From NCBI RefSeq assembly GCF_004762035.2, contig NZ_SIJK02000017.1, positions 50,159 through 111,874 of the forward strand: a stretch of DNA of 61,716 bases, read 5' to 3'. The stretch is from Candidatus Chloroploca mongolica. GTDB taxonomy: Bacteria; Chloroflexota; Chloroflexia; Chloroflexales; Chloroflexaceae. The notes beneath the pieces are model-generated. The model saw only the letters and a program-made list of their open reading frames with translations. It was not told where the DNA came from and ran no database searches. Positions 1 through 61,716 of this stretch are shown here, one piece after another; positions within the stretch are counted from its first letter, which is position 1; each line of letters begins with the position of its first letter. A program made the position numbers and the translations under genes.

Positions 1-388
1 CGAAGGTGGGCTTCGCATTGCCTAGCCGAGGGCTTGAGCCCCACGGCAGCGGGCGGATATGATCTTTGCAACCGGCTATCGAGCAAGGTATAATCGATCC
101 AGACTGCACATGCAACGCAGGGAGGGTCTGATGCAGTTCACTCCGTCGGGCTGAAGCCCTCGGCTCTGATTGCGAAGCCCGCCTGCGCGGGCTCAACCGG
201 CCACGTACGTGGCCTTGGCCGACGCGAGCCGGGGCGTTCTGGTTGTTGCGAAATGAAGCCGCTTCAGCCCACGAAGGTGGGCTTCGCATTGCCTAGCCGA
301 GGGCTTGAGCCCGGCGGCAGCGGGCGGAGAGCGGAAGGTGGGCTTCGCATTGCCTAGCCGAGGGCTTGAGCCCCACGGCAGCGGGCGG
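1..388. repeat. REP-like intergenic repeat cluster
   Basis: This stretch before the first gene holds no credible gene. A unit of about 55 bases beginning GAAGGTGGGCTTCGCATTGC and ending in GGCAGCGGGCGGA occurs three times, at about 1-57, 272-327 and 334-388, the last two nearly back to back. Between them is a hairpin-forming core (GGGCTGAAGCCCTCGGCT, within 144-165) that recurs at 22153-22174. Related GGGCTTGAGCCC palindromes are typical of interspersed REP or MITE-like elements in large Chloroflexota and cyanobacterial genomes. No function is assigned. Confidence 0.75.
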
Positions 389-479
389 AGAGCGGATGAT
401 GTACTGAAAGACTTTTACGCCCACGGAGATGGCACGCACAACGAGTTCCAACTGGCGTAATAACGAAGGATCGCTGGCT

Positions 480-3400
480 ATGCATCCCATTGACATCGTC
501 GAGCGCGTCAAGACCAACTACCGTAACTACATCAAGACTGCCTTCCCGGTGATCGATGGCGGGCTGCGGGGCCAGATGCACGAGCGGATCGACCAGGCCA
601 ACCTGCTCTGGCGCGGGCCGTACCTCTCGCTGCAGCGGCCCTACCGCCTGGCTGAGCAGTCGCTGGGCGCACAGGCGGCGCATCTCGGGTTACAGCCTTC
701 ACTGCTCACCGCTGGTGAATATGGCGCTGAGAAGGGTGAACGGCATTTGCCCTTTGGCGCGTGGACGCTCTTCAGTCATCAGCAGCAGGCGGTTGAGCAG
801 ATCCTGGCCGGACATAACACTATTGTTGCCAGCGGCACCGGCTCGGGAAAAACCGAGGCTTTCTTTATCCCGATCCTAAACTACTGTCTCCAGCACCCCG
901 GTCCCGGCATCAAGGCGCTCATTCTCTACCCGATGAACGCGCTGGCAAACGACCAGTACGAGCGTTTTACGCGGTACCTGGCCGGCACCGGGGTCACCTT
1001 CGCACGCTACACCGGCGATACGCCTGAGGACGAGAACGATGCCCAGCACAACGATAAAGAATTGCGCCCAGAGCAACTCTGTGCCGAGGCGATCTGGTAT
1101 CGGCGCGACATCCGCGACCCGGCCAGCCTGCCCAATATCCTGATGACCAACTATGCCATGCTCGAATTCTTACTGCTGCGCAAGTATGATCGCGTGCTTT
1201 TCGATCAGCGCCTGCAGTTCCTGGTGCTTGACGAGGTGCATACCTATCACGGCGCACGCGGTATCGAAGTGGCATGTCTGATCCGTCGGCTTAAGGAGCA
1301 CGTCGATAAGCTCGACGGTGCGCTGACATGCATTGGCACCAGCGCCACAATCAAGGGCGAAGAACTGGCACCAGTGGCACGTTTTGCCGGCGAGCTCTTT
1401 GGCGAAACGTTCCAGACCGAGCATATCTGCACCGAGCAGTACCTGCCGGTCGAGCGCGATACCGTTGGCTATATGCCCGCAGCGCCAATCATTGAAGAAG
1501 CCGATATCCAAAAGCTACGCGACCTCTCTGACCTGGATCGAGTCTACGACTTCTGTCTTGACCATATCGCGCCCGACGAATTGGTGATCGCGGCGATGGA
1601 TGCCGTACGCGACCAGGGCGACGATGCGGCGGCTGAGTTCTTGGGACGGATACTGGTCGGTAATGCGCTCTTCCGGGCGATTGAGCAGATCCTGGTCGAG
1701 CCTTGCTCGCTGGACGAAGTGACAACCTTCTTGCAGACCGGGAGCACACCGGCTGAGCAGCGCGACGGACTGCCCCGTGCGCATGCCCAGGGAGGTTTGC
1801 GCGCTGGCTGCGACGAGCTCTACCTACGACGCGAGGTTGAGGCCTACCTGTTGCTGGGTGCCAAGGCACGCACCAATGGACAACCGCTCATCCGGCCCAA
1901 GGTGCATATTTTCTGGCGTGGCTTGCAGGGCTTCTACCGCTGTACCAACCACAGCTGTGGAACCCTCTATACCGAGTATATTGATCGCTGCGAGCGGTGC
2001 CAGGCGCGCTGCCTACCGGTCGAGGTCTGCCGCAACTGCGGCCAGGACTTCTACCGTGCCTATGCTGATGACCCGGACCTCGATCTGGAGCCGCTGATTG
2101 CCAAAACAAAGCGTGATCGTCAACGCGCTGAGCGTTTGCCGAACACCTTTCTGCTTGCCGATGAGTCGCGTGGCAACGATTTTCCGATCCACTTCACCTA
2201 TCGACTCTACGACAATAGCGAGACGAGTGACGAGGAGAGTGAGGAGGGCAGCGCTGAGCGTCACAGCCAGGAGGTGGACGTACAATATTGCCCAGGCTGC
2301 GGCAAACTCTATCGCGGCAAAGCGACGCGTTGTGACTGCGTCGGAAGCGCCGATCCAGCGCTCCAGCTTGCCGCCCCCAACGTCTACCTGGGCAAGATCT
2401 TCAAATGTCCAGCCTGCGAAGGCACCTACGGCGGTGGTGCCGAGGTGGTCACCCCGCTCCGCTCAGCCACCATGGTCAGCATCAACATTCTGGTCGAAAG
2501 CATCTTCCAGCACCTGATGCCGCAACAGCGCCGACTGCTCGTCTTCAGCGACAACCGCCAGGACACCGCCTTCCAAGCCGCCTACCTGAACCACAAGCAC
2601 GGCCAATTCATTGGCCGCCAACTGATTTATCAAGTGTTGCAACAGGAGCGTGGCGCGGGCGCTGGGCCGGTCAGCTTCGACCGGCTACGGGAGTTGCTCT
2701 ATAAGCAGCGCATGCAGTATGCGATCTATGCCTCGAAGGCAACCCGCGAGGAGGACGGGCGTGTGAGCTATCTCATGCGTGCCCCCCAAAACCCAGATGA
2801 TGTGGCGGCCGAGTATCGTGAGATCCAGATGCTGATGCTGAGCGAGATCGCCAAACCCGGCTCGCGGCGGGTCAGTCTGGAGGGAATTGGTCTGCTTGGG
2901 GTTCAATACTACCAGGCTGAGCAAACCTTACGCGAAGTTGCCGAGCGTGCCGGAGCGCTCCAGAGCAAGTGGCGACTCACTGGCGACGAGCTCTATCATG
3001 TGCTGGCAACGCTGCTGAATGAGATGCGGCTAAAGCGGGCATTGTCCCACCCGATGCTGTTGCGCCCGCTCGAGAAGGGTCAGGAGCATCTGTTTGGCCG
3101 GGCCAGCCTGCCGGTTGGCTTCACCCTGACCCGCTCGAAGGTTCCTGCTCTACCGTACCGCACCCTGGGCTTTACCTCGATCTCCGGTGGCCAGACCTCA
3201 CTGATGAACTTTGTCGGTAAGCTGGTGGGGCCAGAGAAGGCGCCACAGGCGCTCATGGATCTCACAACCTTTCTCCACGATGAAGGCTTCCTGGTGCAGG
3301 TTGATATTGGCGACGGCAAGGCATCGATCCGGGCCAGCATGGTCAACCACGCCCGGATCATGCTGACCATGCCTGACGATCTCTACCGCTGCAACCGCTG

Positions 3401-6389
3401 TAACACCGTGACCAGTCACAACGTGCGCAACATGTGTGCCCGCTGGCGCTGTGAAGGCCGGCTAGAGCTATTCCAACCCGACCCACAGGCCAACTACTAC
3501 GTTGACACCTACATGTTCCGCGAACCCTTCCGCATGGTCTCTGAGGAGCACTCGGCCCAGTTGCCAGGCTCACGACGCATGGAGGTCGAGCGCGGCTTCA
3601 AGCAGGGCGAGGTCGATGTGCTGGTCTGCACGCCGACGATGGAGATGGGGGTTGACATCGGCGACCTGCCCAGCGTCTTTATGCGTAACATCCCACCAGG
3701 GCCAGCGAACTACGCCCAGCGCAGCGGCCGGGCCGGGCGCAAAGAGCGTGTCGCGCTGATCAACGCCTTTGCGCTCGACCGGGCGCATGACACCTACTTC
3801 TTCGACCGACCGACTGATATGATCGCTGGAGCAGTCGATCCGCCGGACTTCACCATCGAGAACGAGCGCATCCTCCGTCGGCAGATCAACGCGCTGATCC
3901 TGGAGAAATTAGATTTCCAGTTCAAACGGAAGCTTGGTGAGCACTTTCCAGAGGACGAGACGAGCGCATTTGCGCTGCCCGAGGTTGAGCAGGAAGTACA
4001 ATTTCGGCGCGCCACGATCGTCGATGCCATTCTGAAGGCGTTCAACAAAGATCGCCACGAGCCAGGCAAGCAGCAGGCGCTGGCCTGGTTACACGAAGCG
4101 GAGGTGCGCCGGATCGTCGATGGCTTCTATGCCAACCTGCTGGCGACCTTCCAGCCCTGGTTGACCGAGCGCGAAGCAATCTTTCAGGAAGTTGTCGCCG
4201 TAAACACCGAGAAGGTTCGCGAGGGACGGCGCAACCCGCGACTGGCGGCACAGCTAAGCGAGCGGGAGCAGCATCTCTACAAGCTGCTCGACCAGACCGA
4301 TGGGCGCTACCCGCTCTCCTATCTGTCTGACCAGGGCTTCCTCCCCTCGTACGCCTTCCCTGCCGATGCGGCGCGCCTGATCGCGAAGGACGAAGTCAAG
4401 CGCCCGGTGATGCGCAGCCTGGATGTTGCGCTGACCGAGTATGCGCCGGGCAACAAGATCTACATGGACAAGCGCAAGTACCAGGTGATCGGCCTGGACT
4501 TTCACCGCTCGCCAACACCTGACCTGGGCTTGAGCTACAAGCGCTGTGAAACCTGTGACTACGTGACGTTCGAGCTCGGCGCAACCCACTGCCCGCACTG
4601 CAAAGAGATGCTCAGTCCACAGAGCAACAACCTCCTCTTCGCGGCATCGTTTGTTGCTGAGCGTGCCGAGGCGATCGGATCGGACGAGGAATACCGCGAG
4701 CGTGCGTTCTATGGCGGGCGCACCTTTCTCCTAGAGATGACGCCGGATCATGAGACACGGGCGATCGCTGGCGCGGCACTAACCTACGCCCGCCAGGGAG
4801 AACTCCTGGCGCTCAACACCGGTCTCGCGCGCGAGGATGGCCAGGGGTTCATGATCTGCCGCTCCTGCGGCTACTGGCATGCGCCAACCAACAAGAATCC
4901 CTTCGAGGAGCACAAACTGCTCCACAATCGCCGACAAGTCTGTGGAGGGAACGGACAGTACTTTCATCTGGGGCATCGCTTCCGTACCGACGTACTTATC
5001 CTGCGCTTCGAGGGTATACCGGAACACTCAGAGGAGCTGTACGCCAGCCTCAAAGCAGCGATCATCGAGGCTGCCAACTCAGTCGTGCAGGCCGAGGAAG
5101 GCGAGATCGCTGGCTTCACGCGCACGATCCTTGCAAACGGTCAGCTGCGCCAGGACCTGGTGATCTACGACAATGTGCCCGGTGGGGCGGGCTATGTGCG
5201 CAAGGTGGCGACAAGTTTCGGCGAGGTACTGGGCGTCGCACGGGCCCTCCTCGATGGATGCCAGTGCGAGAAATCGTGCTACAAATGTCTGCGCTCCTAT
5301 CGCAACCAGTTCGAGCACAAGCTGCTCGACAAGCGGCTGATCAGCGGCTACCTCGATCACCTGATCGCGATCAACAGCCCGCAGGAACGGATCCGCCTCG
5401 CCGCATTCGGCCAGGGTGCGCAGCGCTACTGTGGGACGAACGCATCACGCTGGCTGCAGCGGATGTTGCGCAGCAGCGGCGGCGACCTCTCCGCCATCTG
5501 TGGGCGGGTCACGGCCGAGGAGGTGCTTCAAGCCACTGCGTGGGTGACCTTCCTGTGCACCTACGCCACCGAAAACCCTGAGCGGATCGTGCAGCTTGGA
5601 CTCGTCGCTGTCCCTCAGTTGGACGAACTGAATGAAGCGAACTTCATGGCCGTCAAGGCGCTGATGGATCTGCTCAACGCCGGGGTCAAACTGATTGCGA
5701 TCGAACCGGCGGCGTCCGGCACCTGGAACCTTGTTGCCCATGGGGGCGACGCAGTGGGGATCGCGCTCGCAAGCCTGGAAGCATTGCCTGACCTATCCCC
5801 GCACTTCAACCACCAGCACCTCGTCTACCACAACGAGCCGACCGTTATCGAAGCTGCGGCGCAGTTTGTCCGCTCACGTCTTCAGACCGGCACACCAATC
5901 ACGCTGGAAACACTGCAAGCGCCGAAAGCGGATGGCTATCGCGTTCGTGAGATCGCCGACGGCGAGGCTGGCGTCACGTACGAACAGATCTTTGGCGCAT
6001 ACCTCGCCGACGTGACCTGGCTGCGCATTATCGATCCATATATTCGTCAGGCGTACCAGATACGCAATCTCGCTACACTCTTGCGCGAGGTAGCTGTCCC
6101 CAGCGGGTGTAGGGTGGAACTGGTCACCATGTACGATGAGAACGGGCAGTACAGCTACTCTGGCGAAGCCGAGGTACGGCAGCGGCTTGACGACCTCAAA
6201 CGGAAGCTAGCCACACGCGGTGTCACCCTAACCTACACCTTTGACCCAACGCTCCACGATCGCCAGATCGAAACCGCTGACTGGCGGATCGTGCTTGGTC
6301 GTGGCCTCGATATCTTCCATCCACCCGAACCAAGCCAGAGCCAGCGCCGAGCGAAGCAGTGTCGGGTGATTTATCTGCGTAAGGGGTGA
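480..6389 (+). CDS. DUF1998-family DExH helicase with C-terminal PLD/MIT_C-like domain
   Basis: A 1969-residue superfamily 2 helicase, probably an ATP-dependent nucleic-acid translocase in antiphage defence. Visible motifs: Walker A GTGSGKTE near residue 120, DEVH near 250, the SGRAGR arginine-finger motif near 1080, several Cys-pair zinc ribbons in the middle, and the DUF1998 cysteine cluster (CQCEKSCYKC) near 1595. The last ~130 residues carry DPYIRQAYQIRNL and LHDRQIE...LGRGLDIF, which resemble MIT_C/phospholipase-D-like domains. DUF1998 helicases are known from DISARM (DrmA/DrmB) and MrfA repair proteins, but no methyltransferase lies nearby, so canonical DISARM is not supported. ATG 480 is preferred because AAGGA sits 9 bases upstream; an in-frame ATG at 429 has no properly spaced site. 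The stop overlaps the next gene's GTG, so the two are co-translated. Confidence 0.85.
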   Translation: MHPIDIVERVKTNYRNYIKTAFPVIDGGLRGQMHERIDQANLLWRGPYLSLQRPYRLAEQSLGAQAAHLGLQPSLLTAGEYGAEKGERHLPFGAWTLFSHQQQAVEQILAGHNTIVASGTGSGKTEAFFIPILNYCLQHPGPGIKALILYPMNALANDQYERFTRYLAGTGVTFARYTGDTPEDENDAQHNDKELRPEQLCAEAIWYRRDIRDPASLPNILMTNYAMLEFLLLRKYDRVLFDQRLQFLVLDEVHTYHGARGIEVACLIRRLKEHVDKLDGALTCIGTSATIKGEELAPVARFAGELFGETFQTEHICTEQYLPVERDTVGYMPAAPIIEEADIQKLRDLSDLDRVYDFCLDHIAPDELVIAAMDAVRDQGDDAAAEFLGRILVGNALFRAIEQILVEPCSLDEVTTFLQTGSTPAEQRDGLPRAHAQGGLRAGCDELYLRREVEAYLLLGAKARTNGQPLIRPKVHIFWRGLQGFYRCTNHSCGTLYTEYIDRCERCQARCLPVEVCRNCGQDFYRAYADDPDLDLEPLIAKTKRDRQRAERLPNTFLLADESRGNDFPIHFTYRLYDNSETSDEESEEGSAERHSQEVDVQYCPGCGKLYRGKATRCDCVGSADPALQLAAPNVYLGKIFKCPACEGTYGGGAEVVTPLRSATMVSINILVESIFQHLMPQQRRLLVFSDNRQDTAFQAAYLNHKHGQFIGRQLIYQVLQQERGAGAGPVSFDRLRELLYKQRMQYAIYASKATREEDGRVSYLMRAPQNPDDVAAEYREIQMLMLSEIAKPGSRRVSLEGIGLLGVQYYQAEQTLREVAERAGALQSKWRLTGDELYHVLATLLNEMRLKRALSHPMLLRPLEKGQEHLFGRASLPVGFTLTRSKVPALPYRTLGFTSISGGQTSLMNFVGKLVGPEKAPQALMDLTTFLHDEGFLVQVDIGDGKASIRASMVNHARIMLTMPDDLYRCNRCNTVTSHNVRNMCARWRCEGRLELFQPDPQANYYVDTYMFREPFRMVSEEHSAQLPGSRRMEVERGFKQGEVDVLVCTPTMEMGVDIGDLPSVFMRNIPPGPANYAQRSGRAGRKERVALINAFALDRAHDTYFFDRPTDMIAGAVDPPDFTIENERILRRQINALILEKLDFQFKRKLGEHFPEDETSAFALPEVEQEVQFRRATIVDAILKAFNKDRHEPGKQQALAWLHEAEVRRIVDGFYANLLATFQPWLTEREAIFQEVVAVNTEKVREGRRNPRLAAQLSEREQHLYKLLDQTDGRYPLSYLSDQGFLPSYAFPADAARLIAKDEVKRPVMRSLDVALTEYAPGNKIYMDKRKYQVIGLDFHRSPTPDLGLSYKRCETCDYVTFELGATHCPHCKEMLSPQSNNLLFAASFVAERAEAIGSDEEYRERAFYGGRTFLLEMTPDHETRAIAGAALTYARQGELLALNTGLAREDGQGFMICRSCGYWHAPTNKNPFEEHKLLHNRRQVCGGNGQYFHLGHRFRTDVLILRFEGIPEHSEELYASLKAAIIEAANSVVQAEEGEIAGFTRTILANGQLRQDLVIYDNVPGGAGYVRKVATSFGEVLGVARALLDGCQCEKSCYKCLRSYRNQFEHKLLDKRLISGYLDHLIAINSPQERIRLAAFGQGAQRYCGTNASRWLQRMLRSSGGDLSAICGRVTAEEVLQATAWVTFLCTYATENPERIVQLGLVAVPQLDELNEANFMAVKALMDLLNAGVKLIAIEPAASGTWNLVAHGGDAVGIALASLEALPDLSPHFNHQHLVYHNEPTVIEAAAQFVRSRLQTGTPITLETLQAPKADGYRVREIADGEAGVTYEQIFGAYLADVTWLRIIDPYIRQAYQIRNLATLLREVAVPSGCRVELVTMYDENGQYSYSGEAEVRQRLDDLKRKLATRGVTLTYTFDPTLHDRQIETADWRIVLGRGLDIFHPPEPSQSQRRAKQCRVIYLRKG

Positions 6390-8341
6390 ACGATCAGGCC
6401 ATGGGTGAGGATTACAAGACCCTCCAGGATTGGCTGGAACGCTATGATGTATCGGAGCTCCACAACGAAGATGATGTGGAGACGAAATTCGTCTTGCCAC
6501 TATTTCGGATGCTTGGCTACCACGAAAGCCACCGGCGTGGAAAGTACCCGGTTGAGCTATATGCAGGTCGTAAGGGCCGCAAACACGAGGTTGACCAGGT
6601 CTACTTTGCAGAGGCGGATGCACATCGACAGACTGCTGGGGCTGCACTGGTTATTGTCGAGGCGAAGCGAGCCGATGAGATAAATCTCGAAGAGGCAATT
6701 GCACAAGCCCAATCCTATGGCGAACGGCTTCGTCCACTGCTGCTGGTAATTACGAACGGACTGCGTTTAATCGTCTATCGCCGGCGTCGTTTTGATTCTG
6801 ATGAAGAGGTCTTTGACCTGCTGCATCAGGATTTCGCGACAGCAGATGGTGCGCAGCGGCTGACCGAACTTCTTCGTTTCGACGTAGTCCTTGCCCAGCA
6901 CCAGCAATTGAACGACCTATCCCACGAGCGCTATATCAGGCTTGAGCAAGCGCTGCGTGCTTATCCCGATATCCAGGGTATCCTTGCGCAGGGCGACTTT
7001 CCCGAGGCGGAGGCATGGGAAGGCGCAGCACTACGGATTAGGCGCCCGAAGGCTCAGATCGAGGGCGAGTTACCGATGTGTCTTGGCGGCGGCTCGTGTG
7101 AGATTACCTTCAGCCATATCCTGCGGCGTGGTCTGCGAATTCAGCTTGATCACGCCGCGATCCTGAGCATGCTCATGGTCGGCATCGGATCCGCACCTGC
7201 CTGGGATACTCGCCACTTCATCGAGCGTGAGACAGAAGAGACATATCTGGTTCGTCTGGCAAATACTGAGACGCGGCTTTCGGATCAGGAAGCACAGGAT
7301 CTTTGCTCCTGCATCGACCGTTTCGCTGGAGCATATCGCGCTGCCATGATGCAGGCGGAAGACATCCTCGAGTCCTGGACGTTCCCGATAGCCAGTTGCG
7401 AGGGTGATCCTGCCTTCTACCTGACCTCGGTCCACGTGCCATTCTGGAAACAAGTGCGTCAATTCGCGGACGATCATGATTGGCGCCGTGAGGGAAGGAA
7501 TCCCGAGTGGAGCCGGTTCGAGTTCTGGATGCCTGGATTTCGCCTCGGTCACGAGCGCGGCGATCATGCCTGGATCGGCGCAATAGGCACCCTCGGCTTT
7601 GGCTCCCCTGTCGGGTTCGAGTTAAAGCACCTTGTCTACGTGCTGCCTGACGGTCGACCGCTTCCCTCATTGGACACTCAGGAGATAGATTGGCAACAGA
7701 ACATCGGCCCAAATGGTCAATGGAGCGTTCAGTATACCGATAACTGGCTAACCGAGCAGTTGCTCCCTGAAGTCGCGCAACGATGCCGCACGCAGGGCGA
7801 GCAGCCATTGGGAAGGTGCGTACGAAGCCCCATCCGTCACCCCCTAAATAAGCATGCCTATCCTCCCCAAGGAACGCTTGACAACACACGTCAGCTAGTG
7901 GCCTACATTGAGGACATTCAGCGCTGGCTAACCCGTTACTCTGCCCGGACGCTCCAAGCCGCTGTCGTAAGGGCACCCTTTAGAATGCTATTGGACCTTG
8001 GACGAAATGCCGATCATTCGCACCTGGATCTCCACTATGTCACGAGCAATATGGCGAGCATCACGCCCGACTCTCACACTGCTGCACAAATCGGTGATCC
8101 CAACGTGCGATTGAATGACTACTTTCGCAGAGGCGAGATGATCGCCGACGACCTCGACCAGGTGCCTACAGTCTCACCGCGCCTACTCGACCGGGCAATG
8201 CGCTCCTTCTCTGCGCTTTTAGATGATGCAGAGATGAATGTGCCGCAGTCCAGCTTGAACAATGCCTGGAAAATGCTCAAACCGCTCTGGAAGCTGGCTC
8301 AGTTTGAGCAACGGCATGTGTGGCCGCTTCTGGAAAGGTAA
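6386..8341 (+). CDS. HsdR_N-type (PD-(D/E)xK) nuclease-domain protein
   Basis: A 651-residue protein starting at a GTG inside the helicase stop (GTGA overlap), so it belongs to the same operon. The N-terminus matches the type I restriction HsdR N-terminal fold: E32 in VETKF, D70 in VDQVYF, and E92-x-K94 in VEAKR form a complete PD-(D/E)xK set. An ATG at 6401 is an alternative start. The remaining ~500 residues have no helicase motif and no family I recognise. Because the partner supplies the motor, a split nuclease-plus-helicase restriction-like system is a reasonable inference. No specificity subunit or methylase is adjacent. Confidence 0.8.
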   Translation: MNDQAMGEDYKTLQDWLERYDVSELHNEDDVETKFVLPLFRMLGYHESHRRGKYPVELYAGRKGRKHEVDQVYFAEADAHRQTAGAALVIVEAKRADEINLEEAIAQAQSYGERLRPLLLVITNGLRLIVYRRRRFDSDEEVFDLLHQDFATADGAQRLTELLRFDVVLAQHQQLNDLSHERYIRLEQALRAYPDIQGILAQGDFPEAEAWEGAALRIRRPKAQIEGELPMCLGGGSCEITFSHILRRGLRIQLDHAAILSMLMVGIGSAPAWDTRHFIERETEETYLVRLANTETRLSDQEAQDLCSCIDRFAGAYRAAMMQAEDILESWTFPIASCEGDPAFYLTSVHVPFWKQVRQFADDHDWRREGRNPEWSRFEFWMPGFRLGHERGDHAWIGAIGTLGFGSPVGFELKHLVYVLPDGRPLPSLDTQEIDWQQNIGPNGQWSVQYTDNWLTEQLLPEVAQRCRTQGEQPLGRCVRSPIRHPLNKHAYPPQGTLDNTRQLVAYIEDIQRWLTRYSARTLQAAVVRAPFRMLLDLGRNADHSHLDLHYVTSNMASITPDSHTAAQIGDPNVRLNDYFRRGEMIADDLDQVPTVSPRLLDRAMRSFSALLDDAEMNVPQSSLNNAWKMLKPLWKLAQFEQRHVWPLLER

Positions 8342-8418
8342 AGGCAAGTCACTTTGCAACTAAGCAGATTTACCTCAAATTTGAGCCGCTGCTTGGCTGC
8401 TCCTATACAAGCTCTACA

Positions 8419-8922
8419 TCAATGTCCCAATTGATGCATGTCCTTCAGAAACTGCTTCAGCGTTTGCAGCCGAGCATAAACCGTATCCGCATCGTTGCGC
8501 TCAACCTGGAGTACGAAGTATGAGCCGCGCCGCTCATCGAAGTGCGGATAGCGCAGATTGTTGTGCAAGGCGCCGAACTTGATTCCGCCAAGCACATGAT
8601 CCTGCATCTGCAGCCGTACCTGTTCACGCAGTTCGGTATTGCTACAGACGATCTCCCGCAGAAACGCCAGGAGATCATCAAGGTTGTGCGTCAGCGTGCG
8701 CTGGCGGAAGTACTCAGTGTTTGGGTTGACCAGGCCGAAGATGGTGCTCCGCACGTACTTCTCCATCGCCTGAACCAGGAAGGAGATCCCGTGACGGTAC
8801 TGCCCCTGGCGGATCAGCAGCAGGCCAACCTGCTCGTCTTCCTGAGCCAGAACAAGGTATTCCGCAGCAACATCGCTCAGGCGATGCTCACGACGACCAA
8901 GAGAGATGTGGGGGTCAGCCAT
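8419..8922 (-). CDS. HEPN-like domain protein
   Basis: A 167-residue helical protein convergent to the nuclease gene, 77 bases away. The segment LLIRQGQYRHGISFLVQAMEKYVR has the look of HEPN-type four-helix proteins, and FRQRTLTHN offers a possible Rx4-6H RNase motif (R-x5-H), so RNase activity is possible but unproven. The start at 8922 (MADPHIS) is chosen because AGG lies six bases upstream; the frame stays open to 9018 but that extension has no plausible signal. A terminator for the opposite-element genes sits just upstream at about 9017-9054. HEPN proteins act in toxin-antitoxin and defence loci. The family call is moderate. Confidence 0.55.
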   Translation of the reverse strand: MADPHISLGRREHRLSDVAAEYLVLAQEDEQVGLLLIRQGQYRHGISFLVQAMEKYVRSTIFGLVNPNTEYFRQRTLTHNLDDLLAFLREIVCSNTELREQVRLQMQDHVLGGIKFGALHNNLRYPHFDERRGSYFVLQVERNDADTVYARLQTLKQFLKDMHQLGH

Positions 8923-9014
8923 AGCGCACCTGGCTTTCTGGTTGGGTTTGTACATAAACGAACACATGTCCTGTAGTATACCAGCAAGCCCGCCGTGTGA
9001 CCAGTCGGTGACCA

Positions 9015-9054
9015 ACAAAAAACGACGCGGTGGCCGGGTGGCCGCCGCGTCGTT
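9015..9054 (-). terminator. Rho-independent terminator, minus strand
   Basis: A 15-bp stem (arms 9021-9035 and 9040-9054, one G:U-type mismatch) with a GGGT/ACCC loop is followed on the minus strand by a run of six T (A-run at 9017-9022 on the plus strand). It would end minus-strand transcription coming from radC and isolate the HEPN-like gene downstream. Confidence 0.75.
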
Positions 9055-9166
9055 GGATTGCTTGTCGGTGAGTTGGATCTTCTACAACGTCCGCAGAGAA
9101 TCGCCCCAGGTGGGCAAAAACTGGCTGAGATCGGCACGTTTGGGCAGAGATGAGGTCATCGAGGCC

Positions 9167-9300
9167 GATCCCGTCTCACGGAACGTGCGAATACGGCGAT
9201 CCCGTCTCACGGAACGTGCGAATACGGCGATCCCGTCTCACGGAACGTGCGAATACGGAGATCCCGTCTCACGTAACTCGCGAATACGGAGATTCCGCGC
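9167..9300. repeat. 31-bp tandem repeat, about 4.3 copies
   Basis: Units start at 9167, 9198, 9229, 9260 and (partial) 9291 with exact 31-base spacing. The unit begins GATCCCGTCTCACGGAACGT and ends GCGAATACGG. Units 1-3 are near identical and unit 4 has a few substitutions. The spacing leaves no spacers, so it is not a CRISPR. Because 31 is not a multiple of three, each copy shifts frame, so it is not a peptide repeat. The stretch 8923-9442 otherwise contains only the terminator. Confidence 0.9.
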
Positions 9301-9442
9301 TGCCCTTGGCGATCACGTCGGTGACCGCGTGGCTCAGTTCCTGCGCTGCGGCATGGCGTTGCAATGCGCCAAAACCGAAGCTCGGTTTGCGCACGTTCTG
9401 TGTGATGCGCTTCCATTCCGGAGTTACGCGCGACCCGACAGT

Positions 9443-9501
9443 TTAGAAGCCAAAGCCTTTGTCGCGCATGGAAAGCCACCGACCCTTGCCCAGAATCAAG
9501 T
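9443..9501 (-). CDS. radC 3' exon, separated by the group II intron
   Basis: Fifty-nine bases of coding sequence downstream of the intron. Joined to C11914, the last base of the 5' exon, it completes a split His codon (C|AC) and reads HLILGKGRWLSMRDKGFGF then TAA, which matches the conserved RadC C-terminus. This is direct evidence that 9502-11913 is an intron and that the gene can be restored by splicing. The spliced gene is 690 bases, 229 residues. Confidence 0.88.
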
Positions 9502-9564
9502 GTAGAGTAGGCGCAGGGCGCGTTGCCCACGTTTCCGTGAGTACGTTTCCCCACGCCCCTCTCC

Positions 9565-9598
9565 GAACCGGACGTGCGCCTTTCAACGCATCCGGCTC
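9565..9598 (-). ncRNA. Group II intron domain V
   Basis: The 34-nt catalytic hairpin reads GAGCCGGATGCG, TTGAAA, then GGCGCACGTCCGGTTC on the minus strand. The GAGCC/GGTTC terminal pairing and the GAAA-type tetraloop region match the group II consensus. It lies just after the maturase stop, as expected. Confidence 0.9.
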
Positions 9599-9605
9599 TC
9601 CAGTC

Positions 9606-11315
9606 CTACGGTGTTATTCTGGCGAGTTGGCGACTGACTTCGCTCTGTGGGTCGCGTACCTGTCGATGGCAGGTCGCGCAGAGCGTAATCAGGTTATGTA
9701 GCTCGTGCGGTCGTCCCGGCTGGTGTGGCCGGATGTGATGCACTTCTACTCGCCCGCCTTTGCCGCAGACCCGGCACTTCCGCCCGTCCCGTGTGAGCAC
9801 TTCGTCTCGCACTTCCGTCCATCCTTCGCCGTAGAAGTGTGCTCCTCCCCATTCTTTCTTCCCTGCGAGAGGGTCGCGATGATAGGTGAGGTACACTTCG
9901 TTCGTCGCGTTCAGGTACGGATTGGGACGGTGCGCATACCGCATCCGTTCTATCTTTATCTGAACCCCAGGGTGATACAGGGCCATTCCCCCAGCTACCC
10001 AGGTGTGATAGGTGTCGGGTTTGCGGTAGTACTGCCTGTAGACTGCTCGTATCCGTTGGCGCGTTTTCTTCTTGAGCCAGATTTCCATTCGTCTGAAGGC
10101 GTAGTTGCCTATATAGTCGAAGGTGCTACTTGAGGCTTGATGCCTAAAGTAGTTTGCCCAGCCTTTCAGAAGGTAGTTCATCGCCTTGATCTTGTCCCTG
10201 ACCGCATCGAGGGTGGTTCCTCGCTTGGTCATGGCCTTGATCTTGGCTTTGAGCTTCATCACGCTCTTCTCGCTTGGCCTGATGATCAAGTCGCTTCTGC
10301 CGCGTCTGCGGCTGCTATACCGTTTCACCGTAAAGCCAAGAAAGTCGTACCCTTCGGTGACGTGCGTGATGCGCGTCTTTTCCGCTGATAGTTCTAACCC
10401 CAGGTGGTCGCGAAGGAAGGTAGACAGTTCGGCTTTTATCCGCTCCGCCCCTTCCTTCGTCCCATTCCACGCCACAACGAAGTCGTCGGCGTAGCGCACG
10501 TAGAAGGCGTTCCCCTCTTTGCGTTTCCGTCGTTTGTTCTTCTCGTTGTAGTTTAGGCCCGTGTAGTTCTGGTGGAACCACGCGTCTATCTCATGGAGGT
10601 AGACGTTCGCAAGGAGCGGCGAGATGATGCCGCCTTGCGGTGTGCCTGCTGAGGTTTTCTTGAACAACTCGCCTTCCATGACCCCGGCCCGGAGCATCTG
10701 CCAGATGACCCCAAGCAGCTTGTTGTCCCAGATGCGCCGCCGGAGCAAGCGCATCAGGGTTTTATGCTGAATGTGGTCGAAGCAGCCGGTGATGTCTCCT
10801 TCGATGACCCAGTACATCTTCTTTTGGCTTGGGGCCGTCATCAAATGCAGGTGGGCCATGGCGGTGTGACAGCTCCGTTGGGGGCGAAAACCGTGGCTTT
10901 CCGGTCGGAAGTCGCTCTCGAAAATAGGTTCGAGGATGGCTTTCACCATCAGTTGAACCAATCGGTCTATCAGCGTTGGAATGCCTAGCGGGCGTCGTTT
11001 CCCGTTTGCTTTCGGGATATACACCCGGCGTACCGGCTGGTGTTGGTACGTTCCGGCTTTGAGTTGGCCTCGGAGTTCCGCGATGATAAGGTCGCGCTTC
11101 TCTTGAGCTGTCCTCTTGCCCATTCCGTCGATGCCAGCGGTGCGCGAGCCGACGTTTGTCATGAGCTTGTCAAAGGCCCATGCCATCAACGGCTCCCAGG
11201 TGAGGAGGTCATACAGCTTCGTGAACCGATGTTCGGGCATATCGGTTGCCTTCTTCGCCAGCCTCCGTTGGAGTTCGGAGACCTGCATCCGACACAATTC
11301 CGTCGGCATATTCAT
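9606..11315 (-). CDS. ltrA: Group II intron reverse transcriptase/maturase with HNH endonuclease
   Basis: A 569-residue multifunctional intron protein. An RT domain spans roughly residues 50-330 with the catalytic YADD in FVRYADDFVVAW near 275, followed by a maturase/thumb region (DFLGFTVKRY onward). The C-terminal zinc HNH endonuclease lies near 510-555 (CRVCGKGG...VHHIRPH...LCATCH). It makes cDNA of the intron, assists splicing and nicks the target for retrohoming. The ATG is preceded by AGGAG six bases upstream. It is fully contained in intron domain IV and there is no frameshift. It is a retrohoming RT, not a DGR-type RT. Confidence 0.95.
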   Translation of the reverse strand: MNMPTELCRMQVSELQRRLAKKATDMPEHRFTKLYDLLTWEPLMAWAFDKLMTNVGSRTAGIDGMGKRTAQEKRDLIIAELRGQLKAGTYQHQPVRRVYIPKANGKRRPLGIPTLIDRLVQLMVKAILEPIFESDFRPESHGFRPQRSCHTAMAHLHLMTAPSQKKMYWVIEGDITGCFDHIQHKTLMRLLRRRIWDNKLLGVIWQMLRAGVMEGELFKKTSAGTPQGGIISPLLANVYLHEIDAWFHQNYTGLNYNEKNKRRKRKEGNAFYVRYADDFVVAWNGTKEGAERIKAELSTFLRDHLGLELSAEKTRITHVTEGYDFLGFTVKRYSSRRRGRSDLIIRPSEKSVMKLKAKIKAMTKRGTTLDAVRDKIKAMNYLLKGWANYFRHQASSSTFDYIGNYAFRRMEIWLKKKTRQRIRAVYRQYYRKPDTYHTWVAGGMALYHPGVQIKIERMRYAHRPNPYLNATNEVYLTYHRDPLAGKKEWGGAHFYGEGWTEVRDEVLTRDGRKCRVCGKGGRVEVHHIRPHQPGRPHELHNLITLCATCHRQVRDPQSEVSRQLARITP

Positions 11316-11913
11316 GTGAATCTCCTAATGGCAACAGTGGCCGTATAACCTGCCGCCCTTCGCCATGTACCGGGCTTTCCCCGGCTCGGACTACTACGGC
11401 GGCTCCGCCAGCGTGGGAGTATGTAAGCCGCATACCTGCCGAACCCTTGCGGGTAGCTCCCACGCCTTCCCGTGTTGCGTGTGTAACCGTCATCGCGTGG
11501 AGGTAGACGCGCTCTATCCGCCTGTACCTGCTCCTTGCAGGCTCGACAACCTCGGTCTGACGTGCCTACCAGTCAGACCGCGCCCCTGGACCAAAGGGCC
11601 ATCCCTGTCGCTCGACCAAGCGTTGGGTAGGCTGTCTCTCACCCATAGCTCCAGCATTTGGGGTGAGGTGACGTATGGAGGCGGTTCTACTGAGCGTTCA
11701 CTTGCGTTCGTCATGTCCACACTCAGCCTTGCGGTCAGGGGTCGGGCTGGATTGCCGCCCGTTTCCGCGTGTTCCCAGGGCTTCAGACCACGGGGGGGTA
11801 TCGCTCCCGTCGCCTGCCTGGTCAGGCTCAGGCTTGGTAGGAACCTGTCTCCTTTCAGAGCATTGCTACACACACTTCATGCGCGTATTGCTACGCGCAC
11901 TTGCACGGCGCAC

Positions 11914-12544
11914 GGTCCAGAATGTCCACATCAAGTAGCTTGCCAGCCGCGACGATTTGCCTCGTCACGAGGATGTCTTCGGGGGAGGGATTGACGATCC
12001 CGCTGGGATGGTTGTGGGCGACAATCATCGCGGCGGCGTTGAACCTGAGTGCTTCGCGAAACACCTCGCCGATGCGCACCATTGATGCGTTGAGGCTGCC
12101 CTGGTAGACGCGGTGGATTTTGAGGACGTGGTTCTTGGTGTTGAGGATCATCGTCCAGAGTTCTTCCTGGTCGAGCAGGCCCATGCGCACCATCAGGAAG
12201 GCGGCGGCGTCGGTGGGGGTTTTGACCTGGTCGCGGGTGTCTGGGCGTAGGATCTCGGCGACAAAGGTGATCATGGCCTGCACGTCCTCCGGCACCGCGC
12301 CGGTGATCAGCGCCTCCTGCAGATCGCCGTGGTGCGCGGCCAGGTGGCGCAGCCGGGACAGGTCGATGTAGGGGGCCAGGGCTTCACGCACGGCCCCGTT
12401 GGCCAGGGGCGGCACGCCGGGTTGGCGGCAGCGGCAGGTGCGGGTGGGGGTGGCGATCGGCTCGACCGGCAGTTCCGGGCTGGGGTCGAGCAGCGTTGTT
12501 TGCGTATAGCGCATCGTCTCGTCCTCTTCTTCTTCGTCATGCAA
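11914..12544 (-). CDS. radC: RadC-like JAB/MPN protein, 5' exon (interrupted by group II intron)
   Basis: The 5' exon encodes residues 1-210 of a RadC-family protein, with the JAMM-like motif HNHPSG at 177-182 and D190. Without splicing the frame reads 12 bases into the intron and beyond to a TAG at 11891, losing the last 19 conserved residues. Spliced with 9443-9501 it becomes a normal 229-residue RadC. RadC proteins of this type are common on plasmids and integrative elements; their activity is unresolved. ATG 12544 has AGGGGG seven bases upstream, but that site lies in a hairpin; ATG 12514 with AGGA seven bases upstream is an equally good start. The dnaN and helicase genes upstream belong to the same element. 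Confidence 0.88.
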
Positions 12545-12547
12545 AGA

Positions 12548-12644
12548 CCCCCTGGTGCAGCGAGGCCGTGCCAGGGGGTGCGTGGGATTTCAGGTTCTTC
12601 GTGAGACAAACACCGCCTGGTGCAGCGAAGGCTGTGCCAGGCGG
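12548..12644 (-). repeat. Duplicated hairpin upstream of radC, overlapping its possible ribosome site
   Basis: Two related 31-32-base hairpins lie at 12548-12578 (stem CCCCCTGG/CCAGGGGG) and 12613-12644 (stem CCGCCTGG/CCAGGCGG), sharing the loop core TGCAGCGA. In radC orientation the first stem contains the AGGGGG that would serve as ribosome site for ATG 12544. Compensating changes keep both stems paired. It could be a translational control element or a mobile repeat. Confidence 0.6.
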
Positions 12645-12660
12645 TGCGCGGTGAGCGTCA

Positions 12661-12880
12661 GTGTGTCCGCTGGTGCAGCCGTGGGCCGACGCACGTGAGG
12701 GGGGGTGAGGTTGCGATGGGTGAGGGGTCACGTACTGCGGCCGTACGTCGGTGGGTGGTCGCAGTAGGCGGTGTGTCCGCTGGTGTGGCTGTGGGCCGAT
12801 GCACGTGAGAGGGGGTGAGGGTGCGATGGGTGAGGGGCCACGTGCTTCGGCTGTCCGTCGGTGGGCGGCGTGGTGGGTGG
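12661..12880. repeat. 110-bp direct duplication downstream of dnaN
   Basis: Two diverged copies of a 110-base unit start at 12661 and 12771 with GTGTGTCCGC and include GCGATGGGTGAGGGG. Long open frames cross this GC-rich area on both strands, but none has a recognisable product. No gene is supported between radC and dnaN. Confidence 0.8.
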
Positions 12881-12886
12881 CGCTTG

Positions 12887-14041
12887 TCAGCGCAGGGCCA
12901 TCGGCATGATCAGGTGGACGTAGCCGTTCTGGCCGACGGGACGCAGGACGCCGGGGGCTTGGGCGGTGACCATTTCGAAGGCGACTTGGGGCGTGCCGAT
13001 GACCGCCAGCGCGTCGCCGAGGTAGGTGACGTTGAGGGCGATCTGGCCGCCTTCGCCGGTGACCTGGCCTTCGACGGCGCCGGTGTTCGCGCCGATGCCG
13101 GCGGCGTTCGCGCTGAGCATGACTGTGCCAGCATGGGTCGCGGCGTCGACGCTGACGCTGAGCTTGACGACGTTCTGGCTCACGCGGGCGATCAGCGCGG
13201 CGAGCTTCACGGCCCGGTTCAGTTCGCGCACCTCGAGGATGGCACGGGTGGTGCAGCCTTTGGGCAGGATGCGGGCGACATCGGGGAACTGGCCGTCGAT
13301 CAGGCGCGTGGTGAGGGTGAAATGATCGGTGGTGAAGATGGCCTGGGTCGCGGCAGAGCTGCCCGTGGCGGGAGGCACCAGGCTCATGCTGACCGGCGCG
13401 GTGGTGTCGCTGAGCAACCCGCCGAGTTCGCGCAGGGCTGGGGCAGGAATGATGACCTCCTGCGGCGTCGCGACGGGTTCGGGCAGCGCGATCTGCTTCA
13501 CGGCAAGGCGAATGCCGTCGGCGGCGGTCAGTGTTGCCACCGCGTCCTGCAGGCGCACCGCGACGCCCGCGAGCACGGGGCGGGTGTCGGTGGTGGCGGC
13601 GGCACAGGCAACCTGGTGGATGGCGGCTTTGAGCGTCGCGGCGGTGAAGGTGACCTGCGGGGCACCGTCTGGCGGCGTCACCGGCACGGTCGGGAACTCC
13701 TCGGCGGCGATCCCGTTGAGCTCCGTGCTGAAGCGGCCAGCGGTCACGGTGACGAGGTGGTGATCGGGGTTGACCGCGAGCGTCACGGCGTCGTTGGGCA
13801 GGCCCGCGACCAGGTCGGCGAAGAGCCCGGCGGGCAGCAGGACGCTGCCGTCCTGGGTGATCTGCGCCCCAACCCAGACGGTGATGGCCAGGTTGAGATC
13901 GGTCGCGCTGAGGCGCAAGCGGCCCTGGTCGGTCGTCAGCAGCACGTTGCTCAGAACCGGGATGACGGCTTTGCCCGGGACGGCGCGGCTGACGTGGACG
14001 AGCGCGTGCTTGAGATTCTCCTGCTGGATGACGAGATTCAT
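12887..14041 (-). CDS. dnaN: DNA polymerase III beta sliding clamp, accessory copy
   Basis: A 384-residue clamp protein close to the normal length (about 366). It opens with MNLVIQQENLKHALVHVSRAVPGK and ends with YVHLIMPMALR, matching the conserved beta-clamp N-terminus and the VMPMRL-like terminus. The clamp encircles DNA and tethers polymerases. It lies between RadC and helicase genes with no dnaA or recF nearby, which marks it as an element-borne extra copy rather than the chromosomal locus. AAGGA eight bases upstream supports the start. The high GC of the gene makes several antisense open frames that are artefacts. Confidence 0.9.
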   Translation of the reverse strand: MNLVIQQENLKHALVHVSRAVPGKAVIPVLSNVLLTTDQGRLRLSATDLNLAITVWVGAQITQDGSVLLPAGLFADLVAGLPNDAVTLAVNPDHHLVTVTAGRFSTELNGIAAEEFPTVPVTPPDGAPQVTFTAATLKAAIHQVACAAATTDTRPVLAGVAVRLQDAVATLTAADGIRLAVKQIALPEPVATPQEVIIPAPALRELGGLLSDTTAPVSMSLVPPATGSSAATQAIFTTDHFTLTTRLIDGQFPDVARILPKGCTTRAILEVRELNRAVKLAALIARVSQNVVKLSVSVDAATHAGTVMLSANAAGIGANTGAVEGQVTGEGGQIALNVTYLGDALAVIGTPQVAFEMVTAQAPGVLRPVGQNGYVHLIMPMALR

Positions 14042-14173
14042 GGGGGGTTCCTTTCATGATCATGGAGACCCGCCCCCGCCCAGCCGGCGTGGGCCAGACT
14101 GGGCGGCGGGAGCGGGTCAGCGGTTCAGAGGAAGGCCAGGGCGATTGCATCTTCCGTGCATGCACCCCACCAG

Positions 14174-14243
14174 GGCACCCGCAAGGGGTGCCCGTACACC
14201 GAGCCCGGCCCCCGGCCCTGTAGGGGCACCCCTTGCGGGTGCC
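14174..14243. repeat. Perfect 20-bp inverted repeat
   Basis: Arms 14174-14193 and 14224-14243 are exact reverse complements (GGCACCCGCAAGGGGTGCCC and its complement) with a 30-base loop. Each arm is itself nearly palindromic. It resembles the GGGGCACCCC-type REP elements of Chloroflexota and lies in the 385-base gap between dnaN and the helicase gene. No gene is visible in that gap. Confidence 0.8.
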
Positions 14244-14344
14244 TCGTTGTTGCCGGGCGCCGCCGTGTGCGCCGCTGGTTGCATGCCCATGCTGCCAAAG
14301 AGCGCGTATTTTTATCCGGTTTCGTATGATGCAATCGCCCTGAG

Positions 14345-14465
14345 AGGAAGGCGAACTGGACGGTGGGCGATGTGTCGGCTACAGGAAGGCGAACGAGGGC
14401 GAACGAGACGGTGGGCAGATCGTCGGCTACAGGAAGGCGAACTGGACGGTGGGCGGGTCGTCGGT
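14345..14465. repeat. Triplicated 3' end of the helicase gene
   Basis: The block AGGAAGGCGAACTGGACGGT occurs at about 14345 and 14431, with a diverged copy at about 14382 containing an extra GAACGAGGGC. The third copy overlaps the helicase stop codon at 14427. This looks like local tandem duplication of the gene's 3' end. Confidence 0.65.
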
Positions 14466-16628
14466 GGTCGAACTGCGCTGGCCCTTCGTGCGCCGCACGA
14501 GCACTTCATGCCAGGTCATGACCTGGCCGTCGTGGGCGCTCGGGGCCGTCGCTTCGTCCGTGAGGCAGGGCAGGACGGATGGTTCCGTGGCCTCGTCCGT
14601 GAGGCGAGACAGGACGGGTGGTGCCGACCGCGCCGCGACCACGTGCGGCGGCAGCACGAGCCGCCGGGTGGGATCGGGCGGGGCGACCTGATCGGCGCTG
14701 ACGCCGACGAGATCGCGGGCACCGACGTCCAGCGCCTGCTTGAGCGTGGCCCCCGCCGTGGCGAGCCGGGTGGCAATCGTCGTGCGCGTCGTGACGGTGT
14801 CGTCGTTCATCACCCGCTTGGCAAGCTCTTGCAGCAGGGACATGCCAGGATCAATCTGCAAGAGGCCCGAACTGAGGTCGTCGCCGTTGAGCAGCGTGGC
14901 GGCCGTGGCCTTGCTGCCGATGATGTCGAGCGCTTGCGCGATCATCGTGTCGTCGTAGCCGAGCCAGGTCACGTGGCAGGCGCGGGTCTGCGTCGGTCGT
15001 AAGGCGCGCTTGCGTGCTTGCATCGCCCGGTAGAGGCTGTAGGTCGGCTCGGCAAAGACAATTTCCGGCCAGGCGATCAGGTTCATCCCGGTCTCGACCA
15101 GGCCAGGATGACAGAGCACCACATGGGTGCCGTCCTGCGCGCGGGCGGCGAACCAGGCTCCCCGCGCCCCCGGTTTGACCGTGGTGCTGCGCAGGATGGC
15201 GACCTTCACCGGCGTGCCGTGCTCGGCGAGCGCCAGATCCTGGATCTTCGCCTGCAGGTCGGCCAGCACGTCCAATTTGTTCGTATGTTCCGCAAAGACG
15301 AGCATGCCCCGCCCGGCGCGGGCCTGCGTGGCGGCATGCTCCGCCAACCAGCGGTGGTGGGGCAGGATGGTCGCGGCGGGCAGCGCTGGTGGGCGATAGG
15401 CGTCGCCGGTGTGGTTGCTCTGCACCGTGACCGGCTTCCACGGGGCCATCGGGTAGGTCAGGGTGGCCTGGAGATAGCTGCTGAGCGCGTCGTTGCCCCC
15501 TGGGGCGGTGATGATGGCCTTGCCGCGCTGCACCAGGGTGGCATACGCGTCGGCTAGCCCGGCGGGCAGGTCAAAGAAGACCACGCCCTCGTGGTAGTCC
15601 GGCAGCAGAAAGCCCATCTGGCGCAACAGAATGAAGAGGAACTGGCTCTGCATGATCGCCGCCAGTTCGGCCGTGATGCCGTTGCGCTCCTCGACGCGCA
15701 CCGTGACGCGTCCGGCTTTGCCACTGAAGGCCTGGGCGTCCTCCTCCACCACCTGCGAGGTGATTGTGTCGATGATGCCCAGCCGCTCGACGAACTCTTT
15801 TTCCTCCTTCCAGGCGAACGCGGCCCGGACGAAGGGATTGGCCATGCGTTGCAGCAGCCAGTAGGCCGTGCTGGCTTTGCCGCCGTAGGGACTGCCGGTC
15901 AGGCCGAGCGAGCGGTGGGCGTGCGTGATCAGGCGGCCCCAGATGCGGCCCCGCGCCGAGGTGAGCCCCTTCATGCCGTGGAACTCGTCGGTGATGGTGA
16001 GGTCAGTGCGGCGAGCGTAGCCGCGGGTCACGATGAAATCCCCCAGCGCAATGCGCGGGTTCGAGGTGGGCCGCTGGCCCCAGGGAATGACCCGGCGCGG
16101 TTCGCCCGCGACGCTCATGGTCGCGTGGCCGTGCAGGAAGGCCGGGTCGGTGAAGATGGGCAGGTCGCGGTCGCCGACATTATCCTGCGTGCGGTCAAGC
16201 TGGCCGAGCGTGCCGCCACAGAACGGACAAGCCACCATCCCCGCCCGCCGGAGCGAGTCACGGGTGTGGGGCATGCCATCCCGGGTGCGCGCCCGCCGCC
16301 CACAATCGGGGCAGAAGACGCCGTCGAAATGCCAGAGCGGGGTATAGTCACCGCCATTGCGCGCTTCACGATGCGCCGTTCCACAGCGGAACAGCTGATC
16401 ACGACGGATGGTGCGCGCGCTCACGCCCGGCCCGAAGGTCTGGGTCGTGCGCGCGTCGCCGTTGGCCGCCGCGACGCGCTGGGCCTGGCGTGCGGTTGGG
16501 GCACCGCGGGCGGTTGGGGCGCAGCGCGCTGCGCCCTTCCGGCGCGCCTGCTCGCGCTGCTTGAGCGCGTCCCACTCGCGGCGTTCTTCTTCGAGCAAGC
16601 GCTGGTAGAACCCGGCCCGCCAGGTCAT
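14427..16628 (-). CDS. SNF2-like DExH helicase, N-terminal motor part apparently missing
   Basis: A 733-residue protein of integrative-element type. It has two zinc clusters (CPDCGRRARTRDGM near 105 and CPFCGG near 138), a DExH box in ITDEFHG near 215, motif III-like LTGSPYGGK near 243, and a C-terminal helicase half (FAEHTNKLDVL near 440). I find no Walker A GKT upstream of the DEFHG box, where it should be, so either the N-terminal part of the gene is lost or the protein is inactive. GGAGG sits only two bases before the ATG, another hint that this start may not be the original one. The dnaN gene follows in the same direction. Confidence 0.65.
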   Translation of the reverse strand: MTWRAGFYQRLLEEERREWDALKQREQARRKGAARCAPTARGAPTARQAQRVAAANGDARTTQTFGPGVSARTIRRDQLFRCGTAHREARNGGDYTPLWHFDGVFCPDCGRRARTRDGMPHTRDSLRRAGMVACPFCGGTLGQLDRTQDNVGDRDLPIFTDPAFLHGHATMSVAGEPRRVIPWGQRPTSNPRIALGDFIVTRGYARRTDLTITDEFHGMKGLTSARGRIWGRLITHAHRSLGLTGSPYGGKASTAYWLLQRMANPFVRAAFAWKEEKEFVERLGIIDTITSQVVEEDAQAFSGKAGRVTVRVEERNGITAELAAIMQSQFLFILLRQMGFLLPDYHEGVVFFDLPAGLADAYATLVQRGKAIITAPGGNDALSSYLQATLTYPMAPWKPVTVQSNHTGDAYRPPALPAATILPHHRWLAEHAATQARAGRGMLVFAEHTNKLDVLADLQAKIQDLALAEHGTPVKVAILRSTTVKPGARGAWFAARAQDGTHVVLCHPGLVETGMNLIAWPEIVFAEPTYSLYRAMQARKRALRPTQTRACHVTWLGYDDTMIAQALDIIGSKATAATLLNGDDLSSGLLQIDPGMSLLQELAKRVMNDDTVTTRTTIATRLATAGATLKQALDVGARDLVGVSADQVAPPDPTRRLVLPPHVVAARSAPPVLSRLTDEATEPSVLPCLTDEATAPSAHDGQVMTWHEVLVRRTKGQRSSTTDDPPTVQFAFL

Positions 16629-16747
16629 AACCTCCGCATCAGGGCACTCCGCGTCGTCTGCGAACCTGCCAGGCGGTATGCTAGAATGAAGAGAACCTGA
16701 TTACCTTTTGGCGAACGGTTTTTCGGCTAACGCATGTGAGGAGCCAG

Positions 16748-17014
16748 ATGATCGATCAATCAGTAACCATTACCCACCTCGACCAGGCGGTGACGGAATG
16801 GATCGAAGGTGAGGCACAACGCACTGGACAATCAGTCGAAGCCATTGTGCGGTGGCTTTTGGTGCAAGGGATGGAAGTAGCACGGCACCAAGGTACCGCC
16901 CAACGCTACCACGACCTTGATGACCTGGCTGGAACGTGGAGTACTGCTGATGCTGTGGTGTTTCAGCAGGCGCTTGACGACATGAATCAACTGGATCCGA
17001 CCCTATGGCAGTGA
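16748..17014 (+). CDS. VapB-like antitoxin
   Basis: An 88-residue small protein whose first half (VTHLDQAV...WIEGEAQRTGQSVEAIVRWLL) looks like a ribbon-helix-helix DNA-binding dimer domain, with an acidic C-terminal tail that would wrap the toxin. ATG 16748 is chosen because GAGGAG lies four bases upstream; an upstream in-frame start at 16736 would consume that site. The stop TGA overlaps the toxin's start region (shared ATGGCAGTGA), the classic coupled arrangement. A possible -10 (TAGAAT) lies at about 16681-16687. Confidence 0.75.
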   Translation: MIDQSVTITHLDQAVTEWIEGEAQRTGQSVEAIVRWLLVQGMEVARHQGTAQRYHDLDDLAGTWSTADAVVFQQALDDMNQLDPTLWQ

Positions 17015-17424
17015 TCACCGTCATGTTGGATACGAATGCCTACACGGCATTCAAGCTTGGACAGGCCGAGGCATTGGAGATCATCCAGCGTGCGCCAGTC
17101 CTCACGCTGAGTAGCATCGTCATTGGAGAATTACTGGCTGGGTTTGCGATAGGTTCTCGCGAGGCGCAAAATCGTGCTGAGTTGCAGCAGTTCCTCGCTT
17201 CGCCACGCGTCAGTATCCGTCCGATTGATGATCTCACGGCCCAGTACTATGCTCGTATCTACCGCATTCTGAAGCAGAAAGGCAAGCCCATCCCGACCAA
17301 CGACATGTGGATTGCTGCGTCGGCGTTGCAAACTGGCTGTGCGCTCTTCAGCTTTGACGGGCATTTTCAGCATATTGACGGTCTTGTCGTGGGGGCAAGT
17401 GTTATCGATCTGCTGCTGGCGTAA
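17005..17424 (+). CDS. vapC: PIN-domain toxin (VapC family)
   Basis: A 139-residue PIN endoribonuclease with the full acidic set: D9 (VMLDTN), E42 (IGELLAGF), D100 (TNDMWIAA) and D118 (SFDGHF). VapC toxins cleave tRNA or rRNA and are neutralised by the cognate VapB upstream. The gene overlaps its antitoxin by 10 bases. An internal ATG at 17023 is a less likely start. The 292 bases after it (17425-17716) contain nothing I recognise. Confidence 0.88.
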   Translation: MAVITVMLDTNAYTAFKLGQAEALEIIQRAPVLTLSSIVIGELLAGFAIGSREAQNRAELQQFLASPRVSIRPIDDLTAQYYARIYRILKQKGKPIPTNDMWIAASALQTGCALFSFDGHFQHIDGLVVGASVIDLLLA

Positions 17425-17716
17425 CATATCACCCCTGCTCCATCATACGGCTTTGGTAGACCAGCCAGCGAACGTGTAATCGCCTCCTGCTCGGTGTCGA
17501 GCGGAACGACGACGGGTTCCCGCGCGTCCGCGGCGTCAGTGTGGGGTTGCGGATCGCCAGTTATGCTGCCCTGCCCGGTTCTGAGTCCTGAATCCTGTGT
17601 GCTGGAAGGCGGGTTTCAAGGCAACGTTACAGTTTGACGATGAACACCGTGTTCTGATACGCCCGGGCTGACCCCTGACCCGTGACCCCTGAAACCTCAC
17701 CTAACGAGCAAACTGC

Positions 17717-19081
17717 ATGACACACATCTATCGCAATTTGGATCCGAGTGAAGCTTATGCGTTCCTGGAGGCCGATGAATCCGGTGAGGGTTACTGGACG
17801 TTTGCTGGCCTGATCTATGATCCGCTTAATCAAGGTGTGTATCGCGTTGCCGCGCCGGTGGCGATTGATGTTGATGAGCATGGCAACCTGAGCATTCCGT
17901 TACCGACGCTCGACAATTACCCCTGGGCGGTCGCGGTCTGGACTGATCCGGTGGATCAGGACGACGTTACCCTGCTGGTCGAGGGGCCGATCACTGAGGA
18001 TAATCTGTGGGAGTTGTGCCTCCCTGATGAGCCAGTCTTGCTCGGTGAGCTCGGCATCATTGATGCCGATACGCACTGGCCCGAATGGGCGGCTGCGATC
18101 CGGCGCTGCACTGCGGCCTTCGCAGTCCAGGGCCTTGATGAAATCCTCGCCGCCTTGGGCTTCCACCCACCAATGACCGCCGTTGTTCCAGCTTGGAAGA
18201 GTGGCATATATGTCTTGCATTTGGCTGACGACCGCTACTATGTCGGTCAATCGGTCAATTTGCCTGCACGCCTCGCTGCGCACCGCCGGATCTATCCCGA
18301 TCTCCATGCTGTGAGCCTGCTCAAGTTGCGTGCCAACCAAGCCGAGCTTGATCTCCGCGAACAAGAGACAATCCAGATTCTCGAACTCCAAGGCTTTCCG
18401 TTGCTCAATATCGTGCATGCCAGCATTACGCACCAATCCTCGCCGTTTGACGACCTGATCACCCCCGATGCGCAGCAACGGTGGCTTGCCAGCCCGCTTG
18501 ATCTCGATCATGGCGTGCGCCCGCCGGTGAGTCCTGAACAGCGCATGAAACAGGCGAGCAAACTCAAGCGGCTGCAGCAACGCCCCGACGCCGACCGGCT
18601 GATCGCCTGTTGGCGCACGTATCTTACGCACTGTATTCCCCGTCCTGCCGCGACCGAACCCGCCTACTGGAGTATCAGTTGTCTGCCTTCGACGAACATC
18701 AGCACCTCGCCGCGCCTGGCTTGCTTCAACATCAATGTGATGGAGATGTTTGTCGTGGGGTATTTCAAGGAAGATCCGAGGCTGCTCTGGGCATTTCTGA
18801 ACGTCTCAATGGAGGGGTTTGCCGAGATGTACGCCCAGCCTGAGCAATTCGAGGCGGCCCATCCCGAGGCGAGTTTTGAGCCGTCGAACTATGAGGCAGC
18901 AGGCCACGATCAACTGCGGTTGAGGGTTGATGGCCTCGATCAGCTTGAGCGGCTCATCGCCGATCCTGGTGTCCAGTATGCGGCACGGCTGCTCAACCTA
19001 CACCTGATGCGCAAACGCACCAACCTGTACGCACGCTACCATTGTTACGACTTAGCCGATCTGCTGCTTGCTGATGCGTAA
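17717..19081 (+). CDS. GIY-YIG nuclease-domain protein
   Basis: A 454-residue protein with a central GIY-YIG domain at about 163-245: GIYVLHLADDRYYVGQSVNLPARLAAHRR supplies the GIY and YVG motifs and the downstream Arg, and LDLREQETI provides the likely catalytic Glu. GIY-YIG enzymes cleave DNA with a single metal. The N-terminal ~160 and C-terminal ~200 residues match no family I know; the latter ends in Leu-rich helices. It stands alone between two toxin-antitoxin-type loci. Function is unknown; a nuclease effector of a defence locus is one possibility. No strong ribosome site precedes the ATG. Confidence 0.65.
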   Translation: MTHIYRNLDPSEAYAFLEADESGEGYWTFAGLIYDPLNQGVYRVAAPVAIDVDEHGNLSIPLPTLDNYPWAVAVWTDPVDQDDVTLLVEGPITEDNLWELCLPDEPVLLGELGIIDADTHWPEWAAAIRRCTAAFAVQGLDEILAALGFHPPMTAVVPAWKSGIYVLHLADDRYYVGQSVNLPARLAAHRRIYPDLHAVSLLKLRANQAELDLREQETIQILELQGFPLLNIVHASITHQSSPFDDLITPDAQQRWLASPLDLDHGVRPPVSPEQRMKQASKLKRLQQRPDADRLIACWRTYLTHCIPRPAATEPAYWSISCLPSTNISTSPRLACFNINVMEMFVVGYFKEDPRLLWAFLNVSMEGFAEMYAQPEQFEAAHPEASFEPSNYEAAGHDQLRLRVDGLDQLERLIADPGVQYAARLLNLHLMRKRTNLYARYHCYDLADLLLADA

Positions 19082-19288
19082 GGCCAGGAGTGAAGCGTAC
19101 CGCTTCGGAGTCCTCATGTTCAGCCTCCCGATCATCTCCATCCGCAACCTCTGGCGACGGGCGATCAATGAGATGGTATAGCGCGGGGCGTCCTGCTGCG
19201 TCAGCTCTAGCACGTCGCCGGTCAGCTAGGCGGGCACGTTCCTTCAGTTCCGCGCCGCTGCGCCAGCCTGATCGCACGATGCCGACCA

Positions 19289-19440
19289 TAGGGCGATTGC
19301 ATCTTCTTGCCGTGGCCGTGAACGGCTCGGCTCGTGGGGAGCGAAGGCCACCTGCGTGGCCTGATCGAGCCGACGAAGGTCGGCTTGGCCCTGCGTCGCC
19401 GAGGCGTTTACGCCGACGGGGGCGGCGGCGAGGGGCGATC
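19289..19440. repeat. Interspersed REP-like repeat, copy A
   Basis: The gap 19082-19635 has no supported gene. Bases 19289-19350 (containing CCGTGGCCGTGAACGGCTCG) match the reverse complement of 30151-30212, and the following GCCGAGGCGTTTACGCC module matches about 30088-30108. It is part of the same family as the repeats at the window start. Confidence 0.65.
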
Positions 19441-19635
19441 CACCGGTCTCGCGACCCGCACCAACCGAAGATGCCATTGCCCTAATGCCGACCACGAGCA
19501 CTTCGCGGTAGCGGCGACAGGCCGCAGGCAGGGCCAGCATGGGCATGCGGATATGGAAGCCACGCAAAACCCCGACGGCGCGTCAGCAATTCCGTCAGGG
19601 TCTTCAGCACGGGCACGCAGAGGCAAACAACCCCG

Positions 19636-19914
19636 TCAGGGCGACGGAGTCTGCTCGTGCGCCCACGCCGCCGGGTGCAACTCAGGGTAATAGAGCACAT
19701 TCGGGTCGATATCGGCCCCGTTGGGCCAGGCAATCGTGCCGTCGCGAATCTCCATCTGGCGGAAGAAGGCAACATCGTCACGAACGGGCGCGAAGATCGG
19801 GCCACGGTGAATATACGGCCACAAATCCACCTCGCGGGTGGTGTGGTCAGTGAAGGTCAGGCGGACGTGAAAGCCCTCAAGCGGCTCGGCCGCCACAATG
19901 TCCATAAGTTGCAT
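19636..19914 (-). CDS. DUF2442 family protein
   Basis: A 92-residue protein with the DUF2442 signature: a beta-rich N-terminus (VRLTFTDHTTREVDLWPY) and the GTIAWPNGADIDPNVLYY block. The start at 19914 is set by a strong GGAGGAAGGG site seven bases upstream; longer in-frame starts run into the upstream gene. It follows the DUF4160 gene by 16 bases, and these two families very often occur as a pair, suspected to be toxin-antitoxin-like. No biochemical function is established. Confidence 0.85.
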   Translation of the reverse strand: MQLMDIVAAEPLEGFHVRLTFTDHTTREVDLWPYIHRGPIFAPVRDDVAFFRQMEIRDGTIAWPNGADIDPNVLYYPELHPAAWAHEQTPSP

Positions 19915-19930
19915 CACGATTCCCTTCCTC

Positions 19931-20185
19931 CTATGGATCAATCCATTCGAGCGGCTGATGGCGTTGCGCACGATCCCAGTTCGCTTGGAGCGCTGCCATG
20001 CGGCGGGTTGCCCAGGCGAGAACCTGCTGTTCAACCCGCCGTGGAAGTGCTCCGGCCGCAATGCTTGCCGGATCGATCTGCATCAACGCCTGATGGCTGC
20101 CATACCGTACATGAACATGGGGCGGATGGTGGTCATCATAGTACAGAAGGATGATGATCCCATCAAACTCGGCAATCCGTGGCAT
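19931..20185 (-). CDS. DUF4160 family protein
   Basis: An 84-residue protein with the diagnostic DDHHPPHVHVRYG motif near residue 17 and an Arg/Trp-rich helical C-terminus, matching DUF4160. AGGAT eight bases before ATG 20185 supports the start. It is the first gene of a two-gene unit with the DUF2442 gene. The pair is widespread in Chloroflexota and cyanobacteria and behaves like a stability or toxin-antitoxin module by gene neighbourhood only. Confidence 0.85.
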   Translation of the reverse strand: MPRIAEFDGIIILLYYDDHHPPHVHVRYGSHQALMQIDPASIAAGALPRRVEQQVLAWATRRMAALQANWDRAQRHQPLEWIDP

Positions 20186-20303
20186 AGGGTCGATCCTGGT
20201 GGGTTGCCGTCATCGGGCGACCCACCACCACAACGATACAATGATAGTATACCATCTTGAAGGAGCCATCCGTGGGAGGGCAGGGCAGCAGGGCTGATGC
20301 AAA

Positions 20304-22126
20304 GATACTGCTGGCAAACCCCTCCTGGGAGACGCGCTCACGTCGCGGCCGGCGCCAAGCGCGCAAAGGCCGAGGTGCGCGTGCGCGCCTGCGGCACCTC
20401 GGCCAGCCATGCCGCAACCCGTATGAAATTGAGCGCGGCCGCAACCAGGAAGTGCATCAGGCGCGTCTTTAGGTAGCCGATGTAGCGCGACTGGCGCATC
20501 CCACTGACCCGTACCCCTTGCGAGAGACTGCCCTCAATCCCCGCCCGGTCGGCATACACGGTCTTGAAGGCCTCGGTCTGCTGGCGCGTGCGGGCCCCGT
20601 GGAGCGCTTCATCGTGCGCTCGCTCATGCACCAGCAAGGAGCGCGGCCCCTGCGCGTTTCCCAGGCATGGGGTGCGTGCCGGACATGCGGCACAGGTTGA
20701 CTTGTCAAAGCGGATGGCCACCGAGGGCCGGCCCTCGTGATCCGCACTCGCCGTCCAGCTGCGGCTCACCTGTCCCTGCGGACAGGTCGCCTGCTCCGCG
20801 TCCCAATCCAGCACAAAGCAAGAGCCCGCAAACCCTTCCTTGGCCTTGGCCCGCCAGCCCGGTTCGGGCGGGGTTGGACCGACCAGATCGATGTCCGCCT
20901 GCTGACTCGTCAGCAGGTTCTCGGCACACACATCGCCGGCATCCACCAGGTGTTCGGTGGGTGCGAGGCCGCGCGTCTCCAACTGCTGCTGAATGATGGC
21001 AGGCATCGTGTTGTCTGCCGTGGTCGCCGGCGTGGTCGTCACATCGGTGAACAGGTGGGGCGCATCATCATCACCGCTTTCGGTCAGATGCACCTTGGAG
21101 CCGACCCAGCTGGTTTCGCGCTTCTTGCTGAAGCGGGCATCGACATCATAGGGCGTGCAGATTAATTGTGGGGCTGGAGGCAGATCCTCAGCCACCCGCC
21201 AGCGCATCGGTGCCGCGGGCGGTTCGGCGTACAACTGCTGGAGCCAGACCAGGCGGAGGATCTGCACGGCAGGCAATGCACGCAGGGCTGGGTCAGTCGC
21301 CGGATCCCAGAGCCGATGCAAAAGCTCGCGACCATCGGTTCCCCATTCCTCTGCCAGGGCAGAGCGGTCGGCTTTGGCCTCAGGCAGGCGATATTCGTCA
21401 ATGCGGCGTCCATAGCGGGTAGACCACTCGGCGGGCACCCAGGACGTGAGCCATGCGGGGGCGCTGGTCGCCAGGGTAGTGAGCGCGTGACGCACGGTTT
21501 CGCCGATACACTCGAGCCGATGAAGGACGTGCATGGCGGCCAAGACATGGGTGGCATCGGTGCGCTGGCGGCCTTTGCCCTTGACCAGTCCCTGCGCTTT
21601 GAACAGCAGGAGCATCTGTTCAAAGAGACGCTGTTCCGCGCCTCCGGCGACCAGGCGGGCGCGAACGTCGCAGAGCACCGAGGCATCAAAGCCGGGGTCA
21701 GTCAGTTCGAGGGCAAGGGCATACTTCCCGTCGATGCGCGCACGCACCGCGTCGGCGGCCTGGCGGTCAGACAGGTTCTCGGCAAACTGCATCACGCTGA
21801 TGAGCGCAAGGTGGGCCGGCGCTTGCGCGGGTGCGCCGTCCCTCGGAAAGAGGTCGGCAACATCGCGATTGGCAGAGATCGGGCCAAGGGTGTCACGCAT
21901 CCGCATAGAGGGATTGCCTTTGGGGAAGGCGGCATGGGCGACCCGTGCGGTCTCGTTCGGAATACAGGAGAACAGGGGGGCATGCAATGACATCGGTAAC
22001 CTCCAATCCCTACGCAGCAACCCAACTGTCTGCGGCTCGTATGACCAAGCATAGCACAAACGAGGTGGTTTTGCGCAGACGCCATCAGCGCAGGAGCCCG
22101 CTGAGGAGGGGTTTGCCAGCAGTATC
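20304..22126 (-). mobile_element. Intact IS1182-type insertion sequence
   Basis: A 1823-bp element bounded by perfect 23-bp terminal inverted repeats (20304-20326 and 22104-22126, beginning GATACTGCTGGCAAACCCC). It is flanked by a 7-bp direct repeat ATGCAAA at 20297-20303 and 22127-22133, the likely target duplication. It carries one transposase gene. The identical ends and intact frame suggest a recent insertion. A related but truncated copy lies at about 43461-44760. Confidence 0.92.
20338..21993 (-). CDS. IS1182-family transposase
   Basis: A 551-residue DDE transposase. The N-terminus MSLHAPLFSCIPNETARVAHAAFPKGN is shared with the truncated homologue at 44636. Downstream are the DPSVL/DASVL-like helix-turn-helix region, a conserved THVLAAM stretch, the catalytic-core segment around KVHLTES, a CPAR/CxxC zinc region (STCAACPARTPC) and an RxxxEGSLSQGVR C-terminal motif. 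ATG 21993 is correct because GGAGG lies six bases upstream; the frame extends to 22197 but beyond the element's end. It appears intact. Confidence 0.93.
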   Translation of the reverse strand: MSLHAPLFSCIPNETARVAHAAFPKGNPSMRMRDTLGPISANRDVADLFPRDGAPAQAPAHLALISVMQFAENLSDRQAADAVRARIDGKYALALELTDPGFDASVLCDVRARLVAGGAEQRLFEQMLLLFKAQGLVKGKGRQRTDATHVLAAMHVLHRLECIGETVRHALTTLATSAPAWLTSWVPAEWSTRYGRRIDEYRLPEAKADRSALAEEWGTDGRELLHRLWDPATDPALRALPAVQILRLVWLQQLYAEPPAAPMRWRVAEDLPPAPQLICTPYDVDARFSKKRETSWVGSKVHLTESGDDDAPHLFTDVTTTPATTADNTMPAIIQQQLETRGLAPTEHLVDAGDVCAENLLTSQQADIDLVGPTPPEPGWRAKAKEGFAGSCFVLDWDAEQATCPQGQVSRSWTASADHEGRPSVAIRFDKSTCAACPARTPCLGNAQGPRSLLVHERAHDEALHGARTRQQTEAFKTVYADRAGIEGSLSQGVRVSGMRQSRYIGYLKTRLMHFLVAAALNFIRVAAWLAEVPQARTRTSAFARLAPAAT

Positions 22127-22152
22127 ATGCAAAGTCCACCTGACCGGAGCAC

Positions 22153-22174
22153 CGTCGGGCTGAAGCCCTCGGCT
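22153..22174. repeat. REP-like core
   Basis: A 22-base exact match to 144-165 at the window start, with palindromic GGGCTGAAGCCC. It lies between the insertion sequence and the sugar transporter operon. Confidence 0.7.
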
Positions 22175-22223
22175 ACGGGTCGCGAAGGCCCTCGCAATAC
22201 ATTATACCAGACGCACGACGCCT

Positions 22224-23438
22224 CTACTTGATCCCGGTCGTTGCAATGCCCTCGACAAAATAGCGCTGGGCGAGCACGAAGATCAGCAGCGGCACGCTTA
22301 CGGCGATAGTCGTGCCGGCCATTACCAGATTCGGGCTTTCGGCGGCGCGACCCTGTAGCACCATCAGCGAGAGGGTCAGTACCTGATTGCCGAAGTTGCC
22401 CGTATTGATCACGATCAAAGGCCAGACAAAGCTATTCCAGGCATAGAGGAAGGTGAAGGTGGCCTGGGTCGCGATGGCCGGGCCGGCCAGCGGCACGAAG
22501 ATCTGCCAGAGAATGCGCAACCGCGAGGCCCCATCCATCAGCGCCGCCTCCTCCAGATCTTTTGGAATGCTGATGAAGAACTGGCGCATCAGGAAGGTGC
22601 CGTAGGCAGTGAAGATCCAGGGCATCACCAGGGCCGCGATGCGGTCGACCCAGCCGACGATCACCATCAACTGGTACATGGGGATGATCAACACCACAAA
22701 GGGGATCATGATCGTCCCCAGGTAGACCACGAACAAGCTGTCGCGCCCGGGGAAGCGCAACCGGGCAAAGGCGTAGCCGCCCAGCACCGAGGTCACTACC
22801 TGCCCGATCACCACCAGGATCGTCACCAGCATGGTATTGGTCAAACTACGATCGATGTTCTGCAACTCAAGCACACGCTGGTAATTCTCGATGTGCAGAT
22901 TGATCCGCTCGACCGGTGTCGCATCGGTAAGGCTCGCGTCGAAAGTGACTTGCGGGTCGTCCGGGTCGACGAAAACGCCCATGCGCCCACGACTCAACTC
23001 GAAAACCGGCAGGGTCTGGCCGCCCTCCTCGATTTCCCACAGCAGCTTCGTCTCTCCGTCGACCGTGATCTGCTCCTGAGCAGTGAAGCCGCCGACGGGT
23101 TTCGCGTCACGAGGGGCTCGTTCAAACGTCCGGCTCGGATCATCGACGCTGGCAAAGATCACCAGCGGAGCGCCCTGATCGACCAGGGCCAACGTACGCA
23201 AGCCTTCCGGCGTCTCAACCCAGTAGAGCGGCACCGTCTCACCATTGACACTGGCCGTCTGAACGCTGTAAGGCAGCAACCGGGGCGGCGAGCGGAAGAC
23301 ATCGCCTGAAGCCTTGAACGAGGTAAAAAACATGAACATGAACGGGAAGATGATCAACAACCCGAACATGGTCAGCACGGCGTAGGCGCCGATATAGGTG
23401 AGCCACTTCTGGGTCTGGTATGATCGGGCACGCTTCAT
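22224..23438 (-). CDS. Carbohydrate ABC transporter permease (MalG-like)
   Basis: A 404-residue inner-membrane permease. The EAA loop EEAALMDGASRLRILWQIFVPL that docks the ATPase is present, followed by the typical C-terminal membrane segments and YFVEGIATTGIK. It is longer than usual (MalG is about 296): an extra ~130 residues sit between the first and second membrane segments, forming a large hydrophilic, probably extracytoplasmic loop with two repeated DDPxxTF modules. It begins nine bases after the MalF-like gene, with a GGGGA site. No ATP-binding gene is in the operon, so a shared ATPase elsewhere is likely. Confidence 0.9.
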   Translation of the reverse strand: MKRARSYQTQKWLTYIGAYAVLTMFGLLIIFPFMFMFFTSFKASGDVFRSPPRLLPYSVQTASVNGETVPLYWVETPEGLRTLALVDQGAPLVIFASVDDPSRTFERAPRDAKPVGGFTAQEQITVDGETKLLWEIEEGGQTLPVFELSRGRMGVFVDPDDPQVTFDASLTDATPVERINLHIENYQRVLELQNIDRSLTNTMLVTILVVIGQVVTSVLGGYAFARLRFPGRDSLFVVYLGTIMIPFVVLIIPMYQLMVIVGWVDRIAALVMPWIFTAYGTFLMRQFFISIPKDLEEAALMDGASRLRILWQIFVPLAGPAIATQATFTFLYAWNSFVWPLIVINTGNFGNQVLTLSLMVLQGRAAESPNLVMAGTTIAVSVPLLIFVLAQRYFVEGIATTGIK

Positions 23439-23447
23439 GATATTCCC

Positions 23448-25103
23448 CTACATGTCGCCGTAGCGGCGCTGGAGCCGGAACTGCACCAGGGTGACGGCGA
23501 AGATGAACAGGAAGACCACCCAGGCCACTGCCGCGGCATAGCCCTGCTCGAAGCGGTTGAAGCCGCGCTGGTAGAGGTAGAGCACGGCGGTCATCGTCGA
23601 GTTGTTCGGGCCGCCGCCGGGGGGCGGCGTCATCACGAACGGCTCACTGAAGACCTGGAGGGTGGTGATCAGGGTCGTCGTCACAACGAAGAAGGTTGTG
23701 GGCGCCAGAAGCGGCAGCGTCATATAGCGAAAGCGCTGCAGGTTGCTCGCCCCGTCGATCGTCGCGGCCTCGTAGATCTCGCCGGGAATGCCCTGGAGTC
23801 CGGCCAGGAACAGAATCGTGTTGAACCCCAGCAGTTGCCATGCCGCCATAATAATAATCGAGGCCAGGGCGGTCTGCTGGCTGGCCAACCAGGCGATCTG
23901 GACGGGCGCAATCTCGACGAAAGGCAGCCGGTTGAACAGACCGAGCACCTGGTTGATGCCATAGTTCAGGAAGCCGATATTCGAGTTGTAGAGCCATTTC
24001 CAGATCACCGCGACGCCGACCACGCCGGCGATGCTGGGGATGAAATAGATCGCACGGAAGAACTGCATCCCGGGGATCTTGCTGTTGAGGATCGTGGCCA
24101 CCAGCAGGGCCGGTACGACGCTCAGCATGGTCACCCAGAAGCAGTAGACGATCGTATTCCAGAGTGCGATCCAGAAGATACGATCCTTCGCCCCGACCAC
24201 AAAGTCACCCAGGCGCACGAGCTCGATATAGCCGCTGCTCAAGACCGCACCCGAGCGCTGACCGGGCGGCACCTGGGCAAACTGTAGGCTGAAGATCTCG
24301 ATATAGTTGCGCAGGCCTACGAACTCGGCCGTAAACGAGTCGGAGTTGGTGAAGCTGAGGTAGAGCGAGAAGAGCAGCGGCCCGGCGAAGAAGAGCATGA
24401 AGCCAAGCAGGTTCGGCGCGATGAACAGGAAGCCGCTGACTGCCTCGGCATCGCGCTCACCTGCCCCGAAAGCGACGGCAATCTGTGGCCGCAGCATCAG
24501 CCAGAAGAACAGGCCGAAGAGCACCGTGGCCGAAAGGAGCACCAGCGCCAATGGGTTGCCGAGCCCGCTGAGCAGCCCGATCACGCCCTGGATCAGCCCC
24601 ATCGCCAGCAGCAGGATGATCGCGCTGGCACCCATGACCCAGCCGCCGGCACGGTGGAAGGCAGCCTGTGTTGTCGGCGCGTGGGTGAAGCGATCGCCGA
24701 CGGACCCGATCAGAAAGCCCACCAGCACCCCGAGCAGGAGCCAGACCCAGCGGTTGAAACTTGCGGCGACTTCGTCAAGGCTGATGTAGAGGCCCAGCAC
24801 GCCGAGCAGGCTGAGCAATGACCCGACCCCAAAAATATAGTTGAGGCCAAGGCTGATCGCACGGCCCCGCCCGTCGCGACGGAGCAGCAGTACGAGCGCG
24901 ATAACACTGGCGACCGCGCCGAGCAAGATCAGGCCCGCAACATAGAGGCGCAGGCCGTCGCGCTGCACCCAGCGGGCCTGAAGCAGCGCCCAGGCCGCGG
25001 CGACGAGTCCGAAAGCGAGCAGGGCGTGCCAGGCCGCGCCAAGCCTGATCACAAGGGCCGCGCCGGCCGTTGTGGCCGGCTTCCGTGCGGTCGTGGTTGC
25101 CAT
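23448..25103 (-). CDS. Carbohydrate ABC transporter permease (MalF-like, with N-terminal membrane extension)
   Basis: A 551-residue permease. The C-terminal half is a standard MalF/UgpA-type permease with the EAA loop EAATIDGASNLQRFRYMTLPLLAP. The first ~230 residues contain about six extra hydrophobic segments, a size reminiscent of E. coli MalF (514). ATG 25103 is preferred because AAGGGAAG is just upstream; an in-frame start at 25163 lacks one. It lies between the binding-protein gene and the MalG-like gene. Confidence 0.88.
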   Translation of the reverse strand: MATTTARKPATTAGAALVIRLGAAWHALLAFGLVAAAWALLQARWVQRDGLRLYVAGLILLGAVASVIALVLLLRRDGRGRAISLGLNYIFGVGSLLSLLGVLGLYISLDEVAASFNRWVWLLLGVLVGFLIGSVGDRFTHAPTTQAAFHRAGGWVMGASAIILLLAMGLIQGVIGLLSGLGNPLALVLLSATVLFGLFFWLMLRPQIAVAFGAGERDAEAVSGFLFIAPNLLGFMLFFAGPLLFSLYLSFTNSDSFTAEFVGLRNYIEIFSLQFAQVPPGQRSGAVLSSGYIELVRLGDFVVGAKDRIFWIALWNTIVYCFWVTMLSVVPALLVATILNSKIPGMQFFRAIYFIPSIAGVVGVAVIWKWLYNSNIGFLNYGINQVLGLFNRLPFVEIAPVQIAWLASQQTALASIIIMAAWQLLGFNTILFLAGLQGIPGEIYEAATIDGASNLQRFRYMTLPLLAPTTFFVVTTTLITTLQVFSEPFVMTPPPGGGPNNSTMTAVLYLYQRGFNRFEQGYAAAVAWVVFLFIFAVTLVQFRLQRRYGDM

Positions 25104-25169
25104 GGGCTTCCCTTTTATGGGGTCGCAAGGTGAGCCGGGCTCACCTTGCGACCCCTCACGCATGAACCG

Positions 25170-26603
25170 CTACTGATCAAAGGCCTGGTTAGCCTCCTCA
25201 CAGACGGTAGCCTGGTAGTCCTCGAGAGTCAGGTCGCCATTGAGCAATGCGGTAAATTTCGAGCCTGTGGCGGCGTCGAACTCAGGCCACGAGCCGGCCC
25301 ATAGTGGGCCTTCAATGGCCGGGTCGTTCGCGAGGTTGTTGATGAACGCCTGATTATTGGCCGGTGGGGTGTAGGTCAGGAAGGCCTGGATCGCCGCATC
25401 GGAGACACGCGAAGGAATGTTGGCGCCCAACTCGGCGATCTTGCTCTGGGTCTCGGCAGTGGTCAGGGCGCGAACGAGCTGCCAGGCCTCCTCGGGATGC
25501 GCGGTGTTGGCATTGACCACATAGGCGCCCCAGAAGAGCCAGCTGCGAGCGCCGCCGGGGCCGATCGGCACGTCGACAACGTCCCAGTCGAACTCGGCGC
25601 TTGCGCGGGTGCCGGGTGTGGCCCAGCGGCCGTTGAGGAACATGCCGACATTGCCGGCTAGGAAGGGTGGCTCGGAGTCTTCGCCGTAGGGCACGGCCAC
25701 GCCGAATTCGTTGTAGAGCCGCGAGGCGAACTCCATGCCCGCCACCGATGCATCGCTATCGAGCGCACAGGCGGTGCGATCCTCGTTGAAGAAGCCGCCG
25801 CCGGCCGAGTTGATGAACAGACCGGGGTTGGCCCACCATGCGTTCATACCAAAGCCCTTGACGTCGCCGCCCAGGTTGTTGACCGCTATGGCCGTCTCAA
25901 GGAACTTGTCCCAGGTCCACTCGCCGTTAGCCGCCAGCACGCGCGGATCCTCGGCGCCGGCCTGCTCGATCAGGTCGTTGTTGAGGTAGAGCGCGAAGGT
26001 CGAGACGTCGCGGGGCAGGCCCCAGAGCGTCTCGCCGGTCATGCCGGTCTCGGGATTGAAGGTTAAGTGGAACATCGGGCCAGGATAGAAGTCGCTGTCG
26101 TTATAGTCGGCATCGGCCAGGTCGCGGAGATCGAGGATAAGGCCGCGAGTGGCGAAGTCGGCGATGTCGGTGCCGGGGATCCAGAAGACGTCGGGGGCAG
26201 TGCCGGCCGATAATTCGGTCTTGAGCACATCCTGGTACGACGATGTCTCAGATCCGCCGGGCTCGTAGGTTAGGCTGATGTTGTCGAGTTGGGCGTCGAT
26301 TTCGCTGGAGATCTGGCTATACACGTCGATCTCGGCCTGGTTGTCGGGGCGAGTGCGCCAGCGAAGGGCGACCTCGTCCATGGCCACCGGGGCCTCCGTG
26401 GCGGCAGCCGCTTCCGTAGGTGCCGGCGCTTCCGTGGCGGCGGGCGCTTCCGTGGCGGCGGCCGCTTCCGTGGGGGCGGGCGCTTCCGTAGGCGCTGGGG
26501 CGGTGGTAGGCTGCGCGGTAGTTCCGCCGCCACAGGCCGCAAGAGCCAGGGTAAGAATCGCGATCAGACTGATCCACGAAAATCTGCGTTGCATACGCTG
26601 CAT
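25170..26603 (-). CDS. Extracellular solute-binding lipoprotein (sugar ABC importer)
   Basis: A 477-residue binding protein. The signal peptide ends in a lipobox (LALAAC), so it is membrane-anchored. A ~45-residue linker of repeated PTEA/ATEAP follows, then a family 1-type solute-binding domain (DEVALRWRTRPDN onward). It delivers sugar to the two permeases downstream. ATG 26603 is chosen because AAGGA lies nine bases upstream. As first gene of the operon it should carry the promoter upstream, next to the remnant lacI. Confidence 0.92.
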   Translation of the reverse strand: MQRMQRRFSWISLIAILTLALAACGGGTTAQPTTAPAPTEAPAPTEAAAATEAPAATEAPAPTEAAAATEAPVAMDEVALRWRTRPDNQAEIDVYSQISSEIDAQLDNISLTYEPGGSETSSYQDVLKTELSAGTAPDVFWIPGTDIADFATRGLILDLRDLADADYNDSDFYPGPMFHLTFNPETGMTGETLWGLPRDVSTFALYLNNDLIEQAGAEDPRVLAANGEWTWDKFLETAIAVNNLGGDVKGFGMNAWWANPGLFINSAGGGFFNEDRTACALDSDASVAGMEFASRLYNEFGVAVPYGEDSEPPFLAGNVGMFLNGRWATPGTRASAEFDWDVVDVPIGPGGARSWLFWGAYVVNANTAHPEEAWQLVRALTTAETQSKIAELGANIPSRVSDAAIQAFLTYTPPANNQAFINNLANDPAIEGPLWAGSWPEFDAATGSKFTALLNGDLTLEDYQATVCEEANQAFDQ

Positions 26604-26734
26604 GAGCTTGTGTCCTTTCACATATGTGCAACAGTGCAAACTTCCCCACAGCGGTGTGGGAAGGGAGAACGTGTGACGAGCGCATCAGGCGATCCATAGT
26701 ACTGCCCGGTGCTCCGTGTTCGGTGTTTTACGCT

Positions 26735-27235
26735 CTATGTTTCAACCACCTCCTTTCGGGAACCGTCGCGCCGCGATCGTGTCACCCGCGAGGATCGCGC
26801 CAAGGCAAGCGCAGGCCGCCTCGACCGGCCGGGAGCCGGATGGGCGAAGTGTGCCGAACAGTAGGATGAGCAGCATGGCCGGGGCGAGAGCGGGCAATCA
26901 AGCCGAGCGGCGCCGCCGCTCGTGCCGTGCGCGGTCGAGAATAGCCGGTTGTAGCTATGACAGGTGGCCGCCGCCTCAATGCCGCGTATGATCGCGAACA
27001 GGTGCGGATCGGCAAAGAAGTGGTCTGAGGAGGAGGTGATGAGCAGACCGGGCATACACGAGCGGCGCGGGCCGCGCAACCGCGCCCACGATCCTGGCGC
27101 GCAACCCGTCGCGGCGGTCACGCACTCGACCCTGGCCCGGGTCGCCGTACTCAAGTAAAGGTGCTGGTTGAGTACGTCTGATACGGTCGCAGGCGAGACC
27201 CTTTCGACCTGTGCAACCTCATCGATCGTCGCCAT
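26735..27235 (-). pseudogene. Decayed LacI-family regulator
   Basis: ATG 27235 opens a clear LacI helix-turn-helix (MATIDEVAQVERVSPATVSDVLN). A diverged segment follows, including GLLITSSSDHFFADPHLFAIIRGIEAA, that resembles the start of the sugar-binding domain. The rest is unrecognisable, and the protein is far shorter than the usual ~340 residues. Deletions and frameshifts are likely. It lies directly upstream of the sugar importer, where a live LacI regulator would be expected. The 27236-27716 interval has no other gene. Confidence 0.7.
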
Positions 27236-27716
27236 GTGATCACCCGTCGGTGAGGCTGGCCCGGCGTTGGGCCGTGTCACACCACAACATGTAAAACATT
27301 TTGCGCCGGAATCGGGGTGGCGAAACGATACGTGCAGATATCGGCGTGTATAAGATCTATGCGAAAAAGCATACACCGCCCCCGCGAATTTGTCAATTTA
27401 TCTCGCGCACGCACGAAACTACTATCCTTCGTCCAGAAGCAGAGAAACGCGATCGCTGGCATAACGACGGCGTGGCTGATGCCGTCGTTGCGGCGACCCC
27501 GAACGAACCGCGGTGATCGGGCTGAACCTTGGGTGCTTCTGACGGCGAGACCCGGCATAAGGTGCTGACACAGTTATCCCAGGCTGTGTCGACGCCTTTT
27601 CAGCTTTGCTCTTTCAGCTTTCCTCTTTCCCTCGCTGATCCGTACGCACGCACGCATTCGTCTGTTACAATGGATTCATATCCGACGTGGACGGTTCATG
27701 GAGCAGCGTGGCGCGT

Positions 27717-29966
27717 ATGGCTTTTTTCTCAACCACGGCCCTTAGCCCGGGCAGCCCTGTGTTTCGCGGGCGCGCTGCCGAGTTGGCACGCCTGCTGCGC
27801 CTCTGCCGCGAGGAGGTGACGCGCTACGGGGTGATCTACGGCGGGCGTCAGAATGGCAAGACGAGTCTCTTGTTCCAACTCCTGGGCGCGGTGGAGCAGC
27901 CGACGAAATTGTGCCGGATTGACTTTCAGGAGATCCAGGGCGCACGACCGGAGCAGGTGTTTGCGTATCTGGCCGAGCAGATCGACACGGTCGTGCCGCT
28001 TGGGCGTGACCTCGGGCAGATTGTCAGTGCGCCACGGCTGAAGGCCCGGCTCAATGAGGCGCTGGCGCGGCCCGAGGTCGGGCGGCTTGTCCTGATGCTC
28101 GACGAGCTCGGTGCGCTGCCGCCAGACTCGCGCGAGGCCCTCGGCAATGCGCTGCGCTCGTTCTTCCACAACCGGCTGGTCGCACCGCCACTCCAGAAGT
28201 TGCAGATAATCTTCAGCGGCGGGGTCGAACTCTACACGATGGTCGTGAGCGAGGTCTCGTCGCTGCACAGTGTCTGCGAAGAGATCTACCTGCCCGACCT
28301 GCCCGCGCCTGAGGCGGTGACGCTGATCGCCGACGGCCTCCAGGCAGCAGGCATCGAAGCTGTCCTGAGTGAAACGCTTGGCCGGGCGGTCTACGCGCAG
28401 GTGGCCGGCCACCCCTACCTGACCCAGCGCATGGGCGAGTTGCTGGCAAGCGCCCACGCGGCGGGCACCGCGCTGAGCCTCGCTGACGTGGAGCTTGCCG
28501 CGAGGGAGATTGTCGCCGACGCGCCGCCGTTGCTCCGCCGCATCCGCGACGACCTGCGTGCGCACCAGTTGGAGGAGGCCGCCCGACGCCTGTTGCGCGA
28601 CCGCCCGCCCTTCGACCGCCTCGACGACGACATGGTGCGTCTGGAACTGATTGGCCTCGCGAAACGCGACGGCGCGCATTGGGCACCGCGCAACCCGTTG
28701 CTGGCGGCGGTGTTCCACCGATTGCTTGGGGTGGCCGCGCCTCCGCCCGAGCAGGCGCGCCCGGCGACCGTTGCCCCCGACGATCCTCCAACGGCGGATC
28801 AGCGCATCCTCGCCGAGAAGCGCCGCCGTCTGCACGCGCTTGAGCTCACGGCGGCGCGCTACGGCATTGACACACCGCCCCACATCACGATCGAGATCGA
28901 AGACCTGCGTCGGGAGATCCAAGATTTGCGCCGCGCGGAGGAAACATCGACCGCCCATCCTGGCCCATCAACATCCGAGGCCGCACCCACCCCGGCGGAT
29001 CGCACACCGCCGACCATGGCAGCGCCACCACCGCCCGTCCCAACGCCAGTTATCCCAAAGACACCCGAGCAACAAGCGCAACCAGGTGCGTCCAGCGCGA
29101 ACGCAACACCCCCTGCTCCCAGGATCGCGAACCAGGGATCTGCCCTGCGCACCGTCGAAGGGACGAAGGCCGCATTGCCGCCCTGGGTTCCCACGCTGGT
29201 CAAAGTACCCGCCGGCCCCTTCCTGATGGGCAGCAGCGACACCGACACGATGGCGCGCGACAACGAAAAACCCCAGCATCGCCTGGAACTGCCTGACTAC
29301 TGGATCGGCAAGACCCCGGTGACCAACGCGCAGTTTCGGCCCTTCGTCGAGGGCGATGGCTACACCAACCCCGTCTACTGGACGAAGGTGGGATGGGAAT
29401 GGCGTGAGCAGGAACAGCTTGTCGCTCCTCAATGGTGGAACCATGCGACCTCAAGCTATGCACAGCATCCTGTTGTGGGCATTGGCTGGTTCGAGGCGGT
29501 CGCTTACTGCCGCTGGCTCACTGCCCAGACTGGCCACACGTTCCGGTTGCCCAGCGAGGCAGAGTGGGAAAAGGCGGCACGCGGGACGGATGGCCTGATC
29601 TGGCCATGGGGTCATCAATGGGAGGCGGGACGCTGCAACAGTGCAGAGGCGGGGATCAACAAGACCAATTCGGTCGACCAGTTTCCTGGCGGTGCCAGTA
29701 TCTATGGTGCCTTCGATATGGTGGGCAACGTCTGGGAGTGGTGCGCGAGTGGGCCTGACAAAACATACCCGTATCAATTGGCAGATGAATGGCAAGCAGC
29801 ATACCTAGAAGCTGACCAGGCTCGGATTCTTCGTGGTGGATCGTGGCACGATGAGCAAAAGCATGCCCGGGCTTCGTTCCGCGGCGGCTACGACCCGCGC
29901 TACCGCAGCATCAACTACAGCTTACGGGTCGCCAGTCATTCTCCGCTGCGCGGTTCTGAATCCTGA
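27717..29966 (+). CDS. AAA-type ATPase fused to FGE-sulfatase domain, putative DGR target 1
   Basis: A 749-residue fusion. Residues ~15-345 are an AAA_35/STAND-like ATPase starting FRGR, with Walker A GGRQNGKTS (42-50) and Walker B LVLMLDELG (~124-132), then winged-helix-like sequence. A Pro/Ala-rich linker (~375-480) leads to a formylglycine-generating-enzyme/C-type-lectin domain (~490-749; VPAGPFLMGS, FRLPSEAEWEKAARG, GNVWEWC, RGGSW). The final segment (29847-29921) differs from the paralogue at 31009 mainly in codons of the form NNC, the mark of DGR mutagenesis. Likely a signalling or conflict NTPase with a diversified ligand-binding tip. ATG 27717 gives the best match to the paralogue; GTG 27687 is possible. 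TACAAT at 27666-27671 may be a -10. Confidence 0.85.
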   Translation: MAFFSTTALSPGSPVFRGRAAELARLLRLCREEVTRYGVIYGGRQNGKTSLLFQLLGAVEQPTKLCRIDFQEIQGARPEQVFAYLAEQIDTVVPLGRDLGQIVSAPRLKARLNEALARPEVGRLVLMLDELGALPPDSREALGNALRSFFHNRLVAPPLQKLQIIFSGGVELYTMVVSEVSSLHSVCEEIYLPDLPAPEAVTLIADGLQAAGIEAVLSETLGRAVYAQVAGHPYLTQRMGELLASAHAAGTALSLADVELAAREIVADAPPLLRRIRDDLRAHQLEEAARRLLRDRPPFDRLDDDMVRLELIGLAKRDGAHWAPRNPLLAAVFHRLLGVAAPPPEQARPATVAPDDPPTADQRILAEKRRRLHALELTAARYGIDTPPHITIEIEDLRREIQDLRRAEETSTAHPGPSTSEAAPTPADRTPPTMAAPPPPVPTPVIPKTPEQQAQPGASSANATPPAPRIANQGSALRTVEGTKAALPPWVPTLVKVPAGPFLMGSSDTDTMARDNEKPQHRLELPDYWIGKTPVTNAQFRPFVEGDGYTNPVYWTKVGWEWREQEQLVAPQWWNHATSSYAQHPVVGIGWFEAVAYCRWLTAQTGHTFRLPSEAEWEKAARGTDGLIWPWGHQWEAGRCNSAEAGINKTNSVDQFPGGASIYGAFDMVGNVWEWCASGPDKTYPYQLADEWQAAYLEADQARILRGGSWHDEQKHARASFRGGYDPRYRSINYSLRVASHSPLRGSES
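29847..29921 (+). other. DGR-type variable region in FGE paralogue 1
   Basis: This is the counterpart of 33049-33123. It lies right after GGATCGTGG and before CGGGTCGCCAGTCAT, both identical in the two genes. A template with AAC codons at the variable sites would explain both sequences. No template copy or DGR reverse transcriptase was found in the window. Confidence 0.72.
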
Positions 29967-29989
29967 TTGCTGATTGCTGTACTCGGGCG

Positions 29990-30212
29990 GCCCTCATTGT
30001 GATCGAGCCAGGCGGGCGCCACCCCTTTTTGACGCAAAGGCGCGAAGAGTTGATCCAGCCGCCGTAGGTCGGCTTCGCGCTCGTGGCCGAGGCGTTGACG
30101 CCGATGGTGTTATGGTCTTTCAGAAATGAATCCGCTCCAGCCCACGAAGGTGGCCTTCGCTCACTATGAGCCGAGCCGTTCACGGCCACGGCAGGAAGCT
30201 GCAATCGTCCTA
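29990..30212. repeat. Interspersed REP-like repeat, copy B
   Basis: The 328-base gap 29967-30294 carries modules related to 19289-19440 (30151-30212 is the inverted copy of 19289-19350) and to the window start (CAGCCCACGAAGGTGG). No gene is seen. The promoter for the next pair is probably between 30213 and 30290. Confidence 0.6.
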
Positions 30213-30294
30213 CGTGTCTCGATGCAGAACCTGGACATGCGCATGCCGTGCGTGATAAAATGCCCGCAAACGATATCGTGCAGGAGTACGTGCG

Positions 30295-30624
30295 ATGCAT
30301 CTCGAAAACTACCTTGATTTCCACGCTGAAGATGTGATCCGGCTGAAAGGTCATCGCATTGGTCTGGAACATATTGTCGAACGCTATCACGAAGGCTACA
30401 GCCCGGAGCAGATGGCGCTCGAATATCCGGGGGTCAGCCTGGAGCAGATCTATGGCGTCCTTGCCTATTATCTGCATCATCAAGCGCAGGTTGATGCCTA
30501 CATCGTGCGGATCGATGCCGCAGCAGAGGCACGCTACCAGGAATGGGCCGCAACGATGCCCGCACTCTCGCAACGGATCCGTGCGCTGATCACGCAGCGG
30601 CAACAAGAACGTGCTGCACCATGA
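30295..30624 (+). CDS. DUF433 family antitoxin-like protein
   Basis: A 109-residue protein matching DUF433: a helix-turn-helix around GLEHIVERYHEGYSPEQMALEYPGVSLEQIYGVLAYYLHHQ. It has AGGAG nine bases before ATG 30295. DUF433 proteins commonly precede DUF5615 PIN-like toxins, as here (ATGA overlap), and are taken to be antitoxins and autoregulators. The pair sits between the two ATPase-FGE genes. Confidence 0.85.
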   Translation: MHLENYLDFHAEDVIRLKGHRIGLEHIVERYHEGYSPEQMALEYPGVSLEQIYGVLAYYLHHQAQVDAYIVRIDAAAEARYQEWAATMPALSQRIRALITQRQQERAAP

Positions 30625-30980
30625 AGATCCGCTATCTGTTGGACGAAAACTTGTCGCCACGGGTCAAACTGACCATCCTGCGCCACTATCCTGAACTTGA
30701 TGTGCTACGCGTTGGTGATGAGGACGCGCCAGCGTTGGGGACACTCGATCCTGACATGCTCGACTGGCTCGACGTGTATCAGCGCGTCCTGGTGACCGAC
30801 AATCGGAAGAGCATACCTGGTCACATTGCCGATCATTTTGCTGCCGGAAAGCATCATTGGGGCATCTTTCTGGTGCGGAAGCGCACCTCGCTCTTGCTGC
30901 TCGCTGAAGCCCTGTATGTGTACTGGAGTACGACCGAGGCTACGCAGTGGCGCGATGTGACGGAATGGCTCCCAGTGTGA
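30621..30980 (+). CDS. DUF5615 PIN-like toxin
   Basis: A 119-residue PIN-like (DUF5615/Mut7-C-type) protein. It begins MKIRYLLDENLSP with the conserved D8-E9-N10 and has LVTDNRKS near residue 57, which supplies further acidic residues. It is probably an RNase toxin paired with the overlapping DUF433 gene. ATG 30621 overlaps the antitoxin stop. Its end is 28 bases before the second ATPase-FGE gene, so read-through is likely. Confidence 0.82.
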   Translation: MKIRYLLDENLSPRVKLTILRHYPELDVLRVGDEDAPALGTLDPDMLDWLDVYQRVLVTDNRKSIPGHIADHFAAGKHHWGIFLVRKRTSLLLLAEALYVYWSTTEATQWRDVTEWLPV

Positions 30981-31008
30981 GCAGCAGATGTGCGAGGATG
31001 AATCTTCC

Positions 31009-33168
31009 ATGCGGCACAACCCCTTCACCCGTAGCGGCGCGCTGCGCCTGAACCATCCGCTTTTCCGTGGGCGGGCGAGCGAGCTTGCCCGGCTCGAGCA
31101 GGCCTGTCTGAGCGACCTCGATTTCTTCTTGCTGGTCTATGGCGGGCGCCAGAATGGCAAGACCACCGTCTTGCTGCGACTCGAAGCCAAACTGCACGAG
31201 CGGAGCGGTGACGGCGTGCGGGTCTGCCGCGTCGATTTCCAGGGTCTCCCGCGCGCGACCTCGCCCGAGGCCTATCTGCACCTGGCCCGGAGCGCGGCGC
31301 GGGTGCTGCCGAATGCGCCCCGCCCCCCTGAAACGCTCGACGCTCCAGCCCTGGGCGATTTCCTCGAAGACGCCCTGGCGGGTGCTGCCGTGCAGCGCCT
31401 GGTGCTGTTGCTCGATGAACTTGGCACGTTACCCGACGCTACCCGCGAGGATCTGGCGCATGTGTTGCGGGCGCTGCACACCCGTCGTCTCAGCAGCCTG
31501 GCCCTCGCCAAAGCCCAGTTCGTGCTGGCGGGCGGCATCGAACTCTACCGCCTCGCCGTGGTCGAAGCCTCGGCCCTGCGCAATGTCTGCGAGATCGAGC
31601 GCCTAGGCGACCTGGGCGAGGCCGATGCGGTCGCGGTGATCGCCGACGGCCTGGCGCTCGTTGGGGTCGCGCCGACCAGCGCCCACGCCTTGGGCCTGGC
31701 CGTCTACGAGCGGGTGGGCGGTCACCCCTACTTCACCCAGCGCCTGGGCGAACTGCTGGCCGCACAGCAGATCGCTGGCGATGAGCCGCCCGACGAGGCT
31801 GCGGTCGAGAACCTGGCCTGGGCGCTGCTGGAGCAAGACGACCCGCTGCTTGAGCATCTGCGGCGCAGCATCGCCGACCTGAAGCTGGAGGATGCCGCTC
31901 GGCGACTGCTGAGCGGCTCACAGCGCACGAGCCGCACTGATAACGGGATCGAACGCCTCGATCTGCTCGGGGTAGCCCGGCGCAGCGGACGTCACTGGGT
32001 GCCACGGAGCCCACTGTTCAGTGTGGCGCTGGCGGAGTGGCTAGGCTTGCCGTTACCCATCGCTGCCGCGATGCCAACGGCAGCCAAGGCGGTGCGCACG
32101 CGTGCGCTGGCGCAATACCTCGACGAATTACGGCTCGAACAGCGCGCTGTCACCAGTCACACCGAACGCGCTACCTCACCGGCTGAGCAAGTGCGCCTGC
32201 AACGGCGCATACACGAACTGGCCGATGAACTGACGCGAGTCGAGGCTTTGCAGCAAGTGATGCACGTTGGCGCTCCATTGACAGCAACGTCACCAGATGG
32301 CACCAACGTCAATACACCTCCTCCCGTTCCCGGACACGGGAGCGAGAGCAGGAGCCAGGGAGTCAGGGCCTCATTGCCGCCTTGGGTGCCCGTGCTGGTC
32401 AAGGTGCCTGCCGGCCCCTTCCTGATGGGCCGCAGCGACGCTGATACGATGGCTGAAGCGAACGAGAAACTCCAGCACACGCTGACCTTGCCCGACTACT
32501 GGATCGGCAAAACCCCGGTGACCAACGCGCAGTTTCGACCATTCGTCGAGGGCGATGGCTATACCAACCCCGCCTACTGGACGAAGGTGGGGTGGGAATG
32601 GCGGGCAAAGGAGAGGATAGTCAGGCCAGGTTTCTGGAACGCTACGAAATGGAATGGCGACGACTACCCAGTGGTTGGGGTGAGTTGGTTTGAGTCCGTC
32701 GCCTATTGTCGCTGGCTCAGCGTGCAGACCGGGCACGCATTCCGCCTGCCGACCGAGGCTGAATGGGAAAAAGCCGCTCGCGGCACCGACGGGCGCATCT
32801 GGCCCTGGGGCAACACCTGGGAGAGCGGGCGATGCAACAGCAAGGAGGCTGGACACGAACGCACGACCCCAGTTGATCAATATCCGATCGGTGCCAGTCC
32901 ATACGGCGTGCTGGACATGGCCGGGAACATCTGGGAGTGGTGCGCGACCCAGCAGTCTGGCAAAAGGTACCTGTATCAATTGGAAGATGAGTGGCAGGCA
33001 GCGTATCTGGAAGCTGACAAGGTTCGGAAACGACGTGGTGGATCGTGGTACAGCGAACAAAAATTCGTCCGGGCTTCGTACAGCAACGACTTCTACCCGC
33101 GCAACCGCAACCACGACTACGGGTTGCGGGTCGCCAGTCATGCTCCGTTGCCCGGTTCTGAATCCTGA
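31009..33168 (+). CDS. AAA-type ATPase fused to FGE-sulfatase domain, putative DGR target 2
   Basis: A 719-residue paralogue of the gene at 27717 with the same order: FRGR-type ATPase with Walker A GGRQNGKTT (45-53) and Walker B LVLLLDELG, a shorter linker, and an FGE/C-type-lectin domain from about 462. The FGE body and ~20 bases past the variable segment are nearly identical to paralogue 1 up to and beyond the stop, but 33049-33123 differs at many NNC codons. The shared tail CGGGTCGCCAGTCAT may act as the homing initiation site. ATG 31009 has GAGG 11 bases upstream; ATG 30988 is an alternative. The KAP NTPase gene follows. Confidence 0.85.
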   Translation: MRHNPFTRSGALRLNHPLFRGRASELARLEQACLSDLDFFLLVYGGRQNGKTTVLLRLEAKLHERSGDGVRVCRVDFQGLPRATSPEAYLHLARSAARVLPNAPRPPETLDAPALGDFLEDALAGAAVQRLVLLLDELGTLPDATREDLAHVLRALHTRRLSSLALAKAQFVLAGGIELYRLAVVEASALRNVCEIERLGDLGEADAVAVIADGLALVGVAPTSAHALGLAVYERVGGHPYFTQRLGELLAAQQIAGDEPPDEAAVENLAWALLEQDDPLLEHLRRSIADLKLEDAARRLLSGSQRTSRTDNGIERLDLLGVARRSGRHWVPRSPLFSVALAEWLGLPLPIAAAMPTAAKAVRTRALAQYLDELRLEQRAVTSHTERATSPAEQVRLQRRIHELADELTRVEALQQVMHVGAPLTATSPDGTNVNTPPPVPGHGSESRSQGVRASLPPWVPVLVKVPAGPFLMGRSDADTMAEANEKLQHTLTLPDYWIGKTPVTNAQFRPFVEGDGYTNPAYWTKVGWEWRAKERIVRPGFWNATKWNGDDYPVVGVSWFESVAYCRWLSVQTGHAFRLPTEAEWEKAARGTDGRIWPWGNTWESGRCNSKEAGHERTTPVDQYPIGASPYGVLDMAGNIWEWCATQQSGKRYLYQLEDEWQAAYLEADKVRKRRGGSWYSEQKFVRASYSNDFYPRNRNHDYGLRVASHAPLPGSES
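33049..33123 (+). other. DGR-type variable region in FGE paralogue 2
   Basis: Aligned codon by codon with 29847-29921, 18 of the first 26 codons after GSW differ. In 12 of these the third base is C in both copies and only bases one and two change (for example CGC/AGC, GGC/AAC, TAC/AAC, ATC/CAC). Invariant codons between them (CGG GCT TCG; CCG CGC) would come from template codons without A. The same positions in the FGE body upstream differ mostly at third bases. Confidence 0.72.
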
Positions 33169-33308
33169 TTGCTGTTTTCTGTGTTCGGCGTGCCCTTCAT
33201 TTGGCACAGCGAGGCGGGTTAGGCAGCGAAGGGGAAGGGGTGTGGGGAAGGGGTCGCCCTTCCCCACCCGCGCGCAGCGCGGATCGCTGCGGAATCGCGA
33301 GGTAGACT

Positions 33309-34808
33309 ATGAGTGTGGCGCCCCTGGGTTATAGCGATCTCTGGACGACCGAGGACGAGTTGGGCTTTGGGGCTTCAGTGGCCGCGCTGGTCGAGGTCGT
33401 TGGTGGGGCCGAACTCCGCGATACCCCGCTGACGGTCGGGATCTATGGCCCCTGGGGCAGCGGCAAGACGAGTATGATGCGCATGATGTGTCAGACGCTG
33501 GACGACCGCACCAGGCATCCCGGCGTGTTGCCGATCTGGTTCGACGCCTGGCGCTACGCCCAGAGTGAGGCGCTCTGGCGCGCCCTGCTGATCAGCGTGG
33601 TCGAGGAGATCCGCACGCACGTGGTTCAGGACGACGACCGCTTGCGCACCCTCGTCGGCAAGCATGCCATCGCCGCCGGTCAAGCGCGACCAGCCGATCT
33701 CAAGCCCGAGCGCGAAAAGCTGGAGCAGCGCCTCGACGATATGATCGCCGGGTTGTACCGCACCGTCGAGCGCGAGGAGCTCGGCAGTGTCTCGATTGAT
33801 TGGCCCGAGGTGGGCAAGGCCGCAGTCGGCACCGCCGTGCGCCTTGGGCTGGCCGCCATCCCGTTTGTCGGCACGGTGCAGAAAGCGCTTGAGGAGGCCG
33901 TCAAAGCGGCGCAGGGCAAGCTCGCCGAGGGCGAGGACGCGACGGCGTTTGCCCAGGCAATCCGCCGCGAGCGAGCCAAGATTTACCGCGATCAGGTTCG
34001 CTCCCTGGAACAGTTCTACAGCGAGCTGAAAGAGCTGATCGAAGCGTGGGCCGAGCAGGCTGGCTACCGCCTGGTCATCTTCATCGACGACCTCGACCGC
34101 TGCCTCCCCGATCAGGCGCTTGGCGTGCTCGAAGCCATCAAGGTCTTCTTCGACGCACGCGGCTGCGTCTTTGTGCTCGGTGTCGACCACGCCATCATCG
34201 AGCGAGGGATTCGTATTCGCTACAAGGAATTCGCCCTGAGCGAACGCGGCGCGGCACCGGGTGCCTTCCCCGTGCCTGAACGCGACTATCTGGAGAAGAT
34301 CGTCCAGATCCCCTTCGCCCTGCCGCCACTGGCGCAAACCGCGATCCACGAATTTCTCGGCAATCGGCTGCCAAAGCTGCCCGGCCTGTCCGACGACGAG
34401 GCCACGTCTGTCGCCAAGTTGATGAGTGCAGGCCTTCTGCCCAACCCGCGCAAGGTCAAGCGCAGCTTCAACATCTTCCGTCTGCACCTCATCCTGGATC
34501 GTGCGCAGGGCCGCACCACCCCCGCAGGCCTGATCGCCAAGCTCACGGTGATCCAGAGCAGTTTCCCCGATCTGTACGAAAAGATTGCCCGTGATCCGAC
34601 CCTGCTCCGCACCTATGAAGCGATCGCCCGTGGCATCACGATCCCCAAACCAATTACGCAGGAGCAGCGCGAGGACATGGGCAAGCAGGATGCGCGTCTG
34701 CGCGACATGCTCCACAACACTCCATGGTACGAAAAGCTCTCCAACGACGAACTGCACGAATTAATCTACCAGAGCAGCGTAACGATTGATGGCAATTCAC
34801 CAGCATAA
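33309..34808 (+). CDS. KAP-family P-loop NTPase
   Basis: A 499-residue KAP NTPase: Walker A GPWGSGKTS at 47-55, the KAP-typical WFDAWRY at about 78, and Walker B LVIFIDDLDRC near 258 followed by DARGCVFVLGVDHAII. The stretch around 170-200 between them (AVRLGLAAIPFVGTVQKAL) is the usual hydrophobic insertion, though weak here. KAP NTPases act in membrane-associated signalling and in conflict systems. GAGG six bases before the ATG supports the start. It follows the second ATPase-FGE gene by 140 bases containing a 10-bp GC hairpin (33243-33266). The 186 bases after it hold nothing recognisable. Confidence 0.88.
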   Translation: MSVAPLGYSDLWTTEDELGFGASVAALVEVVGGAELRDTPLTVGIYGPWGSGKTSMMRMMCQTLDDRTRHPGVLPIWFDAWRYAQSEALWRALLISVVEEIRTHVVQDDDRLRTLVGKHAIAAGQARPADLKPEREKLEQRLDDMIAGLYRTVEREELGSVSIDWPEVGKAAVGTAVRLGLAAIPFVGTVQKALEEAVKAAQGKLAEGEDATAFAQAIRRERAKIYRDQVRSLEQFYSELKELIEAWAEQAGYRLVIFIDDLDRCLPDQALGVLEAIKVFFDARGCVFVLGVDHAIIERGIRIRYKEFALSERGAAPGAFPVPERDYLEKIVQIPFALPPLAQTAIHEFLGNRLPKLPGLSDDEATSVAKLMSAGLLPNPRKVKRSFNIFRLHLILDRAQGRTTPAGLIAKLTVIQSSFPDLYEKIARDPTLLRTYEAIARGITIPKPITQEQREDMGKQDARLRDMLHNTPWYEKLSNDELHELIYQSSVTIDGNSPA

Positions 34809-34994
34809 ACTGCGCGCCATACACCACACGTGCGGCCCATAAGGCTAGTACGGCGCATCCTGACGGAGCAGCAATACCAGACGGTCGGCGAGCTCCACCT
34901 CCACGGAGGTCTTGACCAGGGCAGCTATGAGCATCATCCGCGCCAGATTACCATTCAATCAGGCGCGGCACGCCTCACGACCAGGTGAACCACC

Positions 34995-35779
34995 CTACGC
35001 CGCTTCGTCCCACCAGACCTGCGCCGGTTGGCGTTGGGCCTCCGCGGTTGGCAGCGGGGGGTCAGCATTGAAGATCGTTGCCACGACGAGCATCAGTTCG
35101 CGGCGCGGGACACGCACCAGCACCTCGCCGGTGCCATCAGCCAGCGGCAGGCGCTCGATCCCGGTGGCCTCGCGCAGTTCCAGGTGGCCCTCGACCAAGA
35201 CGCGACTGCCAGCACCGAACTGCTGCGCAACGCTGGCGACCCGTGCGGCACCAACGACCTCTAGCGTGAGCCGGGTGGATAGACCCGCGGCCGATCGATG
35301 ACCTCGCCTTCAAGCTGCACCCAGGCCATATCGGGCACAGCATCGCCGACCTCCTGCACGCCCAGCACATCAATGCGGATATCCCAGGTACGGCGTCCCG
35401 CATCGTAGGCATCGCGCTGGAACCGCTGGTCATAGTACTCCTCCATGCCCAACGGACCAAGGATCGCGATGCGCTGCCCATCCACAAGCAGGTGCTCGGC
35501 CCGGGCACGCACCGCATCACTCATCGTAAACGGCAAGCGATAGCTCGCCCGCGCCGCCCCCTGCGCATCGCCCACGACCTCATGGATACTCAGCTCGTAG
35601 CGATACTCGGCCGCGCCGAGCTCCGTGAAGATCCGACGCCCCTCGCCGCGTCCCGTGGTGACGACGCGCACCGTCCCGACAATCACGGTCAAATTCTTAC
35701 TGCGCGGTCGCCCTTCTGGATCAGGTGTTCCACTGGGCGCACGATCGCCCCTAAGTCTTTCTGAAGCCATAGAGCCCAT
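34995..35779 (-). pseudogene. SSB/OB-fold-like protein broken by a frameshift
   Basis: The 172-residue frame from 35779 ends at a TAG at 35261, just after EVIDRPRVYPPGSR. Shifting one base at about 35262-35270 continues smoothly as RLTLEVVGAARVASVAQQF, GAGSRVLVEGHLELREATG to TAA at 34995. Both halves look like tandem OB folds of single-strand-binding type (IVGTVRVV..., RVLVEGHLEL). This is either a real inactivating frameshift or a sequencing error; a programmed shift has no visible slippery site. ATG 35770 is an alternative start. Confidence 0.55.
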
Positions 35780-35824
35780 GGCATATGGGAGACCCCTCGC
35801 GACCCAGTGGGAGTCTCAGATCTT

Positions 35825-36391
35825 CTACTTGGCGTAGTTTGTCTGCCACCAATTGTACAGCGCGTGCTTCACTTTGGGCTGATACCTTCCTCGGATACGC
35901 ATCAATCGCAGAGCCGAACCCAATTCGGTAAGAGATATATCAGTTGTATCAGCCCAATGCTTGAGCAGTTCTAGTGATGAGACAATCTGGAGCGAAGGGC
36001 AGCGTTGGTTGAAGTATCGTATTGCTGCCCCGTCATCAGTGCCGATAGCCCAATTTCGCTCAGCAGCGATAGCTCCAGTGATAGCTTCACCATCATCGCC
36101 TAACTTAGATGCGAACTCCAAGTAGTTTGCATTTTCAGCGGCCGTGTTAAGATCAACAACATGGAGTAACCCTTGAGTAATGAAGGGGCTCAGATCAATC
36201 ACCTCCCGAGCCCCCGACCCATCAGCTGCATAGACTGCTCTTGCTTCGTTGTCTTTCACATAGGCGGCAACCGTGACTGAGCGTGCAATACTGGTGAGAA
36301 TATCGCCCATCCGACCTGATGCATAGACATTAATGATGCAGCAAGCGTCTAGGATAAGGCAGTTATGCGTGATGGGTAGTGGTGAGATCAA
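35825..36391 (-). CDS. PIN-like nuclease paired with XRE-M78 protein
   Basis: A 188-residue PIN-like protein with D15 (LILDACCIINVY), E49, D100/E102 (LGDDGEAITGAIA) and D119-D120 (IGTDDGAAIR), a full acidic set. It starts at TTG 36391 with a strong GGAGGGG six to seven bases upstream, 17 bases after the XRE-M78 gene, so they form one operon. Xre-COG2856/PIN pairs are known from computational surveys as toxin-antitoxin-like modules, with the PIN as toxin. The region is clearly richer in AT than the flanks, suggesting transfer. Confidence 0.75.
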   Translation of the reverse strand: MISPLPITHNCLILDACCIINVYASGRMGDILTSIARSVTVAAYVKDNEARAVYAADGSGAREVIDLSPFITQGLLHVVDLNTAAENANYLEFASKLGDDGEAITGAIAAERNWAIGTDDGAAIRYFNQRCPSLQIVSSLELLKHWADTTDISLTELGSALRLMRIRGRYQPKVKHALYNWWQTNYAK

Positions 36392-36408
36392 CTATACCCC
36401 TCCTCGCC

Positions 36409-37611
36409 CTAGAGTGGCTGTGATAGATCGAGAGATACCGGCTGATTGTCTTCTCCATAGACGCCAACATCATCCCTGAGCAGATCGGCCAATCGGCGAG
36501 CCTCCAGACGCTCAAGATGCATCAAGTGAGCGAAGTGACCTTCCGTAATAAGCTCTCGATCGAGTGCCTCCAATGCTAGGTACTGATATCGGAGCGGCAA
36601 TACACTGTCCCGTGCCGGGATGGGAGACAGACCTAGCTCTTTCTGAGCCTCTCGAATTTTGAATCCGCCTGCACGCAATTTGTCAAGAGTGCCAGTCGCT
36701 ACTAACTTCATACCTTCAAGACGCCCCATCAACGCCTCAAAAGAGACGCCAAAGTAGTGTGCCAAAATGCAGAGATCTGCGGGGGTTATCTTTGACTTCA
36801 CCCGACGAATATCATTGAAACGTCGTGATAGACTGCTCGTCGGCATCAAGAAATACATTGCGAAGTGATCGACAAATCGCTCGCTCTCAGGCTTGCGTTG
36901 ATAAGCGTTCTCCACATAGAGCACTGGTTTGTAACGGCTAACCAAGAAATGCCCGTAGTCGTGCGCAAGTGACCAACGTCGCCGGTCTTCTTGATGATCG
37001 CTATTGACCGCAATGCATCCACCGAGTGTGTGATCGTAGAAGTACATCGCCGAAAAGCGCTGTGGGAATTTCAGATAGAAGATTCGGAGCCCAACCTCTT
37101 GTTCTAAGATGTCGCGGAGGACAGGTAAGGGGGCATCACCGAGATTCAGTCTTGCTCGTTCGCGCGTGGCCAATTCTTCAGCGGCCGTATCGATATGCAG
37201 ACCCGCAATGGAGAATTCGTCAGGATAACGCCGCGAAAGTGGGCTGCCGACAATCTCTTCAAGTTCGAAATAGTTACGAGATAACTCTTGAAGATCGGCG
37301 ATTAGCGGATCGATCCGTGCCTGATCAATATCTGCGAGCACAGCGGGACCGCGAAACTGAACCTCAAATGGCTCGATGGAAGGGCGGGTGCGGACAAAAT
37401 CGCTAACTTGTCGATTATAAGCTCGAGCCAGACTGATTAGCTCATTCGGTCTTATTCGGCGCTCTCCCTTCTCGATAGCGGTAAGAGTCGTACGAGCAAC
37501 CCCAATTACGGAGGCAGCCTGCTCTTGAGTAAGCCCAGAGCGCTTTCGAGCTAGCTGGAGTTCCCGACCTAATGCACGTAGGTCGAGATCATCGAGGATA
37601 TTAGCCGTCAT
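36409..37611 (-). CDS. XRE regulator with ImmA/IrrE (M78) metallopeptidase domain
   Basis: A 400-residue fusion: a Cro/C1 helix-turn-helix at about 11-65 (SGLTQEQAASVIGVARTTLTAIEKGERR), then an M78 peptidase domain with LAHDYGHFL (H217, H221) and the E244-containing ERFVDHFAMYFLMP. The catalytic Glu of HExxH is Asp here (HDYGH), which may reduce activity. Such proteins typically cleave or bind a partner repressor and act as antitoxin to the linked PIN gene. AAAGGA eight bases upstream supports ATG 37611. Confidence 0.85.
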   Translation of the reverse strand: MTANILDDLDLRALGRELQLARKRSGLTQEQAASVIGVARTTLTAIEKGERRIRPNELISLARAYNRQVSDFVRTRPSIEPFEVQFRGPAVLADIDQARIDPLIADLQELSRNYFELEEIVGSPLSRRYPDEFSIAGLHIDTAAEELATRERARLNLGDAPLPVLRDILEQEVGLRIFYLKFPQRFSAMYFYDHTLGGCIAVNSDHQEDRRRWSLAHDYGHFLVSRYKPVLYVENAYQRKPESERFVDHFAMYFLMPTSSLSRRFNDIRRVKSKITPADLCILAHYFGVSFEALMGRLEGMKLVATGTLDKLRAGGFKIREAQKELGLSPIPARDSVLPLRYQYLALEALDRELITEGHFAHLMHLERLEARRLADLLRDDVGVYGEDNQPVSLDLSQPL

Positions 37612-37643
37612 GGGAAGATCCTTTCATTCAGCAATTTGCCAAC

Positions 37644-39026
37644 TTACGCGGCCTCGCGTAGTTCCTCTTCCCCAAGCAGCCCTCGCTCGATGTATGGCCG
37701 CACCTGTTCCCACTCGTCTACATAGCGCTGATACATCTGCGCGAATTGGCCTTGCAGCCATGTAGGCGTCAGGCCCTCAAACAGCGTTATGCGGTCGATG
37801 ATGTCCATCATGCGAGGGTAGTAACTCGCCAAGCTATCCCAAGGCTTATCGGTTGAGAGGAGTTGGCGCAGTACCTGAACTTGCCAGAGCATAGCTCGCA
37901 AATGATTGCCTATCGAAGGACGATAGCCTTGCTCCTCTGGGATCGAGGGAAACAGGTATTTAGTTTCGTCTTGGACACCAGCAGCGAGTAGGCTCTGCTT
38001 CCGTAGGATGCAAGAGGAGCAAACACCGCACTGGCTTGGTACCTCGCGATGAAGACGATCGCATGAAACCGTTTGGACAATGAGTGGATAGTAACGTTCA
38101 TCATGAAAAATACGGCACATATCGGCCTTGGTCCAGAAGATAAAGGGGTTCACGAAGCTAAAAGATGCGCTGATGATCTGCGATACCATTTCGCTCATCA
38201 AGGTGAGCGAGATGGGATGGACTGCCCGCGTGTGATCAAGTCCAACCTCAGAGGCACGAAAGGGCAGATTAATTGCACCCACACCATTCTCGTAGATGTG
38301 AAGCTGATTCTCGTCAGCAAGCAGGGCGCACACAGCCCCAAGGAGCATGAAAACAAAACCTCTAGCGCGCTGGTTACGATTGCGAGGGATGTTGGTAGCG
38401 GTATATCGATAGATCACTTGGGTGCAAGACACCCGCTGTGGGTGATGTTCAGCCAGTCTGACAGCCAGGTCACGTTGCCGGAAGTGAAGTTGCGAGTTGC
38501 TACCGGATCCAAACAGCAAATAGTGTTTGGATGGCTCGCAAGCCATACGATTAACCAGCCCGGACAGCGAGTCAAGTCCCCCGCTCCAGAGAGCGACCTC
38601 TGTCACACGTGATTTCCCGCTTAAGTCGAGGCATCCTTGACGCTCGGCACACCGACCACTCTTTTGGCGCGAAGTAAATTCAAAGTCCCATTTGTCTTCC
38701 GTATACCAATAGAGAAGTTCTCTCAACATATCAGATACTACCGGTTGCTCAAACAGCTCGCGGTGACGCAAAGGCAGCTTAATATGCAGACGTCGCGGGA
38801 AATCTGCTCGACCAATTGCGAAGCGATCTGCAACATGAACTGCTATCGCTAAGTCGACAAGATCAGCTTGCAGTGAGGAAATCTGACGAGACAGCATATA
38901 TGGCAACTGTGAGTCATCAATTGTGGATGAAATGACCCGCGAGTAGCCTGTATGGCGGTCAACAATTCGTACACAACTGCTGACTGACGCCTTTGTAGTG
39001 TTGAGCCATAGGTACGCGCTCTTCAA
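37644..39026 (-). CDS. QueC/QatC-like ATP-pyrophosphatase-fold protein
   Basis: A 460-residue protein with the PP-loop SGGLDS at 148-153 and a QueC-type zinc set C322, C333, C336, C339 (CGVCSSCILRKQS). QueC makes preQ0 from a carboxy-deazaguanine; QueC-like proteins in the Qat and type IV CBASS defence systems use the chemistry on proteins. It is twice QueC's length, like QatC, but no qatA/B/D genes are adjacent. The reading frame begins at a TTG (39026) inside the previous frame, so the start is uncertain. It lies next to the XRE-M78/PIN pair. The N-terminal ~140 residues are unassigned. Confidence 0.78.
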   Translation of the reverse strand: MKSAYLWLNTTKASVSSCVRIVDRHTGYSRVISSTIDDSQLPYMLSRQISSLQADLVDLAIAVHVADRFAIGRADFPRRLHIKLPLRHRELFEQPVVSDMLRELLYWYTEDKWDFEFTSRQKSGRCAERQGCLDLSGKSRVTEVALWSGGLDSLSGLVNRMACEPSKHYLLFGSGSNSQLHFRQRDLAVRLAEHHPQRVSCTQVIYRYTATNIPRNRNQRARGFVFMLLGAVCALLADENQLHIYENGVGAINLPFRASEVGLDHTRAVHPISLTLMSEMVSQIISASFSFVNPFIFWTKADMCRIFHDERYYPLIVQTVSCDRLHREVPSQCGVCSSCILRKQSLLAAGVQDETKYLFPSIPEEQGYRPSIGNHLRAMLWQVQVLRQLLSTDKPWDSLASYYPRMMDIIDRITLFEGLTPTWLQGQFAQMYQRYVDEWEQVRPYIERGLLGEEELREAA

Positions 39027-39429
39027 ATTCTGCGGTATACATTCGACGCAGGGTGCGCTCCATCAACTGGACATTGGTATTTGACAGTTCATTACCTCTG
39101 CGTATGTCATATAGCAGTTCCTTGCTTGCTTCAATAATTTGCTGGCTAGTACGCTTGGGAATGTTACACTGCGCAACCAAATGCTCAATCTCACGATTGA
39201 CGCTCTGCCAGTTAGTAAAGAGCGGCTATCTGGAAATCTCATTCAATCGCTCTGCAATCTGTGCGATCATTTGCGCTGGTACATCGCCGCCTTGTTGGAG
39301 TTGACGCTTGAGCGTTTCAACAACTCCTTCCGCAAGCGATTCCTCGTTGAACTGGCCTTCGCAGAGTTGCTTGTAAACCTTTTGATATGGTCGAGTGAGA
39401 CCAGGATGGACCCGATCGCCGTCCGGCAT
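38959..39429 (-). pseudogene. Small gene of unknown function interrupted by an in-frame TAG
   Basis: A frame starting near MPDGDRVHPGLTRPYQKVY (ATG about 39429) runs to a TAG at 39226-39228. In the same frame, without shift, it continues as PLFTNWQSVNREIEHLVAQ and on through QLCTNC to a stop at 38959. Both parts look like one ~156-residue helical protein, so the TAG is probably a nonsense mutation, a sequencing error or, less likely, a recoded codon. I recognise no family. It is the gene just upstream of the QueC/QatC-like gene and overlaps its start. Confidence 0.5.
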
Positions 39430-39779
39430 AGTACTGCCCCCCTGACTGTGGATCCGTAGTGTCAGTAGGTGCAGTATAATAGGAATATATGACATTGTCA
39501 ATGTTTAAGGGGTAATTTTTAGAAAAATGTCAGAAATCTTACGCATCGACCGAGTCGTGCTGGATGAGTGTGTGGACGAGGACGCTGCTGCCGTTGAGCA
39601 GGATCTGCGATTTCGGATCTGCTTTGCGTGCGCGAACCTGCTTGATGATGTTGTCACGGATCAGGGTCGAGTTGCGCCGGGCGTCAGCAAAGTCCAGTGT
39701 GGTAGAGACGACACCGAGCCGCGGGTGGTAAGCGGGTCAAAGTTGATCAAAAGGCGCAGGCGTTTTGCTCAAACCCCAC

Positions 39780-39810
39780 TTGACCTTGCCCTTAGGGTAA
39801 GGTATATCCT
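39780..39810 (+). promoter_or_regulatory. MerR-type promoter and operator
   Basis: TTGACC (39780-39785) and TATCCT (39805-39810) are separated by 19 bases, the over-long spacing typical of MerR-activated promoters. The spacer contains a 21-base near-palindrome (39783-39803, ACCTTGCCC...GGGTAAGGT). The regulator's ATG is 18 bases downstream, with AAGGAGG at 39817-39823. MerR would bind here and control itself and the exporter genes behind it. Confidence 0.8.
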
Positions 39811-39828
39811 ACGCGTAAGGAGGGGTTC

Positions 39829-40665
39829 ATGCGTGGAACACGGGTGACCATCGGCGTCGCGGCCCAACTGCTCGGCGTTAGCGCGAAGACCCTGCGCCAC
39901 TATCAGCGCCGGGGGCTCTTGAGCGATACGCACCGGGAGGCCAACGGCTACCGCTCGTTCGGGGCTGCCGACCTGCTGCGCGTCCAGCAGATCCGTCGAC
40001 TCCAAAGCCTGGGTCTTTCGCTTACCCAGGTTCAGGCGTTGCTTGACGCGCCGGACGCCGATTCGTCGCTGCAAGCAGCGCTGGCCCAGCTTGCGGCTGA
40101 AGTAGAGATCCAGATCGCTCAGCTGGAGGCTCGTCGTGCGCTGATTGCCCGTCTCGCGGCCGACCCGCAGACACTGATGGAGCAGCCTCTAATTCCCTCG
40201 CCCACCGCCGCGCTCATCGAGGCCTCGCTCGGGGATCTCGCCGACGAGGTCAGCCCGTGGATGCGCGAGGCCGACGCCTATCTGCTCGGCCAATTGGATA
40301 CTGTGCTCGGCAACGACTCGGCCTACCACGCCCAGATGCAGGAACTGGCCCAGCTTGCCGCCGCACACCCGACGGCCTACCAGGAGCTCGTTGCTCTTGG
40401 CCGACGGCTTGAAGCACTGCGCGATGCCGACCCCACCGTACCCGAGATCGCCGACCTGGCTGCCGCCTACCAAATCGCCGTCACCGAGAATGTACTCATG
40501 CGCGCCATGGTCGCCCTGCCCGTCCCCGACGGCCCTGCGGCGGAGTTGCTCGGTGACCTGCTCGGCCTGACTGCGCCGAAGGTGCTCTCGTCTGCTCAGC
40601 TGCGGGTCTTCGCGCTGGCCGGGGCGACCGCAGCGACCGCCGATCCGCCGACTTCAACCAGCTAG
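39829..40665 (+). CDS. MerR-family transcriptional regulator
   Basis: A 278-residue regulator. The winged helix-turn-helix is at about 5-75 (VTIGVAAQLLGVSAKTLRHYQRRGLL...YRSFGAADLLRVQQIRRLQSLGLSL), followed by a coiled-coil dimerisation helix (~85-115) and a large alanine-rich ligand-type domain. The effector is unknown. It opens a three-gene operon with an ABC exporter, 17 bases before the ATPase gene, and sits directly behind a MerR-type promoter. A multidrug or antibiotic response is a likely role. Confidence 0.9.
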   Translation: MRGTRVTIGVAAQLLGVSAKTLRHYQRRGLLSDTHREANGYRSFGAADLLRVQQIRRLQSLGLSLTQVQALLDAPDADSSLQAALAQLAAEVEIQIAQLEARRALIARLAADPQTLMEQPLIPSPTAALIEASLGDLADEVSPWMREADAYLLGQLDTVLGNDSAYHAQMQELAQLAAAHPTAYQELVALGRRLEALRDADPTVPEIADLAAAYQIAVTENVLMRAMVALPVPDGPAAELLGDLLGLTAPKVLSSAQLRVFALAGATAATADPPTSTS

Positions 40666-40682
40666 CAATAGAGGAGAATGCG

Positions 40683-41978
40683 ATGCGCCTCACCTACAGC
40701 CAGCGAACTGGCTCCTCGACCCTCATCCTTGGGCTACTGGGCCTCGCTCTGGTCGAGGTAGCCCTGATCGGCGGGCTGATCAGCGTCCTCGTCCCGTCAC
40801 CGCTGCGCTGGGTGCTGCTCGCCGCGCTTGCCGCCCTGACCCTGTGGGCAATGCTGAGCGCCCTCAGCCCGTTCGTGACGGCGCATCACCTCGACGCCGA
40901 GACCCTCCAGCTGCGCTTTGGCCTGGCAGTGCGCGCCAAGCTTCCCCGCGCGCAGATTGCCACCGCGACCCTGGTGAGCGTCCCGTCCGGGGTGATGGCC
41001 GGGGCAACCTACACGCCCGAGCGCCGCGAGCTGCGCCTGGGCCTGCATACCCAGGGACTGATTCAGCTGGAACTGGCCGAGCCGCTTAGCATCCGCGTCG
41101 GGCTGCGCGGGGGCGGGTCCGTCGAGCGCATCATCCTTGCGTTGGACGAACCCGAACTCCTCCTCACGGCTCTCACTGGGTCGGCGCCAGCTGCCCCCAC
41201 TACTGAGATCACGCAGCCAATGGCCGTGGCGGTCGGGCCAGGGCCAACAGGAATGCCGCTGCTGGTCGCCGACGGGCTCGCGCGCTGCTATGGACAGCGA
41301 TCCATTGTCGCGGGGCTGAGCTTCGCGGTGCGCGCCGGCGAAATCTATGGCTTCCTTGGACCAAACGGCGCCGGCAAGACGACTACGATCAAGCTGCTGG
41401 TGGGGCTCCTGACACCTGATGCGGGGCGAGTGAGCATCGCGGGCCACGACGTATGGAAGGCACCACTGGCAGCCCGCGCCGCCCTTGGCTACGTCGCTGA
41501 TCGGGCGCTGCTCACCGAGCGGCTGACCGGGCGCGAATACCTGTACTTCCTGGCGCAGCTCCGTGCGCTCCCGCTGCCGGAAGCCCAGGCCCGCAGCGCC
41601 GCGCTGCTCGACCAGTTCGAGCTTGGGCCGCACGCTGACTGCCTCAGCGGCAGCTACTCGCTGGGGATGCGCCGCAAGCTGGCGCTGGCTGGAGCGCTGC
41701 TCCACCGCCCGCCGGTGTTGGTGCTCGACGAGCCGTTCAACGGACTGGACCCCCGCGCGGCCTACCGGCTCAAGCTGTTGCTGCGCGACTTGGCCGACGC
41801 GGGCAGCGCAATCTTGCTCTCGACCCACGACCTGGCGGCGATGGAGTTGGTGGCCGACCGGGTGGGTCTGCTCCACGCAGGGCGACTGGTCGCGGAGGGC
41901 CGCCCAGACGAGGTGCGCTCCCTGGCCGCTGCGGAGAGTCTGGAGCAAGCCTTTCTCCAGCTGACGGTGACGCCATGA
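40683..41978 (+). CDS. ABC exporter ATPase with N-terminal membrane/PH-like domain
   Basis: A 431-residue protein. Residues ~1-65 form two membrane segments, followed by a beta-rich PH-like region to about 165. The ABC domain comes next: Walker A GPNGAGKTT near 226, signature variant YSLGMRRKL near 326, Walker B VLVLDEPFNGLDP near 347 and STHD. The N-terminal membrane module is unusual; ATPases of this ABC-2 type normally start at the nucleotide domain. GAGGAG six bases upstream supports the ATG. Its stop overlaps the permease start by four bases. Confidence 0.88.
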   Translation: MRLTYSQRTGSSTLILGLLGLALVEVALIGGLISVLVPSPLRWVLLAALAALTLWAMLSALSPFVTAHHLDAETLQLRFGLAVRAKLPRAQIATATLVSVPSGVMAGATYTPERRELRLGLHTQGLIQLELAEPLSIRVGLRGGGSVERIILALDEPELLLTALTGSAPAAPTTEITQPMAVAVGPGPTGMPLLVADGLARCYGQRSIVAGLSFAVRAGEIYGFLGPNGAGKTTTIKLLVGLLTPDAGRVSIAGHDVWKAPLAARAALGYVADRALLTERLTGREYLYFLAQLRALPLPEAQARSAALLDQFELGPHADCLSGSYSLGMRRKLALAGALLHRPPVLVLDEPFNGLDPRAAYRLKLLLRDLADAGSAILLSTHDLAAMELVADRVGLLHAGRLVAEGRPDEVRSLAAAESLEQAFLQLTVTP

Positions 41979-43351
41979 GCGCCGCCCGGCTGTTCTGGCG
42001 CACGGTCGGCCGCGAGCTGTCCAACGCACGCTGCAGCGACCCAAGCTTTCGCATCGGCAACCTAGTTGGCCTCATTGTCGGACTCGTGCTCGCAGCATGG
42101 GGCGGGTGGACGTTACACTTGCGGATAGCTGGTTGGGGAGAAGATCAGGGCTTAGAAGAACTGACGCGGAACCTTGCGTTCACGCTGGTCTTATTCTGGC
42201 TCGGGCTCGGGGCGTGGGCGGGAGTAGGGGCACTGCGCCTCGGGCTGGCGCGCGACGAGCAGCAGCTCCTGCTGACGTTGCCATTGCGTCCGGCGGATCG
42301 CTGGCATGCCCTGCTGGTGCGCGTGGTGCGCGAGTGGGTGGGCTTGGTACCGCTCGCCCTTACCCTGACCGCCCTCGGTGGCGGGCTGACGGCCCTGGGC
42401 ACGCCCAGCCTGCTCTGGCTGCTCGCCGCCGGCGTCGGAGTGGCGCTGGCCCTCGTTGCTGGCCCCCTGATCGCCGTCGGTGGGGCCGCACTCCTGCTGC
42501 GGCTCCCGCTGCCGTCAGGCAGCGATGGCTGGCTCGCGGGATTGGGCGGACGCTGCCTGGAGGCACTCACTCTGCGCCAGAGCAGTCGCGATCGTGCGCC
42601 CACCGCCCACATCCTGCCTGGTATTGCCCTGCTTAGCGCGGTGGTCGCGCGGCGGCGCACGCCCGTAGCAGCGATCCTCTGGCGCAGCCTGATCAGCCAG
42701 AGCCGTAACTGGACCTTCCGCCTCCGCGTGCTGATGACCCCGGTCCTTTGCGCCGGCGGCCTCTGGCTCTCCGGACAGGTCACACTCCCTGGATTGGGCG
42801 ACGGGCAACGCTTAGCCGCCTTCGCGGTGGTGCTGGCGCTGCTGACCATTGCCGACGGAGCGGCGAGCCCGGTGGGTGGCGAGGGCGAGCGGCTAGCCGT
42901 GCTGCTCACAGCTCCAGTGAGCGCGGGCGCGCTGCTGCGAGGCAAGCTGCTGGCGATGCTGCTGGCTGTCGGTGTCCAGGCGCTTTTCGTCACGGCGACG
43001 CTTGGGGTGCTGCTCCAACTTGGCGCAGGGGCCGTGCTACTTGTGCTCGCACAGGTGCTAGTGGCGCTCCTCGGGCTCGTCGCGCTGTTCGTGGGCGGGA
43101 GCGTTTGGGACAGCGATCTGTCGCGCCAGGTGGAGGGAGCGATGCAGGCGCTGCTCGTCGAGGAGGTGCCGGTGACGCCGATGCGGCTCATCCTGATCGG
43201 ACTGGGCAGTCTCCTGGTTACGGCCCAGATCTGGCTGATCGTGGCCCTCGACGGTGCGCTCGCCCTCGCCGCCCTTGCGGCGCTCACCGCAGTGGTTGTC
43301 GCCGGCTCCAGTGTCGGTGGTCGGCTTGCGCTGCCGCAGATCGTCCGCTAG
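41975..43351 (+). CDS. ABC-2-type exporter permease
   Basis: A 458-residue membrane protein with at least ten hydrophobic segments (for example LVLAAWGGWTL, LLWLLAAGVGVALALVAG, LLAVGVQALFVTATLGVLL). Its ATG overlaps the ATPase stop (ATGA), so the two are translationally coupled and form one exporter. The substrate is unknown. The gene ends about 110 bases before the truncated IS1182 remnant; that gap shows no feature. Confidence 0.85.
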   Translation: MSAARLFWRTVGRELSNARCSDPSFRIGNLVGLIVGLVLAAWGGWTLHLRIAGWGEDQGLEELTRNLAFTLVLFWLGLGAWAGVGALRLGLARDEQQLLLTLPLRPADRWHALLVRVVREWVGLVPLALTLTALGGGLTALGTPSLLWLLAAGVGVALALVAGPLIAVGGAALLLRLPLPSGSDGWLAGLGGRCLEALTLRQSSRDRAPTAHILPGIALLSAVVARRRTPVAAILWRSLISQSRNWTFRLRVLMTPVLCAGGLWLSGQVTLPGLGDGQRLAAFAVVLALLTIADGAASPVGGEGERLAVLLTAPVSAGALLRGKLLAMLLAVGVQALFVTATLGVLLQLGAGAVLLVLAQVLVALLGLVALFVGGSVWDSDLSRQVEGAMQALLVEEVPVTPMRLILIGLGSLLVTAQIWLIVALDGALALAALAALTAVVVAGSSVGGRLALPQIVR

Positions 43352-43460
43352 GCCTTCATATGGACTCCAACAGCCCGAGGGTGCCGACGGCTCTCCACGC
43401 CACGGGCATGGTCAGTGGCGACTGGGTCGCGTTCGACCAGACTGCGACCCGTGTCGATGG

Positions 43461-44636
43461 TCAAGTGGCGGCGAAGCCCTTCCCTTCTGAGGCTTGCCGG
43501 TGATAATCCCCGCGTACTGGACCCAGCAGGTCAAGCTGATACTGGCGCTCGCTTTCGATGAGCAGTTCGGCGTCGATATAGCCGGTATCAGTCAGGTGGA
43601 CTTCAGGCAGGAGCTCGCGCTGCTTGAGTGCTTCGTGCATGCGCTCCGTGACGGCATCGTCCGAGGTGGTCGCCATCGTAGTTTCCACATTGGTAATCAG
43701 GTGCGGCAGATCGGCATCGCAACTCTCGGTCAGATTAACCTTGTAACCGATCCAGGTCATGCCGCGCTTCTGGCTGTAGCGTGCGTCGTGGTCGTAGGGT
43801 GAACTGATGTACTGGCCTGCCGACGGGGTTTCATCGTTGGCGCGCCAATGCAGTTGGCCCTGTTCCGTCCAGGTGTAGTTCTGGAGCCAGACCCGATGCA
43901 GGGTCTCGACCGCGGGAACGCTGCGCTGCCACGCTGGCGCATCAGTCGCAACCACCGCACTGAGGAACTGCGAACCATCTCGCCCGACTTCATTGGCCAA
44001 GGCAAGCCGCGCGGCGGCTGCCTCAGGAAGCCGATAGTCCTCAAAGCGGTCTTCATAGCGGTCGAGCCACTCGCGCTGGCTGAGGCTGAGCAGCCAGTCA
44101 GGTGCGACAAGCGCCAGACAGTTGAGGGCGTGGCGCAGGGTCGAGCCGACGCACTCCAAGCGATTAAGGGCGCGCATCGCGGCAAGCACGTGGGTCGAAT
44201 CACTCCGCTGGCGCCTGTGATCACGAAGCAGGCCGTGCTCACGAAATTGGGTGAGCACGCTGTCGAAGAGCAGATGCTCAGCATTGCCAGTGACCAGGCG
44301 TGTGCGAAACTCACTGAGCACTGATGGGTCAAAGCCGGCATAGGTCAGCGGCAAGGCCAGCAGATACTTCCAGTCAATCCGGCTACGAACTGCGTCGGCA
44401 GCTTGTTCGTCAGAAAGCCGCTCGGCAAACGGTAGGATGGTAATCAGGGCGAGGCGCGCGGGGTCTTCGCCGGACTGACCAGGATGGGAGAAGAGGTGCT
44501 GAAAGTCGGGGTTGTGGAACAGCGGCCCAAAGGTATCCCGCAGCAAGAGATAGCAATTGCCCTTGGGAAAGGCGGCTTTGGCCACCCGTACCGTTTCTTC
44601 CGGTATCACGTAGAACAGCGGCGAGTTGAGCGACAT
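43461..44636 (-). pseudogene. C-terminally truncated IS1182-family transposase
   Basis: The frame starts MSLNSPLFYVIPEETVRVAKAAFPKGN, closely related to the intact transposase at 21993, with GGAGG six bases before ATG 44636. Homology runs for about 386 residues to EGKGFA and then stops at a TGA, where the intact protein continues for ~165 residues including the zinc and C-terminal catalytic region. It cannot be a functional transposase. The 3' half of the element and its left inverted repeat are gone. Confidence 0.85.
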
Positions 44637-44760
44637 CTCCTACCTCCACCGATCTTCGCGCCACTTCCAATCTGAGGTTGGAGCGATGATAGCGCAGGCT
44701 AGCGTTTTTTGGGCATCCCCAGCACCCAAGCCTTCGGAGATGGGGTTCGCCAGGGGTATC
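43461..44760 (-). mobile_element. IS1182-type remnant with one terminal repeat
   Basis: The right-hand terminal repeat ends exactly at 44760 (GGTTCGCCAGGGGTATC; complement begins GATACCCCTGGCGAACCCC), clearly related to the ends of the intact element (GATACTGCTGGCAAACCCC). The matching left end is missing, so the break point is near 43470. Confidence 0.8.
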
Positions 44761-44815
44761 GAAAGTGCGGGAGAGTCACTTTTCGATTGACAAACACACC
44801 TAGCCTCCCTCTTAT

Positions 44816-45802
44816 CTACCACCCATCCCACGCCGGGCTGTCAACCTGAAAACGCGTGCGCGAAACCGGCCTCGGCTGCTCAAATCTCACCACCCCCTCC
44901 TCCAGATCCCACGGGCGCAGCGAGCGCGGGCGGCCTTCCATGTCGTGCCAGACCCAGACGCTGCGCCCGTCAGGCAGGTATCGGCGCGGGTTCCAGGGGT
45001 GCCAATGCGTGCCCGTGCCCAGCGTGAGCGTCTCGACAGTGGTGAAGAAGGCGGGCAGCAGCGCGTGCTGCGTCCAGGCGCTCCAGATGGTTTCGAGGCG
45101 GAGCCAGCCCTGGTCGGTGATCCAGAGAAAGATGGTGTGCGTGGCGGGCGGCCAGGTGGTCTGATCCCAGCGGGTGCGCCAGTTGCGGGCGCGCTGGGCG
45201 AGTTGGCGGGCGTCTTCGCTGCCGCTGTCGATCTCGACGACCAGGCGCATGATGCCGAAACCCGGCGGTGGGGTGTAATCCGCGCCGAGATACTCCGGGG
45301 CGTAGGTGACGGGCCACGTGCGCTGCGCGGGCAGCCCGTCGAGGTCGTAGCCGATTGCGGCGATCCCGTCGCCGCGGGCGTCGCTGCCGCTGAAGGGCCG
45401 GATCATCCAGCCCATGCCGCTGATGCCCAGGTCGGTGCGGATGTCTTCATGCAGCGCGACGCCAAACTGGTTGGCGAGCAGCAGCCCTGGGTGCACGCGC
45501 TCGGCGACCGGGCGCACCGGTGCGAGGCGTGGGAAGCCCGCTTCGCGCAGCAGGCGGGCTCCGTTCCGCCCGAGTTGGTAGCCGCGCCCGTCAGGGATGG
45601 CGATGGGCTGGATGTATTGCTCGGCCAGCCAGCGTGCGAGCCGTTCGGTGCGCGCTTGCCGACTGACGGCCTCGGGCCAGACGAGGGCGCAGAGGTCGTT
45701 TTCGCTGAGCAGGATGCTGTCGTTGAGCCGCTGGAGCATCAGCCGGGTGCGTTCGCCGAGGTTCGACCAGGTGACGCGGCGGCGTGATCGCGTGGTGGGC
45801 AT
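44816..45802 (-). CDS. Replication-relaxation family protein
   Basis: A 328-residue protein. Its N-terminal winged helix (LGERTRLMLQRLNDSILLSENDLCALVWPEAVSRQARTERLARWL) matches the replication-relaxation (Replic_Relax) family found in plasmids and integrative elements. The C-terminal part carries a nuclease-like EID...WLRLETIW stretch. ATG 45802 is set by AAGGA about ten bases upstream; the frame extends far further upstream but only as an artefact of GC-rich DNA. It lies downstream of the conjugation ATPase remnant, with a perfect hairpin between them. Confidence 0.78.
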   Translation of the reverse strand: MPTTRSRRRVTWSNLGERTRLMLQRLNDSILLSENDLCALVWPEAVSRQARTERLARWLAEQYIQPIAIPDGRGYQLGRNGARLLREAGFPRLAPVRPVAERVHPGLLLANQFGVALHEDIRTDLGISGMGWMIRPFSGSDARGDGIAAIGYDLDGLPAQRTWPVTYAPEYLGADYTPPPGFGIMRLVVEIDSGSEDARQLAQRARNWRTRWDQTTWPPATHTIFLWITDQGWLRLETIWSAWTQHALLPAFFTTVETLTLGTGTHWHPWNPRRYLPDGRSVWVWHDMEGRPRSLRPWDLEEGVVRFEQPRPVSRTRFQVDSPAWDGW

Positions 45803-45837
45803 GGGCGATGGATCCTTTGCTGCTGATGGGCTGGTTG

Positions 45838-45902
45838 GGCCGAAGCACCCGCCGCCGCGAGGTTCGCCGGGGGCGAACCTCGCGGCGGCGGGTGCTTCGG
45901 CC
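45838..45902. repeat. Perfect 31-bp inverted repeat with 3-nt loop
   Basis: Arms 45838-45868 and 45872-45902 are exact reverse complements, starting GGCCGAAGCACCCGCCGCCG, with a GGG loop. The stem is GC-rich and lies 35 bases before the replication-relaxation gene, in the 299-base gap after the ATPase. There is no T-run, so it is not a standard terminator; a replication, transfer or recombination site is possible. Confidence 0.92.
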
Positions 45903-46101
45903 TTACGTCGACGGCGTGCGCTGACTGCACGCTGGCGGGCCTGGCTCGGCTGACGATGTGACCGTCGCGTCGGCGGGTGCGCGAGACGAGTCGCGCTGCC
46001 TGCTTCTGCGATGCGGCTGCGCCAGGCTGAGCGCGGCGGCGAGGCGCGTCGCTCTGGGTGCCGGGCGGCGGGCGGGCCTGGGATGGCGGTGGTGAGCGCA
46101 T

Positions 46102-47160
46102 CTACGGGGGAGCCTGTCGTCTCGCCGGTGGGCCGGGCACGGCGGGCGGGGTGACCGCTGGCCCGGCGGGCGAGCGGGATGTCTCGCGCGGCCGCCGTCC
46201 GCGATCCGGCTGGGCCATGCTGCGTTCGTCGGTGGGGTAGCGGCGTACCAGCGCGGCGACGTAGCAGGCGTTGATCAGGGGGTGGACGCCGTAGCGCTGC
46301 TGGCTGAGTTGGGCGAGGTGTTGGTCGGCGGGGAGGGTGCGTGGGCACTGCGCCAGGTGCTCGGCGTCGTGTTGCGCGCGGCGAGTCGCGACGGCGCGCA
46401 GGCGTTCGATCAGGTGCTGGATCGCGGCCCAGGCCTGATCGCTCAACTCGCCCGTCCTCGTTCCGTGCCCCTCGGCGACCAGTGCGGCGCGGTGTTCCTG
46501 GTGGAGGGCGCTGAGCCATGCGTGGGCCACCGCGCGATAGACGGTCTCGGGCAGCAGGTCTGGGTGGGTCGCCAGGGCTTCGCGGACGCCCTGCTCCAGC
46601 GCTTCGAGGGTGGCTAGGTCGAGCGCTTCGGCGGGCGAGGCGGGCGTGAAGGGGGGGCGCGCGGTCGGGGGGTGCGCGGGGGCGGGCTGCTCGGGCGGGC
46701 GTTCGCGGGGGATGGCCGACATCAGGCCCATGTCGCGGCGTTCCACGGGGAAACGAATGAGCAGCTCTTCGCGGGGTTTGACGCCGGTGAAGTCTTCGGG
46801 TTGAAGCCCCTGGTTGGCGTAGGCATTGACCAGGTCGCGGGTGTCGTCGCGCACGCCGCTCGTCAGGCACATGCCGCCGATCACGTTCAGCACGATGCCG
46901 CCCAGCTTTTCGCCCAGTTGGTTCAAGCCCTGGTGCGCACCGATCAGGCCGACGCCCATCGAGCGGGTGCGCGTCCACATGCGCTCGGCGTCTTCGGCGC
47001 GCTCGGCCTTCACGAACATTTGCACCTCGTCGACAAAGAGCGGCCAGTCCCAGCGCTGCTCCGGGTCAGTTTCGTCCTGCTGGGCGAAGGTCGCGCTGAC
47101 GATGCTCTGGAAGAGTGCCGCCCCCACCCGGCTCGCGCACCCGGCCAGGCAGCGCAACAA
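46102..47160 (-). pseudogene. 5'-truncated conjugative-transfer ATPase (TraG/VirD4-type)
   Basis: The C-terminal ~350 residues are an element-transfer ATPase: WPLFVDEVQMFVKAERAEDAERMWTRTRSMGVGLIGAHQGLNQL contains Walker B and the sensor region, and LTSGVRDDTRDLVNAYANQGL follows. The Walker A half is absent. Homology begins near GCASRVGAALFQSIV (about 47155), and the upstream frame is unrelated AT/GC repeat sequence. It ends with a Pro/Arg-rich tail. It would have pumped DNA in conjugation; here it is dead. Confidence 0.78.
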
Positions 47161-47235
47161 CGGGTAAGATCTTTCGTGAGGCAACGAGCCCCGACAAAGT
47201 AAGATTCTCTCGTGAGGCAGAACGGGCGGCAAATC
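47161..47235. repeat. Imperfect direct repeat at the truncation point
   Basis: GTAAGATCTTTCGTGAGGCA (about 47163-47182) and GTAAGATTCTCTCGTGAGGCA-like sequence (about 47200-47219) are spaced 37 bases apart directly at the broken end of the conjugation ATPase. They could be transposon-end binding sites. Apart from these, 47161-47390 shows nothing. Confidence 0.5.
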
Positions 47236-47392
47236 TAGTTGACATTTAACACCGCCACACACGCCCGGAAGTCTGATTGCCCGCGCGGCCCGTGCCCTCC
47301 GCCCGGCCGCGCCACCCGAACCGCCGGGGTGGGTCAAAAGCAACCCGGCGATCTGGGTCAAAAATAAACCGGCCTTGACAGCGGGGCGCTTC

Positions 47393-47421
47393 TTGAGCGA
47401 TTGAAAGCATTTGGGTATAAT
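47393..47421 (+). promoter_or_regulatory. Sigma-70-type promoter for a candidate ncRNA
   Basis: TTGAGC (47393-47398), 17-base spacer, TATAAT (47416-47421, consensus). The expected start is at about 47428, exactly at the base of the terminal helix of the structured segment behind it. No ATG-started gene follows on the plus strand. Confidence 0.65.
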
Positions 47422-47426
47422 CAATA

Positions 47427-47556
47427 CCCTCGCCAAGATGGGCACCTCGTAAGACGGTAGTCAGCAAAGTGGGGAACAAGACCCACGGCCTCGGTCGCTT
47501 CTTTTCGCGTTTAGCGGGTAAAATGGAGCCGCTCGCGGTATGATTGTGGCGAGGGC
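47427..47556 (+). ncRNA. Candidate structured small RNA, about 130 nt
   Basis: A perfect 9-bp terminal helix (CCCTCGCCA 47427-47435 with TGGCGAGGG 47547-47555) closes a 111-base interior with hairpins GTGGG/CCCAC (47469-47486) and AGCGG/CCGCT (47513-47533). A consensus promoter places the transcript's first base at the helix. No T-run terminator follows; the flank is AT-rich. I do not recognise it as 6S, SRP, RNase P or tmRNA. It lies convergent to the injection system operon. Confidence 0.42.
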
Positions 47557-47568
47557 ATTATAACTCAA

Positions 47569-48093
47569 TTATTCGAATATTACTTTGTATGTAACATAGG
47601 CTGGTTTTTCAGATTGAATAATTTGTTCAATTAGAACACGGTAACGCTCACTCTGGTGCGGGGCGCGTATGTGCAGATGAAAGGGATGCAGGTGCTCGTC
47701 GACGGTGAAACCAGTCAGACCAGTCGCAATTTCGAGAAACTGGCACAGTCCGTATGCTGTCCCCCGCCAGCGTGACAGATGGGCGGCATTCGCAATCAAA
47801 TTGCGCAATCGAGCGATGCCGCTTGGAAAAGGCGGTGATACCGCTGATCCTGGTGAGCGTTCAGGATCAGGTATCGTTACCAACCATCCCAGATCAACCC
47901 AGTAAGCCAGAAAAGGGACAAAATAGTTGGGGGCACGGTAGGGATCAAAATAGGCATCCAGATTAGCCAGCACTGCTTCCGACGGTTCGTGCAAGGCTTC
48001 CATCGCAGCCAACACGCCAGCCAGCATGCTATCTGACCGCATGGTGCGCTGAAAGACACCCGGAAGAAGCTGGATAAGCTCATTCTGTTTCAT
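47569..48093 (-). CDS. Contractile injection system baseplate protein (phage tail protein I-like)
   Basis: A 174-residue protein of the P2 gpI/Pvc12-like group: ELIQLLPGVFQRT at the start and NLIANAAHLSRWRGTAYGLCQFLEIATGLTGFTV are typical of this baseplate wedge component. It is the last gene of the operon and overlaps the gpJ-like gene by 14 bases. Normally genes for tail fibre, tape measure and AAA+ ATPase would follow, but the operon ends here next to the ncRNA candidate and element debris. The sequence looks intact. Confidence 0.82.
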   Translation of the reverse strand: MKQNELIQLLPGVFQRTMRSDSMLAGVLAAMEALHEPSEAVLANLDAYFDPYRAPNYFVPFLAYWVDLGWLVTIPDPERSPGSAVSPPFPSGIARLRNLIANAAHLSRWRGTAYGLCQFLEIATGLTGFTVDEHLHPFHLHIRAPHQSERYRVLIEQIIQSEKPAYVTYKVIFE

Positions 48094-50641
48094 GTTCGCT
48101 CACCACGATAACTTCATGATTACCTGAGCAAAAAAGCCAGCTTTCTGGCAGAGCGACTTTTTCAGTAAATTCTGTATGTGATACACGGTTATATGTAACA
48201 CCTTTATCAGCACTTCCAAAGACGCCGTCACTCCCACTTGCAAGTACAAAATGGGCATCAGGTACAACAGCCACACTATCGATTGGCTGAAAGCGTGCTC
48301 GATCGCGCAAAGGCAAACCACAGCTAACATCAGGCGTTTCCCACTCTGGCATCTGCTTCGCCCGATCCAGACGTAGTACTCCGCTACGGTGTGAGCCAGC
48401 AAGTACGGTGGTACCGGCAAAAGCAAATGCACGACAACTTCCTCCCGACCAGCCACGCCCAAATGGTTGCCAGCCACCTGCACTATTCATATCCCACATA
48501 AAACAGCCTTTGCCAGGATCGTCCCCACCTGCCGACGCTGTGCCCGCCCACAAGTATGCGTTGGGGCCTTCAGATTGCACAGCCAGGGTGCGGATATCTT
48601 CACCCTCCAGTCCAATTGAGGCAAACGAGGCTGGCATCCCACCCTGGCGGGAAAGAAATACCCCGCTCTGACCCTGTGCTGCCACAGCCACACTGACCTC
48701 ACCACGCAGATTCTGCGCCGTAGCAAGCGCAAAAAAGCCCTGATGCTGCTTTGATGGATTGACGAGAATCTGGACGGGACTGGCATCCGGGTGCAATGTT
48801 TGTTCATACAGCCCACCATCAGTTGCCATCATGATCACAGGTATGCCCTCACGGGGAACCCAGACACAATCTTGCACATCAAAGGTTAGCATAAAACCGG
48901 ACTCCCACATTTCGCCGCAATCACGTGAGATATAGAGACGCGAACCGCTTTCATCTTCACGCTGCGTAATGACGGCGACCAGGCCAGCATGGGTAGGGTG
49001 GGTACGCACCAGCCTGACCTGTTCGTCAGAAAAATGTCTGACTGACTCCCAGCCGTTCCCATCATTCAGTGAACGGAACAGGCGTGAGCTGCTGCTCGCA
49101 TACCATGTGCGTGGTTGGAACACATCAGCAGCAAGCGAACGTACATGGGCATTGGGCACATCATCAACAATCAGTTTCACCTGATCGACCCACCGTACCC
49201 CCGGCTCGGCCAGGGCAATATCATAGATATGAGACGCACGCAACGCCTGGCCAAACGGCCACCCGGCTGGATTGATCTGCGTCGGGAGAGGATTGATCGT
49301 CTCGTAGAGGCGGTGAAGCACACGCTGCTGCACTGACGCTAGGTTTTCTTCGCGGCGCACAACAATGCGGAGACTGACACGCAAGCTTTTGTAATGGGCC
49401 CAGTTGACCAGGCACGTTGTGCCAAGCGGCCGACGCTGATCCAACTCCTTCTGGATCTGTTCACACGCTGCGGCTGTTTCATGGGCTTGCAGCGTAGCCA
49501 CATCAACCCGCTGCCCATCCTGTTGCGCAAGATATGGTACCAGCAGCACTTCTACAGTTCCGGGCGCTGCATGTGTCCAGAGGGAGGCGCGGGCAAAGGC
49601 TTTAGCACGCGCGAGTGTGCGTGAACTAGACAGGGCGAGCAGTTCAAAATCACGAGCCGTAACCGCGCGTTGCAGAGAATGCAACTCTTGTGGCCCACGA
49701 ATTAACGCATTCTCAAGGGTCTCTGCTGAGCGTCCACCAGTTGCGGCAGATGGATTGGTAACTTCTACTCCAGGTATGGCATCTTTCAACACCGTCAGCG
49801 TATTAGCAGGCACATTGCCTGCCAACCCACCACCGCGGCGATACCACAGGCGAACCTCGCGATTTGCTATGGGCAAGGCAGCCAGCATGCGCGGCTGGGC
49901 TTCGAGCAACCCTGCGTCCCAGCGCGTACGGCCTGCCGGGGCAAAAGTAATGCGACCCTGCAGCCGATCGGCTACATAGACAAATCCATCGGAACCTAGA
50001 TTCGCAAACGTCTGGACTTCGCGCCAGATCCGATATGTTTTTCCGTTGTACTGAAGTGCGGGAACGCGGTCACTCAGATCTTCCTGCGGCGTTTCTGTCC
50101 CCACAACAAGATCCAGATCATCACCCGTAGGGGCAATAATAGGCGGGTGCCTTGCAGACACCACAAACTGCGGCAAGCCTGTCCCCATCCCTGCCAATTC
50201 AGCTGCAACCAGATCACAGTGAAAGGCCAGCACACGCCCTTCGTGTTCGCCTACCTGAAGGGTGATCGTATGGACTGTAGAAAAGATTGGTGGCTCACTT
50301 CCGCCTGCCGTGCGGTTAAGGGTGACCCGTGTTCCACGGGGAATCTCAAGTGGCACATCAGTCTGGTTGCGCTTGAAGTGTAATTCAACCCGTGCGGCAG
50401 ATGGTGGCTGGAGGTGTACGCCCATCAAGCTCAGAAACTCAATATAGGCCTTGTTGGGCAAACGATTGAGTCGATAGATCATCGTTTCGGTCAAGTGCGC
50501 AAACAACTCCAGCAGCACAATACCCGGATCTCCCGGAGACAGATCTGTCCACTGGGGACATGTTTGCGCAATACGCTGTTTGGCTTGCTCAACCAGCGTA
50601 CGGAAATCACGATCATCCAGGTTAGGCGATGACAGGGACAT
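48080..50641 (-). CDS. Baseplate assembly protein J-like, fused to Asp-box beta-propeller
   Basis: An 853-residue protein. Residues 1-500 are a gp6/Pvc11-type baseplate J protein (DLSPGDPGIVLLELFAHLTE..., YRLNRLPNKAYIEFLSLMGV). From about 510 there is a BNR/Asp-box propeller with repeated S-x-D-x-G-x-x-W type motifs (SLNDGNGWE, SRDCGEMWE, SADKGVTYN). Asp-box propellers occur in sialidases and glycan-binding proteins, so the C-terminal half may be an exposed surface-binding part of the baseplate. The gene overlaps the gp25 gene (50641) and the tail-I gene. Confidence 0.85.
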   Translation of the reverse strand: MSLSSPNLDDRDFRTLVEQAKQRIAQTCPQWTDLSPGDPGIVLLELFAHLTETMIYRLNRLPNKAYIEFLSLMGVHLQPPSAARVELHFKRNQTDVPLEIPRGTRVTLNRTAGGSEPPIFSTVHTITLQVGEHEGRVLAFHCDLVAAELAGMGTGLPQFVVSARHPPIIAPTGDDLDLVVGTETPQEDLSDRVPALQYNGKTYRIWREVQTFANLGSDGFVYVADRLQGRITFAPAGRTRWDAGLLEAQPRMLAALPIANREVRLWYRRGGGLAGNVPANTLTVLKDAIPGVEVTNPSAATGGRSAETLENALIRGPQELHSLQRAVTARDFELLALSSSRTLARAKAFARASLWTHAAPGTVEVLLVPYLAQQDGQRVDVATLQAHETAAACEQIQKELDQRRPLGTTCLVNWAHYKSLRVSLRIVVRREENLASVQQRVLHRLYETINPLPTQINPAGWPFGQALRASHIYDIALAEPGVRWVDQVKLIVDDVPNAHVRSLAADVFQPRTWYASSSSRLFRSLNDGNGWESVRHFSDEQVRLVRTHPTHAGLVAVITQREDESGSRLYISRDCGEMWESGFMLTFDVQDCVWVPREGIPVIMMATDGGLYEQTLHPDASPVQILVNPSKQHQGFFALATAQNLRGEVSVAVAAQGQSGVFLSRQGGMPASFASIGLEGEDIRTLAVQSEGPNAYLWAGTASAGGDDPGKGCFMWDMNSAGGWQPFGRGWSGGSCRAFAFAGTTVLAGSHRSGVLRLDRAKQMPEWETPDVSCGLPLRDRARFQPIDSVAVVPDAHFVLASGSDGVFGSADKGVTYNRVSHTEFTEKVALPESWLFCSGNHEVIVVSEHETE

Positions 50642-51075
50642 TAGAAATCCTCTCCTGCCAGATGTATCGAAACGACCAGATGCTCAATCTGTCGGGTCGC
50701 CCGGACACGGTAATCCAGGATTATCAAGAGCCGATCAGGTTCCAGATGATGGCGTTGCGCATCAATATGCACAATCTCGATACGCGGTTCCCAGCGTTCC
50801 AGAGCACTCCGCACATAATAGATAGCCAGGCCAGCCGCAGTTTCATCATTAGGGGAAAAGACAAGGCGGTGCAATAAACAGCCATAATCTGGTCGCATTA
50901 CCCGCTCACCAGGGATCGTCGAGAGGAGCAGCAAGATAGCCTGGCGTACGCTCGCATCACCTGAGACCATCGCCACACCACCCTGATCGTTGACTTGCAA
51001 CCCGGCGGATGGATCCATTACATCCATACCAGGAACGACAAAGCGCCAGGCCTGGTAGCGTGAACCAGCTGTCAT
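50641..51075 (-). CDS. Baseplate wedge protein gp25-like
   Basis: A 144-residue GPW/gp25 family protein with the conserved VRQAILLLLSTIPGERVMRPDYGC block. gp25 nucleates sheath assembly on the baseplate in phage T4 and its relatives (Pvc9-like). It follows the PAAR-like gene without gap and overlaps the gpJ-like gene by one base. Confidence 0.88.
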   Translation of the reverse strand: MTAGSRYQAWRFVVPGMDVMDPSAGLQVNDQGGVAMVSGDASVRQAILLLLSTIPGERVMRPDYGCLLHRLVFSPNDETAAGLAIYYVRSALERWEPRIEIVHIDAQRHHLEPDRLLIILDYRVRATRQIEHLVVSIHLAGEDF

Positions 51076-51417
51076 CTATGTTCCCTCCCTGACCAGATCC
51101 TGACCAGCGCGTCGTACGTGATACTCTACAATGCCTGGTGGAGTACCATCAGTCAAACCAATGACCGTATCCAAACAGACCTGTTTCCCCTGGATGCGCA
51201 CCAGGTCAGAATAGCCCTGTTTCACGGCCAGAGTGGTTGTACACGGCTTGATCGTCGGCCCGATATTTGGGCATCCGACAATTGTCTGGCTTTCAGGATT
51301 AGTTGCGACCAGTACGCGGCGATGGGCAATAGTGACCAGATCCTGGGTTGGCTTATGGTTCACTATACCCAATTCATGCGCACATACCAGCACACCATCC
51401 TCACTCAAGAAATACAT
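51076..51417 (-). CDS. Spike-tip protein (PAAR-like)
   Basis: A 113-residue protein with HELGIVNHKPTQDLVTIAHRRVLVATNPE, CPNIGPTIKPCTTTL and a C-terminal TPPGIVEYHVRRAGQ, matching the PAAR-like tip family that caps the spike in environmental contractile systems. ATG 51417 is set by GAGG seven bases upstream; a TTG at 51459 is less likely. It lies between the VgrG-like spike and gp25, as in known loci. Confidence 0.82.
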   Translation of the reverse strand: MYFLSEDGVLVCAHELGIVNHKPTQDLVTIAHRRVLVATNPESQTIVGCPNIGPTIKPCTTTLAVKQGYSDLVRIQGKQVCLDTVIGLTDGTPPGIVEYHVRRAGQDLVREGT

Positions 51418-51445
51418 GTATATGCCTCTTTGCTCATCAGGCAAC

Positions 51446-52966
51446 TCACCCTCGTTCAAAGTTAATAAACTGCCCTCGAATTGTCACTAATCGACCTGGT
51501 GCTTCCAGGTCAAGGTCAGTTGCAGCATGCAGCAGCAATTTTTCTGGCGACAGCTCCAGATAGCTGCCGTCACTATTTTCGAGGCGGATCAAGTTGCCGA
51601 CATCGTCAAGCCTGATGCGCTGACCGCCACGAGTCAGCAGCGTATACTGTCGAACACTACGCTCATTAATCCCACTATCAGGTACGCCGCCCATGCCATA
51701 CAACCCACCCAGCACAATGCCCTGCGCTGGATCTTCATGGGGCAACAGGACAAGCACATGATCGCCCACATCCGGAAGGGCCATCAAGCCTTTGTTTTGA
51801 CCAGCGGCAATCGCCAGAACACCCAGCCATTCGCTCTCAACATCATTGTAGGTAGGGAAAACGATACGCACACGCCCCAGATGATCGGGATCATCAACTC
51901 GACTTACAATGCCAATTGTCGTCACTGTGCTATGCGGGCGTGGAGCGGGCATAGGAGGCATTGTTGACAATTCAGACACAAAGCCCATCTGATGATCAAT
52001 GGTATGCTTGACCGCAGTCAATACGTATGTCCCGGCAAGATGATCATCGACACCACGCACCTCAACTGGGGTACCTGGCTGCAAGCGGGTATCGCCATCC
52101 GCTATGCCCCAGAACGTCACTTCACGTGCAGTTTGCCGATCCAGTTCAGCGCATGCCATTGCTTCAGTATGGCTGTTGTCTTGCGTTACCTCATCTACCA
52201 TCGTGCGAATACCATTGCCACCAACCTGATCAGGGAGCACCTCAGCCCTGACTGATCTTCTGCTCCGCGGCGTAGTCGCACTCGCCGTAAACTGTTCAAT
52301 GCGCAAGGGATTCCAGCCTAGCGTCTCAACCACACGGCAGGCTGGATCTCCATTCAATTCAATGCGAGCCTCAAACAGGGTCTCACGCAAGATAAGGGGC
52401 ACAGCTTCGCCGATACCTGCCAGCGTCAACAAATGCAGCACATGCTCACGCACCACCACATAGAGACCACAGGCGTCGGCAATTGTGGTCAATAATTCTA
52501 AATCAGATTGGCGAGCCTGGATCCGTTGTTGCCAGAGTGGGCCATGTTCAGTGGCATCTACTGTTAATCCTATGTCAGCGACCAACTCTTGAGCTAGATC
52601 GTACAGGCTTACCTGCACATGACTGCGCACAGACTGGCGCTTGCGTAGGCGATGCAACAAATCGTACCCACGCACACGTAGTTCACGCCCACCCGCTGGA
52701 TCATAGGTATATTCGAGCGCCGTGATCTCGCCCACGAATAGAGGATCACGCTGATCAGGCACACGGATGCGCAGCGAGGTACCGGGGGCAAGGCGGTGTG
52801 CGGCACTCAGATGCTGGGGAGGGTCAACAAATACCAGTTCACATTGGCACGGCAAGGACAGTTGCTGCTGTACCATGATGGCCTGCAATGTGTGTGTATC
52901 TTGAGACGGCATTTCAATGCCGTTTAATTCTATTTTTACATGTGGTCTATAGATACGTTTTTGCAT
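51446..52966 (-). CDS. VgrG/gp27-gp5-like spike (Pvc8 family)
   Basis: A 506-residue hub-spike protein. The N-terminal ~340 residues resemble gp27/baseplate hub (VELNGIE..., FVGEITALEYTYD). A phage_base_V OB domain sits at about 355-460 (VSRVDDPDHLGRVRIVFPTYNDVESEWL...LPDVGDHVLVLL). It forms the needle tip base carrying PAAR. No good ribosome site precedes ATG 52966; the upstream gap is very AT-rich with a 23-bp hairpin, and an internal promoter or RNA signal there is possible. Confidence 0.88.
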   Translation of the reverse strand: MQKRIYRPHVKIELNGIEMPSQDTHTLQAIMVQQQLSLPCQCELVFVDPPQHLSAAHRLAPGTSLRIRVPDQRDPLFVGEITALEYTYDPAGGRELRVRGYDLLHRLRKRQSVRSHVQVSLYDLAQELVADIGLTVDATEHGPLWQQRIQARQSDLELLTTIADACGLYVVVREHVLHLLTLAGIGEAVPLILRETLFEARIELNGDPACRVVETLGWNPLRIEQFTASATTPRSRRSVRAEVLPDQVGGNGIRTMVDEVTQDNSHTEAMACAELDRQTAREVTFWGIADGDTRLQPGTPVEVRGVDDHLAGTYVLTAVKHTIDHQMGFVSELSTMPPMPAPRPHSTVTTIGIVSRVDDPDHLGRVRIVFPTYNDVESEWLGVLAIAAGQNKGLMALPDVGDHVLVLLPHEDPAQGIVLGGLYGMGGVPDSGINERSVRQYTLLTRGGQRIRLDDVGNLIRLENSDGSYLELSPEKLLLHAATDLDLEAPGRLVTIRGQFINFERG

Positions 52967-53062
52967 ATTTTATTTGTCACTTATTAGTTATAATATTCCA
53001 TATGGGTTTATTTATGTAGAGGGAGTTGCGCCCGGGGCTGATGAGTTTTAAGAATTAAATTC

Positions 53063-53116
53063 GGTAGTGCCGACTTCAGTCGGCTGAGCTAGAAGCCGAC
53101 TGAAGTCGGCACTACC
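53063..53116. repeat. Perfect 23-bp inverted repeat inside the injection operon
   Basis: Arms 53063-53085 and 53094-53116 are exact complements (GGTAGTGCCGACTTCAGTCG and its complement) with an 8-base loop. It is in the 202-base gap between spike and Pvc7-like genes, itself AT-rich. It could be a mobile palindrome or a processing site balancing expression. Confidence 0.85.
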
Positions 53117-53168
53117 ATATACCCAATTTAATATTGAATATTCATTAGCCCCGGAATTCCACCACGGG

Positions 53169-53975
53169 TCATTGTTGCTGACGTAAGGCAGCAAGGAGTG
53201 CAGACAGTGGTGGAAGACGCAGTATGCTGCCTGCAGTGATCCGCAATGGGTCTGCAATATCGTTAAAACAAGCAATCAGGCGCCACAGCGCGGCAGTTTG
53301 CATGTCCTGGTCAGCATATGATAGTGGTGCCTCCCCATAAAATCGCGATGCTACGACATATAATCGTTCACCGAGTTCTGGTTGATCGTCTGTACTGCCA
53401 GCTGTAGTTTCATACGAAGTTACATGCTCTACTAAGGCGTCAGGTCCAAGCATGGCCAATTCTTCTGGCGTTAAGGTGGCCTGAGAGGTGGACTGGCTGC
53501 CAGTCGGGCGCATAATGGGCTCACTGACCCGCACGAAGCGCATACGCAACCAGGAACGACCCGGTGCCCCTACCATCGTAAATTGCTCCAAACGCTCAGT
53601 CACGGCAGTGATGATGCCAGGGATGTTCCAGGCTTTGCCCCAGACAAACCGCACCTGTCGGAGTTGAGTGGTGCCATCTGCTGACAGCGTATTTTCGGTA
53701 AGGTTCCATAGAGGGCGAGTCAGGTCACGTACGTCATCAGTCTGAATTGAAGAGCCAGTCAGACTGACATCAAAGAGCAATGACAGTTCAAGCTCTGTGT
53801 GCCCACCACCCGTATAGATGAGCGGGTCGTCGGTCAGACCTGCACCAGTCAGTTGCCCACCTACCGACTGGCGTGTGCGGATGCCTGCCACACGTCGCAT
53901 CAATAACGTGTTGGGATTCAACAGACAACTGATCTGTTCACCAGTACTTTCGAGCAAAAAAACGACACGCTCCAT
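53169..53975 (-). CDS. Pvc7-like tube/LysM assembly protein
   Basis: A 268-residue protein. Its N-terminal half matches the contractile injection tube-like domain (ELELSLLFDVSLTGSSIQTDDVRDLTRPLWNL), and the C-terminus has a LysM-like segment (LYVVASRFYGEAPLSYADQDMQTAALWRLIACFNDIADPLRI). It is the counterpart of Afp7/Pvc7, placed as usual between tube and spike. Start ATG 53975 lies three bases after the previous stop. Confidence 0.8.
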   Translation of the reverse strand: MERVVFLLESTGEQISCLLNPNTLLMRRVAGIRTRQSVGGQLTGAGLTDDPLIYTGGGHTELELSLLFDVSLTGSSIQTDDVRDLTRPLWNLTENTLSADGTTQLRQVRFVWGKAWNIPGIITAVTERLEQFTMVGAPGRSWLRMRFVRVSEPIMRPTGSQSTSQATLTPEELAMLGPDALVEHVTSYETTAGSTDDQPELGERLYVVASRFYGEAPLSYADQDMQTAALWRLIACFNDIADPLRITAGSILRLPPLSALLAALRQQQ

Positions 53976-53978
53976 GCT

Positions 53979-55433
53979 TCACCACCTGTGCCAGCCACGA
54001 CGCTCCTGCTCCAGACGCTGATACCGTTCCCATTGACGTAACTGCTGCTGCATCTCGCCTCCTGGTTCGGTTGCTATATCTGGTAGAGCAATCCAACGTT
54101 CATCTAATGATGGAGGCAACAACTGCACTTCGGCGTGAGGGTCAGGGAACAATCTGGGCCAGGGATCTTCATAGGGAGCCTGTTGTTGGAAAGCAGGGTT
54201 CAGACGTGCCGTTCGATCGCCCTCTTCTGAAGGACGTGAGTGCCTTTGTGACATGCGTTCGTCAGTGAAGGATATGGGGCTGGCATGTTCTTCTACCGCC
54301 TTTTTCATCGCTGCATGCCGAGCGGAAGGTGACGTGCGAACATCAGTGAAGGATATGGTGCTGGCATGTTCTTCTACCGCCTTTTCCATCGCTGCATGCC
54401 GAGCGGAAGGTGAAGTGCCAACATCAGTGAAGGATATGGGGCTGGCATGTTCTTCTACCGCCTTTTTCATCGCTGCATGCCGAGCGGAAAGTGAAGTGCC
54501 AACATCGCTATGCGACAAAGCGTCTGTAAGGCGTCCCTCCTGTTCATCTGCGAACTCTGGGGCGAGGGGGGTAGCGTTGGGGCCGGATGCTAGTCTTGCT
54601 TGCTCGCCAGCGGCATATGCTGTCTGTGCCTGAACTTCATGAGCAAGCAGAGATGCGGCGAGCGTTTGGTCGGAGGGCGCGTTTTCTTCCGCATCTTCCC
54701 TGAGCGAGGGAGCGACAGAATGAACGACCTCTGGAAATATCTGGCGACGCATAGCCATGCCCTGCACCTCACGCTGATCATCGCGTTCGTGCAGAGGGGC
54801 ATGAAGCTGCTGGCTAGCTAAGGAAGCACCATGCTCTTCGGATGTATCTGCAGTCTGCCCCTGGCGTTCATTGGGCACTGCAATTGATTGATCAGGGCGA
54901 ATATGAGCAACTGACTGGGTGCGACGTGGCAACGGCACATGGTAGATAGGCCCATGATCAAGCCCACGCGGTTCAGCATCACGCTGCTGAGGCAGATCAC
55001 GTTCAGCGTCAACCTCTTGCGCGGGCGGGAAGGGCGCATCGTATGGGGAAGACTCAGGCTGCATGGCTGGTGAGGGCTGGTGCGGTGCTCGGTATTCTGA
55101 TGCAGTCGAGGGCGGAGCAATCTGCCATGTGCTTGAACGATCGACAGGATCGAGCAACTGAGGCGCATGCTGACGAACCACAGCCAGCCAATGGGCAGGT
55201 GGGCCACTGCTGCGCACATGATGCCGCCAATGCTCTGGCGGCTCAGGGCGCTGGTCTAGCGGATTTGTTGCAGCAGGCGCAGCATCCGTCTGTGGAGGTG
55301 CAGGGGGTGTCGGGATATGCTGCTCAGTTGTAACTGAAGCAACTCCGGCACGGCGCAGCAAGACATCACCCCAATGCTCCATCTGCCGACCGACTGCATA
55401 CAAAAGCCAGCGACGCATAGCGGCATACCTCAC
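53979..55433 (-). CDS. Repeat-rich protein of unknown function in the injection operon
   Basis: A 484-residue, highly polar Gln/His/Glu-rich protein without homology I recognise. The N-terminus (MRRWLLYAVGRQMEHWGDVLLRRAG) and C-terminus (LRQWERYQRLEQERRGW) look like conserved amphipathic anchors; the middle is disordered-looking. Between residues ~310 and ~400 there are three full copies and one partial copy of a 27-residue repeat (SFTDVGTSPSARHAAMEKAV then EEHASTI), seen in DNA as 81-base units at 54263, 54344 and 54425. It occupies the place of the small Pvc6-type gene. GTG 55433 overlaps the tube stop (GTGA); ATG 55418 is possible. Confidence 0.65.
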   Translation of the reverse strand: MRYAAMRRWLLYAVGRQMEHWGDVLLRRAGVASVTTEQHIPTPPAPPQTDAAPAATNPLDQRPEPPEHWRHHVRSSGPPAHWLAVVRQHAPQLLDPVDRSSTWQIAPPSTASEYRAPHQPSPAMQPESSPYDAPFPPAQEVDAERDLPQQRDAEPRGLDHGPIYHVPLPRRTQSVAHIRPDQSIAVPNERQGQTADTSEEHGASLASQQLHAPLHERDDQREVQGMAMRRQIFPEVVHSVAPSLREDAEENAPSDQTLAASLLAHEVQAQTAYAAGEQARLASGPNATPLAPEFADEQEGRLTDALSHSDVGTSLSARHAAMKKAVEEHASPISFTDVGTSPSARHAAMEKAVEEHASTISFTDVRTSPSARHAAMKKAVEEHASPISFTDERMSQRHSRPSEEGDRTARLNPAFQQQAPYEDPWPRLFPDPHAEVQLLPPSLDERWIALPDIATEPGGEMQQQLRQWERYQRLEQERRGWHRW

Positions 55434-55891
55434 GCTCGATCAAGGGTTTCAAAGACAATCGTCAAGGTCTCAATCGCCAACGCATGATCCAGCGCATTCA
55501 GCGGTGCACCGCGCCAACGTGCAGGCCAGGCATTAATGCAATCCCAACGCATCACCTCTGCCACACCGCGACTGTCAAGCATCAAAATCGAAATATTCTT
55601 CCGCTGAACCCGCCCCTCCACTGCAGTCATAAACCAATCCCAGAGTTCACGCGAATCAGTCAACCCATAGCGCAGTTCAATATCACCATACGTGACCGGC
55701 CCGGGAACACGATGCACCACTTCATTCACCCCACCCTGGCGATATCTGATTGCATGCACTTGAATATCAAAGCCACTGCATTCAGTAAAATGACCTGCGG
55801 TAATACCCTGAATTTCAAGCTTGAAATTATATACACGATACGGATCGGCAAAGACGCCGGCTTGCCCTCCAGAGGCACCTGGATCTGACAT
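55430..55891 (-). CDS. Contractile injection system inner-tube protein
   Basis: A 153-residue gp19/Pvc1-5-type tube protein: DPYRVYNFKLEIQGITAGHFTECSGFDIQVHAIRYRQGG is the standard N-terminal half. Hexamers stack to form the tube that is driven through the target membrane. GGAGG six bases before the ATG. Only one tube gene is visible, whereas many systems carry two. Confidence 0.9.
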   Translation of the reverse strand: MSDPGASGGQAGVFADPYRVYNFKLEIQGITAGHFTECSGFDIQVHAIRYRQGGVNEVVHRVPGPVTYGDIELRYGLTDSRELWDWFMTAVEGRVQRKNISILMLDSRGVAEVMRWDCINAWPARWRGAPLNALDHALAIETLTIVFETLDRA

Positions 55892-55902
55892 ACGTGACCT
55901 CC

Positions 55903-57126
55903 TTACTCAATCTCGACGCTTCCTTCAGACTGGCTAATGCGGAAGATAATAAACTCAGCTGGCTTCACCGGTGCAACACCAATCAGGGTGACAACCATCC
56001 CCGCATTGATCACGTCGGGGGGATTAGTCTCCGCATCACATTTGACAAAAAACGCCTCTTCGGGCGTATTCCCCATCAAGGCGCCATCGCGCCACAGACG
56101 CGTAAGGAACGCACGAATATCGCGTCGAATCGACTTCCAGAGCGACTGATCATTAGGCTCAAAGACGATCCAGCGCGTACTTTGCGCAATTGACTCTTCA
56201 ATCATCGTGAACAGACGGCGCACATTGAGATACCGCCATTCACTGCTGCCATCAGCGACCGTACGAGCGCCCCAGATGCGAATACCCTCGCGGAGGAAAA
56301 AGCGAATACAATTCACTCCATTTTGGTTCAACTCGCCCTGTTCATCAGGTGTAAGCCGGTAGGTCAAATTGAGTGCCCCACGGAGCGCTTCATTGGCCGG
56401 CGCCTTATGCACACCGCGCTGAGCATCGCTGCGTGCCCACACCCCGGCAACATGACCTGAAGGCGGCACAGCCATCTGCTGCCCAGAAAGCGGATCGCGC
56501 ACAATAATGTAGGGAAAATAGAAGGCACCATATCCCCGATCAGACTGACGTGGGCGTAAACCCTGGGGCTTCGGTGGCTGACGTGGAGGGCTACCACTAG
56601 CGTCCTCGCCACTTGCGGCCGCGGGTGGCGCCGCAACCTGAACGGTAGCAACTCGCGTAAGCAGATCAATGTTGTCAACGCGAGCAGGGGCATCAAGGAT
56701 CGCAACGCGATCCTTGAGTTTCTCACAATGGGTCAGCAAGGCATCATACGATGCAACATCGCTAAACCCCGGAGCCGCCACAATGGCCACCTCATCGATC
56801 TCCTCCAATACCTCTACACCTGAACGCTCGCTCCCACCTCCAGCGATTGACTGCCCTGACCCGATATTGACAACATAGCAACGTCGCCCGCCATTCAGAA
56901 AGAAGCCATAGACAGCATGAGACAGATGCGTACTTGCAGCATTGTCAGGAACATACTCGCGAACAAACTGCTGCCAATTATTCAGCGCAACAGCTTCATT
57001 GACATGGGCGTTGGCATTGGGAGCACGCCCGACAAAAGCGGCTGTACTGGTACCAACAGCCTGGATTGGCCTTGGACCACGTTCGATCTCCTCAACGTAC
57101 ACGCCTGGGGTCATATAGTTTGGCAT
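55903..57126 (-). CDS. Contractile sheath protein
   Basis: A 407-residue sheath protein. Marks: TPGVYVEEIERGPRPIQAVGTSTAAFVGRAP at the start, GIRIWGARTVADGSSEWRYLNVRRLFTMIEESIAQSTRW in the C-terminal half, and PAEFIIFRISQSEGS at the end, the tube-contacting arm. The sheath surrounds the tube and contracts. GAGGGG lies just before ATG 57126. It is the second gene of the operon, after the cap gene. Confidence 0.93.
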   Translation of the reverse strand: MPNYMTPGVYVEEIERGPRPIQAVGTSTAAFVGRAPNANAHVNEAVALNNWQQFVREYVPDNAASTHLSHAVYGFFLNGGRRCYVVNIGSGQSIAGGGSERSGVEVLEEIDEVAIVAAPGFSDVASYDALLTHCEKLKDRVAILDAPARVDNIDLLTRVATVQVAAPPAAASGEDASGSPPRQPPKPQGLRPRQSDRGYGAFYFPYIIVRDPLSGQQMAVPPSGHVAGVWARSDAQRGVHKAPANEALRGALNLTYRLTPDEQGELNQNGVNCIRFFLREGIRIWGARTVADGSSEWRYLNVRRLFTMIEESIAQSTRWIVFEPNDQSLWKSIRRDIRAFLTRLWRDGALMGNTPEEAFFVKCDAETNPPDVINAGMVVTLIGVAPVKPAEFIIFRISQSEGSVEIE

Positions 57127-57140
57127 AGCACCCCTCTACC

Positions 57141-57833
57141 TTATTGATCCAACAAATCAACATGGATCAGCAGCGGCTCATCAAGCGACGACGGACCAGG
57201 CTTGACTTTCACCTCAAACTCGCGTCCTCTCGTCTTCACCGACAACAGCGTAGCGGTGGGCATATCAGGCACGCTAGCAAAGTGAAAACAGCCCTGGGTA
57301 TCGGTATAATGTCCCATCTGGAGTGCAGGTAGTTCGATGCGTGCCCCCTTAATGGGCTTATCACCTGGACCAACCAACTTGCCATAGAGCGACACCATTA
57401 ATCCGGAATGTATAACCAGTGGTTGGGCAACCATCGGCACATCCGGTTCAGAACGGGGAAAGCGGGCGGGCACGAGGAGGAGGAAGGCTGGCTGTGGAGG
57501 GACACCAAATGAAGACCAGACTGCCGCCGTCTGGGGTACCAGTTCAACGGTGTACTCTGCTTTATCCAGGGCCGCAAACACGAGAACACCCAGCAGGCGA
57601 TGCGCCTCCTGAATATCTTCGGCCCAGGTGGTAACGACATAGCGCAACAAGACCTGAAGCGGTGCGCGTTTTGTGGTACGAGCAGGAGGGTCAGGCAAGA
57701 TATCTTGCAAGTACAAACTCACTCCACAACCGTCTGTTGCGGTCCCTGGAGGTTGGAGCGAAATAGTGAGCGAGGGCAAGTCGAGGATGCTGGATACCCA
57801 CCTGGACAACTGATGATCGATCTGGTCAAACAT
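57141..57833 (-). CDS. Sheath terminator/cap protein (DUF4255, Pvc16-like) with carboxypeptidase-regulatory-like tail
   Basis: A 230-residue protein: residues ~1-145 are DUF4255 (LDLPSLTISLQPPG...LLRYVVTTWAEDIQEAHRLLGVLVFAAL), the cap that closes the distal tube end. A C-terminal ~80-residue beta-sandwich of the carboxypeptidase-regulatory type follows (KLVGPGDKPIKGARIELP...YTDTQGCFHF), an addition not present in most Pvc16 proteins. ATG 57833 fits the promoter's expected start near 57881; an upstream ATG at 57887 would precede the transcript. It is the first gene of the operon. Confidence 0.85.
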   Translation of the reverse strand: MFDQIDHQLSRWVSSILDLPSLTISLQPPGTATDGCGVSLYLQDILPDPPARTTKRAPLQVLLRYVVTTWAEDIQEAHRLLGVLVFAALDKAEYTVELVPQTAAVWSSFGVPPQPAFLLLVPARFPRSEPDVPMVAQPLVIHSGLMVSLYGKLVGPGDKPIKGARIELPALQMGHYTDTQGCFHFASVPDMPTATLLSVKTRGREFEVKVKPGPSSLDEPLLIHVDLLDQ

Positions 57834-57887
57834 ACAGATCACCGTGAATAAAGCAGCCGTTTGGGTATGTTGATATACTCTAAGCAT

Positions 57888-57916
57888 ACAATATCAAGGA
57901 AATACCCCATTGTCAA
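57888..57916 (-). promoter_or_regulatory. Promoter of the contractile injection operon
   Basis: Minus-strand TTGACA (57911-57916, consensus) and TATTGT (57888-57893) with a 17-base spacer. Expected start near 57881, giving a ~48-base leader to ATG 57833. It overlaps back-to-back with the plus-strand promoter of the 57998 gene. Confidence 0.82.
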
Positions 57917-57925
57917 CGTTTATGT

Positions 57926-57955
57926 TTGACTTGGCACCGACGCATCTGCTATAGT
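57926..57955 (+). promoter_or_regulatory. Divergent promoter of the Ig-like membrane gene
   Basis: TTGACT (57926-57931) and TATAGT (57950-57955), 18-base spacer, then a leader with GAGGAG (57985-57990) seven bases before ATG 57998. The nine-base gap to the opposite -35 makes shared or mutually exclusive regulation likely. Confidence 0.8.
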
Positions 57956-57997
57956 ATATGCAATTTCATTCATTGCTGACATATGAGGAGACGCTCT

Positions 57998-59080
57998 ATG
58001 TCCAGCCCGTTCGCGATTACTACGGTCAGTACCACGCTTCAGCTATCTACCACACGACAGGGCGAATCAGTCTTTACCGTTTCTAACACCTCAGGGCGCC
58101 AACTTACCGGCCGTGCTCGGGTAACGCCGACCGACCCCGCGACGGCTGGCTGGTTTACCCTGAGTGGGGAAAGCGAGCGTGACTTCAGACTGAACGAGAC
58201 CCATCAATACAATGTTCGTGTGGCGATACCCTCGCACGTACAACCGGGCAACTACACGTTTCATCTCGATATGGTCGGGGTGGAAAATCCAGATGAGCAG
58301 TATACCCGAGGGCCAACCGTACAGGTGGAGGTGCCTGCTAACCCTTTGCCACCAGGCACGCCCTTTCCCTGGTGGATCGTTGCCGTAATCGTCGGCGTAC
58401 TCCTGCTCGGCGGAGGGTTGGCAGCGTATCTTATCTGGGGGCGCGATGGAGACAATGGGGCGATTACTAACACACCGACCCCAACACTAGAGCCAAGCGT
58501 AACACCAACACTAGAGCCAAGCGTAACACCAACACTAGAGCCAAGCGTAACCCCGACGCCCTTTGCCCTCGCTGATCCTGTGCTTCTCTCTTTTGATGAA
58601 GCCCTGGGGGTTCTTTCCGAAGATTTTTACGCCAGCCTTGGCGTCAGTCTCACCACGCCAGCATCAAACTTTGGTGACGAAGTCATAGGCATTGTAGCCA
58701 ACGGCAATACATCGGCATGCGTTGAGTCAAAAAGCCCCGAGGATCGGGTTCTTGCAACCGGGCGCGGTTCAAGCGTTGGTGTTTCGGCATTTCCCATTCG
58801 CGCCACGTTTGACCCACCTGTCGTAGCGGTGAGTGTCGAGTTTCAAGGCCCCGCCAATTTTCGCATGCGCCTGTTTTCAGGCACCGAGGAGTTAGAGACC
58901 GTTAGTGCGGTTGGCAGTGCCGCTGGAACCTGTGGCTTCCCTGGTTCACCGCGCAGCAACGGAACGATTGAGGCTACTGCTTCGCCTAATAAACCGATTA
59001 CGGCTGTAATTTTTGATGAGCCTTCTGGGGGCAGGGTCTTTGCCATTGATAACCTCATGTTTACCCCCCTGAACCCTTGA
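57998..59080 (+). CDS. Membrane-anchored Ig-like protein with TPTLEPSV repeats
   Basis: A 360-residue protein. Residues ~1-115 form an Ig-like beta sandwich without signal peptide (probably cytoplasmic), followed by one membrane helix (~125-147, WWIVAVIVGVLLLGGGLAAYLIW). Three TPTLEPSV repeats form an extracellular stalk, and a ~160-residue beta-rich outer domain has two Cys that could pair. GAGGAG fixes ATG 57998. It is divergently controlled with the injection operon; anchoring or docking the apparatus to the membrane is an attractive inference, not shown. Confidence 0.7.
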   Translation: MSSPFAITTVSTTLQLSTTRQGESVFTVSNTSGRQLTGRARVTPTDPATAGWFTLSGESERDFRLNETHQYNVRVAIPSHVQPGNYTFHLDMVGVENPDEQYTRGPTVQVEVPANPLPPGTPFPWWIVAVIVGVLLLGGGLAAYLIWGRDGDNGAITNTPTPTLEPSVTPTLEPSVTPTLEPSVTPTPFALADPVLLSFDEALGVLSEDFYASLGVSLTTPASNFGDEVIGIVANGNTSACVESKSPEDRVLATGRGSSVGVSAFPIRATFDPPVVAVSVEFQGPANFRMRLFSGTEELETVSAVGSAAGTCGFPGSPRSNGTIEATASPNKPITAVIFDEPSGGRVFAIDNLMFTPLNP

Positions 59081-59098
59081 TTGATCTGCAAAACAAGG

Positions 59099-59617
59099 AT
59101 GAGTATTAAACTGTTTACGGCGGTACTCGTACTTCTGATCCTGTTCTTTATCCTTGGGGTCGGCCTGGGTGCTGGCAATAGCAATAGCCAGGTTCCCAAC
59201 ATCGACGTGGGGTGGATTCAGGGGATCGGGCGGCTCGTGCCTGCGCCAGCACTGACCTTTGATGATATGCAGCCTCTGTCACCACCGGGGCTATGCCCAC
59301 CTCCCCAGAATAATCAATTGATAGTTGGCCTTGGCCAGACCTGTGAATTTCGCATGGCGACAACCAGTACCCCCGTGCGCAGACTACCCCTGCGGGTAGT
59401 TCAGGGTGCCACTATGCGATTTGAAATGACACAACCAGGCGTAGCGGGAGGAACACAGCGTCGAAGTTGCAACCAGACGATCAACGTTGATGTCTACGAA
59501 GGAGGCGAAGATGAATTTGCACTTCTACGGATCACCTGTCTGTTAACAACTGATAGCTCTTGCCCTGGCGAACCATCATTAAGTAATAGTATATGTGTTC
59601 TTGAAAAAGATAATTGA
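59099..59617 (+). CDS. Small secreted or membrane-tethered protein, unknown
   Basis: A 172-residue protein with an N-terminal membrane helix (LFTAVLVLLILFFILGVGLGAG) and an outer domain with several Cys (CPPPQ, CEFRM, CNQTI, CLLTT, SSCPG, SICVL), possibly disulfide-bonded. It follows the Ig-like gene by 18 bases and is probably co-transcribed. ATG 59099 is assumed; its ribosome site is poor and a TTG at 59081 is possible. No family recognised. Confidence 0.6.
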   Translation: MSIKLFTAVLVLLILFFILGVGLGAGNSNSQVPNIDVGWIQGIGRLVPAPALTFDDMQPLSPPGLCPPPQNNQLIVGLGQTCEFRMATTSTPVRRLPLRVVQGATMRFEMTQPGVAGGTQRRSCNQTINVDVYEGGEDEFALLRITCLLTTDSSCPGEPSLSNSICVLEKDN

Positions 59618-59652
59618 AAAAGATCTAAAAACGTATCTGTCGCACTCGATAT

Positions 59653-60417
59653 TTAAGTCAACGAGCGATCAACGCGCACGGCCTTCAAGATGGCAATCAG
59701 CGATCCGATTAGCAACACAACAGACCAGATTGCAGCAAACACCGCACCAAGCATAGCGGCAATGCCATCAGTAATGCTGACCAGTACAAGCGGAACCAGA
59801 CCATGCAGCAAACTCACAAGCACATGAGCCAGGAATGATGTCAGCACAAGCAACATCAAGCCAGAATTTTGAAGAAAGCGTTGATGAGCCACTACCAGGC
59901 AGACGGCAAACCCAAGCTTAAGCATCAGCAGGAATGACAAAACAATGCCTGCTCCACCCCGATCAAAAAAGCCATACTTTACCAGGTAGGTTATGGTTCC
60001 AAATGGCACAGCCAGGAAGAGCGAGACCATGAAGAGAACCATCCCGAGCGCCGCAAAGAGCAGTGTTATGCTCAACAGCAACAACAGCAATGCGAAAATG
60101 AGCGTTGCAATACCTTGAATGCGCCCGTGAACTCGTTCAGGAACGACCAAACTTATGCCCATCAAGCCGACTGTAAACAACACAATGCTATCAATCAACG
60201 CAAGATACTGGATCGCCATCCCTGGTCGAGTGCTTTGTTCAATCTGACTCTGGTCAACCTCACCAACATCAAGGCTATCATCGACACGACTGATATCTGC
60301 GGGCGAGATCTGCCCACTCGGACTCTGCAAGACCAGAGTCGAGCCAAGCTCAATCAGCACGACTAGGGCAATGAGCACCAGTGCCAGTGCAAACACTGGC
60401 GTGCGCAAACGATCCAT
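59653..60417 (-). CDS. Multi-pass membrane protein of unknown function
   Basis: About 254 residues with six to seven hydrophobic segments (VFALALVLIALVVLIEL, IATLIFALLLLLLSITLLFAALGMVLFMVSLFLAV, MLLVLTSFLAHVLVSLL and others). MDRLRTP at 60417 is a plausible positive-inside start; the frame is open to 60669, but that part overlaps a decayed plus-strand gene and is unlikely to be translated. An ATG at 60471 is also possible. Convergent with the secreted gene, 35 bases apart. No family recognised. Confidence 0.6.
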   Translation of the reverse strand: MDRLRTPVFALALVLIALVVLIELGSTLVLQSPSGQISPADISRVDDSLDVGEVDQSQIEQSTRPGMAIQYLALIDSIVLFTVGLMGISLVVPERVHGRIQGIATLIFALLLLLLSITLLFAALGMVLFMVSLFLAVPFGTITYLVKYGFFDRGGAGIVLSFLLMLKLGFAVCLVVAHQRFLQNSGLMLLVLTSFLAHVLVSLLHGLVPLVLVSITDGIAAMLGAVFAAIWSVVLLIGSLIAILKAVRVDRSLT

Positions 60418-60559
60418 ATACCACCATCCCAACACTCCAACGCCCCAACGTGCTAACGTCAACGACAGCATTAAAATTAGGTCATAGACCTGAGGGGAAA
60501 ACTTATCAGCCTCGGCATGCTCATAGGGCAACTCAGCCTGCAGGCAGTCGATATCTACG

Positions 60560-61081
60560 ACGAGAATGATGAGCTCGGACTGGTCTTTACGAGATTGTAC
60601 CACCAACTGGCCCGCCAGCAAAGCCACGAACTCGAACGCCTGCGCCGCGTGCAGCGCGCCGTCCTGCACGTCATCATCTCCAGCACCTCACGCATCGTCC
60701 GGAGCGGCCTCACCCAGCACCTGCGCGGCGTCGCCCAGATCATGGAAGCCACCCGACCGCGCTCCGCCTGGCCCTGCAGCACCTGCCATGGACGGCGATC
60801 ATCGCCGAGGGAAGCGCGGCGAGCGCCATTGCCCCGATCGCCCAGGCGCACCAGATCCCCCTCGTGCTGCTCGCCCTTGACCCACTCCAGACCCGCACCG
60901 CACCGCCCGATGGCGTCGCCGCCGTGGTCTTCGCCCACGACCCAGCCCTCAGCGAACGCCTGACGCCCTGACCACCGTCAACTCCCACTGGCGCAACATC
61001 GGCGCCCCGCGTGGCCTGACCCGCAAGCAGGCCAGGCTCTGGGCGCAGGAGGAGGTGCGGAGGGTGCGGGGCGAAAAGTAA
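60560..61081 (+). pseudogene. Decayed C-terminal gene fragment
   Basis: Plus-strand coding sense is clear but split over three frames: YHQLARQQSHELERLRRVQRA...GVAQIMEAT, then HLPWTAIIAEGSAASAIAPI...FAHDPALSERL, then TTVNSHWRNIGAPRGLTRKQARLWAQEE to a TAA at 61081. Codon usage is very GC-rich, unlike its neighbours. It looks like an integrated-element gene end; the family is unknown. The remaining 61082-61146 shows nothing. Confidence 0.5.
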
Positions 61082-61146
61082 CACGGGTGGCATTATGGGC
61101 CAAAGTAGTCAACCCCGGGGAAAGGTGATCCGATTTCTTTCCAGAA

Positions 61147-61716
61147 TCACATACTCACAGGAGTGAACTGGGGATAGTCATCCCAGGTGCGATCATTGAG
61201 CAGACGTCCACCAGTTTTTGGTGTGCGCCCGCCCCATTGTTTGAAAAAGAACGCGGTGCCTGCTTCAATGCAGCGATCGCGCAATTCGCGAACCCAGGCC
61301 GGATCGCACGGACGATGCCCCGGCCCGCTCTCGCCACCAGCAATCAGCCAGTGGATATCGGTCAAATCAAGCTGTTCAAGCGAACCCAGGAGCGGCTCCG
61401 CACTGATGAAGCGAACGGCCGCTGGTACCCGCCGGAGTTGTTCGGCACGCCAGCTATACTGCATCGTCTCAATGGAGACGCCAAGCCAGATCTGGTCTGG
61501 CCAGGGCGCAAGATGCCCACTGTAACGCCGTAGGCGCTCGCTGATACGTGGCACAAGTCGGGCAAGCCGCGCGGGGCGCTTAGTCAGAACCTGGAAGGTA
61601 TGCCAGTGCGCCTGCGCCATGATGTCGAATACCTGGAAAATGAAGTCGTCAGGAACATCTTTCCTTACCGTTCGCTTATTTCTAGACAGGGTTCGGAGAA
61701 TCTGGTAGGCTCGTGG
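61147..61716 (-). CDS. DUF5131 (phage Gp37/Gp68-like) protein, 5' end outside the window
   Basis: The last ~190 residues of a DUF5131 protein: DVPDDFIFQVFDIMAQAHWHTFQVLTKRPARL, WLGVSIETMQYSWRAEQLRRVPAAVRFISAEPLLGSL, and the C-terminal GESGPGHRPCDPAWVRELRDRC...FFFKQWGG. The family is radical-SAM-like and frequent in phages and integrated elements; its substrate is unknown. The frame is open up to the window edge, so the N-terminus with the Cys cluster is not visible. The segment before DVPDD does not match the family well, so a frameshift near 61680 is possible. Confidence 0.75.
   Translation of the reverse strand, partial: PRAYQILRTLSRNKRTVRKDVPDDFIFQVFDIMAQAHWHTFQVLTKRPARLARLVPRISERLRRYSGHLAPWPDQIWLGVSIETMQYSWRAEQLRRVPAAVRFISAEPLLGSLEQLDLTDIHWLIAGGESGPGHRPCDPAWVRELRDRCIEAGTAFFFKQWGGRTPKTGGRLLNDRTWDDYPQFTPVSM

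What the first reader, a model, noticed from the sequence alone, without database searches (positions are those of the whole stretch)
47569..57833. Compact contractile injection system without visible ATPase, tape measure or fibre
Cap, sheath, tube, unknown, Pvc7, spike, PAAR, gp25, J and tail-I genes form a ten-gene operon. AAA+ ATPase, tape-measure and fibre genes normally end such loci but are absent here, and debris follows directly. Either the locus was truncated, or the system is simplified and the repeat-rich 484-residue protein takes the length-ruler role.
Basis: partly seen in the sequence, partly recalled or inferred. Interest (0 to 1): 0.6.

Follow-up and report, generated by a model that had tools for sequence, protein, structure and literature searches.

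The report
ATPase-free, fibre-free compact contractile injector
This is a complete, compact spear-gun-like injection machine, found in several bacterial phyla, that lacks the loading motor and tail fibres usual in such systems and is nearly always accompanied by its own set of membrane proteins, which suggests it fires from inside the cell at the membrane.

Summary
The ten-gene contractile injection operon is real, intact and not truncated. The same gene order recurs in 80 loci (eight phyla by record title) and on two plasmids, none with a CIS-type AAA+ ATPase in the DNA held (0 of 80; its one hit is FtsH). The three other CIS loci of the same genome each have an AAA match on their contig. Of 29 host genomes examined, 12 have a single sheath match and none of these has the ATPase, so supply in trans is unlikely. 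Y has a PapD/Ig-like domain, one membrane helix and a variable outer domain (PASTA in 22 of 47); R has six predicted membrane helices. In 400 genomes of the phylum R occurs in 7 and the compact sheath in 6, all among those 7. J carries a C-terminal beta-propeller. Best reading: a self-contained CIS docked at the inner face of the membrane, a variant related to type IId cytoplasmic CIS. The 484-residue protein is proline-rich and probably disordered; similar proteins lie in longer-sheath systems, at least two with an ATPase, so a ruler role is possible but unproven.

The parts
57141..57833 (-). cap / tail terminator (Pvc16_N-like, with carboxypeptidase-regulatory-like C-terminal domain)
   Evidence: Pfam PF14065 26.5 bits, just below cut-off 27; precedes the sheath in relatives
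55903..57126 (-). single short sheath, 407 aa
   Evidence: PF04984 and PF17482 over cut-off; 29 compact sheaths are one side of a branch, support 100/99
55430..55891 (-). inner tube (gp19-like)
   Evidence: PF06841, TIGR02241
53979..55433 (-). X: 484 aa, proline-rich, probably disordered, conserved C-terminal WP.LP...RRL..EQ.G motif; possible ruler or scaffold
   Evidence: composition and motif
54262..54506 (-). three 81-base tandem repeats inside X
53169..53975 (-). Pvc7-like hub/tube initiator
   Evidence: PF19266 over cut-off
51446..52966 (-). VgrG-like spike
   Evidence: PF04717, PF05954
51076..51459 (-). tip protein at the PAAR position; invariant Cys/His; PAAR identity not supported by the libraries searched
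50641..51075 (-). gp25-like baseplate protein
   Evidence: PF04965
48080..50641 (-). baseplate J with C-terminal beta-propeller (about residues 500-850)
   Evidence: TIGR02243, PF04865; AlphaFold mean pLDDT 88.4; Foldseek; profile hits to BNR/GH74 proteins
47569..48093 (-). tail-I / TIGR02242 baseplate protein
57983..59080 (+). Y: bitopic membrane protein, N-terminal PapD/Ig-like domain, TM helix, variable outer domain
   Evidence: profile search, AlphaFold residues 11-120 pLDDT 96-98 by block and helix 130-152, topology
59081..59617 (+). Z: small protein with one N-terminal TM helix
   Evidence: profile search, hydropathy
59653..60417 (-). R: six predicted TM helices, found almost only with the compact sheath
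57888..57955 (.). divergent sigma-70-like promoter matches between cap and Y
   Evidence: 3 matches in 57700-58200 against 0.5 expected; consensus matches only

Best explanation
It is a complete, compact contractile injection system of 13 genes (ten structural, plus Y, Z and R), a member of a widespread lineage that has no CIS-type AAA+ ATPase in its loci and no recognisable tail fibre or classical tape measure. SHOWN by sequence: gene set, conservation, absence of the ATPase from the loci, predicted membrane helices, the J propeller (model). INFERRED: particles assemble in the cytoplasm (assembly needs no ATPase, as in the S. coelicolor and Photorhabdus ATPase deletions); the baseplate (J propeller and/or tail-I) then docks on the cytosolic PapD/Ig-like domain of Y; the outer domain of Y (PASTA and others) holds or senses the cell wall; R and Z form the membrane platform; contraction drives the spike through the cell's own envelope. 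This is analogous to CisA-dependent firing of the Streptomyces cytoplasmic CIS. With no loader and no separate conserved effector gene found, the payload is the spike/tip itself, or Y.
For: Conserved order in 80 loci where contigs allow. CIS ATPase in 0 of 80 compact loci: one hit, L111, is FtsH by NCBIfam (669.9 bits, cut-off 600). The same search hit 10 of 26 stretches of longer-sheath loci (own genome 2 of 6, query included; family 8 of 20). In the own genome the three other sheath loci each have an AAA match on their contig within about 27 kb, the compact one none. In 29 host genomes 22 ATPase matches at E up to 1e-40: 17 share a contig with another, non-compact-locus sheath within about 24 kb, 5 are on contigs without a sheath match, none is within 40 kb of the compact sheath. 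Genomes with one sheath match: ATPase in 0 of 12; with more: 14 of 17. Y directly after tail-I in 55 of 57 loci with at least 1.3 kb held beyond it. R and compact sheath coincide: 2 of 158 in the class; all 6 sheath genomes among 7 R genomes of 400 in the phylum. Y topology: TM in 47 of 47, more K/R before than after it in 38, equal 5, fewer 4; PASTA in 22 of 47.
Against: No interaction, localisation or particle has been shown. Y has the architecture published for Sco4256, which was called a putative toxin, so Y may be cargo and not an anchor. In L103 no Y was found after tail-I. R was found full-length in 26 of 29 genomes (in G172 about 23 kb from the sheath), as a 54-aa fragment in one and not in two with short contigs. 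One genome (G504) has R without a compact sheath at the cut-off used. 12 of 20 longer-sheath family stretches also gave no ATPase hit in the held DNA; most are cut by contig ends and I did not fetch more. An unrelated ATPase elsewhere in the genome could still serve.
Confidence: 0.58

Rival explanations
1. Y is a Sco4256-type membrane effector carried by the particle, not an anchor; the system is a cytoplasmic or released injector whose conserved cargo is Y.
For: Published Sco4256 has a first domain like pilus-assembly chaperones, then a TM segment, then in about a third of homologues a lectin/toxin-like domain, and was found in purified particles; Y's N-terminal domain also matches PapD-type chaperones by fold. 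[quoted passage not shown]
Against: Y sits at the fibre/CisA position after tail-I; PASTA is a wall-binding rather than toxin domain (function recalled); it travels with R, a polytopic protein unlikely to be cargo of a tube (inference). Homology of Y and Sco4256 was not tested; a Streptomyces clavuligerus plasmid locus gave no Y match.
Confidence: 0.27
2. A truncated or decaying canonical eCIS that lost ATPase, tape measure and fibre by the rearrangement at 47.2 kb.
For: The tail-I side borders ORF debris without Pfam match and, further on, an ORF with a transposase domain; in nearly all relatives judged Y follows tail-I, here it lies on the other side.
Against: All ORFs open; same gene order without ATPase in 80 loci of several phyla and in stretches of two complete plasmids; Y, Z, R present in the window.
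Confidence: 0.03
3. The compact system borrows the ATPase of the other three CIS of the same cell.
For: In this genome AAA proteins lie by the three other CIS loci; 14 of 29 host genomes have a CIS ATPase.
Against: 12 of 29 host genomes have a single sheath match and no CIS ATPase at E up to 1e-40; some are drafts.
Confidence: 0.07
4. The 484-residue protein X is the length ruler (tape measure) in this and related CIS.
For: It lies between tube and hub, where phage tape measures lie (recalled); its length varies (234-597 aa in the 59 collected by motif); proline-rich counterparts of 617-792 aa in four longer-sheath family systems and 1381 aa in S. clavuligerus.
Against: 11% proline, 21% ILVFWYM, no hydrophobic helix, unlike helical phage tape measures (recalled); no particle lengths available.
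Confidence: 0.3

Closest known systems
Type IId cytoplasmic CIS of Streptomyces (CISSc; SCO4242-4260)
   Same: Nearest solved sheath (8bky, same sequence as in 9gtp) and J (9gtp, S. coelicolor) by sequence and fold; no conventional fibre or Afp14-like tape measure in S. coelicolor and S. venezuelae (PMC10066040 passage); membrane protein in the fibre position (CisA, PMC12237407).
   Different: S. coelicolor has a AAA+ ATPase needed for function (PMC10020575 passages), as has the S. clavuligerus plasmid locus; that locus also has a longer sheath, a J of 648 aa, a second tube, and no Y, Z or R match.
CisA (SCO4242)
   Same: Bitopic, N-in/C-out, encoded just after the baseplate genes, required for firing (passages; discussion).
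   Different: CisA's cytosolic part is largely unstructured and its C-terminal domain conserved; Y has a folded N-terminal domain and a variable C-terminal one.
Sco4256-4258 family
   Same: Chaperone-like first domain, TM, third domain in part of the homologues (section read).
   Different: Published as putative toxin/effectors; a link to R/Z-type membrane proteins is not mentioned in the section I read; homology not tested.
Roseiflexus/Chloroflexota CIS (PMC12998442)
   Same: Same phylum, intracellular, IId lineage (abstract and passages).
   Different: A figure legend lists an ATPase gene in its cluster; no close cisA homologue (passages).
AFP / PVC eCIS
   Same: Shared core of cap, sheath, tube, spike, gp25, J.
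   Different: No recognisable Afp13 fibre, Afp14 tape measure or Afp15 ATPase; one sheath and one tube gene.

Membership tests
Contractile injection systems (broad) | sheath, tube, spike, gp25, J, cap in one locus | tested here: met
eCIS as described in PMC10020575 | locus invariably encodes an AAA+ ATPase | tested here: not met
   0 of 80 compact loci (the L111 hit is FtsH); no PF00004 match on contig C69
eCIS as described in PMC10020575 | Pvc16_N tail terminator | tested here: inconclusive
   26.5 bits against cut-off 27, E 6e-6
AFP/PVC-type eCIS | Afp13 fibre and Afp14 tape measure | tested here: inconclusive
   no such family match among the ten proteins in Pfam and NCBIfam, none for Y, Z, R in Pfam or Y in NCBIfam (window member); fast-evolving fibres or rulers (X included) could escape
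Type IId CIS | clade membership on sheath/J tree with Streptomyces | tested here: inconclusive
   nearest solved relative is S. coelicolor, but the tree held no Streptomyces rows
Type IId CIS | AAA+ ATPase in the locus | tested here: not met
   contrast S. clavuligerus
T6SS (i-iii) | trans-envelope complex TssJLM and ClpV | tested here: inconclusive
   Y, Z, R give no such Pfam match, no PF00004 match on the contig; TssJLM not searched genome-wide
CisA family | unstructured N-terminus, conserved solute-binding-like C-terminal domain | tested here: not met
   Y model: folded N-terminal domain, variable C-terminal domains
Sco4256 family | sequence homology to Sco4256 | not tested
   sequence not fetched; only the published description compared
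PAAR tip proteins | PAAR profile match | tested here: not met

The most novel reading that the evidence does not exclude
A distinct class of contractile injection system, spread through at least nine phyla (by record title), that dispenses with the cargo-loading ATPase and fibres and instead is triggered at the inner face of the cytoplasmic membrane by a dedicated Y-Z-R platform contacting a beta-propeller on the baseplate J protein, with the disordered protein X setting tail length in the manner of the type III rulers FliK/YscP (recalled analogy).
Probability: 0.2. Interest if true: 0.8.

Novelty: new variant of a known kind. Interest (0 to 1): 0.6.

Why it matters
The AAA+ ATPase is printed as an invariable mark of eCIS loci, and its loss makes S. 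coelicolor particles non-functional though normal in appearance (PMC10020575 passages); in PVC it associates effectors with the particle (PMC11495950, seen as a search listing). A natural lineage without it makes the question 'what is the ATPase for?' directly testable. Surveys that ask for ten core genes (PMC8213781), for several tube and initiator genes (PMC12210884) or for a fibre (PMC12923769) would tend to drop it (inference; their tables were not seen). Y-Z-R gives concrete genes to delete.

Tried and rejected
Truncation, and ATPase supply in trans, were tested and are disfavoured. L111, the only CIS-ATPase hit in 80 compact loci, was set aside after NCBIfam named it FtsH. The match list was cut, so PF00004 distances were not taken from it. 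A clustering of remaining ORFs first returned antisense shadows of sheath and J and was repeated without ORFs overlapping named genes: then no other gene matched more than 3 of the other 28 loci compared; X itself matched only 2 there, so fast-evolving genes escape this test. X homologues were collected with a motif pattern written after seeing examples (58 of 79 loci; 59 with the window), so its counts describe rather than test. Z is weak as a family (47 of 80 loci by profile after three rounds). 12 of 20 longer-sheath family stretches gave no ATPase hit; most are cut by contig ends, and this was not followed up. PHROGs, and Pfam for Y, Z, R, gave nothing useful. The PAAR label was tested and not supported. 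Pfam gave no match for the debris ORFs 44816-46978 and 46102-47445. Papers: PMC12210884, PMC10066040, PMC12998442 and PMC10598620 were seen as passages (PMC12998442 also abstract); PMC8213781, PMC10020575, PMC12237407 and PMC12923769 as passages and one section each; PMC13277306 as abstract; PMC11495950 only in search listings; the 2019 dbeCIS paper is not held. Searches aimed at an ATPase-less, PASTA-linked, propeller-bearing or Micromonospora CIS in print showed none in the rows listed (searches listed 10 of 32, 12 of 34 and 10 of 11 papers); subscription papers and supplements were not seen.
Full report
WHAT IS THERE. On the minus strand, 57887 (probably 57833) to 47569, ten open reading frames follow each other almost without gaps. 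Families: cap (Pvc16_N, borderline), sheath, gp19-like tube, Pvc7-like CIS_tube protein, VgrG-like spike, gp25, baseplate J (TIGR02243), tail-I (TIGR02242). The 484-residue protein and the 'PAAR' protein match nothing convincing; the latter has invariant Cys and His residues in 22 sequences but no library searched calls it PAAR.

OTHER CIS IN THE SAME GENOME. A sheath profile finds four loci: the window (contig C69) and C86, C111, C122. The AAA profile PF00004 matches on C86, C111 and C122 within about 27, 5 and 5 kb of their sheath genes, and nowhere on the 111,874-base C69. The window ends at the end of C69, so what lies beyond is unknown.

RELATIVES. A scan of genome contigs kept the best 80 of 308 confirmed places; all 80 have a full-length or near full-length match to the short sheath, and the record titles name Chloroflexota, Actinomycetota, Acidobacteriota, Gemmatimonadota, Planctomycetota, Verrucomicrobiota, Desulfobacter-type and alphaproteobacterial hosts, many of them metagenome bins. 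Over 30 are Micromonospora or near kin and L096/L097 are near-copies in one genome, so the counts are not independent. The gene order is the same where the contig allows; genes found by similarity to the window's: sheath 80, tube 79, cap 78, Pvc7 68, spike 65, gp25 65, tip 64, J 63, tail-I 60 of 80. Stretches of two complete circular plasmids show it too: Deinococcus sp. AJ005 p96k and Paracoccus sp. MC1862 unnamed2, with Y and R in both and Z clear in the first, weak in the second. On a tree of 51 sheaths, 29 compact rows (window included) are one side of a branch (100/99) against 21 longer ones; one further short sheath (L052) falls outside; the root is not known, and no Streptomyces row was included.

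NO ATPASE. The CIS ATPase of C111 was used as query. In 80 compact loci (1.39 Mb) and 32 further, partly overlapping stretches around 29 of them (0.53 Mb) there was one hit, L111, which NCBIfam names FtsH; so 0 of 80. The same search hit 10 of 26 stretches of longer-sheath loci: 2 of 6 of the own genome (the query's own included) and 8 of 20 of the family; 12 of the 20 gave none, most of them cut by contig ends. In 29 genomes carrying the compact locus (chosen from the 80 loci) it matched 22 places in 14 genomes at E up to 1e-40; set against the sheath places, 17 of 22 share a contig with another sheath within about 24 kb, 5 lie on contigs without a sheath match, and none is within 40 kb of the compact sheath (nearest 49 kb, G164). 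Genomes with exactly one sheath match had the ATPase in 0 of 12, the others in 14 of 17 (Fisher p 1e-5, ignoring relatedness). Some are drafts. In a named control, the S. clavuligerus plasmid, the ATPase follows the cap; the two AAA proteins near the Deinococcus locus are of other families (a helicase-like one and a ParA-like one).

THREE MISSED GENES. Downstream of tail-I relatives carry Y, often Z and R. In the window these are 57983-59080 (+), 59081-59617 (+) and 59653-60669 (-; start probably 60417), beside the cap. By profile Y was found in 60, Z in 47 and R in 40 of the 80 loci as held, many of which end near tail-I. Of 57 compact loci with at least 1.3 kb held past tail-I, Y follows directly in 55 (37 as called, 18 with an over-long start), lies upstream in one (L127) and was not found in one (L103). 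R was found full-length in 26 of the 29 genomes (in G172 about 23 kb away), as a 54-aa piece in one, not in two with short contigs. None of 26 longer-sheath stretches matched Y, Z or R. R occurs in 2 of 158 genomes of the class, the two whose sheath matched over its whole length in one piece, and in 7 of 400 of the phylum; the six genomes with a compact sheath at E up to 1e-100 are all among the seven, the seventh is G504. The cap-Y gap holds divergent promoter-like sites.

ANATOMY OF Y, Z, R AND J. Y: AlphaFold gives a beta sandwich at residues 10-117 (block pLDDT 96-98), a helix 130-152, a disordered linker and a less certain outer beta domain; Foldseek relatives of the first domain include PapD-type chaperones, MSP and other Ig-like folds, best TMt 0.71 among the 50 rows shown. 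All 47 members have the TM; positive residues favour the N side in 38, equal in 5, the other side in 4; outer domains include PASTA (22 of 47), kelch, DUF11, PKD. Z has one N-terminal TM, R six by simple hydropathy. J: mean pLDDT 88.4; residues up to about 490 match the S. coelicolor baseplate protein 9gtp, and GH74 and other propeller structures are also matched. In 61 of 64 compact J matches the alignment reaches past residue 800 (two of the others are cut by the contig, one is a short separate ORF), whereas 5 of 6 longer-system J proteins stop by about 490 (one of them, L051, cut by the contig); the sixth (L043) has a match reaching 847.

THE 484-RESIDUE PROTEIN. X has 11% proline, 21% ILVFWYM and no hydrophobic helix. 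Relatives share an N-terminal basic helix-like stretch, often a PP-HWL motif (44 of 59), and a C-terminal WP-LP ... RRL--EQ-G motif, by which they were collected. Proline-rich proteins of 617-792 aa occupy the same place in four longer-sheath family systems (L042, L043, L049, L053; only L053 shows an ATPase in the held stretch), and one of 1381 aa lies between the two tube genes of the ATPase-bearing S. clavuligerus locus. So X looks like a general component and not a substitute made for a missing tape measure; it may be the ruler in all of them or something else. The 81-base repeat (three copies) offers a natural test.

HOW IT PROBABLY WORKS. Published deletions show that particles form without the ATPase (PMC10020575 passage), so assembly needs none. 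A paper states that all previously studied CIS must bind a membrane before firing (PMC12237407 discussion). Here no fibre is recognisable; Y-Z-R is the usual companion. I therefore infer docking at the inner face of the cytoplasmic membrane through Y, as with CisA, and firing through the cell's own envelope. The main doubt is Y, whose plan resembles that of Sco4256, described as a putative toxin.

VERDICT. It is a new variant of a known kind, best placed near type IId but failing the ATPase criterion.

Noticed in passing
G000 contigs C86, C111, C122 (L006-L011): Three further CIS loci with longer sheaths and an AAA match on each contig in the same genome.
   Followed up: partly
L082:20037-21023 and L197:22593-23510: A multi-TM protein between tail-I and Y; its letters (seen for L163:1-435, the continuation, and L197) hold HENTHVWQ and HEFVHVLQ, reminiscent of the DUF4157 motif (recalled); possible payload.
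   Followed up: no
window 58481-58551: Three perfect 24-base repeats in the linker of Y.
   Followed up: no
L052 (G001:C540:1-10449): Another short-sheath (390 aa) CIS with cap, on a long branch outside the compact clade; contig ends soon after the tube.
   Followed up: no
window 43461-47445: ORF with a DUF772 transposase domain and overlapping ORF debris next to tail-I; one stretch reads like a conjugation coupling ATPase (recalled, no Pfam match).
   Followed up: partly
window 61147-61716: DUF5131 protein cut by the contig end.
   Followed up: no
L126:7414-8253 and similar places in Micromonospora loci: A lipoprotein-like protein with C-terminal TM upstream of the cap gives weak Y-profile matches.
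   Followed up: partly
G504:C8:330844-331635: R gene in a genome without a compact sheath at E up to 1e-100.
   Followed up: no
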